From: Zygnema cylindricum
Taxonomy: Eukaryota; Streptophyta; Zygnematophyceae; Zygnematales; Zygnemataceae
Direction: 5' to 3'
Assembly: GCA_037447655.1 (NCBI GenBank)
Contig: JBBHKE010001378.1
Location: 724,038-767,053, forward strand
Length of the DNA: 43,016 nucleotides
Below, piece by piece: positions 1 to 43,016 of this stretch. Made by a program: the position numbers and the translations under genes. The stretch's first letter is position 1. The number at the start of each line of letters is the position of its first letter. The notes below the pieces were generated by a model. It searched no databases. It was not told the origin of the DNA and saw only the letters and a list, made by a program, of their open reading frames with translations.

Positions 1-876
1 TTATACTAGGGTTTATTTATTTAATTAAAAGGTATGTGCCGGCGGCAGGATTTGATCCATGTACCTGCCGGCCGGCAGACACGAAATAGGCAGTAGCCTT
101 AGCCGTTTAATCTAGCGGTAGTGTTACCTAGCATATAGTTTGATAATTATTTACATATGTATACAAGCGATAAACCATTTAACTGAAATGAATTACGGGA
201 TACATAGATCCAGTAATATATAAAGTACGACTTACGGTACGGACAAAAATCAGTACCGCGCATTTGTTTCATAAATGAAACAAATACCGCGCATGTATTT
301 ATTACGGCTACGATTAAAGCCGAATTTAATCGGACGGCCGAGATTAGCGCCGAGATCGCGGAGGAAGATTTCGGCGGTTTGTGGCCATCGCCACATCGGA
401 TGACGCGTGGCACAATTCCGTTGGATTGTGGAAACTCCGGAGATTATGGCACCGAATCCGGATTTGACATGTGTCGACATTTTGGCCATGTCGTACAATG
501 TCCGTACATAAAGTACACCGGCAGCTGTACTTTTGCATACGGAACTCAATTCTGATTGGTTCCATACATCAGTAGATAGAGTCTGTGAGAGAGATAGGAC
601 TTAGAAATATTAGAAGATAGGACCCCCTCTCCCAGAGAGCTTTTGTACAAAAGGTCAACTTTGACCCTCCATAACTTACTGCTCAGGGGAGCAAATTCAG
701 AGATTCTTTTTGCTATCGACTCAGGGGAGTCTTGCCTTCACAGGGGTGGAGTTGGTCAGAGTTTTTGTCTGCCAGGGTGGCAGTTATTTTTGCTTAAACA
801 CAAAGGGGTCAGGATTATCCTAGAGGCTTCTTGGAAGCTGTCCACTCTGAGGACTTATGGAGGTCTCAGAGTTTCA
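1..876 (+). mobile_element. LTR of copia-like family (partial, 5' end outside window)
   Basis: This is a diverged copy of the LTR that bounds the complete element at 30941-36344. It ends in GTCTCAGAGTTTCA; the complete element's LTRs end in GTCTCAAAGTTTCA. The shared order of blocks is a TACCGCGCATTTGTTTC block, a GTACATAAAGTACACCGGCA block, an AGTAGATAGAG block, then CTCTCCCAGAGAGC. The left end is cut by the window edge. The right flank is GGACC, followed directly by sequence of a TAGTGTTGGG-type element, so the LTR inserted into that element. No gag or pol follows, so it is a solo LTR or the 3' LTR of an element lying to the left. The first 140 bases hold an antisense tRNA-like segment. 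Confidence 0.82.
40..135 (-). other. tRNA-like segment inside LTR
   Basis: Read on the minus strand, GGATCAAATCC resembles a pol III B box / T-arm (consensus GGTTCRANTCC). It is preceded by CTAGATTAAACGGC, at the place where the other LTR copies have an A-box-like GGTTAGAGC. G+C-rich GCCGGC arms surround it. It does not fold into a proper tRNA by eye, so I read it as a decayed tRNA-derived module and not a gene. Equivalent segments sit at the same place in the other LTR copies. Confidence 0.4.
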
Positions 877-1201
877 GGACCAACATAAATTATCGCGATA
901 CATATCGCAAAAAATGGGTGTCCGTACAGTTATAGTACGGAAAATCGTACGGATCCCCTCCCCCCCCCCCCCGCCCCGGGCGAGTGCTCAAGGGAGGGGG
1001 GGAGGGGGGGGGGGGGAGGGGGGGGGGGGAGAGGGGGGGGGGTTGAAAAAAATATTGGGAAAAAAAAATTAATGCCTCGATATATTGGCGATACGATATA
1101 TCGCGATAATTTGGTTTTCGATATATCGAAGCGATATATCGATTATCGGGTACCTGAAATTCGATATATATCGAATATCGGCAAAAGGTCCTCGATACCC
1201 A
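877..1201 (+). mobile_element. TAGTGTTGGG-type hAT-like element, 5' part lost
   Basis: The left end, CCAACATAAATTATCGCG, matches the interior of the complete element at 12865-13699 (position 12961 onward). The right end, CCTCGATACCCAACA, matches its terminal inverted repeat. Between them lie many CGATATATCG palindromes. The left arm is replaced by the LTR ending at 876. The right end abuts a CATAGTTC-type element without the final CTA. The interior holds an extreme C-run/G-run tract. Confidence 0.7.
958..1045 (+). repeat. C-run followed by long G-runs (hairpin / G-quadruplex-prone)
   Basis: A C-rich run (about 961-978) is followed after a short spacer, CGAGTGCTCAAG, by some 55 bases of almost pure G broken only by single A or AGA. 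The C and G arms could pair. The G arm alone has far more than four G-tracts. A smaller version (C-run, TCCGTGGCGCGCCCTCAG, G-run) occurs at 14003-14042 in a related element, so the tract belongs to the element family. Exact lengths in such tracts are prone to sequencing error. Confidence 0.8.
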
Positions 1202-1289
1202 ACAATACAGTATGGGACTTAAGAGCATATTGTATGTTTTGCGTACAATAGGCATATTGTATGGGCGTACGGTCACCTACTTTTGAACT
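1202..1289 (-). mobile_element. Terminal fragment of X-family hAT-like element
   Basis: This is the reverse complement of the first ~90 bases of the X element at 3456. It ends with CCTACTTTTGAACTATG at 1289, and just inside lie the same subterminal ATACAATATGCC / CTTAAG blocks. The rest of the element is missing on the left, where the TAGTGTTGGG element begins. Confidence 0.75.
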
Positions 1290-1524
1290 ATGTCCTGGAC
1301 TGTATGTTTAATGTGCGAAAAAAAATGGAAAGGCTATGCTGTAGTGTAACACTAAAGTACGAATGTTATACGAAATTCGCCTATGCTTGTGACAACGCGC
1401 GTGGCGAAATCGCCAAGCGTGTGCAGTACAGATATTTTAATCCAATCGCCGACATGGCATCGTAACAGCATCATTTTTTTCAGTGTGGGTAGACATCTTA
1501 AACAAACCCGTACTTTATTTTTGA
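1290..1524. other. Unassigned sequence hosting X1 (left part)
   Basis: This sequence and its continuation at 2781-3372 form the substrate into which X1 inserted at 1533-2772. I see no coding potential; the short reading frames have no recognisable composition or motif. Confidence 0.3.
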
Positions 1525-1532
1525 GTTCGAAG

Positions 1533-2772
1533 CATAGTTCAAAACATAGTTGTTCAAATCGCGCGATTTTTTCCTTTTTTTGCGATTGAAACGAATAATT
1601 CGTGACTTCTGAAAAAATCGTATAAAAACGTGTACTGTAAACTGAAACTGAAATTTTACAGAAACTTGTAAACTAATTAATGTAACTGTACATTTTTTTA
1701 CGTATATGTACGGAATAAAACGCGAAATAAACGTCGCACTTATTGGTACTTTCTGTTCAGTGAACTGAACAGAAATACCACGGAAGTTGTACGTTATATA
1801 ATCGAAAATGTACGGACATTTTCGAAAAGAGACGTTGGACGTCACAATAATTTCGCGCATTCAGTTTTAAATTTGTACGGGCGTCTTCTTCAATATTTTT
1901 TGAAAGAAGACGCCATGGAACAGAGACGAAATTGCTAAAAATGTTATCTTGGTAGCATTCGAACCCGGGTGTGTTTACTCCATAGCATACCTTTAGGTGG
2001 ACGACAGGACTACCATTTTGTAAAGTCGTTCCATTCTCAATACATGTTGTGATAAAAGTTTAAAGAGTTTATTTTCTTACCGCTCATTTTTAACGGGAAA
2101 AACTTGCAAACTGCGTTATATGTAATAGTTTTTTGTTTTTTTATGTACTGAATAGTACGGAAGGAAATTCATTAACGATTTTTTGCGATTTGATCTTAAG
2201 GTTCAATGCGTTTGTTACGTATAATTCGTCACGTACGGTACGTTCGCACTAATCGCCGTGAACAACTATGGTTCAAACGTAGGTGAAAGTAGGCCCATAC
2301 AATATGCCTATTGTATGTAAAACATACAATATGACCTTAAGACCCATATTGTATTGGTCGCAAAATGAAAAAAAATAGTAACAGGGTTGAGTTGCACATC
2401 GATCGGTAGAGAATTAAACGTCATGTCTAAATTTTGAAAAACATTCGGACAAAAAAAATAAAATCTGTGAGTTTTGATTTGTTTTTTATTTTAACCGTCA
2501 GATTCGGAAGATCGGACGGTCACTGATCAAAGTAGCGATGGAAGAAGATCACATGAAAAGCCCATAACACAATTCATCCTACGCTGTGTCAGTTCGTTGA
2601 AATTTCGTCCAGCGGGCGTGCGCTGTACTATGATCATACGTCAAACTCGTACGTTCGTACAAAAGTGTGCACAAACGCATCACATACAGTATGCCTACTG
2701 TACGCGAGTTTTGTGCCAAGTTTTGTGCGCCTACCAAAGGCAAACCATAGAAACGCCTACTTTTGAACTATG
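1533..2772 (+). mobile_element. X1: hAT-like miniature element, interrupted by Z1
   Basis: Its terminal inverted repeats are CATAGTTCAAA(A)CGTAGG on the left, split by Z1, and CCTACTTTTGAACTATG on the right. It is flanked by a perfect 8-bp target duplication, GTTCGAAG, at 1525-1532 and 2773-2780. An 8-bp duplication is the signature of hAT transposases. After subtracting Z1 and its duplication the element is about 506 bp. It encodes nothing recognisable, so it must be mobilised in trans. It aligns with both arms of X2 but lacks about 480 bp that X2 has in its middle. Confidence 0.88.
1545..2270 (-). mobile_element. Z1: hAT-like miniature element (726 bp)
   Basis: The ends are CATAGTTGTTCA and TGAACAACTATG. 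Flanks are GTTCAAAA (1537-1544) and GTTCAAAC (2271-2278), an 8-bp duplication with one mismatch. It lies inside the left terminal repeat of X1, so it is younger than X1. It is the reverse complement of Z2. A tRNA-like B-box string, CCCGGGTTCGAATGC on the minus strand near 1965-1980, sits in the middle. Open frames inside it recur unchanged in Z2 because the elements are copies; none resembles a transposase. Confidence 0.9.
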
Positions 2773-2780
2773 GTTCGAAG

Positions 2781-3372
2781 GTCACTTGAACCGAAGATTG
2801 CAAGAACCAGTTAAAGAAAATTACACACTTAGAAAAAGTACGGATTCTGCAGAAACAGACGTTTCAGATCGCCCGTCGACGTAAAACATAAATCGGCGTG
2901 ATTCCACGTGGCAGCCATATCAAAATATCTTTAATTCCCAACCGAGAGTACAGTACAGACGCGTACGGCCTAGATGTTTACGTACGGATTGCATATAAGA
3001 TGTGCTGGACCATTTTTATTGACGTTGTTGGAGTTAAATCAGCCGTCCGATTCACTGTTTGTCGGTCCATAACTATCTTAGCATTTGTTTAGGGTTTTTT
3101 AGGGTATCTTATGGTTTTTATAATTTATAGGGTTTCATCTGGAACGATATTGCATTAATTTCTCAGAAAATAATGATGTGCACGTATGCCGTTAAAGCGA
3201 AATAACGCTTTCGATTCGAATTTCGAACTGGAAGCTAAATTCGAACAGAAATGGATCTCAAAATTCAACCATCATGCCAAATTGACAGCTACAAATAAGA
3301 AACTGAACGTACCGGAAATCTCCTCATATTAAATAGAAGGTAGGGCAAAGTTTGAAAGGCTTGTCAAAAAAG
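2781..3372. other. Unassigned sequence between X1 and Z2
   Basis: This continues the host sequence of X1 after its right-hand duplication. It is AT-rich. No motif, repeat end or convincing exon was found in it. Confidence 0.3.
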
Positions 3373-5095
3373 CATAGTTGTTCACGGCGATTAGTGCGAA
3401 CGTACCGTACGTGACGAATTATACGTAACAAACGCATTGAACCTTTTGATCAAATCATAGTTCAAAAGTAGGTGTCCGTACGCCCATACAATATGCCTAT
3501 TGTACGCAAAACATACAATATGCCCTTAAGACCCATATTGTATTGGCCGCAAAATGAAATAAAATAGGAACAGGGTTGAGTTGCACATCGATCGATAGAG
3601 AATTAAACGACATGTCTAAATTTTGAAAAAAAATCGGACAAAAAAAAATATTTCTGTGAGTTTTGAGGGACTTTTAATTTAAACCGTCAGATTTGGGCGA
3701 TCGGACGGTCGTTGATGAAAAGTAGGCGATTTAAGAAGATCACATGAAAAGCCCATAACACAACTTACGAAAGGACAATCTGTCATATTAGCGTCTGCAA
3801 TTTTGAGGGCCACACTAAATAAAGCCTCAAATTGACCAACCACGCAGTAAGGGACGATAAAAAACAAAAATTACCACACTGCCAAAATAATTACCAAAAC
3901 CTACGGACCAACCCCGTTGGCGTTCACACGGTCGAAACGCGGCTGTCAGACGAATATGTGTGAGCGGGATTTTTTATGACATTTTTTTTTTCCCTTTTTA
4001 GAACGCACATACTCATGCGTCCGCGGTTTCTAAAACTAATTCATTGTACTTTTTAACTTAAAAAGGTACATTTATGTACGGTCTGACACAGACCGTACAT
4101 CACTCTATTTAAGAGACAACATACTTTCATTTTTTAAGGTACTTGGAAATAGCCGTAATTAGAGTAATGAAAAATATAGAATAAACTACGCTATTTGAGA
4201 TTTTTTTAAGGTTTTTTTTTTCCCGGTTATTTTTCCCACGGAATGTCATCCTACGCAGTGTCAGTTCGCTAAAAATTTCCGTCCGGCGGCCTGCGCTGTA
4301 CTTTGATCTTACGTCAAATTCGGACGTTCGTACAGGAGTGTGCACGACGCACACACATACAGTATGCCTATGCTGCGCGAGTTTTGTGCAAAGTGTTGTG
4401 CGCCTACCAAAGGCCTACCATAAAAAAGCCTACTTTTGAACTATGGATCAAATTGCAAAAAATCGTTAATGAATTTCCTTCCGTACTATTCCGTACATAA
4501 AAAAACAAAAAACTATTACATATAACGCAGTTTGCAAGTTTTTCCCGTTAAAAATGAGCGGTAAGAAAATAAACTCTTTAAACTTTTATCACAACATGTA
4601 TTGAGAATGGAACGGCTTTACCAAATGGTAGTCCTGTCGTCCACCTAAAGGTATGCTATGGAGTGAACACACCCGGGTTCTAATGCTACCAAGATAACAT
4701 TTTTAGCAATTTCGTCTCTGTTCCATGGCGTCTTCTTTCAAAAAAAATTGAAGAAGACGCCCGTACAAATTTCAAACTGAATGCGCGAAATTATTGTGAC
4801 GTCCAACGTCTCTTTTCGAAAATGTCCGTACATTTTCGATTATATAACGTACAACTTCCGTGGTATTTCTGTTCAGTTCACTGAACAGAAAGTACCAATA
4901 AGTGCGACGTTTATTTCGCGTTTTATTCCGTACATATACGTAAAAAAATGTACAGTTACATTAATTAGTTTACAAGTTTCTGTAAAATTTCAGTTTCAGT
5001 TTACAGTACACGTTTTTATACGATTTTTTCAGAAGTCACGAATTATTCGTTTCAATCGCAAAAAAGGAAAAAATCGCGCGATTTGAACAACTATG
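3373..5095 (+). mobile_element. Z2: hAT-like miniature element, interrupted by X2
   Basis: It starts CATAGTTGTTCACGGCG and ends GATTTGAACAACTATG. The flanks CAAAAAAG and CAATAAAG match at 7 of 8 positions as target duplication. Subtracting X2 and its duplication leaves 725 bp, equal to Z1. It contains an A-box-like TGGTAGTCCTGTCG near 4626 and a B-box-like GGGTTCTAATGC near 4674, so the middle of the Z family may descend from a tRNA-like pol III promoter. No coding function is seen. Confidence 0.88.
3456..4445 (+). mobile_element. X2: hAT-like element (990 bp) nested in Z2
   Basis: Perfect 17-bp terminal inverted repeats, CATAGTTCAAAAGTAGG and its complement, are flanked by a perfect 8-bp duplication, GATCAAAT, at 3448-3455 and 4446-4453. 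The Z copy at 25060-25080 shows the corresponding uninterrupted site (GAACAAAT), which confirms the insertion. Its middle (about 3765-4245) is absent from X1, so X1 is probably a deletion derivative of the longer form. No transposase is seen. Confidence 0.92.
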
Positions 5096-5433
5096 CAATA
5101 AAGTTTTTATTTGACAAAAACTTGAAAAGAAGGATTTTGTACAAACAAAGTTTCAAACATATTACGGATAAATCGTGAGATTTTGACTTTTGCGTCAGAA
5201 TTGACGTAGTTGACGCTATACACATGTCGACCATCGGCAATGTGTGGTGCTTGGTGCAACACCATAATTTAAACGCATGCGCGTTCAAACAAAATTCGTG
5301 TTTAAAGGTTTTTAAAACCCTTCGTACTGATTGTAAATTTGTACTCAGGTTTCCATACCTTTTGTCGAACCACTTTCCAAACTTCTCTCATTTGGAATCC
5401 TGTCTGTGAGGAGGTTCGAGTCTCGACTTGTAT
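5096..5433. other. Unassigned intergenic sequence
   Basis: This stretch lies between Z2 and a short foldback element. I see no supported exon and no repeat end in it. Confidence 0.3.
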
Positions 5434-5606
5434 CGCTATTAGTGTAAATACTTTTTTCGTCATTTAAAACATCTTTTCTCCGTACACGCTTGTCCGATCA
5501 CATGGAGACTGCCAATCGTAAGATGAAAATCTTGGCTTTCAATCGTAATCGTCAGATCAATACTCCGACAAGCGTGTACGGAGAAAAAACATCAGCACTA
5601 ATAGCG
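5434..5606. mobile_element. F1: foldback element with CGCTATTAGTG ends
   Basis: The ends are CGCTATTAGTG and CACTAATAGCG. Immediately inside them is a second, longer inverted repeat, TTTTCTCCGTACACGCTTGTC against GACAAGCGTGTACGGAGAAA, so most of the element folds on itself. The same ends bound a 198-bp copy in intron 9 of the KH gene. The flanks show no clear target duplication (TAT left, ATA right), so the superfamily is open. Confidence 0.65.
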
Positions 5607-5920
5607 ATACACGGTGTACTGTCCTGTACTGAACCGTACTGTACAGTACAGTACTGTGGCGTCAAAATCGCATCTGAAAGAAAATACAGATCGTGAATTA
5701 GTGTTGAACGTGATCACAGACGGGGAGCTTGTACGCGTGTACAGCCTTCCAGTATGACCAGCTGAAACAGATAAAGATTCACAATTTGTAAAGTCTTGAA
5801 GAATTGACAACTTTGGAGCTGCTCACCTGATAATGTCGACTTCTATGGTCTGAAAAGAACCAAGAATTCTAGAATCTGAAAACTTTACATGTTAATTAAT
5901 ATTCTTTTCCTCACATATTA
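5607..5920. promoter_or_regulatory. Presumed upstream region of the KH-domain gene
   Basis: This covers about 300 bases between F1 and the first supported ATG. Promoter and 5' UTR should lie here or further upstream, but no TATA box or other element stands out. An untranslated first exon cannot be excluded; GGTCAG at 5945-5950 could be a splice acceptor that would move the coding start. Confidence 0.25.
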
Positions 5921-6541
5921 ATGGATGTGCTGCCTGTTTGGTGCGGTCAGCTTGTGTTTCACACTAGGTCTACTGGCTGTTTGACTGTAAGAAGTTTTCC
6001 TTCAGATAATAACAGTAAGTCTAGAGACTTAGTTCAAGCTTCAATTGCACACCAGCCTTTCTTAGCTGGTAGGCGAGATTCAAATACAGAAACCAGGAGT
6101 CTTATCAGTGATGCATCTTCATCACCACTAGTTTTGACAAGGTCGCGAAAGCAGGGCTTGTCAGAAAACCTAACAAGATGTGAATACTGTGGTACAAACT
6201 TTTATTGTATGAAGCATTTCAGTAGAGTTTGTGATCGCTGTCCTCAAACAGTTGAATTGCGCTCCTGCAGCTGTAGGGTTTGTAAATCAGAATGTTGTGA
6301 ACCTGTTCTTGCCATACATACTATTAGTAATAATCGAGCAAGTGTCAATAGACTTAAATTCACAGCAGCAGCTCCCTCTCGACCTGAAAAAAGAGACTTT
6401 GCGGCAGCAGATCACAAGCCATGGCATCCAGTTGAAGAAGCAGGACGGACTACAGGGATTGAGGATGGTCAAAACCCTTCCGAGGCTGACGAGAGAGATG
6501 AACACGATGGAATTCCAGTTATTGTATCCAAGATCGTTAAG
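5921..6541 (+). CDS. KH gene exon 1: Ser-rich N terminus and Cys cluster
   Basis: It opens at ATG 5921 and ends AAG before the donor GTATTA. After a Ser/Arg-rich stretch come at least 12 cysteines in about 45 residues, beginning R-C-E-Y-C-G-T-N-F-Y-C and including C-D-R-C and C-S-C-R-V-C. The CxxC pairs suggest zinc coordination, but the spacing does not match a family I can name. The tail is acidic and leads into the KH domain (I-V-S-K-I-V-K). Confidence 0.7.
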
Positions 6542-9500
6542 GTATTACATTCAAGTATTGCCTTGTTTTTTTCCTTGGAATTCAAATGGTTCTAGAATAA
6601 TGTGAGAAATTGGCTGATAATCCTTATATAGGGTAATTATATATACGCTGTTAATGGCGATACTGGCCAGTAATCAGTGTAATTTTACCGAAAAAATGTA
6701 CGTTTTTTTTCAAAATTGTACGTTTCTGTATGATATGATTACTGCCTCAGTGTCGTCAGCTACAGCTTTCGCATAATTTCCCTATTAATCTCTACGGTTT
6801 TTGTTTAAGGAGCTCGCTGAAACGGGTTTTCAAAACTCCTGATTCATCAGTAGTCAAGTCAAAACATTACTAGAAGAATGTTGATGCTGACAAAGTTGAT
6901 TAGTTATTGTTAGCAATGTATGATCAAAAGGTGTTGTTAACTCTGCAAATTTCGTTGTTTCTTGTTATTAGGTAACTATAAGCGCGTTATTACTGGTAAT
7001 CCTAGCCGGTAGTAACCATAATCACGCTGGAAAGCATACCTTTTTACAAAATTGTACAATTACTATGATTACTGCACCAGTAATGACAGTTTAAGGCTCG
7101 TGTTATTCTGCTATTAGAGTTTTAATAAAAAAAAATGTTGATTGTGCAATTTGATTCGTTCGTCGTAATAGTGTATGATAAAGATGTTGGTGACTTGGCA
7201 ATTTCATTAAATTTTTTTAGTAATGAATGATAAAATAAATGTTGTTCGACTGTTTAATTCCACTTGTTTTTGTTAGTAATGTATGATAAGTGATGTTCTC
7301 GACTTTGCAGGTTCCTGAGGTAGTGAAAGGCAAAGTGGTTGGAAGCAAATGTCGGCATCTTGCACAATTAAGGCTGTCTACTGGCGCCAAAAGTATCTAC
7401 TACAGTGACCACACCCATGAAATTAAGGTGCCGTGCAAATCAGCATTGAATGTCCAGCTAGGTTCTCTGATTTTAAAGTAGCAATGCTCACAAGCAACTA
7501 CAAACTGATCCGAAATTTTAACCGCACCAGGACAGAAACAAGCGATATAAGTGAAAATCGTAAAAGTAAAAATCATAAAAAGTGGAATATATCCAAGTTT
7601 ATAATGATTGTTGTAAATTGATGAATAGAGTTCTTGGCAGATGTCAAAAACGAAAAATCAATAGTGATCTTAGTCCTCAGACAACACCTTTCATCATCTA
7701 TAAAGTGATTTTACTCTTCAATCTATCAATCTTGAAAATGCCAAACTCTGTTTGAAAATCATATGAGAATTCTCGTTTAAGTTACAGCATACCGGTCAAT
7801 GGAGCAGAAGTGCTTCATCGCAGTGTGGATTAAAATTCATAGAAAAGCCACATTTGCATTTCCCTCTCCGGAGGGGGTTCCTCACTTTGACTCCCTGCTG
7901 ATGCATCTCAATTGATTGTTTGTGAAGGTTTTGGGCTCCGCAACCAGTGTGGACACTGTTGTTCGTGCACTGGAGAAACGAATTGATTTTTTCCAGAATG
8001 CCCAAAAACTTCAGGCGGCTCTTTATCCCCACCCTGGACAGTCTTACTTTCTGCTTTCCAGCCAGTTTTCAGAGGCAGGTTGGTATGACATGACCATTGA
8101 GCTTTTCTGCAATGAACCTCAATAGGCTTAATCAAATGATGATCTTTTTAAGTTAATTACTGTGACTTAGCTGACAGGCGCCTGTTTTAATTCTGCTTGC
8201 TATCTATTTTAGAGCTTGTGTTAGAACGTTGCCGATTGGTATAGGGAATATAGATTTTATGAGGGCAGAGTTATGTCCCAATGACTATTGTATTTGTTTT
8301 ACTCATGTGTTGTTTATCCACGCAAAGCATCCATATTGTATCCCTTCAGTGCCACACCTGTTCTATTCATGTAGCGGCTCACATGAAATTTAAGAACTCA
8401 TTCCATGAACTCCAAGGAAGATGCTGTGATTTTTTCCAAGTTGATGGAGTTTCTTCAAACTACAGTGGGGGCGGGAAGAAAAAACATGGCAATACTCTGA
8501 CATTGTGTTTTCACAACATGATGTGACAACACGACGTTATATTTTAACGCTTTGTTTGAATGTTATTTATTAAGTTATGTTCTAACATTTTGTCTGTCGA
8601 TGCAGTCAGCATGGAGTTTGTGCTTTCGAAAGCAAGAGCTTGCCTCGGCGGGGCCTTGGCTTGCGAGTTAAGACCCCAAGGAGGGGACGAACTTGTTTTC
8701 GGAACATCAGATCGGTTCCGGTAAGCTTCAATTTTTTTCTACAGATGTTAAAACAGAGATGTTACACAAGGTTTTTGCTTTCTCCATGTTGAAATGACCA
8801 TGCACATACCAGTAGGTTACAGTGGCTCTAAACAAAACGATATTCACAGAAAGTATGTGTAACCTTCGACACTTTCTCATATTTTGGTTGATTGACCTTG
8901 AACATGGGTTCAATTTCATCATGGACATGAATTGATGCACCTCTATTATCAATACTCGTAATTGGGTTTGTACTGAATCTGACTGGGCATGAAAGCTTTC
9001 TGTAAGGTTTGCCTCGCTTATGAATTTTATGAACTTCTGGCCTTGAAACCCCAAAGCCTTCGAGACTCCTTTAACCCCGATCTTTTATGTTGATATGTAC
9101 CTTTGATTTTTTCTGCTTTTCCTTTTCCTTTGTCTTAACTTCTTCCCTCTCGCTCTAGTTTAGTCCTTCCTGTAGTAAAATTGCCATGTCCTCTTTCTTC
9201 CATTGCTAGGCAGTTCTGAGAAAGCTCTTTGTCTGCCCCACTTTCTGCCTCTTTCTGCTGTTTTCTTGCTCTGCTTTTAGAAGGCGTCGTAGTGAAGTTG
9301 TCTCTAAAAAGATTTGTCCAGAAGTTGTTACTATCACAGTCACGTCAAAATTGTTGATTATGATAATACAGGAGCTCTTCCCGTTCTCGTTTTCTTTAAT
9401 ATATCTGTGGTTGACTTGTGCTTAGTTTGTCTCCAGCTGAATTCTCAGGGTTTTTACATGTGCAACAGGATTGGCTCTGATTCAGTAACTGATGCCAGCA

Positions 9501-12414
9501 GTTTTTCCTCGCCTTTTTTTGAAGATTCCAGCAGGGAAGATGTTTTCAGGGTGAGACCATGGAATCTTGTTCATCTATTTTCTTTTCAATTCCAGTTCGT
9601 ATTGTTGTTTCTTCTGACCTCATTTGTCAATTTGGCTGAGCTGATGTAGAATTTTACATATGTCCATTTTTTTTTCAATACACTCGACCAGGCAATAAGT
9701 TTAATAAACACTGTTATAAGTGGTTTTTTTGGTGCTGCGTTAATTCCGTTGACTTAGAGTTAATGCTGTTTGTTTGTTTCTTTCCTTTTTCTGGGGGGAA
9801 ACAGAGATTCATGGCTTCGACCCAGCAAGTTCAGGCTCATAGATCACCTGCTCCCTTTGATCAAGTGAAGGTTCTCTTTATTTTAGGGGTTCAACAGTTT
9901 TATCCTCTTACTTCTTGGGATCCTACTTTTGCTGGTCAAAAGATCTCTTTCCAACAACTTAAAGCGCAAAGGGTAAGATTTGACAAAAAAAAAGTGTATC
10001 GGAAAAACACTCGTCACTTGAAAAGGTTGACACTTCCATGACGCAGGCAACTCGATGGCACTTATTTAAGTCCATAAGGAGGTTAGGAATGTTTAGGGTC
10101 CCTCAATGTTCACTCTTGACAGATGCAATTGGCACACGAATGAACTGATAAACACTTGTACTCGCTAACTTGGACTTATTTGCATGCCATTATCTTTTCT
10201 TCGGTTTTTTGCATATCTTTTCGGATATTTTTTTTTGCTTTGCAGTTTTCTGGTAGTTGATATCTTGATTGTTCTTTCTCTTTGTGTTAAGAGATAGATA
10301 GTGACGTTGATAACAGGCAACATTTGGTTCGTTTGGCATAACAAGTGTATTCAGAAACGCATGGATATGAGATTCACTGTCAGTATGGTTTGTTCCCACG
10401 GAGTTGACGTTTTCATATGATGCAAAAACGATCTCATGGACGATGTTTTTTTCCAGGTAAATAACCCGGACAAGACAATGCGGACAGAATTCAGTACAGT
10501 GCTTTCAGAAAGAGCTGTGAAAGCAATTGCCGCCAGATTTAGGAGTGTAAGCACTGTAGGAGTAAGGGTTAGTCGTGCCCGAGGCATTGACTTATACCTG
10601 AATGACCATGAGGTAAGTGGCTTCTTTTCCCCTGTTCTGGAAATCCACATTTGGACATATTGTATCTTAAAGATCCCTTCATTTTTTTATTTCTAGAATG
10701 TAGTACGCTTTACATCGCTATTAGAGTTAGTGAATTATTAGTGTTTAAGCGTATGTACTATTAACTACACTTAATCCTCTTTTTGCAGTTGTCTGTTGGG
10801 TTACGTATCCGTTTTGAAATCACGAGTGAAGCTCCTTTTCAAGATAATTGGCGTCGCTTATATCCCTTGAACATAAAAACGACAAATGCTCGCCCCTGTA
10901 TGTTTACTGTGATGAATCCTGCGGGGACACTCGATTTTAGGGTAGAGTTGGCGGCATGGTATCAGTTACGAACAGATGGAAAAGAAGAGTTCCAGTAAGT
11001 GGAGGTCTTTTAGCCGATTTGCTGATGCAATGGTTATGTTGATACTAAAGTTCTTCAAAGTTCTACCTGAGATGCAAAATTAAGTGTTTAGTGGAATTTT
11101 ACGAAAAGATTGCTGGGTACTGGCAGATTGTGTGATTGGTGTCTGGTTGAGAATGTATTCTTGGCTTGAAAGCATTCTCTACCAGATTGTTTGCTAAAAA
11201 CCCTAAAAGTGAGCTGAAAGAAACCTGTTATTCAGTTGTTGTTATTACCAAGACGAACCGAGCCAATCAATCGAAAGTTCCTAAGGGATTTTTGTTTATG
11301 TAATGGTTGTTGACATGTGCCTGACATCTTGCAAAGCAGTGATAACTGTGAATCGCTATTAGTGTCAAGAATAATTACAATGATGACTGTTTTAGTGTGT
11401 TAATAATTTTATTTCCAGTCCAAATGATGTGGATGACTGCGAACCGAAATAATTAATGTGTTAAGAAATAAATAATTCTTTTTGTTTACGCTATTTTGTG
11501 TTCAGCGTCGAAGAAAACTGGGATCGAAATATCTAATTGTCACTAATAGCGCTTTACGGTATATTTTTGTTCAGGGATGCTTGGAAAGTGGCTAGAGGCT
11601 GCCTTTGGAACTCACAGAGGCCGTCGGAGGTCAGGCTACCCTTTGACAGTCATGCACGCTTCACTGTAAGACGGGTAAAGTCCAAATTTTAAACCATTTT
11701 GTTGATTTTTTGCATGAGTTGCCCTAACAGTAAGTGCACTTAATAATTGCACTTTTAGTTGCAACTATTCGCATATGAAGTGTACTTTGTTGTTCCTCTG
11801 TCCATGTTTAATTTGCGGTTAAATTGTGCATCACATCATCAGTGACTTTGTTGACTGTTGCATCACCTTGCTTCCATTTAAGGTTAATGTGGAATGAAAG
11901 CTTTTCCCCCGAACACAAGAAGGACGGTATGTGAAATGAAATTTAAGGGTTGTGTTTTTTGTTTTAAGCTCTTCTAAATACAGGCAAAGCCTGATGCTCT
12001 TCATAAATCGAGCATGTATTTTTTCCTGAACTGTTCAAAGAGCCGCAGATGTTCTGTAAATTTTGTCATTTTCCCCAAATTCGACTTATTCAATGAACAA
12101 TATCAATGGAATTTAATCAGGTTTTGATGCAGTTGTGCAACCGTAATCTCTGACACTTAAGGTTCTTCTTTCTTGTCAACTTTTCATTGGGATTCTTCAA
12201 TTGTCCCTTTGACAAAAAACCTGTCTTCTGAGAATTTTGTGTTTTTTCCTACACGTGACCTTCATTAGATTTTGGTGTCCTTGTCACACAGGCTAAGTAC
12301 TGGGAGGATGTTACTCTCATGGGCCGATTACCGTGGGCAGAAGTACCAAATGAAAGACAGGAAACGGAGGGTTCAGAAGCTTCCCAAGGCATCGATACAG
12401 AGATAAAGTATTAA
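5921..12414 (+). CDS. KH-domain protein with N-terminal Cys cluster (11 exons)
   Basis: Proposed exons are 5921-6541, 7311-7427, 7928-8078, 8606-8720, 9281-9323, 9437-9550, 9805-9972, 10457-10612, 10789-10994, 11575-11665 and 12292-12414. Every donor begins GT and every acceptor ends AG, and the phases at all ten junctions agree. The total is 1905 bases: 634 codons and a TAA. A Cys-rich segment lies at about residues 87-130, and a KH RNA-binding domain at about 203-265. The GxxG loop reads G-S-K-C, which in known KH domains would weaken nucleic-acid binding. The remaining ~370 residues match nothing I recognise; the last 140 look like a compact globular domain rich in W, R and F. The role is therefore probably RNA-related and otherwise unknown. 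The least certain points are the start codon, the weak acceptor at 7927, and exon 10, whose donor could lie 9 bases later at 11675. Confidence 0.75.
6640..7300 (+). repeat. Two sets of imperfect direct repeats in KH-gene intron 1
   Basis: About 6645-6775 and 6970-7090 share GATTACTGC and AAAATTGTAC blocks, an approximate 120-base direct repeat. Further on, units near 6912, 7162, 7219 and 7276 repeat the string (T)TAGTAATGTATGATAA followed by GATGTT and a GACTTGGCAA/GACTTTGCAG string. The last unit supplies the acceptor of exon 2. Confidence 0.5.
7311..8078 (+). CDS. KH gene exons 2-3: KH domain split by an intron
   Basis: Exon 2 (7311-7427) supplies V-P-E-V-V-K-G-K-V-V-G-S-K-C-R-H-L followed by S-T-G-A-K. 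These are the first helix, GxxG loop and TGAK turn of a type I KH domain. Exon 3 (7928-8078) supplies V-L-G-S-A-T-S-V and the last helix, R-A-L-E-K-R-I. Joined in phase 0, EIK and VLGS form the usual last strand and turn, and this supports the splice choice. GSKC replaces GxxG. The intron acceptor at 7927 lacks a good pyrimidine tract. Confidence 0.78.
8606..9972 (+). CDS. KH gene exons 4-7
   Basis: Exons are 8606-8720, 9281-9323, 9437-9550 and 9805-9972. Exon 4 begins in the phase left by exon 3 and reads from S-M-E-F-V-L-S-K. Exon 5 is only 43 bases, Arg/Lys-rich, and its donor GTTGTT is weak. Exon 6 is Ser/Asp-rich and looks like a flexible linker. Exon 7 runs into F-I-L-G-V-Q-Q-F-Y-P-L-T-S-W, which looks like a folded segment. 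No family was recognised. The acceptor of exon 7 has a run of G beside the AG and is the least typical. Confidence 0.65.
10457..12414 (+). CDS. KH gene exons 8-11: C-terminal domain
   Basis: Exons are 10457-10612, 10789-10994, 11575-11665 and 12292-12414. The acceptors after TTTTTTTCCAG and CTTTTTGCAG and the donors GTAAGT are strong. The protein reads through a basic helix (R-A-V-K-A-I-A-A-R-F-R), then G-L-R-I-R-F-E-I-T and R-V-E-L-A-A-W-Y-Q-L. It ends with an acidic tail and TAA at 12412. The alternating hydrophobic pattern suggests beta strands. The family is unknown to me. Intron 9 carries a transposable element (F2). Confidence 0.75.
11354..11551. mobile_element. F2: CGCTATTAGTG-ended miniature element in intron 9
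   Basis: The ends are CGCTATTAGTG and CACTAATAGCG, as in F1 at 5434-5606. It lies wholly inside the intron between exons 9 and 10 and ends about 23 bases before the acceptor at 11574. A matching target duplication is not obvious. Confidence 0.6.
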
Positions 12415-12697
12415 CCCAACCCTTTTATGGAGCATTCTTCACAAATACTCTCTCCGCTGCTTGTGAGAAGCACAGAAGTAGCAAATATTTAAAGTGTATT
12501 TGCAACTGTTTTTGCAACAGCAAGAGGGTCTCCATGATGGCAAGAGAGTCACTTTTTAGTGTGTTTCTTGTTTTTCTCCTTGTTAAGATTGTTTTAAATG
12601 TGTATATGTGTCGTGTAACTGTAATACACCCGTTAATCTATGATGCATTTGTTTCGCATGTTTAAGGTTGTATTAATATGTATGCGTGTTAATCTGT

Positions 12698-12703
12698 AAT
12701 AAA
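12698..12703 (+). terminator. Poly(A) signal of the KH-domain gene
   Basis: AATAAA lies about 285 bases after the stop codon, in a T/G-rich stretch typical of a 3' UTR. No other canonical signal lies closer. Confidence 0.45.
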
Positions 12704-12715
12704 CTCCTAGTGTTA

Positions 12716-12864
12716 CTATATATACAAGTATACATTTACATATATAGAGAGGATACACAGACACAAGTATATATATATGAATATGCACTTGTACATACAT
12801 ACATGTATATATTCATACACATATATGCATGCATATATACATACATACATACGTACGTATATAC
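12716..12864. repeat. TA/CA-type microsatellite
   Basis: Alternating purine-pyrimidine sequence (ATATATAC, CATACATA and TATATGCATG motifs). It is interrupted by the element at 12865-13699 and resumes at 13700-13812, so both are one locus split by that insertion. Confidence 0.85.
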
Positions 12865-12985
12865 TAGTGTTGGGTATCGGGTAAATTCATATCGCGATAA
12901 TCTCGATATTCGATATATCGAATATCGATCGAGCAGGATCCTCGATATATCGTACCGAGACCAACATAAATTATCGCGATATATA

Positions 12986-13028
<43 letters not shown>

Positions 13029-13699
13029 TATGTTATTTTAGCGAAAAAGTCAAATTGTCTAATACGCCACGTACGCCGTGATTTTCGTTCCGTGACTTAA
13101 AGGTAGACACCGCAAAATGTAACCGACAAAAAAGTACTAATTCTGAAATTGTAATGATTAATTATTTGGGGTATGGTTACACGAGGAGGTCTCTGTAATA
13201 GTACGGACAGCAAAATTTATGTATTACAGAGGCCTCGGGTACATCGCGTATCTTTTGTCAAAAAGTTTTACATACGTGTTCTGATATGAGTGGTTCTACG
13301 TAAGCTGACTACCAAATCTCAAAAATCATCGAATATCTGGAAACCGACCTTTTTCGTCTGGAAAATCGTACCTGCATATGACGTACGTGTACTTCACAAG
13401 TGTACCTCGTCAATGTACCTCAGAGATCTCCTTCACTCTGCTGACTTTCAGGAAAAAACCGTATTTCTTTCCGGCAAAGATTTTACAGTCACTTTGTCCG
13501 AAGTCACGAGACTTTGAAAACCTGTGGGATTTTTTTTTTTTAGTTTTTTTATAACCTTCGATATATCGACGATACGATATATCGGCGATATATCGCGATA
13601 ATTTGACATTCGATATATCGAAGCGATATATCGATTATCGGGTACCTGAAATTCGATATATATCGAATATCGGCAAACGGTCCTCGATACCCAACACTA
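12865..13699 (+). mobile_element. P1: complete TAGTGTTGGGTATCG hAT-like element (835 bp)
   Basis: It starts TAGTGTTGGGTATCG and ends CGATACCCAACACTA. Flanks are GTATATAC on both sides (12857-12864 and 13700-13707), an 8-bp duplication as made by hAT transposases. Because that octamer is itself palindromic, it could instead extend the inverted repeat. The arms consist of phased CGATATATCG palindromes. The middle holds a 30-plus T-run (12989-13022) and non-coding sequence. No transposase is present. Confidence 0.8.
12989..13022 (+). repeat. Poly-T run
   Basis: More than 30 consecutive T lie inside P1. On the other strand this is a poly-A tract, but no retroposed body adjoins it. Its length is likely unreliable. 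Confidence 0.85.
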
Positions 13700-13811
13700 G
13701 TATATACACATGTGCATGCATGCATACATGCATATATATATTTACAATTATTTATATATATACATATACATATACATATACATCTAAATATAAATATAAA
13801 TAAAATATATA

Positions 13812-14130
13812 TAGTGTTGTGTATCGAAGGCTCCTTGCCGATGTTTGATATGTACCTAATTTTAGGTACCCAATAATCGATGTATCTCTTCAATATATCG
13901 AGCAGCTCAATATCACAATATTTAAGCGATATATCGGCCGATAATCCAATATATTTCTACCGCGATATATCGAAGTTGACGCTAGGTCATTTTTATTTCA
14001 GAAGCCCCCCCCCCCTCCGTGGCGCGCCCTCAGTGGGGGGGGAGACTGTACAATTTATTGTACGGTTTTCCGTACAATTCTGTGTACAATTTCCGTACTA
14101 TTCAATATTGAGCCCTCTGACCGGTCGATA
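13812..14130 (+). mobile_element. P2: partial TAGTGTTG-type element
   Basis: It starts TAGTGTTGTGTATCG, aligning with the reverse complement of the right end of P1 through GGTACC and the CGATATATCG array. It then holds a C-run / G-run hairpin (14003-14042) and GTAC-rich sequence. The far end is not clear and dissolves into a TA microsatellite at about 14140. Confidence 0.6.
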
Positions 14131-14139
14131 TTCGATATA

Positions 14140-14140
14140 G

Positions 14141-14173
<33 letters not shown>
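14140..14173. repeat. (TA)n microsatellite
   Basis: A perfect TA run of about 30 bases following P2. Confidence 0.9.
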
Positions 14174-14176
<3 letters not shown>

Positions 14177-15480
14177 TGTGCGTATGTGTGGGTTTCATAG
14201 TCATAATAAACTGCTAAAACTGTGTGGCATCTGTTGGTGGGCCTGGTACAGAAGTGGATGTGACCTTCGTCTTGTGGTCACCAAATCGATTGAGAAGAGG
14301 AGGATATGTTACGCTGTGACAGGATGTTGTCCTCAAATGGAAGGATCTCGCGGTCCTGTCAACCTTATGGAAAGGGAGTTAGCTACAGTCTTTAAATTTT
14401 GTAGTGACACGTGTAACTCGACCATTTAATATTTATTTATCTTTATTACAGCAAATCTTAACGCAGAAAATTGTCATTTTTTTGCTCCACCGATCGGTTG
14501 GGAATCTGTGCCTTGGGATTTTTCTTAAATTGGCGTCAATTTTTCTCGCAGCTTTTTTGTCTTCTTGTGCTCTCTGTTTTCCTAGTCTATGAAAGGTTAG
14601 TATTGTAGGAATGACGACAGAAAAGTAGATAACTTCACTTTTTGTTATCTTCCACCTATCTGTCATTCTGAAACGAGGTCACTCCTAGGTCATTGGCTGC
14701 CATCTAGTTGGTTTCTGTTACTGTTTTCCGTTTCCCGTTCTCTGTTTAGTTTGGATCAGGTGCTTTGGTTGACGATCCAGTTTCCTTCAAAGGGTTTGTA
14801 TTGTTATACAGCAAGTATTCCCTTGCATACCTTTTAAGGTACAAATAGTGAAGTAAAAAGTGTACCTCCATTACAAGGTGCATTATAGTAATTTTTATCA
14901 TACTGAAAAATGACTTGAATGTAGCACAAAATTCTGTCATGTTTTGGTACAGATTTTATTCAATATGATTATGTCAGTGCTGTTAATGATTTTTAAATTT
15001 GTCTCGTCGGGTGTGAAAGTGGATTTGTATGGCCCTCCGAAAGAAAGTATGTTTTGAAATTATACATTAATTATGAATTTATTATGCATTTGTTAAAATT
15101 TTGTTCTATATAAGGCCAAACATCAGTAATGTTAATTTCCATATTCCAATGTAGGAGTTTTGCAGGTGGTCTGGTTATTTTGTCATTGCCTCATTGGTCA
15201 TTTACCTCATCCAGACTCTCCCTCCCAACTCTACCTTTGTAAACTCTCTGTCAGTCAATAATGATTGCCTACCGGCTATTGTCAACGATATTTTTGGTGC
15301 AAATTCTTTGTTGTGAATTTAGTCCCACATCTTGTATTCAGGGATCTCTTCCCATTTCCATGAGAGAAGAGGCTGGTTCAATGTCTATAGCGCGAGTGAA
15401 GGCTGTTGCATGTTTGAGGAGTTGGTATTTTACTGCCTCTTACTCGTCTTTGAAATGAAAAACCCATAGAAAAAAATAAA
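14174..15480. other. No supported feature
   Basis: T-rich sequence with scattered short open frames. Parts (14220-14430 and 15250-15460) have coding-like composition on the + strand but no start, splice frame or family match. It may belong to the decayed coding stretch that follows. Confidence 0.3.
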
Positions 15481-15489
15481 AAATCTCTT

Positions 15490-16270
15490 GTTCTTAATCA
15501 CACCATTGCTCTTGTTTCGGATGGTGTCTCCTCTTTCCAGCGACTTCTTTTGGAAATGGTCAGTTCTATTCCTCCCATTGCCATAGGAAATATGTCGGTT
15601 ATGACCATCTTCGAGATGAAGCCAGTTACATATATCTAATATTCATTTTTTAAGAAAGTTGTTGCCATCACTATTTGAAAACCTCCAGATGCTTCCCCCT
15701 TAACTCTTCTTCCGCTTGATTTCTCTTCTATGGAGCTCTACACCGCTCATCGTAATATGTATTTTTTTATTTTTTCTTCAGGGTTGTTGTTTGTGAACCC
15801 TCCATCGGTTAAAATTATGGGTCAAGCTGCAAGATATGGGTCAGAGACTTTTTAGGGTTTTTTTTTTTTTTTTAAGGGTCGGCAACTTGGAGTGACTATG
15901 TGTGACGATGTTAAGGACAAGGAGTGGGATTTTGCTCACCATGATGCTATGGATGATTTTATTCCAATGGCCTGTTGTACTTTTGGTTGTTTGGAGTTGC
16001 TTAGGACGAGTTTCTCAGTACTTTTGGTTCGTGACCGTGAGTTCCTCCATACTTTGGAGTAGAGGAGCTCTGGGAGCCTTCCCTCAGTCCCACGGCTTTT
16101 CATAGTCAGCGTTTATCTTTTGCTTTAAAACGTGTACAAGCTTTTTTATCCTTATTTAAGCTTTCCTCATCTGAATCATCGCCATCTTCTGGTCCCCCCT
16201 CGACGTGCTTCACCTGGATTGGAGGATTTACGAGGTGTATCTCCTTCAAAAAAAAATGGTTACTTACGGC
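15490..16270 (+). pseudogene. Decayed coding-like stretch, unidentified
   Basis: One frame reads L-N-H-T-I-A-L-V-S-D-G-V-S-S-F-Q-R-L-L-L from about 15493 and continues to a TAA near 15640. After 15875 another frame reads C-D-D-V-K-D-K-E-W-D-F-A-H-H-D-A-M-D-D-F before a TAG. Composition is protein-like, but stops and frame changes interrupt it. A degenerate LINE or retrogene is possible; nothing decisive such as a reverse transcriptase box is visible. Confidence 0.25.
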
Positions 16271-16879
16271 TTGGATTGGTTGTTCTTAGGGCTTGATGCT
16301 TAAGTTTTTGTTTTTGCTTTTGTGCTCGTTCCACTTTTCTATGTCGGTTATGGATACACTTTTTTCTCTTACACATTCTTTAATTTGCCTTTTTCATGTG
16401 ATAGTTTTCTTTCGGCATAAGTTATTTTTTAACTTTGTTTATTTCCGAGTGCATGTTTTTTTCAGTTTCGTTTTGGTTTCTCTTTTCTTTTGTTTCTATT
16501 TAGTTAAGTGGTGTCCCATTACCCATTCTTGTTAAAGTTCATTACTATTATATTACATATGGATGAAGAGAAAAAGAGTAAGCAGTTACAACCAATTTTA
16601 AGAGTGTCGAAATAATTGACTGCGTTTTTTGTTACATAGAGATCACGGTGCAGTTTCAGTTCACATCTGGATATCTATTCTGTCATCCACCTTCAGCTTA
16701 TCCTTTTTCGTTGTCATTGGGTTCTGCAGTGCTTTTGGCTTTTTGATAGTGTGACATTTTTCATTTTCATGTTTCATTTTTTATTCATTTCATGTATAAT
16801 CAGATGAATTTTACCTTCACGCTTTTCCAAAAAAAAAGCCTATTATTAAAGGGAGGCACGACAGAAAGAAAGAGAGAGA
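16271..16879. other. T-rich sequence without supported gene
   Basis: Long T and TTC runs produce hydrophobic phantom frames on the + strand. I see nothing functional here. It lies beyond the presumed poly(A) site of the minus-strand gene. Confidence 0.4.
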
Positions 16880-16892
16880 AAAAAAAAACATT

Positions 16893-16898
16893 TTTATT
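16893..16898 (-). terminator. Poly(A) signal for a minus-strand transcript
   Basis: On the minus strand this reads CAATAAAAATG followed by a T-run, a canonical AATAAA. It lies downstream of the candidate minus-strand exons at 17642-19181. Confidence 0.4.
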
Positions 16899-17641
16899 GA
16901 ATGTTGCAAAATACTCAACCAACATACTATCATCATAAGCCAAATTTTCAACGAAGCGTTAAATCTTACTACCGTTCTTTCCAAGATCTGTACAATCTCC
17001 TGCCGGAACCCTAACGCACATGAATATGCGTACCACAAAACTATACATAAAGTAATCCAGCTCCCAAAGAAAACAGGAAATATCTTTATAATTACAAGAT
17101 ATCTTTGGAAATTACTACCACTAACTTATTTCCCTTTGAGTTAAGGAAAACGAGAGACTTCTTTACAGTACTCGCAAATTACTGTAGACAACTGTATTAT
17201 ACTTTCGTCAATTCCACGACTTCTGCACTCAAGGAATCAGAATTTGTTTTGAGTTAATATCGCAAACCAGGATAAAACAAAACATAAAATTAAAAAAACA
17301 ACGTCAGTTGCAGTGAGAGAGATCACTTCAGCACAACGAGGAAAATACTGAACAATAAAACATCACAAAATACAATACATTTGGTTGGAAGTCCTTACGA
17401 TTTCTGCACATGAACTAATAAAGTCTATAATCACAGAAAACATATGTACATTTCCGGCCTCCATGAAAATCCATTTTACTCCATACACGCTATTTACAAA
17501 CTATTATCCCAATACTCGCATCAAAAACTAACCTTAAAATAAAGAAGACGACAATGGAGAGCGGATATTTCTTAAGACATGCGGACCTTCTAGTTCCCCT
17601 ACATCAGGCCTGGGACAACCCATTGTTGCTGTGTGAAAATA
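16899..17641 (-). other. Possible 3' untranslated region of minus-strand gene
   Basis: AT-rich, without repeat ends or convincing exons. It lies between the last candidate coding exon and the poly(A) signal. Whether further small exons lie here cannot be judged by eye. Confidence 0.3.
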
Positions 17642-19181
17642 CTAGTGTAAATGCGGAATAAGAAGGTATAATAATAATTTAGTGTCAGGAGATGTGGCAA
17701 CTTGTAGTCTCACTCCCTTATTAACACTACTGTGAAATCTCTGGTAAAAAAAAACTGTTACCGAATTAGTGTTATTAACATTAGTAGCGATCGGCATTGT
17801 ACCAGAGGGTACATATATGTTTCGATTCTTCATTTGCTTTACCTTCTGAAGATGATTCTCTCTTCGTTAGTCTTACTGTCTCACCTTCTGCTTGGCGAGA
17901 CACAATCTTAGCTGTTGCTCCAAATGGCCACAGTTTTTCTTTCCTGATTGCATGCACTCCCATAGAGGTGCACAGTCACAATCCTCACCAAGGCTGCCGG
18001 CTTCTGAAAAATAGCAATAACAAGAAAAACAACAGTAAAGATTCTGAACATCTAGAAAAAAAAATAACGAAGTAGTAAATCCATGAATATGAAAAACAAC
18101 AATAAAGATTCTGTACATCTGAAAAAAAAAATAACATCAACAACAACAAAAAAACCATACATCTCAAAAACAACAATGATAACAACAACAACTATAAAAA
18201 AAAAAACCGTAAATCTTACAAACAAGAACAACAGCAACAATAAAAGAAAAATCTGTAAGTCTAAAATAATTTCTACAAGGTACAACTAACTTTCTTTCCA
18301 GTTTCAAAAAAAAATAGAAACAATGTCAATTATTACAATAAAAAAAGAATGACAAAAACTAAAATATTTAAAGTCAGCAACGATTTCTGCAAGGATCTAT
18401 AATTAGCGTCTACTCCCTAGTCTCCAGAGGCTCCTTATGTAAACTCATTAAAATCAATTAATCCAGAGAAAAAAAAAATGGAACAATATCAGTGCCTACC
18501 AAAAATTATTTCATAAGAGATATGGTTGCTGGCAATTAAAACAAGACTGTACGGAGCTTTACTATTCATTCTCCTAATAAAGACAGTTGACTCTGACGAA
18601 CGTCCCTCTCCCTCGCATTCCCTTCCCTTCTCCCTCTCCTCCTCCCTCTGCCCCCTCCCTCTTCTCTACCTCTCCCCTCTCCCTGAGTTTACTCTTTTCA
18701 CGGAAAACTTAAACAATAATTTTAACTCTTCAAGAGGTAGCCAACCTCAACAATCAAAAGAACTGTCTCCCTATAATTTTGATAGCTTTAAACATAAAAA
18801 AAAAGACAAAAAAATAATTGAAAAATAAATTCACTACTTGCATTGCACTGCTTTTTCATACAAACCAAACTGGAGCTGTATCATTTAACAAAAATCTCAA
18901 TAATGTTGAAGAATGAAGAAAATAAATGATAATAACAAAATAACAAAATAAAAGCCTACAATATACGTCAGCGAGTACAAAAGCTTCTTCCCAGACATCA
19001 CCTTCTTGCTTTAAAGATGAATCACTTCCATTCAACTGCTCACGACTAGCAGATTGCTGAAACAACCGAGATGCACCAAATATAGTAATACCACCGACAG
19101 CAGTTACAGCAAGTCCAGTCAATAACGACTATTGGCTTTCCTTTGAGCAGGAAAAGCAATACGACCAAGGAAAGAAGCCAT
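17642..19181 (-). CDS. Candidate gene: membrane-helix and CX9C-like small protein
   Basis: At least three candidate exons lie on the minus strand: about 18967-19129 (possibly from ATG 19181), 17885-18003 and 17642-17740. The first encodes a glycine-rich hydrophobic helix (T-G-L-A-V-T-A-V-G-G-I-T-I-F-G-A). The second lies between a good acceptor (TATTTTTCAG) and a donor (GTGAGA) and encodes six cysteines, including a CX9C pair. The third starts after TTTTTTTTTACCAG and ends in TAG. The phases between exons 1 and 2 do not fit directly, so either an exon is missing or the gene is damaged. A helix followed by a CX9C motif would suit a mitochondrial intermembrane-space protein, but that is inference. 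Confidence 0.35.
17885..18003 (-). CDS. Exon with CX9C-like cysteine motif
   Basis: In the frame E-A-G-S-L-G-E-D the exon reads C-D-C-A-P-L-W-E-C, then C-M-Q-S-G-K-K-N-C, then C-G-H-L-E-Q-Q-L-R-L-C. The last pair is a CX9C with Leu spaced as in the helical hairpins of CHCH proteins; the first pair is not exactly CX9C. The exon borders are good splice consensus sequences. A coincidental frame is possible. Confidence 0.4.
18010..18170. repeat. A-rich tandem repeat, ~65-base unit, two copies
   Basis: AAAAACAACAGTAAAGATTC and AAAAACAACAATAAAGATTC units follow each other, each trailed by CATCTGAAAAAAAAAATAAC-type sequence. On the minus strand this lies just upstream of the CX9C exon and makes its intron T-rich. 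Confidence 0.6.
18601..18684 (+). repeat. Pure pyrimidine tract
   Basis: Some 80 bases of CCCTCT/CTTCC-type sequence with only isolated purines, of the kind that can form triplex (H-DNA). It lies in the presumed intron of the minus-strand candidate gene. Confidence 0.7.
18967..19181 (-). CDS. Candidate first exon with hydrophobic helix; apparent frameshift
   Basis: ATG at 19181 starts M-A-S-F-L-G-R-I-A-F-P-A-Q-R-K-A-N-S-R, an Arg-rich, acid-free stretch typical of a mitochondrial presequence, and meets TGA at 19121-19119. The overlapping frame reads L-L-T-G-L-A-V-T-A-V-G-G-I-T-I-F-G-A-S-R and stays open to 18967. A single-base shift near 19125 would join them. Alternatively the exon starts after the AG at 19130-19129 and the ATG stretch is chance. 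Donor candidate: GTATAT at 18966. Confidence 0.35.
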
Positions 19182-19868
19182 CACCAAGGAAACTTAAAAA
19201 CAATAACAAAGTCACAAATGTTATACAAGTCTAAAAGGAAAAAAAAGGTGAAGACAGTCACGATAATCCTTAAGAGAGCTGATAATCTTGCTGTGCCTTC
19301 GAGAGCAGTTTTATATATTCACAGTAAGAATTGCAAAAAATAGGAAGATAAGAAAGAGGCTGTGGAAGTAGAATACACAATTTGAAAAACCGAAACTGAC
19401 TTAGTAATATTCTTTTTTTTATATGCCTTTATATCATTGCTACAGTAGTTATGCAATCCTGCAATTGTATGCTATCCTGCAATTCTGCTCCTGCTCTGGA
19501 TGAATTGTCTCCTGCTTCTTACAGGAGCAGCTGTAGCATTCCTTAAATGCCTCCGCATTATACGGCGAAAATCGCAAGCGTCCGATCAGTTAAATTCAAG
19601 CAGTATCCACGCTGTTACTCACCAGCAGCCTTTTTAATTTTCGCTGTAGCTGCTACTGGTTAAAGATTTGTAGCCGAGTCTTACTTCGCCAAGTCAGCGT
19701 CGGAACGACCGCCAACTCAGCTTGACCAAAATGCAAGGGAGCCTCCGTACGTCCTTTATGATATTTTGACGGTTTCGTACAGCCGTTAGCTGTCACATCC
19801 GGCAGGGCTGCAATCATGCGGTGCGTTACTGTAGTTTTAAAGTGCGAAAAATGAGGGCGTATTGCCGT
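19182..19868. other. Intergenic sequence leading into the tandem duplication
   Basis: No gene was recognised. From about 19832 (TAGTTTTAAAGTGCGAAAAA) it is homologous to 24937 onward, which marks the visible left edge of the duplicated unit. Confidence 0.4.
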
Positions 19869-20562
19869 CATAGTTGTTCAAAAGTCAAAACGCATTTTAC
19901 GCACGATTCGAACTCACGTACAATATGTAAATATTGGCGAGGTCGATTTTAAAAAATCGTAAGAATCGTTATTGATTTTTTGTCCGTACAACTCCGTACA
20001 TGTAAAGAAATTGAATTGAACATGTACCGCAGTTTGTAAGTCTACTATATTGCAACATGTAGGCCCAGGTTCGAATCCTCGCTAACTTTGTATTTTGTCA
20101 GAGTTAGAGCTTCGACAACGGCTTGAACGGCAGTTTCACTGTCTACTTTTGTGGCGTTACTAATGACAGCTTCCTTTAAGATTCGTTTTCATGGCGGCTT
20201 CTTTGAAAAATAAATGAAGAAGACGTTCGTACACATTTTGAACTTACGGCGCGCAAATAGTGTGACGTTGCAACGTCTCTTTTTTAAATTGTCCGTACAT
20301 ATGCAATCGAATTTCGTACATATCCGAGCACATTCGGTTTGAGTTTACATAACAGAAAGTACCAATACATGTATCCTATCTTTTTGTCAACTTTCGTACG
20401 ATTTTCGTACAAAACCGTACAGTTACCATAATTTGTTTTTAGGTTTTCCGTAAATTTCAGATTCAGTTTTCAGTAGACGTTTTTTTGCGATTTTTTCAAA
20501 AGTCACGTGCAATGCGTAGAAACTGGAAAAAATGAAAAAATCACGCGATTTGAACAACTAAA
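19869..20562 (+). mobile_element. Z3: hAT-like miniature element
   Basis: It starts CATAGTTGTTCA and ends TGAACAACTAAA, the last bases being mutated from CTATG. A perfect 8-bp duplication, ATTGCCGT, lies at 19861-19868 and 20563-20570. The interior matches other Z copies, including the CAGTTTGTAAG block, and carries a perfect pol III B box, GGTTCGAATCC, near 20069-20079. Confidence 0.85.
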
Positions 20563-21485
20563 ATTGCCGTATTCCTACGTCTATGTGTCAAAATTTAGTA
20601 TTTTATCGACGAACAAATAGGTTTAGATTACGAAACGCACAAAATAACGCTTCATTTGCCCAATTCGCAAAATGAAGTGAAAGAAGTCCACTAAAATAAT
20701 AGATATAGCCCATTATGCTGAAGTGGACTATTAAGGTTAGACGTGTATCGTTTTTAATAGTGCCGTGTCGTTCTTTTCGCTATATATCATTTTTAAATGG
20801 CAAAGAAGCCCTATGCGTCGCGTGTTGATCAATAAATTTCTATCTCCGATAAATTTGTGTAAATATAGTACACCGCAACTCGTAATTAGAGTAAGTAACG
20901 CTAATTCGGTCGCCCTAAATTTTGACTCTATCGCGCTAAATAAAATAAATGATTCTAAATTTTCATTATACTATTTAAGGCAAGGTCTAATTAGCATAAG
21001 AATTTATAATATAGGTTCGTTTTAAATAGTGTGGATTACGGACGACGTCCGACCGTGCAAAATTATACTTTTATAAGTAAAAAGTTACAAATAATGATTT
21101 AATACAAGTCGTTATCATATAAATGCGTTTAAACAAACCGCATAGTGCAAACGCCATAGTGACGATAAACTGTATGTTTTGTCAAGTTTTGTACGAACAC
21201 CTTATTTACAGTAGAGATATTAGCGCGCCAAATTAGAGTACTTAAATAAATTAGAGTAAAATTATTTTTTCAAAAAGTTTTATCACACAAATTAGAGTTC
21301 ATAACTCGAATTATTATTTTTACTTTTTTTACTCTAATTTTTTTTTTACTCTAATTACAATTCGCGGTGTAATAGTACTCTACATTACTTCTAAATATTG
21401 TTTGATTCATACACTATTACTAAATATTGTTTAGAATTACACTTTATATAGTGGGCACTATATATATTACATTAAGATACGGTGT
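20563..21485 (+). repeat. Diverged part of tandem duplication, copy 1
   Basis: Homologous to 25739-26143, starting GTCAAAATTTAGTATTTTAT. Excluding the inserted element at 20871-21369, the ~115 bases immediately before 21486 differ from copy 2 at about ten positions. The sequence is AT-rich and non-coding. Confidence 0.75.
20871..21369 (+). mobile_element. T: 499-bp TIR element with TA target duplication
   Basis: It begins CACCGCAACTCGTAATTAGAG and ends CTCTAATTACAATTCGCGGTG, flanked by TA on both sides (20869-20870 and 21370-21371). It is absent from the equivalent place in copy 2 (about 26030). The motif AATTAGAGTA or its complement recurs at least six times, mostly near the right end, like subterminal transposase-binding repeats. 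A TA duplication fits the Tc1/mariner group, but the ends do not match a family I know. Confidence 0.72.
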
Positions 21486-21669
21486 TGAAAGCATTAGTTA
21501 TGTCAGCTTAGAAAACCGCCCAATCAAAATGTAATAATAGCCTATAAATGTTGGACAACCGCTTCACACCCTCCGCCCATTGCAACACCAATTTTTTTTT
21601 CTACAATAATAAGTAAATTAAGTGATTATAAAAATGTGGTTAAAGAAAAAAAAAAGTTAAATAAAAAAA

Positions 21670-21906
21670 ATGGAGCAAACTTTTAAATCAAAACGATTTG
21701 AAAAGAACGCTATCCTATTGAAAGTTGACGATTGGACAAAGAGAATAAGAAAATTATTTCATAAAAGTATAAAAGATGACAAAAAGATAGATGAACTAAG
21801 TGATTATAGAGAGAGCATTAAAACAATTAACGTAAAGAAAAAGAAAAAAAAACTAAAAATAATGTTTTACTTAAAGTCGAAAAACTTTTTGTTGACTTTG
21901 TACTAA
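21670..21906 (+). CDS. Small hypothetical frame, Lys-rich (78 codons), copy 1
   Basis: ATG follows an A-rich stretch, and the product is Lys/Ile/Leu-rich with D-D-W-T-K-R-I-R-K-L-F near the start and a Lys run in the middle. Copy 2 (26328-26564) is identical. It may be a real small gene or, more likely, a chance frame in A-rich DNA; the identity reflects recent duplication and not selection. No family was recognised. Confidence 0.15.
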   Translation: MEQTFKSKRFEKNAILLKVDDWTKRIRKLFHKSIKDDKKIDELSDYRESIKTINVKKKKKKLKIMFYLKSKNFLLTLY

Positions 21907-23279
21907 TGTTGAAATACCTAAGGTGAGGTGGGTTACAGTTTTCGTATAATATAGAAGTTTTAAAAACTATTGAAATTTTATTGAAAGCGATTTCAAAAGA
22001 ACGGTGGTGTTATTTTAATAAGCGTTAAGGATTACATGGAGAAAATAAGCGAATTAGTTTAAAAAGTGTAAAAAATGAGTAAAAACTAAAGGAGTTAAAA
22101 GGATTATAGAAAAAGTTAAAAGAGTAAACTTGAATAAAAAAGTTTGCAAAAGTAAATTAAAGAAGTAAAGAAAAATAGTTAAAAAATCGTTTTTTTGTTT
22201 TTTTTAGATTTACGTGTTTGCTACTCTTATTTTTATTTGTGTTGTTTTCAGTTTTATGACGCTAATTTGTTAACTCATGAATGTATCAAGTCGTTGTTTT
22301 TTTCATTTCATTCATGTTTTGATTGATTATAGATTTATAGTTACAGTTTTTTAGTTTAAAGTATGTATATAAAACAAATAATATATCGGAAAGCATTTTT
22401 TTTTAAAGTAATAATAATGAAAAAAATAATTTATATTGAATAATTTTATATCAAATTAATAAAAAAATTGAAAAAAAAACAAAAATGATAATTTATATTT
22501 AATAGTATAACATCATTTTTTTCTTAAGTACGTTACAATATGGATTTTTACACATTTTGTTTTTAGGTATAAAAAAATATAAAAATTCAAAATTATAAGT
22601 TACGTCATACATGTATGAAATTAAGTCGATTATATACGTTGAAAAAGTTTTATTTATTTTTACTATTTTATTTTTGTAATTTTTACCAAAAGTAACAAAA
22701 ATTGGTTAACTGAGAAAAAAAATGAAAAGAAAATGATTAACTGAACAAAAACTGGTTAATTAATGAACAATGCATAAACAAAGTGATGGATAAAAAAATA
22801 AATAAAACACGTAAATATAAAGAAAATAAAAACAAAATGATAAACAAATAAATAAATGAAAACCCTTCAAAAAAAATAAAAAAATTAAAGTCGAAAAACA
22901 AAATTAAGGACGAAAATAAAATAATTGGATTGGAACAGAAAGAAAAATGATTAACTAAACACATATTGATAAACTCCATGCAAAGAGCCAAAAATATAAA
23001 AACACAAATTGATTGACAAATAAACGGATTAGTATTGAGTGGTAAAAAAAAAACACAAGGCGAAAAATATAGCGAATGAAAAACGGATCAGCAAGATCAA
23101 CAAACAAATTAATAGGCACAAAAACAAATTGGTGGACGACCGACCAACAAATTGTTAGACGGACAAGCAAAATGGTGGTAAAATCATCAGAAAAAATTAA
23201 AAGACTAACAAACAAATCTTTAGGTATAGATGCTAAGATCAATAGACGGGCAAACAAACATAAAAAATTAAACAAATAA

Positions 23280-23620
23280 AGAAACACGGTAGACACATAT
23301 AGACAAACACAATATACAAATAATAGACAAACAAACATAACAAATTAAACAAATAGACAAACACGACAGAAACAAGTAGACAAACAAGGCACAAACAATA
23401 GAGATACAAACATAAAAAAAAAGAAGACAAACACGATAGAAACAAGTGGACAAACAAGGCACAAACAATAGACATAGAAACGTAAAAAAAAAAAAAAAGT
23501 AGACAAACACGGTAGAAACAAGTAGACAAACTCGGTAAAAAAAATAAACCAACATAAATAGACAAACACGGTAGAAACAAGTAGACAAACACGGTACAAG
23601 CAATAGTCCAACAAGGTTTG
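23280..23620 (+). repeat. Minisatellite, ~22-base unit (AGACAAACACGGTAGAAACAAG)
   Basis: Units such as TAGACAAACACGGTAGAAACA and TAGACAAACAAGGCACAAACA alternate over about 340 bases, with A-runs between. The strand is nearly free of T between units. The opposite strand yields long hydrophobic phantom frames full of V-C-L-L-V, which should not be taken as membrane proteins. Confidence 0.85.
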
Positions 23621-24114
23621 ACATACAAAAGTTTTTTTTATGGAACAATAGCCTACAATCTCAGTTTTCTTTGATGCAACAATTCTTACACCTCGAGAAT
23701 ATAGATAAATGTCCCTTTAGATGCCCTACATGCATTACACACAATGGAGGACAAAGCTCAGCGCCAAAGTGAAATCGAATCAAATAAACTTCACGAAGAA
23801 ATTTCTTAATGTTAGTCACTTTGTAAAGGTTATTTAGAACTTATTTGAACTTTCAGATTTACCTTGCTTATGGTTTAACGTTTTAGGATAGTGATGCACA
23901 TCATACCCTATATAATAAGGTAGTTTGCTTGTAGAAAGTTGAAACTCATGGGTGCAATCTATACAAATCTTTGAGGATTGTATAAAAATCGGCCTATGTG
24001 GAACCATTTAAAAAAATGCACGTATGTGCGATCATGTTTACGCGCATGCGATCTAACCTTGAGTATAGAAAATACCACTTTAATCATTAACACAACTACT
24101 TACAACTAGTGGTG

Positions 24115-24139
24115 GAGGGACGTCCATCTTTCGTCCCTC
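24115..24139. repeat. Hairpin GAGGGACG / CGTCCCTC
   Basis: A perfect 8-base stem with a 9-base loop near the right end of the near-identical block; copy 2 carries the same hairpin near 28771-28795. Function unknown. Confidence 0.5.
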
Positions 24140-24247
24140 AAAGATGTTAAACTTTGTTTTTTAAACATTTGTTTGTTTTTCAAATTTCACCTTTGTACAA
24201 AGATGGTTTTACAAACAAACATTGTTTTTATCGTCGATAAATGTAAA

Positions 24248-24936
24248 CGCAAATAACTTGTCACTTAAAAACGTGACTTACGTAGACGTGTACGAAGAAT
24301 TGTGACAGATGAAGTGGTTCATAAAATGAGGCGAAACTTCCACTCGCCTTCAATTTGAGGCGTTTCTCCGCACACTGTACAATTTTTGTGACTTCGTAAT
24401 GTCCGTACACCACATTGTCGACGTGTCGAAACCCTAAAATACCATTTGTTGTCGCACAAAATTTGCGGTTTCGTTTATCGTCTTCCCACTTGCCGATAGG
24501 TGGCCAATATTTTTCATACGCCGTATGTGTGAAGACACATGTTTACGCACAACATTACGCACAGGCTAGAAACGTGCAGTGTGTTTTTTTTTTGGTACTC
24601 CGCGCACAAAAATTGTAAAAAACTTCAAACACGTGCGACAGTGTCTGCCTATTCGCTCCACCTTATTGGACTTTATTTCAAATCACCTCGCGAGGTGATT
24701 TGATGTAAAGTTTGAACATATGTTGAAAGGACGCAAAAGTGGGTCGAAATGCGCTAAACGACAAATTGTATCGCGCTAGACGACAAACTACAGTACGTAT
24801 AAGTTTCAGGGTAACGCAACTTGTACGGTGGTAATTTCTATTTTTTGGTACTGCTGCGGATTTTCTCGTTTTTTTCTAAGTTATGGAGGAAAACGACAAA
24901 AAATAACTGTAACTTTAGCACATGCGAAAATACCCT
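24248..24936. other. Spacer between the duplicated units
   Basis: Unrelated to the sequence that follows copy 2. No gene was recognised. It contains a perfect 26-base palindrome at 24678-24703. Confidence 0.35.
24678..24703. repeat. Perfect 26-base palindrome
   Basis: The half-site is TCAAATCACCTCG followed directly by its complement, with no spacer. Such a perfect dyad in otherwise diverged DNA may be a protein-binding site or the relic of a foldback element. Confidence 0.6.
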
Positions 24937-24990
24937 TAGTTTTAAAGTGCGGAAAATGAGGGCATATTGCCATATTCCAGCATTTATGTG

Positions 24991-25738
24991 CATAGTTGTT
25001 CACAGCGATTAGTGTGAAGGTACCAATCGCGACGAATTATACGTAACGAACGCATTGAACCTTTTGAACAAATCGTTAAAAACCATTAATGAATTTCCTT
25101 CCGTACTATTCCGTACATGAAAAAAAAAACGTATACATACAGCGCAGTTTGCAAGTTTTTCCCGTTAAATGACGTTAAAATATCAAAATTGTTTGAATCC
25201 GAATCACAGTGGAATTCCTTCATCAACTGGTAGTGTAGTCGTCAAAATTAGGCAACATCACAAATGTGACTTACCCGGGTTCGAACGTTCGCAAAGGTAA
25301 ACTTTTATCAAATTCCGTATGGTAGCAAATGGGGAGGCGGCTTCCTCGCGGTTTCGTTTTCAATATTCCATGGCGGCTTCTTTCAATTTTTTTTGAAAAA
25401 GACGCCTGTACGATTTCAAACTTACAGCGAAAAATTAGTGTGACGTTCAACGTTTTTTTTCGAAAATGTCCGTACATTTTTAATGAAATAACGTCAAGTT
25501 CTGTGATATTTCTGTTCAGTTCACTGAACAAAAAGTACCAATAACTACGTCGTATATCTTCCTGGAATTCCGTACATATCCGTAAAAAAATGTACAGTTA
25601 CCGTAATTTATTTACAGGTTTTCGTAGTTTTTCAGTTTCAGTTTACAGTAGGCGTTTTTTTGCGATTTTTTCAAAAGTCGCAATCTTTACGTTTCAATCG
25701 GAAAAAATGGAAAAAAACCCACGATTTGAACATCTATG
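24991..25738 (+). mobile_element. Z4: hAT-like miniature element (748 bp)
   Basis: It starts CATAGTTGTTCA and ends TTGAACATCTATG. A perfect 8-bp duplication, TTTATGTG, lies at 24983-24990 and 25739-25746. It holds GGTAGTGTAGTCG (A-box-like, near 25229) and GGGTTCGAACG (B-box-like, near 25270), about 45 bases apart. It shows the site at which X2 inserted in Z2, uninterrupted. Confidence 0.9.
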
Positions 25739-26143
25739 TTTATGTGTCAAATTTTAGTATTTTATAGACGAACAAATAGGTTTAGATTACGAAACGCACA
25801 AAATAACACTTCATTTGCGCAATTCGCCAGTTAAAATGAAAGAAGTCCATTAAAATTATAGATATATCCCACTATCTGAAGTGGACTCTTAAATTATACG
25901 TGTTTTGTTTTTAGCAGTGCCGTGTAGTTTTTTTCCGCGATATATCGGTTATCAAATGGGAAGGAAGCCCTATGCGTCGCGTGTTGAATAATAAATTTCT
26001 ATCTCCGATAAATCTGTATACATATAATAGTAGTACTATACATTGCTACTAAATGTTGTTTAATTCATACACTATTACTAAATATTGTTTATAATTACAC
26101 TTTATATAGTGTGCACTATGTATATTACATTAAGATACGGTGC
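25739..26143 (+). repeat. Diverged part of tandem duplication, copy 2
   Basis: Counterpart of 20563-21485 without the T element. Both contain GACGAACAAATAGGTTTAGA and CTATGCGTCGCGTGTTGA strings. It differs from copy 1 by roughly 8% in the last 115 bases. Confidence 0.75.
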
Positions 26144-28903
26144 TGAAAGCATTAGTTATGTCAGCTTAGAAAACCGCCCAATCAAAATGTAATAATAGCC
26201 TATAAATGTTGGACAACCGCTTCACACCCTCCGCCCATTGCAACACCAATTTTTTTTTCTACAATAATAAGTAAATTAAGTGATTATAAAAATGTGGTTA
26301 AAGAAAAAAAAAAGTTAAATAAAAAAAATGGAGCAAACTTTTAAATCAAAACGATTTGAAAAGAACGCTATCCTATTGAAAGTTGACGATTGGACAAAGA
26401 GAATAAGAAAATTATTTCATAAAAGTATAAAAGATGACAAAAAGATAGATGAACTAAGTGATTATAGAGAGAGCATTAAAACAATTAACGTAAAGAAAAA
26501 GAAAAAAAAACTAAAAATAATGTTTTACTTAAAGTCGAAAAACTTTTTGTTGACTTTGTACTAATGTTGAAATACCTAAGGTGAGGTGGGTTACAGTTTT
26601 CGTATAATATAGAAGTTTTAAAAACTATTGAAATTTTATTGAAAGCGATTTCAAAAGAACGGTGGTGTTATTTTAATAAGCGTTAAGGATTACATGGAGA
26701 AAATAAGCGAATTAGTTTAAAAAGTGTAAAAAATGAGTAAAAACTAAAGGAGTTAAAAGGATTATAGAAAAAGTTAAAAGAGTAAACTTGAATAAAAAAG
26801 TTTGCAAAAGTAAATTAAAGAAGTAAAGAAAAATAGTTAAAAAATCGTTTTTTGTTTTTTTTAGATTTACGTGTTTGCTACTCTTATTTTTATTTGTGTT
26901 GTTTTCAGTTTTATGACGCTAATTTGTTAACTCATGAATGTATCAAGTCGTTGTTTTTTTCATTTCATTCATGTTTTGATTGATTATAGATTTATAGTTA
27001 CAGTTTTTTAGTTTAAAGTATGTATATAAAACAAATAATATATCGGAAAGCATTTTTTTTTAAAGTAATAATAATGAAAAAAATAATTTATATTGAATAA
27101 TTTTATATCAAATTAATAAAAAAATTGAAAAAAAAACAAAAATGATAATTTATATTTAATAGTATAACATCATTTTTTTCTTAAGTACGTTACAATATGG
27201 ATTTTTACACATTTTGTTTTTAGGTATAAAAAAATATAAAAATTCAAAATTATAAGTTACGTCATACATGTATGAAATTAAGTCGATTATATACGTTGAA
27301 AAAGTTTTATTTATTTTTACTATTTTATTTTTGTAATTTTTACCAAAAGTAACAAAAATTGGTTAACTGAGAAAAAAAATGAAAAGAAAATGATTAACTG
27401 AACAAAAACTTGTTAATTAATGAACAATGCATAAACAAAGTGATGGATAAAAAAATAAATAAAACACGTAAATATAAAGAAAATAAAAACAAAATGATAA
27501 ACAAATAAATAAATGAAAACCCTTCAAAAAAAATAAAAAAATTAAAGTCGAAAAACAAAATTAAGGACGAAAATAAAATAATTGGATTGGAACAGAAAGA
27601 AAAATGATTAACTAAACACATATTGATAAACTCCATGCAAAGAGCCAAAAATATAAAAACACAAATTGATTGACAAATAAACGGATTAGTATTGAGTGGT
27701 AAAAAAAAAACACAAGGCGAAAAATATAGCGAATGAAAAACGGATCAGCAAGATCAACAAACAAATTAATAGGCACAAAAACAAATTGGTGGACGACCGA
27801 CCAACAAATTGTTAGACGGACAAGCAAAATGGTGGTAAAATCATCAGAAAAAATTAAAAGACTAACAAACAAATCTTTAGGTATAGATGCTAAGATCAAT
27901 AGACGGGCAAACAAACATAAAAAATTAAACAAATAAAGAAACACGGTAGACACATATAGACAAACACAATATACAAATAATAGACAAACAAACATAACAA
28001 ATTAAACAAATAGACAAACACGACAGAAACAAGTAGACAAACAAGGCACAAACAATAGAGATACAAACATAAAAAAAAAGAAGACAAACACGATAGAAAC
28101 AAGTGGACAAACAAGGCACAAACAATAGACATAGAAACGTAAAAAAAAAAAAAAGTAGACAAACACGGTAGAAACAAGTAGACAAACTCGGTAAAAAAAA
28201 TAAACCAACATAAATAGACAAACACGGTAGAAACAAGTAGACAAACACGGTACAAGCAATAGTCCAACAAGGTTTGACATACAAAAGTTTTTTTTATGGA
28301 ACAATAGCCTACAATCTCAGTTTTCTTTGATGCAACAATTCTTACACCTCGAGAATATAGATAAATGTCCCTTTAGATGCCCTACATGCATTACACACAA
28401 TGGAGGACAAAGCTCAGCGCCAAAGTGAAATCGAATCAAATAAACTTCACGAAGAAATTTCTTAATGTTAGTCACTTTGTAAAGGTTATTTAGAACTTAT
28501 TTGAACTTTCAGATTTACCTTGCTTATGGTTTAACGTTTTAGGATAGTGATGCACATCATACCCTATATAATAAGGTAGTTTGCTTGTAGAAAGTTGAAA
28601 CTCATGGGTGCAATCTATACAAATCTTTGAGGATTGTATAAAAATCGGCCTATGTGGAACCATTTAAAAAAATGCACGTATGTGCGATCATGTTTACGCG
28701 CATGCGATCTAACCTTGAGTATAGAAAATACCACTTTAATCATTAACACAACTACTTACAACTAGTGGTGGAGGGACGTCCATCTTTCGTCCCTCAAAGA
28801 TGTTAAACTTTGTTTTTTAAACATTTGTTTGTTTTTCAAATTTCACCTTTGTACAAAGATGGTTTTACAAACAAACATTGTTTTTATCGTCGATAAATGT
28901 AAA
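26144..28903 (+). repeat. Near-identical duplicated block, copy 2
   Basis: 2760 bases matching 21486-24247 with three differences seen. It contains the same small frame (26328-26564), minisatellite (about 27940-28270) and hairpin. After ATGTAAA at 28903 the copies part abruptly. Confidence 0.9.
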
Positions 28904-29589
28904 AAATATTGTATACCATATCTATTACATTTTACTATATTGTGTTAAATTTTATAAATTATCTAGTGTGGCATGCCACTCATACAACTTGTTGCGTACC
29001 TCGTACAAAACAGTGCAAGTTTATGGTATAAAACATGCAAGTGTCGCCATTAATAATCGGGCCCGAAATTTACCAATAACTTATGTCGATTTCTAGGCGT
29101 TTGTTTGTGACAATTTTGTTACCGATGTACTAGACCAATATATTGTTTATTGGTAGGTTAAAAAATGGTACATATCAGCCATTGCCAATTGGTTACCACT
29201 ACACAACACTATGTAGTTCTACCATCAAAAATTTTGCAATAAAGTTTGTTTTGCAACAAATTTTGATTATAAACATTTAAGTATTCATCGTACGATGGTT
29301 TTCGCAGATGTTGGTGAATACAAGACAACTTGAATTGATATTAACGTTAAGAAGTATTTAGTGTAAAAAAACAATCAGGGTTAGTATATATAGTTTGGGT
29401 TACAGGCCTTTCGCCAAAAAAAAATTATAATTTGTACATAAGGGTCAAGTTTCTATATTTCGTTTATGTAATCGTACGGCCAACTCTACGGGTCGGGTTA
29501 ATTTAGTCGATGTTCCATCACGAAAAGTCTGTAATCCACGTGTTATACATTGAGTGGTACCACGTGGGTTTTGCCCGGATATTTAAAAT
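28904..29589. other. No supported feature
   Basis: AT-rich sequence between the duplication and the retrotransposon-derived region. No exon or repeat end was recognised. Confidence 0.35.
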
Positions 29590-29945
29590 CTTTAAAAAAT
29601 CTCCACACCGACAAATTTCACGTATGTCGAGCATGCTTGAGAAACATAAGAGAAGGACACACAACCCGGAGTAGTCCGCTTTAGAGTCCTGCAAATAACC
29701 TCCAAATGCGAATGCTTCCCAAAATAATGATCATGCCCAGGGCTGCCCATATCCCTCCCGTAGATATGCATGCAAGATAGGAGAGATACCTGTGCAAGGA
29801 ATATTGATGAGGGCATGGGAAGGCGAAAGTAATCCCCTCCCCTTTCCTTTCCCCACCTGGCCAAGGAAAGGGTTTGGGTTCGCGGTAGTTGGCTGATAAA
29901 CCAATTTTGTTTTCTCTACTGGAAGTTTTTAACACTTGTCCCCTC
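29590..29945 (-). mobile_element. Gypsy-type terminal (LTR-like) fragment
   Basis: On the minus strand it aligns with 36480-36775, which directly follows the integrase/PHD reading frame of the gypsy element. Shared blocks include GCCAACTACCG or CCCAACTACCG, CTATCTTGCAT, ATATCTACGGGA and GGAGGTTATTTGCAGGA. It is preceded on that strand by GTTTTGAGGGGACAAG, a polypurine-like tract, so it probably begins an LTR. Frames on this strand are open by chance. Confidence 0.55.
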
Positions 29946-30935
29946 AAAACCCACTGTTCTGATCAAGGGGGTTGCAGTTTACTCCGGAAAGGTAACGCAA
30001 AAGCAAAACGAAACTATAAATGAAAACACAAATGCACTACCACGTAGAAATATAGAAATCAATACGATTGGCTGTTTCAGAACCTTGCCCTAGAAAAGAG
30101 AATAGAAGTTTGAAGATGGGAAATATAGTGGACCAAGCTAACATACCCCGGAAATTAACGATGACAAGGAGGAAAAGACGACCCCTCTCCCGACGGTATC
30201 ACAAATAGTTATGGTACTCTTTTATCCCTCCGTGTTCGCAACTCGGAACCGACCAGACTCCTCTCGGTTTCAAACAGCAGAAAGTCAAAAAATCACCCAA
30301 AAGGGAAGATATTGCCAGCTAGCCACCCAGACTATGATTTCCCACACACGACAAATGCCAAAACCAAGATGTCAATAGAGTTAAAAACAAAACAAAGATT
30401 CTCCGAAGAAGGTTTGTTGAAATTTATGAGGGTTTTCACAAGGGACAATACTGAAAAGCAACCAGTCTCTTTCGGCCCCAAATGCCTTATACATCAAAAG
30501 TGTGCCCAAGCTCAAGTCTAAAAGTCAAAGTTGTGCAACGAGCCAATGAGCGACAAGCAAAAGTACTGGAACTGACATAAGACAAATAAATCTGTACTAC
30601 GCTTGGGGTAGAAAGTTATGCAGCGGACTGCGCCTAAATCCTCCGCAGGAAATTATTATTTGTTCCACTTTTATAAAACAAAATCCGAGAAAGGACACAA
30701 AAGTGCCAGAATTTGACCTAAAGTAATTAATGGAAAAAAGTCAAATGAATCTAAACTGGATTCCTATTGACTGTTGACAACAATATCTAGACGACAATCC
30801 AAAAAGTTACGTGGCACCCCACAATGTACCCCCCACGAGGGCTGGTGGAAACTGGTCCCAAGGAATGACATTGTAATATGTGAGACAGAATAAGTTGTTT
30901 GTCCGACCCCCGTTAGGCGAGAAATAAAGTGCGTT
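29946..30935. other. Retrotransposon-derived or intergenic, unresolved
   Basis: Before the copia-like element inserted, this sequence was continuous with 36350 onward (the CTGCT duplication marks the join), so it may be the distal part of the gypsy LTR. I found no recognisable coding domain in it. Confidence 0.3.
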
Positions 30936-31778
30936 CTGCTTGATGATATTTGAGTATTTTCTAGGTTTGTATTAGGATAGAAAAAGAGCTGAGGCGGTCT
31001 GCCTCTAACTCCTGCAATTGTGTGTCCTCCATTGGACTACAGAATACAAGAAGCCTCTAGATAGTATTTAACTAACCCACTTTAAGCCACGACCACTGCT
31101 GCCCAAGAAGGTGAACTGACAATTTTATTGCACTCCTGTGTAGCGTGGACTCCCCTAAGTCCGTAGCAAAAAGAATCACTGAAAACGGCCAACCAACCGA
31201 TAAGTTATAGGGTGGCAAAGATGCTAATTTATGCAAACTCTCAGAGAGAGAGGACTATCTACCTAAATTTTCCTAAGTCCTAGTTTTTCCTAATTCCCTC
31301 TCACAGCTCCTATCTACTGCCTATACTAACCAATCACAAAACTGTATAGTACTAGAAAGTACTACTGCCGATGTACTTTCTGTACGACCTCTGTACGACA
31401 AGGCCATTAAGTGGACGCGTGTCCACTTTCCACTCGTCCGTACGCTCCTCGGAATTCCCGCGACCGAATGATGTCTTCCCACGTGGCGCCAGGTCATGCC
31501 ACGTCACTAAATGCCAAAATGACCATTCCGGGATTTCGGCGATGATACACGCCGTTAGATTTGACGCGAAATTCAATCTCGGCCGTAATAAATACTTGCG
31601 CGATATTTGTTTCGCTGTCGAAACAAAATGCGCGATATCGATTTCAAACAAGTACAGTACTTCGTATTTTGTAGAACTGTATCTATGTGTGGCGTTAAGG
31701 GTTTCAGTTAAATGAATCTAGTACATTAAAATAGTTTAATTAATAATAAAACCCTATATCTCCTAACGGACTTCTAAG

Positions 31779-31850
31779 ACAGACTGGTTAGAGCTAACGG
31801 CTACGCCGCGCTCTGCCGGTAGGGGGTTCGCGTCCTGCCAGACTCAACCT
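31779..31850 (+). other. tRNA-like segment inside solo LTR
   Basis: It reads ACTGGTTAGAGC (D-arm / A-box-like) and, about 45 bases on, GGGGTTCGCGTCC (T-arm / B-box-like). This is the best-preserved tRNA-like copy in the window and is antisense to the LTR. A 7-bp acceptor stem cannot be formed, so it is not called as a tRNA gene. Confidence 0.45.
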
Positions 31851-31857
31851 TTTGTTG

Positions 31858-31877
31858 AGAGTGGCTTAAGCCACTCT
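31858..31877. repeat. Perfect 20-base palindrome in solo LTR
   Basis: AGAGTGGCTT followed by AAGCCACTCT, without spacer, next to the tRNA-like segment. Not present in the 3' LTR of the complete element. Confidence 0.6.
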
Positions 31878-33180
31878 TTAGTCCTTCCTATAGCGTTAAA
31901 GGCAGCCATGGCTCCATAGCTCTCTCTCTCTCTCTTTCAGTGACTACAACAAGTATGGGGGCTAGAGAGAGAGAAGAGATAGAGGCAGGCTGCCTACATT
32001 TTCTTTTCTAATAAATTTAGACCTAGAAAATATACTAAAACTTACTTATTTCAACAACTCCCCTCTCCAAGCACTCACACTTGTTGTAGTCACTGAAGGC
32101 TGGATAGGGAGCTACAGCCATGGCTGCCTAGGCTCTCTAGAGAAGACAGAGGTTACATTAGGTAGACTTACCAAAAGTTAGTTGACGGACCCAAGAATTG
32201 ATCCTCGTACCTGCCATCCGTCAATCCGCATTAGCCGTTAGCTCTAGCCGTTAAGTCTAGGACAGATATTACGATATATAGGGTTTGATAAATATATAAA
32301 TCGTTATATGTATATTAATCCGTTTAACGGCTAGTAGATACTTAGTACATAGATACAGTTTGATTTAGGACGAAGTACGGTATGGGGACAGAACGGATAC
32401 CGCGCATTTGTTTCGATAGCGAAAAAAATACCGCGCGTCGAATTTCAGCGGCTAGGATTATAGCCTGTTTTGATCGGACGGCCACGATAGGCGCCGCGAT
32501 CACGGAAAAGGCATTTTTGGCGTTTTACAGTATTTGCCACGTCAGATGACACGTGGCGTGATAACCATAGACTATGGGAATTCCACAGATTACAGGAACT
32601 AATCCTGATTTGACACGTGTCGACATTTTGGCCATGTCATACAATGGTCGTACATAAAGTACACCGGCACCTTTACTTTTCTGTACGACACAGTAATTTG
32701 ATTGGTGCCGTACTTCAGTAGATAGAGTTTTAGAGAGGGAATAGGACTTAGAAAATTTTGGGTAGGCAACTGCCTCTCCCAAGGAGCACCCTGTATAAAT
32801 GGCAAACTTTGGCCAACCATAACTATCAATTTACTTGACCATTTTCAGTGATTCTTTTTGCTGCGGACTCACAGGAGTCCACGCTAAACAGGGGTGTAGT
32901 TGGTTAGAGTTTTTTGTTTGCCAGGGTGGCTGCATTTCTAAGGGAAAGTCAAAGTGGGTGAATGTGTCCAAATCTCATATTCTAACTTTGCTTTATGTGG
33001 TGGAACTGAGCACACAGAAAGTGTTATTTCACACGGGTGAATCTATATTGGGATTGTGACTGTCAAGGGGTCAGTCACTTGGGTTTATATTAACTTGGAG
33101 TCGGCACTATCTAGAGTAGCTTCTTTTGGATTTGCATACTCTGTGGGCCAATAGAGGTCTCAAAGTTTCAGGTTACTGGC

Positions 33181-34245
33181 CCACTATCTAGGGTGCCAAT
33201 GTTCGATGGAACAGATTTCACCTATTGGGAGTTTACAATGGCGGGATTGCTTTTTGAGAAACACTTATGGGGAATTGTTTCGGGACAAGTAAGATGTCCG
33301 CCACCTGGCTTTGGAGGAGCTTACTATGGAGATTCATCTGAGGCTGCCCAGAATATCAACCGGAGCTCAGATGCAACGGAAGGTGAAGGGAAAAATCTTT
33401 CCGTGGATAGGGAAATAGGGGAGAAGGAAAAAGGGACACCTATGGTGAGGGGAGCTAGGCTCTCAGCTATGGTACCACATGTAGGGATTAAAACTGAAGA
33501 AAATGACACAAAAATATGGGAATACAAAAACACTATAGCAAAACATCTCATACTTAGATATGTGTCTAAGTCGATAGCTATCACTCTTTTAAGTCTAACC
33601 AAAGCTTCAAAAAAATAGGAAGCACTAATTCAGATTTATAAGAGTTAGACTATTCAGAGGCAGCAATTAGTAAAACAGAACATAGATGCCTACGTTTATA
33701 AAGGCGGTAGCATGATAGAGTTTTGCAATGATATTGCTACGTTATACGTTGAGCTTACTAGTGCGGGATATGTAGAATCTGAGGAGAGTAAGATTAATAC
33801 ACTACTTATGAAACTCCCAGATGAGTACGAAAACATCATTTGTCGTATGCTGGCAATGGATGGCTCCTCATGGACTTGGAGCTTTACCATAGGGATAATT
33901 ATTGTGAGGGAAAGCACTTTGGAGCTTCGTAGGGGAAAAGACAAGGTAAATGCATTTTCACCTGGTGGTGATTCGCGGAACCGTGATGAGAGGAACGGCG
34001 GTGACGAGCGGAAGCGTGATGAGAGAAAGAAAGACAAAGGTAAACCTTATCGGAACTTTGGTGGAAAGAGAGGGAGAGGAAAAGAAAGGGGAACTTTGAA
34101 AAAGGGGCCTTGCTTCTTTTGTAGGGAACCGGGTCATTATATGGAGGAATGCCCTTGTTTGGAAAAACTTAGAAGTTAGAATGTGGATGAGGAGGAAGAA
34201 GGGGAAGAGGAGAAAGAGGATGAAGATTTTTTTATAGCTTCTCCG
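33181..34245 (+). pseudogene. Copia-type Gag, decayed
   Basis: One frame runs from about 33181 to 34245 with only TAG interruptions inside it (33616, 33646 and 34177). It starts F-D-G-T-D-F-T-Y-W-E-F-T-M-A-G-L-L, the N-terminal capsid region of Ty1/copia Gag. It continues with M-K-L-P-D-E-Y-E-N-I-I, then an Arg/Lys/Asp-rich stretch, and carries a zinc knuckle, C-F-F-C-R-E-P-G-H-Y-M-E-E-C (CX2CX4HX4C). After the third TAG an acidic tail follows. It would make the particle shell and package RNA if intact; as read it cannot give full-length protein without suppression. Confidence 0.85.
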
Positions 34246-34440
34246 ATTTAGTAGTATGGGGAAGAAAGAAAAACACACAGTAATTGCACGAAGGCAACAG
34301 TGTGCTTTTGGAGGTATAAGGGAAGTAAAGAGAGAGGAGGTACTTTATGATGTCGAGGAGTGTAGAGTGTATGACTTAGAAATGAGAAAGTCAGTTCTAG
34401 GATCCATAAGTGAAAACGAAAAGATAAAATAAATTAGGAT

Positions 34441-34938
34441 AATTATATAGTTAATAGGAAACCAAAAAATTGGTCGAAAAAGGAGACTTCAACGGATTCT
34501 GTGGAAAGGGGAGAAGTGAAACTCGAAGAGGTTTTAAAGGATAGGGGAGAAGAGAAATATTTGATTAAAGGTTTAGGGGAGAAGAAATATTTATTGGGAA
34601 TTAAATTTGAAAGTAATAGTGGAAAGAATTCCATGGGAGAGAGTGAGGGAAGTTCAGAAAATGGGGTAATAATCATGGATAAAAATATGAGTACGAAAGA
34701 TGTAGATCTTATGAGGAACTTAGTGGGGACTAGTATTTTTTGGGAATATTTGGGGGTGGATGGATTTGACATCACTACTTGGTGTGATGTCACTTGTGAA
34801 GATGTGCTTGTAAAAGGGTTAGCATCTGGGTGTATGTTGCAGATTGGAAATGGGGTTAGCATCTGGGTGTATGTTGCAGATTGGACATGGGGCTGGCTGT
34901 TTGGATCGCAAGAGGAAAATCAGTTTGTGTGTGGATGA
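34441..34938 (+). pseudogene. Open stretch after gag, unidentified
   Basis: In the gag frame the sequence is open for about 165 codons, Glu/Lys/Gly-rich first and Trp/Asp-rich later. There is no protease, integrase, reverse transcriptase or RNase H motif. Near its end a 36-base tandem duplication (GGTTAGCATCTGGGTGTATG units at about 34818 and 34854) repeats a dozen residues. Possibly captured host sequence. Confidence 0.4.
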
Positions 34939-35149
34939 AAGAGTGATGAAGTGGATAAAATCTTTGCCCGAATTTTTGAAAAATGGGATGTTAAATAAAA
35001 TGAGTGATGCAGTTATCATTTCAGTTCATTTAATACATTGTGTTAAAGACTTAAGTTTTATGAATGGAAAAAGAAAAAAGAAAAAGAAAAGGAAAAATGG
35101 GATGGGGTGTTTGTTTACTTGTTTGCGATAGTTGAAAGAAAAATAGACT

Positions 35150-35164
35150 AGAAAATAAGGGGAG
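35150..35164 (+). promoter_or_regulatory. Polypurine tract
   Basis: AGAAAATAAGGGGAG lies immediately before the TGTTGATATTTG that begins the 3' LTR. This is the expected site of plus-strand DNA priming. Confidence 0.75.
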
Positions 35165-36344
35165 TGTTGATATTTGAGTTTTTTCTAGGTCTGTATTAGG
35201 ATAGAAAAAGAGTTGAGGCGCTCTGCCTCTAACTCCCCTCTCCAAGCCCTCACACTTGTTGTAGTCACTGAAGGCTGGATAGGGAGCTAGATTCATGGCT
35301 GCCTAGGCTCTCTAGAGAAGACAAGGGGTAAATTAGGTAGACTAAGCAAAAGTTAGTTGACGGACCCAAGAATTGATCTTGGTATTTGCCGTTCGTCAAT
35401 CCGCATTAGCCGTTAGCTCTAGCCGTTAAGTCTAGGACAGATATTACGATATATAGGGTTTGATAAATATATAAATCGTTATATGTAGATTAATCCGTTT
35501 AACGGCTAATAGATACTTAGTACATAGATACAGTTTGGTTTAGTACAAAGTACGGTATGGGGACAGAACGGATACCGCGCATTTGTTTCGATAGCGAAAC
35601 AAATACCGCGCGTCGATTTTTAGCGGCTAAGATTATAGCCGGTTTTGATCGGACGGCCACGATAGGCGCCGCGATCACGGAAAAGGCATTTTTGGCGTTT
35701 TACGGTATTTGCCACGTCAGATGACACGTGGCGTGATAACATTGGATTACAGGAATTCCGGAGATTACAGGAACTAATCCTGATTTGACACGTGTCGACA
35801 TTTTGGCCATGTCGTACAATGGCCGTACATAAAGTACACCGACACCTGTACTTTTCTGTACGACAAAGTAATTTGATTGGTGCCGTACTTCAGTAGATAG
35901 AGTATTAGAAAAGGAATAGGACTTAGAAAATTTTGGGTAGGCAGCTGCATCTCCCAGAGAGCACCCTGTATAAATGGCAAACTTTGGCCAGCCATAACTA
36001 TCAATTTACGTGACCATTTTCAGTGATTCTTTTTGCTGCGGACTTAGGGGATCTAGGCTACACAAGGGTGTAGTCGGTTAGAGTTTTTTGTTTGCCAAGG
36101 TGGCTGCATTTCTAAGGGAAAGTCAAAGTTGGTGAATGTGTCCAAATCTCATATTCTAACTTTGTATTCTGTGGTGGAACTGAGCACACAGAAAGTGTTA
36201 TTTCACAAGGGTGAATCTATATTGGGATTGTGACTGTCAAGGGGTCAGTCACTTGGGTTTATATAAACTTGGAGTCGGCACTATCTAGAGTAGCTTCTTT
36301 TGGATCTGCATATTCTGAGGGCCAATGGAGGTCTCAAAGTTTCA
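35165..36344 (+). repeat. 3' LTR of copia-like element
   Basis: TGTTGATATTTGAG to CAAAGTTTCA, 1180 bases. Differences from the 5' LTR are scattered substitutions and short indels, so the insertion is not recent. TATAAAT at 35969-35975 is the presumed promoter. Antisense tRNA-like strings lie at about 35355-35440. Confidence 0.9.
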
Positions 36345-36349
36345 CTGCT

Positions 36350-36777
36350 CAGTTTAGAAAATACAAGAATCTCGTTTGGATGAGTGCAATTCTTCCTCCG
36401 TACCGAATGACCGTACAGGGGAAAAAGGGCCTGAAAATCCTTGGCGATATAAAGGCTTGCCTGTAAAGCACATAAACTTGACAGCTGTCGAGCGTGCCTG
36501 AGTAACATAAAAGAAATCCACACAGCCTGGAGTAGTCGACCCTCGATTCCTGCAAATAACCTCCAAGTGGGAATGCTTCCTATAATAATGATCATGCCCA
36601 CTGCTGCCTAAACCCTTCCCGTAGATATGAATGCAAGATAGGAGAGATACTTGGGTAGGGAATAGTGATGAGGGAATGGGAAGGCGAAAATAATCCACTC
36701 CCCTTTCTTTTCCCCACCTGACCGGGGAAAGGGTTTGGGGTCTCGGTAGTTGGGTGATATCCTAATTTCCCCCCCTC
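36350..36777 (-). mobile_element. Proximal part of gypsy 3' LTR
   Basis: On the minus strand a polypurine run, GAGGGGGGGAAA, follows the end of the integrase/PHD frame, then sequence shared with 29590-29945. The distal part was separated when the copia-like element inserted at 36344/36345. The exact first base of the LTR is uncertain. Confidence 0.55.
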
Positions 36778-36819
36778 TTATTCAACCGTGACTAGGACAT
36801 AAAATTACGTGCCCCATTC

Positions 36820-37194
36820 ACAGTTTCCACAAAGAGCGGGGCTTCAAGAGGATGGGAGACAAGCTGAATGCCAACAGTGACAGCACTGATTGCAAAACAA
36901 AATTTTGTGCAGCTCGGAGGACTGATTGCAAGCCGATGAACAAGAAGGAGGATCAGCAAAGTTAGTTGAGTGGAAAGTGGGTTTGTCCTCCAATCCGCGA
37001 AGATAGCAAGGGGCCACATTGATATGATTCTCTTTAATTCCTCGACCATATTTTCCCTCCAATGTAAGAACCCTTTTGTTGAAAACTTCGACCACTCTCA
37101 AAATTACTCGCCCGACAGAAATATCCACCGTGTTCTTCTTCTGTTGCATCCGGTATACAATGTCACCCAACGTAAATCGTCGCTTCCGTGGCAC
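36820..37194 (-). pseudogene. Integrase C-terminal part with PHD-like zinc finger
   Basis: F-T-L-G-D-I-V-Y-R-M begins the usual GPY/F-side region. About 60 residues later (36820-36942) stands C-x3-C-x11-C-x2-C-x4-H-x2-C-x10-C-x2-C, with I-L-F-C-N-Q-C-C-H-C-W-H-S-A-C-L as core. That core, with Trp before His, is characteristic of PHD fingers, which bind histone H3 tails. A TGA (36844-36846) separates the final C-G-N-C. Chromoviruses carry a chromodomain at this place for chromatin targeting. The first pair is CX3C and not CX2C, and the last loop is short, so RING or other zinc-finger readings remain possible. Confidence 0.6.
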
Positions 37195-37419
37195 ATAAAT
37201 CTTGCTCCGACGCGGAGAATACCACAGCTAATCTCGTTGTTGAGCCGCATGCAAATTCCCTATGGGAAGAGGCATCTTTCGATGGAATGTCTTGGCTCTG
37301 TTAGCGATCAATTTTTCAACTGTTCCCTTGTCATCTATCTTCGGGAGGACCACCGCTTGGGCTGATGCAGGCGCGGGCAAGATGGGATGCCGTCCAAATA
37401 GAATGAAGTAAGGACTATA

Positions 37420-38159
37420 GGAGTGGAGAGATGCCTACGTGCTCAATTTGTAACCCATTTCAATCCAAGGCACCCTTCTGTCCCACTCCCCCACATATTA
37501 TTCAATTCCATTTTTTTTGTAGTGACCGCTTTACTGTCTGTACGCACCTTTCGCCCAAACCGTCGGCTTGCGCGTGGTCACGGTTGGTCAGCCGATGGTC
37601 AACAAGGCATTTTTCCAAGAGGTTGGAAAATTCTTCAGCAAATTGAAGCCTTGGTCGGTTAGAAATTCTGCATGCGCCCCGAATTGAGTTAAAACCCTTT
37701 GAAAAAAAACATCTACAATTACTTTGGACTCCTTACGGGGTCTAACTACAAACTCGATCCACTTGGAAAAATGTTCGATCATGACTAGCACGAAGCGGTT
37801 CCCCCGCCTGCTAGTAGAAAGAGGTCCCAAAAGATCCAAAGACCACCGATAAACTATCCCCGAATAGGAAGCGAATGAAGCTCAGTCTCGCCCTTTTTGT
37901 CAAAAGCCGCCTTGACTCGATCGCATGAGGAGCAAGTCTGCACAATTCGGTTGACTTGGGTCTGCAACCCGTGCCACCAATAAGAGCTCGTAATTTGGGA
38001 AGTGGTCCGCTTTTGCCCGAAGTGTCCACATTGCTGATGGAGATTGGAAATCAGAGTTTCTCGGTATGAGGGGGGAGGAACCACTTTCGTCGTGCGATAC
38101 GCAGCCATCCGGGTTTGCACTCGAGATAATTCAATTCCAGTCAAGTGGGGAAGAGGCAA
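37420..38159 (-). pseudogene. Gypsy integrase: zinc-binding and catalytic core
   Basis: The N-terminal H2C2 module reads H-Q-Q-C-G-H-F-G, then C-S-S-C-D (37854-38159). A second frame gives M-D-L-L-G-P-L and H-F-S-K-W-I-E, then L-T-D-Q-G (37588-37839), the first two Asp of the DDE triad. After another frameshift near 37640 come R-D-H-A-Q-A-D-G-L-G-E-R, which supplies the Glu. All catalytic residues survive but lie in different frames. Confidence 0.87.
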
Positions 38160-38341
38160 CCCCTAATGGATAGATTAGAGGGCATCGCAGTCGTTCCATA
38201 ATCTTTACGTCCGGGCCTTATGGGCTCTTGCCCCTCTACGTTGGCCGAGAAAGTTGATAGTTCCCACCCAGATTGGGGAAGCTAGATGAAGGCGGACGAT
38301 CCTCGAATGAGTCCAAGACTGATTTCCGGGTCCTCATCATG

Positions 38342-38797
38342 CTAAGCCCCTGTAGAATCCATGTTGGAGGGATCGAGATTCCGCCTAAATCTGTCGGCAT
38401 TCCCATGGATTTCCCCTACCCTATGAACAATGTCTAAATCATATTCTTGCAGGATAAGAACCCATCTAGCGAGTTTGTCGGTTAACTTACTATTTTCTAT
38501 GATGTATTTCAGGGGTTGGTGATCAGTAATCAGGGTGATATGGACCCCGTACAAATAAGATCGGAAATGCTGGATTGCCCAAACCGCTACGAGTAGCTCT
38601 CCGTGGTAACTGCTATAATTCACCTCTACTCTGTTATTGCTCTGGCTGGCGTAAGCCACCATATATTCAACTTTGGCATCATCGACTTGAGCCAAAACCG
38701 CTCCCGATTTAAACATGCTCGAGTTAGTGTAAAAGAGGCAAGGCCTCTCGTGATCAAGCATACCGAGCACAGGTTGCTGCTTTAGAGCATCCTTCAA
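38342..38797 (-). pseudogene. Gypsy RNase H
   Basis: The segment reads L-F-Y-T-N-S-S-M-F-K-S-G-A-V-L-A-Q, then H-G-E-L-L-V-A-V-W-A-I, then L-I-T-D-H-Q-P-L-K-Y-I. The first catalytic Asp (normally T-D-A-S) is Asn, a single G-to-A change, so this copy would lack nuclease activity. Glu and the later Asp are present. It is otherwise uninterrupted. Confidence 0.88.
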
Positions 38798-38869
38798 AAA
38801 CTGGAAGGTGATATGTTTCTCTTCGGCCCACTACAATTTTTTGTCCTTCCGTAATAGCTGATTGAGGGC

Positions 38870-39710
38870 TGAGCATGATTACTAAACTCACGGATAAATT
38901 GCCGATAGTGGTTCGCAAGACCCAGAAAGGTGCGAAGGGCCGAGATGTCTTGCGGTGGGGGAAGGGCGTCAAGGGCTGCCACCTTCACCATATCGGGACC
39001 CATAGTCACGGGAGTCACCTCATGTACGAGGTAAATGATTTTCTGTACCCCAAAAATACCTTTGTCTGGGTGACATTTCAAGCCCGCTGCTTGGAGTGCC
39101 TGAAGAACGATCTGGATATGCTTCGGCGTTCCTCAAAGGTCTTTGAGAATATGATTACATCATCAATATAGTACCGGGCACAATCGATTCCTCGGAGTGC
39201 TTTATCCATCGCCTGTTAAAATTTGGTCGGTGCGTTCTTCAGCCCGAAGGGCATGTAAATCCATTCATACAGCCAGAAACCTCCCCAAATTGTCGTTCTC
39301 TCCCGGTGCTTTGGTTCCATGGCAATCTGGTGGAACCCATTTTTCATGTCCAAAGTGAAGTAGATAGTGGCACCAGCAAGGGAGTCGAATATCTCTCCCT
39401 GAGGTCGGTATCGGATACTGGTCAAAAATTGTGGTAGTGTTCAACATGCGATAATCTCCACACATCTGGAAATCTACAGTTTTCTCGGACGAGTCATTCG
39501 TGGGAGGGAAAACTCTCAGGGAAGCGAACCCGTGGAGTCCTGTACTTTCTTGAACCATCTGGCTTCCACCAAATTTTGGACTTTAGCGTGATGAATTCCT
39601 TCTCCTTGAAGTAGAGAGGATACTGTTTCTGCCAAACAGTAGCCGTCTCGTCGATCAAATTGATTCGGAAAGGGGTTCTTTTGTAGATGGCGACATCTGT
39701 TTCTCACCAT
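38870..39710 (-). pseudogene. Gypsy reverse transcriptase
   Basis: Visible motifs in order are C-G-D-Y-R-M-L-N, then T-L-D-M-K-N-G-F-H-Q-I, then Y-M-P-F-G-L-K-N-A-P-T-K-F, then the catalytic R-Y-Y-I-D-D-V-I-I-F-S at about 39145-39180 and, after a frameshift, C-H-P-D-K-G. Thumb/connection sequence F-L-G-L-A-N-H-Y-R-Q-F follows. A TAA (39216-39218) stands where the family has Gln after A-P-x-x-F. Both catalytic Asp of Y-I-D-D are kept. Confidence 0.88.
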
Positions 39711-39719
39711 GAGAACACC

Positions 39720-41366
39720 TGCTTATTATTGGCCAAGAGTTCGGAGAGCTGCGCCTTATGCTGAGGGTCCAACTGCTCCCCCAACGTCAAATCCATTTTC
39801 CCAGGCTCAACAGCAGCCCAAGCTTCGGGCTATCTACTCCAGAGGTTAATGTCGAATTCCATCCCTACTGGTGGATGTACCTCTGCCCATCCGGCTAGGA
39901 CTCTGCTGCTGACAACTTCCGTTAAGCTGATGCCTTTTGAGTCGTCGCCCCCCTCTCACAGGGAAAACCTACGGTGGTGAAATGTGAATTTTTGTTCTTC
40001 TCATTTCTCTCCCCCCCTCAAGCTGCAAAGTTGCCTGCATTGCTATAAACTCAGGACTTGGGGTAACAGCCTGATTCGGGATTTGAGATGGAAAGGCGAG
40101 ACATGCTTGAGTACCCATGATCAATTTAACCATTTTCAATTAGGTGGACCAGTAGTCCAAATACCTGCGCGTTGTTGTGCCTTTTTGAAATCCCATTGCT
40201 TCTTCCCGTTTTGTGATTGTCGGTGTTCTCCAGATTCCCGCCTTGCTGTCAAAAATAATCCTTGCTGCCCCTTTTCGATATGCGTGACCGTGAGGGAAAG
40301 AGACCAAAATCGGGAGTGCTTTCCGTGGTAATCCCGGTTTGATGCACCGAAAGAAGGGCGAGCGGTTAAGTTTCGTCACAGTCGTGGCCACTTCTTTTCT
40401 TAAGTATCTACTGCACTGAATTTTTCGGGTCGGGTGTTTTTATATCCAAAAGTTGTTGGAGAGCTGGAAGCGGGATCATATTGGTTCAATATGCTCTAAC
40501 TATGTGCGCTTTTGATCCCATTTGGGCGGCGTTAAAAACCAATGGAGCTCCTGACATCCGTGCTACCTGATTCCAGTTGTCCGCAACCTGTTTCTGTTTA
40601 TTATCTCTTTGGTGTACATTTTCCAGAATGTAACCCACCAATGTGTCTTTGAGTTGTTGAAGCCACGAGATTAATTTCATCATCTGATAAAATGTTCCAC
40701 TTCTGCGGTCTTGATGCCCTTTTCTTTTCCTGCTAGGGAGTATCCTGACAAGGCTAGCCTGCCAACACCAAATCCACTTTTCCCAAACTGGCTAGATGGG
40801 GCGCCATGATGTTTTCTACATTTTGGGGAAGACTCCGGTGAGCTTTGGAAATGGCAGACACTAGAAGTTGACGAGGATTTAGGTGGTGAAGTTGGTGTAG
40901 GCGGTGCTCGGTGAGAACCCGTGCTCTGGGGATATCTCCTCGACTGCATATGACTCCACTAGGTATCTTGTTTTCAAAACCGCTTCCAAATCGGAACTAA
41001 TTCTCGAAAAAAGAGAAAAAATCCGGAGTCATGAATTGGGGACTACCAATGTCACCACTTGTCGATCAAATTCCACGTTACCAGACCTGGTTTTGGAAGC
41101 ATCAGACAAGGTGTAGAAACAGCTTCCCTTAATGATAAAGCCGAGAAAGTCTGATCTACTCCCCGCCAAAGTTTCGCCACCTGTACTAATCTATTCTTGT
41201 ATTCCTCTTCCCACCGCTTGGAAATTGGGAATTGCTGTATTTCTTCGGCTATATCTGTGGAACTTCCAAACAATTCCGTCGAAGAGGATGTAGTATACAC
41301 CTGGTAGCAGCTAGACACCGGGACATTTATCTTCCCCCGGTTCCATAAATCCAAAGGAGCCATCAC
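39720..41366 (-). pseudogene. Long segment between protease and reverse transcriptase
   Basis: Open pieces at 41052-41366, 40680-40949, 40486-40683 and 40140-40391 have protein-like composition. One reads D-K-W-like N-terminal text, another L-V-G-Y-I-L-E-N-V-H-Q-R-D-N. Near 39720-39830 the sequence P-Q-H-K-A-Q-L-S-E-L-L and Q-V-F-S-W is the usual lead-in to gypsy reverse transcriptase. At about 1.6 kb this spacer is much longer than usual. No family was recognised. Confidence 0.4.
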
Positions 41367-41518
41367 TTTGGTTACTTCACAATTTCAGGGGTACGAACGG
41401 TACATTGTTCTTTCCACACACTTAGACCCATATTTAGTCGGGTCCAAATCGCCATCCCCAACAGAATTTCAAATTGAGTCCCTTCAACCACTAAAAAGGG
41501 GAGTTTCATTTTCACCCG

Positions 41519-41821
41519 CTAGCCCACGTCATTTGAGAATTCGACTTCCATGGCTTTGATGATGCCATAGACAGGTTGACTGCCGCTGTTTATCGTGCTT
41601 AGGCAGATGTTGCTCGGGCAAATATCTGGTCGGAGTTTTTCGGGCATTTTCTGTAAGGTAGAGGTGGTGATGAGGTTGGGGAGCGCTCCGGTGTCGAATA
41701 CCCTGTCATGGTATCCCCCATACCCATTGAGTTTAAAGATTTCAATTCGGTTCAGTATAATAGCCACTGAAAAGGCTTTGTAGTCCCTATCCACCATAGG
41801 GGTTTTTGGATTTGAGGACAA
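41519..41821 (-). pseudogene. Gypsy aspartic protease segment
   Basis: Contains V-F-D-T-G-A-L-P-N-L-I-T-T-S-T-L, the D-T-G active-site loop of retropepsins followed by the usual helix. It would cleave the polyprotein as a dimer. Sequence just downstream in other frames (41400-41520) continues the family's typical C-terminal part. Confidence 0.75.
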
Positions 41822-42244
41822 AAAAACTGCGGTTGGCGGAGTTGCCTTGTTGACTCTCTATTTTCCAGAGTGGATCTCTTCTCCCAATGATTGAATGAGG
41901 ATTTCTTTGGGCAAGTTGTGGGGGGATGCTAGAGTTTTGACATGGGTGAGGGCGTATGGCATTAAGTAAAGGACTAACATGACAGTAGGCTTAGAGAAAA
42001 GAAGGGGAGCTTTCGGTGAAGATGTTGGGGAATCTGGGTCGTGCGGATCCTGATCCCTTGTGTTGAAAAGAGGTAATTAATAGTTCGCTTCTATAGTTTA
42101 GTTAGAATACAAAGAGAGAGAAAGAGAGAACCAAAGGCACGCCATGGCTGCCGCGTCATTTAAGAGGGAGAATAAAATAAAAGGTATTATACTATTTGTA
42201 GCAAAATACTGCCACTAGCAGGATTTGAACCGAGGTCTACGCAA
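41822..42244 (-). other. Leader / residual gag region of gypsy element
   Basis: Between the protease frame and the LTR at 42245 there is room for at most 140 codons. There is no capsid or zinc-knuckle motif. So gag is missing, either deleted or separated by insertion of the LTR on the right. On the minus strand GGTTCAAATCCTGC (about 42219-42232) is a perfect pol III B-box / T-arm string, near where a primer-binding site would lie. Confidence 0.4.
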
Positions 42245-43016
42245 TGAAACTCTGAGACCTCCATAAGTCCTCAAAGTAGACAGCTTCCAAGAAGCCTCTA
42301 GGATAATCCTGACCACTTTGTGTTTTAGCAAAAATAACTGCCACCCTGGCAGACAAAAACACTAACCAGCTGCACCCCTGTGAAGCCAAGACTCCCTTGA
42401 GTCGATAGCAAAAAGAATCTCTGAATTTGCTCCCCTGAGCAGTAAGTTATGGAGGGTCAAAGTTGACCTTTTGTACAAAAGCTCTCTGGGAGAGAGGGTC
42501 CTATCTTCTAATTTTTCTAAATCCTATCTCTCTCACAGACTCTATCTACTGATGTACGGAACCAATTAGAATAGAGTTTCGTACGCAAAAGTACAGCTGC
42601 CGGTGTACTTTAGGTACGGACATTGTACGACATGGCCTAAATGTCGACACATGTTATATCCGGATTCGGTGCCATAATCTGCGGAGATTCCACGATCCAA
42701 CGTAATTTCGCCACGCGTCATCCGATGTGGCGATGGACACAAACCGCCGAAATCTTCCTCCGCGATCTCGGCACTAATTGCGGCCGTCCGATTAGAATCT
42801 AATTTAATCGTAGACGTAATAAATACATGCGCGATATTTGTTTCACTTAAGAAACAAACGCGCTGTATTGATTTTCAGTCCGTACCGTAATCCGTACTTT
42901 ATATATTACCGGATCTATGTATCCCTTAATCTATTGTAGTTAAATGAATTATCGTACGTATACATATTTTATTAATTATCAAACTATATACTACGTAACA
43001 TTAATCCTAGACTTAA
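42245..43016 (-). mobile_element. LTR of copia-like family (partial, runs off right edge)
   Basis: On the minus strand it ends GGTCTCAGAGTTTCA at 42245 and is closely similar to 1-876, more so than to the LTRs of the complete element. Shared strings include GGTCAGGATTATCCTAGAGG and GCCACCCTGGCAGACAAA (on opposite strands). The 5' end, including most of the tRNA-like segment, lies beyond the window. Confidence 0.82.

What the first reader, a model, noticed from the sequence alone, without database searches (positions are those of the whole stretch)
36820..36942. PHD-finger-like module at the end of a gypsy integrase
Seen directly: a Cys4-His-Cys3 pattern with core F-C-N-Q-C-C-H-C-W-H-S-A-C-L, in frame with the integrase C-terminal part and followed by the polypurine run. 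Established: chromoviruses often end their integrase with a chromodomain that reads histone marks and steers insertion, and PHD fingers read the H3 tail, often H3K4 methylation. Inference: this lineage may use a PHD reader to choose insertion sites. I do not know of a well-described plant-lineage gypsy clade with this arrangement.
Basis: partly seen in the sequence, partly recalled or inferred. Interest (0 to 1): 0.82.

Follow-up and report, generated by a model that had tools for sequence, protein, structure and literature searches.

The report
PHD finger ending retrotransposon integrases
A family of genome parasites in green algae and early land plants carries, after the enzyme that inserts it into DNA, a zinc finger of the type that reads histone H3 tails, often together with a DNA-methyltransferase-like domain; it may use them to choose and mark where it lands.

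Summary
The finding is real and larger than stated. On the minus strand at 36820-36942 all eight Cys4-His-Cys3 ligands follow, in frame, the C-terminal domain of a Ty3/gypsy integrase. The window copy is decayed: a TGA and a shortened loop lie between ligands 6 and 7. One of six sister copies scanned passes the Pfam PHD cutoff (PF00628, E 9e-7). Protein-database searches show a clade trait: on integrase-core trees the finger-bearing rows separate from 16 outside rows with strong support; hosts include Klebsormidium, Chlamydomonas, Volvox and Haematococcus. Of 209 relatives, 189 show all eight ligand positions. Best sequence and fold matches are led by fingers of the unmodified-H3 type (ATXR5, UHRF1, BAZ2A, KDM5); the tryptophan of H3K4me3 cages is absent in 189 of 189. 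Many members, the window family included, carry a C5 DNA-methyltransferase-like domain in Pol, not always with all motifs found. Best reading: an H3-tail reader, probably for unmethylated K4, tethers the integrase, perhaps coupled to self-methylation. Binding and site choice are untested. Methyltransferase-gypsies were known in Klebsormidium; eight searches of the held library found no paper on the integrase-PHD.

The parts
36820..36942 (-). PHD finger (C4HC3), decayed: TGA at 36844-36846 and shortened loop before the last Cys pair
   Evidence: Pfam PF00628 in sister copies
36943..37227 (-). integrase C-terminal (SH3/Tudor-like) domain, in frame with the PHD
   Evidence: open stretch 37227..36847; homology to L013 IN C-term; fold of relative P0015
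37318..37881 (-). integrase DDE core, broken by stops
   Evidence: rve PF00665 E 6.4e-6, below its cutoff, for 37591-37881; tblastn 37860-37318
37854..38162 (-). integrase H2C2 zinc domain
   Evidence: PF17921 E 3.4e-17
38342..38830 (-). RNase H domain
   Evidence: PF17917 E 3.4e-30
38983..39513 (-). reverse transcriptase, frameshifted
   Evidence: tblastn with L016 RT
40396..40930 (-). remains of a C5 DNA methyltransferase, upstream of RT
   Evidence: tblastn with L016 DNMT, E 7e-52 in two pieces; PF00145 in L016
41519..41857 (-). probable aspartic protease region (inferred from likeness to L016 5985-6686, itself a PF13650 match below cutoff)
   Evidence: no Pfam match in the window piece itself
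36766..36779 (-). purine run AAGAGGGGGGGAAA, probable polypurine tract
36347..36765 (-). element-specific 3' region after the purine run, probably the start of the 3' LTR, cut off at 36346 by a neighbouring LTR element
   Evidence: homology to sister copies runs to 36347; LTR not delimited

Best explanation
The module is a genuine PHD finger fused to the SH3/Tudor-like C-terminal domain of the integrase of a distinct, widespread green-lineage clade of Ty3/gypsy elements. It most likely works as a chromatin tether: it binds the N-terminal tail of histone H3, most probably unmethylated at K4, and so brings the pre-integration complex to nucleosomes lacking H3K4 methylation, as chromodomains are thought to bring chromoviruses to methylated H3K9. 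In the window family and many relatives the same polyprotein carries a C5 DNA-methyltransferase-like domain, so integration and de novo methylation of the new copy could be coupled, much as the H3K4me0-reading ADD finger is coupled to DNMT3 (ADD comparison recalled). Shown here: the PHD fold in a relative and the ligand conservation, the clade, the linkage to the methyltransferase-like domain. Inferred: H3 binding, K4me0 preference, site choice, coupling.
Against: No binding or insertion-site data. The window's own family is atypical: C-x3-C instead of C-x2-C in the first knuckle, and Asn or His instead of Asp after ligand 3 in two of its three subfamilies; its nearest relative P0001 has a still more altered finger. 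Only 23 of 50 copies examined keep all eight ligands. Constraint on the finger is looser than on the domain before it (0.04, 7 copies of the other two subfamilies). PHF8 and CXXC1, H3K4me3 readers by recall, are among the 27 matches (E 0.045 and 0.066). Foldseek's first rows are PHF1 and MTF2 Tudor-PHD proteins at rmsd 13-14. The methyltransferase motifs were not all found in many relatives, and a cut polyprotein need not keep methyltransferase and integrase together. The model is of a relative, pLDDT 77, pTM 0.56.
Confidence: 0.55

Rival explanations
1. The finger reads H3K4me2/3 and steers insertion to active promoters.
For: PHD fingers include H3K4me3 readers; an ING2 PHD tether sends HIV-1 integration towards transcription start sites (PMC8149907 passage); PHF8 and CXXC1 are weak matches.
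Against: No Trp two before the ligand His in 189 of 189 fingers (that this is the cage position is recalled); ING, BPTF and TAF3 are not among the 60 of 120 PDB matches shown; AIRE-PHD1 lacks the cage and meets K4me0 with negatively charged residues (PMC3471955 passage). Not excluded: UHRF1 PHD has measurable H3K4me3 binding (PMC3214078 passage).
Confidence: 0.1
2. The finger is a protein-protein or structural zinc module of the integrase (multimer contact, contact with the methyltransferase or with a host factor) and does not read histones.
For: Divergent knuckle in the window's family; PHD fingers without histone H3 binding exist (PMC9640981, title in search listing only).
Against: The wider clade keeps the canonical finger with Asp after ligand 3 in 177 of 189, closest to H3-tail readers.
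Confidence: 0.23
3. In the window's family the finger is losing its function; reading is lost although other clade members keep it.
For: Altered first knuckle and missing Asp in two subfamilies; 27 of 50 copies lack at least one ligand; dN/dS within the window's subfamily is 0.44 when ligand codons are left out.
Against: dN/dS still below 1 in each subfamily, although decaying copies push it up; ligands 4 and 6 kept in 50 and 48 of 50 copies.
Confidence: 0.12

Closest known systems
KnitGypsy-Dnmt3 of Klebsormidium nitens (de Mendoza 2018, PMC5890265; section 9 and passages read)
   Same: Gypsy Pol carrying a Dnmt3-related methyltransferase in a streptophyte alga; a K. nitens protein (P0002) falls in the PHD clade.
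   Different: The held main text does not mention a PHD (0 occurrences; figures not held) and treats the methyltransferase as acquired in the K. nitens lineage; here a methyltransferase-like domain is found across the clade at two positions in Pol. P0002 is a fragment without the methyltransferase part, so identity with KnitGypsy was not tested.
Chromoviruses (gypsy integrases ending in a chromodomain)
   Same: Histone-reader-type domain appended to the integrase C-terminus.
   Different: PHD instead of chromodomain; the one protein with a Pfam chromodomain (P0117, Rhodotorula) falls outside the clade.
Ginger1 DNA transposons (PMC2836005, passages read)
   Same: Gypsy-type integrase with extra C-terminal domains; one family, Ginger1-9_HM, has Ulp1 plus PHD.
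   Different: DNA transposons of animals; PHD in one family of the table rows seen.
CR1/L2 LINE ORF1 proteins with PHD (PMC4120745, passages read)
   Same: PHD finger in a retroelement, targeting role proposed by those authors.
   Different: Non-LTR element, finger in ORF1 or near the start of ORF2, no integrase.
ATXR5, KDM5 PHD1, BAZ2A, UHRF1, BHC80 PHD fingers
   Same: Fold, ligand spacing in the wider clade; no cage Trp (for these proteins recalled).
   Different: Host proteins; the window's family has a C-x3-C first knuckle.

Membership tests
PHD finger (PF00628) | C4-H-C3 ligands with PHD spacing | tested here: met
   189 of 209 relatives, last ligand His in 4 of them; own-genome copies: all eight in 23 of 50, each single ligand in 41-50 of 50; first knuckle C-x3-C in the own family against C-x2-C in 89 of 89 relatives
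PHD finger (PF00628) | profile score above curated cutoff | tested here: met
   L010 29.2 bits against 24; 5 other copies 17.4-23.0 and the window pieces 13.2-15.6, below cutoff; relatives P0052, P0063, P0076, P0082, P0085, P0097 37.9-44.5; P0001 no PHD match at E 1e-5
PHD finger (PF00628) | fold | tested here: met
H3K4me3-reading PHD | cage tryptophan | tested here: not met
   0 of 189; cage position recalled, need for a Trp from PMC3214078
H3K4me0-reading PHD | binding to the unmodified H3 N-terminus | not testable with these tools
   only sequence and fold likeness
Ty3/gypsy | domain order RT-RNase H-integrase | tested here: met
Chromovirus | chromodomain at the integrase C-terminus | tested here: not met
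   no PF00385 match at E 1 in 9 C-terminal pieces scanned (3 overlapping pieces of the window; L010, L013, L014, L016, L022, L028); the place is taken by the PHD
KnitGypsy-Dnmt3 | C5 methyltransferase within gypsy Pol | tested here: met
   PF00145 in L016 E 1.3e-7; match to L016's domain in 11 of 20 fetched 8-kb loci, L016 itself counted, and in the window
KnitGypsy-Dnmt3 | same element family | tested here: inconclusive
   KnitGypsy sequence not compared; P0002 lies in the clade but holds only 568 residues

The most novel reading that the evidence does not exclude
A clade of gypsy elements spread over chlorophytes, charophytes and bryophytes carries a read-write chromatin kit in its own Pol: an H3K4me0-reading PHD on the integrase plus a de novo C5 DNA methyltransferase. 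It lands on nucleosomes without H3K4 methylation and methylates what it inserts, a retrotransposon counterpart of DNMT3 with its ADD finger, evolved to slip in silently.
Probability: 0.27. Interest if true: 0.9.

Novelty: new variant of a known kind. Interest (0 to 1): 0.74.

Why it matters
Chromodomain integrases are the standard example of a retrotransposon reading histone marks. A second, unrelated reader fused at the same place, spread over a large clade that includes Chlamydomonas reinhardtii, would show that histone-guided integration evolved more than once and would make reader specificity against insertion site directly testable in a laboratory alga. Linkage with a DNA methyltransferase raises the question whether an element can write its own silencing mark on arrival.

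Tried and rejected
Zinc knuckle or RING: rejected; PF00628 is the first Pfam match in all 6 sister copies (a RING family, PF14446, comes second or third with lower score in 4 of them), and the piece with X at its stop put PHDvar_NSD, another PHD family, first. Chance pattern: rejected. First thought that 42245-43016 was the element's LTR: rejected, it is about 72% alike to the LTRs that flank the copia-like element 32056-36344. Relatives of the decayed 127-aa window piece: none (5 candidates, none at E 1). Viral contigs: one pattern match, none confirmed. The dN/dS figure between subfamilies (0.086) is withdrawn: synonymous sites are saturated and its grouping rule misplaced one copy; none of its 7 copies belonged to the window's subfamily. 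One search replaces it.

Of the 12 rows without a finger pattern inside the clade: P0021 and P0033 carry PF00628; P0080, P0093, P0094, P0096, P0100 end before the finger's place; P0043 ends inside the C-terminal domain; P0086, P0090, P0095 are Tetraselmis gene models with other ends (P0088 and P0099 of the same host have the core); P0020 ends just after the C-terminal domain and may be a true lack. P0001 was counted as finger-bearing there although its altered finger misses the pattern. Families absent from the rows are not taken as excluded.

Literature: eight of the ten paper runs bear on the integrase-PHD (8, 12, 13, 37, 47, 73, 98, 112; one search listed 30 of 57 papers, few opened); two were on methyltransferases and PHD reading. 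No listed or opened paper was seen to describe a gypsy integrase with a PHD; subscription papers, preprints and Repbase reports are not held. Papers seen as passages only: PMC2836005, PMC3286476, PMC5408684, PMC4255032, PMC7602945, PMC6317226 (0 occurrences of PHD), PMC12344493, PMC3214078, PMC5000080, PMC3471955, PMC4120745, PMC8149907; PMC5890265 passages and section 9; PMC9640981 listing only.

Full report
OBSERVATION. Read on the minus strand, 36942..36820 gives CSSACNQSSELHKILFCNQCCHCWHSACLPSS*SPALCGNC. The stretch 37227..36847 is open (127 aa) and holds an integrase C-terminal domain followed by the first six ligands; a TGA precedes ligands 7 and 8. Upstream on the same strand lie integrase core, H2C2, RNase H and RT, broken by stops or frameshifts. 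The purine run AAGAGGGGGGGAAA follows the frame. A relaxed PHD pattern occurs once in the six-frame window and in none of 100 Markov random sequences.

IT IS A PHD FINGER. The window piece alone is a weak match (PF00628 E 0.016). The window's genome (352.8 Mb, 2689 contigs, unnamed) holds many relatives: 41 places by DNA (40 of 432 candidates scored) and 150 by protein (150 of 1498 candidates scored, 72-100% identity); both counts are lower bounds. An uninterrupted copy, L010, gives E 9.3e-7, 29.2 bits, over the whole profile; five other copies gave 17.4-23.0 bits, under the cutoff of 24. In 50 copies examined (all distinct loci in hand, one element each), single ligands are kept in 41 to 50 and all eight in 23; some losses may be alignment gaps, since subfamilies differ in loop length. 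The genome holds at least three subfamilies with different loops but the same ligands. Over the 28 codons from ligand 1 to 6, 26 stretches (25 of the 26 frames, the other being a duplicate, plus the window) give dN/dS 0.20 over all pairs; with the ligand codons left out, because the stretches were picked by the ligands, 0.30 over all pairs and 0.44, 0.36 and 0.35 within the three subfamilies (window's subfamily first); between subfamilies synonymous sites are saturated. In a smaller set of 7 copies, none of the window's subfamily, the 60 residues before the finger gave 0.04. So the finger is under constraint, but looser than the domain before it. One copy's finger matched 27 PDB sequences at E 0.1, PHD proteins by name or recall, best plant ATXR5; PHF8 and CXXC1, H3K4me3 readers by recall, are among the weak ones.

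IT IS A CLADE TRAIT. A search with the uninterrupted integrase-to-PHD piece of L034 found 125 proteins, 120 listed; 89 of 120 carry PF00628. A second search from a distant member (P0063) found 345 and listed 120; 118 of 120 carry it. Named hosts with the annotation are Klebsormidium nitens, Sphagnum magellanicum, Chromochloris, Chlamydomonas reinhardtii, Volvox, Pleodorina, Tetrabaena and Haematococcus; Riccia, Calypogeia and Tetraselmis proteins join the clade with cut or other ends. On a quick tree of the integrase core (110 of 120 proteins plus 6 own copies) the finger-bearing rows lie in one group of 100 with SH-aLRT 100; the 16 rows outside have none. On a larger FastTree tree (221 rows) the split of 205 against the same 16 has local support 99 and holds Klebsormidium, Chromochloris, Chlamydomonas, Volvox, Pleodorina, Tetrabaena and Haematococcus rows; Sphagnum P0102, P0121 and P0122 were not in it. 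Long outside branches are flagged in both trees, and the root is not inferred. Twelve rows inside lack the pattern, nearly all for reasons of truncation or gene model (see Tried and rejected). Of 209 relatives (P0103-P0120 set aside) 189 show all eight positions, the last being His in 4. In 30 of 189 the finger lies within 20 residues of the C-terminus, in 9 within 21-100, and in 150 more than 100 residues follow it, so 'at the end of the integrase' holds for the integrase module, not always for the polyprotein.

A METHYLTRANSFERASE-LIKE DOMAIN IN THE SAME POL. Sister copy L016 has PF00145 (E 1.3e-7) between a weak protease match and RT; matches occur in 11 of 20 fetched 8-kb loci, L016 counted, and, decayed, in the window at 40930-40396. 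PF00145 is precomputed in 7 of 120 and 22 of 120 relatives. Pfam places it before RT in P0001 but between RNase H and integrase in P0063 and P0076, and before the integrase zinc domain in P0052, P0082, P0085 and P0097, where no RT is held. By similarity to P0001 and P0063 (score 20 or more) 122 of 227 proteins have it: RT-DNMT-IN-PHD 73, DNMT-IN-PHD 43, RT-DNMT-IN 2, DNMT-IN 2, DNMT-RT-IN 1, DNMT-RT-IN-PHD 1; 31 have RT-IN-PHD without it and 45 fragments show IN-PHD only. Against an active enzyme in all: among those 122 the Cys-Gln of motif IV was found in 83, after Pro in 26 and after Glu in 53, EN[VL] in 29 and RxHRx[RK] in 27; the stretches may be only partly delimited. L016 reads PCQ and ENV in its frame. 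On the 221-row tree the position needs at least five changes among the 172 rows that could be labelled. KnitGypsy-Dnmt3 of Klebsormidium is the known precedent (PMC5890265); its authors describe an acquisition in that lineage, and the held text mentions no PHD. The present data suggest an older and wider association, with the finger the more constant of the two.

MECHANISM. Shown: ligands, constraint, clade, linkage, fold of a relative. Inferred: H3 binding, K4me0 preference, tethering, coupling with methylation. Proof of principle for tethering exists for PHD and chromodomain fusions to the LEDGF integrase-binding domain that redirect HIV-1 integration (PMC8149907 passage).

NOVELTY. The parts are known kinds; the combination, a PHD-ended gypsy integrase across a green-lineage clade and often joined to a methyltransferase-like domain, was not found in eight searches of the held library. 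Automatic Pfam labels on public proteins already show it, so it is undescribed there rather than unseen.

Noticed in passing
L016:5076-5699 (-) and window 40396-40930 (-): C5 cytosine DNA methyltransferase domain inside the gypsy Pol, upstream of RT; in many relatives it lies between RNase H and integrase.
   Followed up: yes
window 32056-36344: LTR element with copia-type gag (PF14223 E 1.8e-6) and zinc knuckle, LTR copies about 94-95% alike, no pol in the two frames scanned: probably a non-autonomous copia relative inserted into the gypsy's 3' end.
   Followed up: partly
window 107-876 and 42245-43016: Inverted pair of LTRs (91-93% alike) at the two ends of the window, from a family related at about 72% to the LTRs of the 32056-36344 element.
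   Followed up: partly
window 1568-2195 and 4446-5073: 628-nt inverted repeat, 98% complementary, 2250 nt apart, with 75-78% alike pieces near 20.4 kb and 25.6 kb: perhaps a terminal-inverted-repeat or foldback element.
   Followed up: no
window about 21370-23784 and 26028-28440: Direct duplication with about 4657-base spacing, 91-100% alike in the pieces compared.
   Followed up: no
G000:C961:69667-70125: Match to the integrase-PHD piece reported within an open frame of 5743 residues, far longer than the about 1520 of the longest other open copies.
   Followed up: no
P0055, P0170, P0193, P0198, P0216: Clade members that also carry a G-patch domain (PF01585) by precomputed Pfam.
   Followed up: no
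53 of 122 relatives with the methyltransferase-like domain: The residue before the motif IV Cys-Gln is Glu, not the usual Pro.
   Followed up: no
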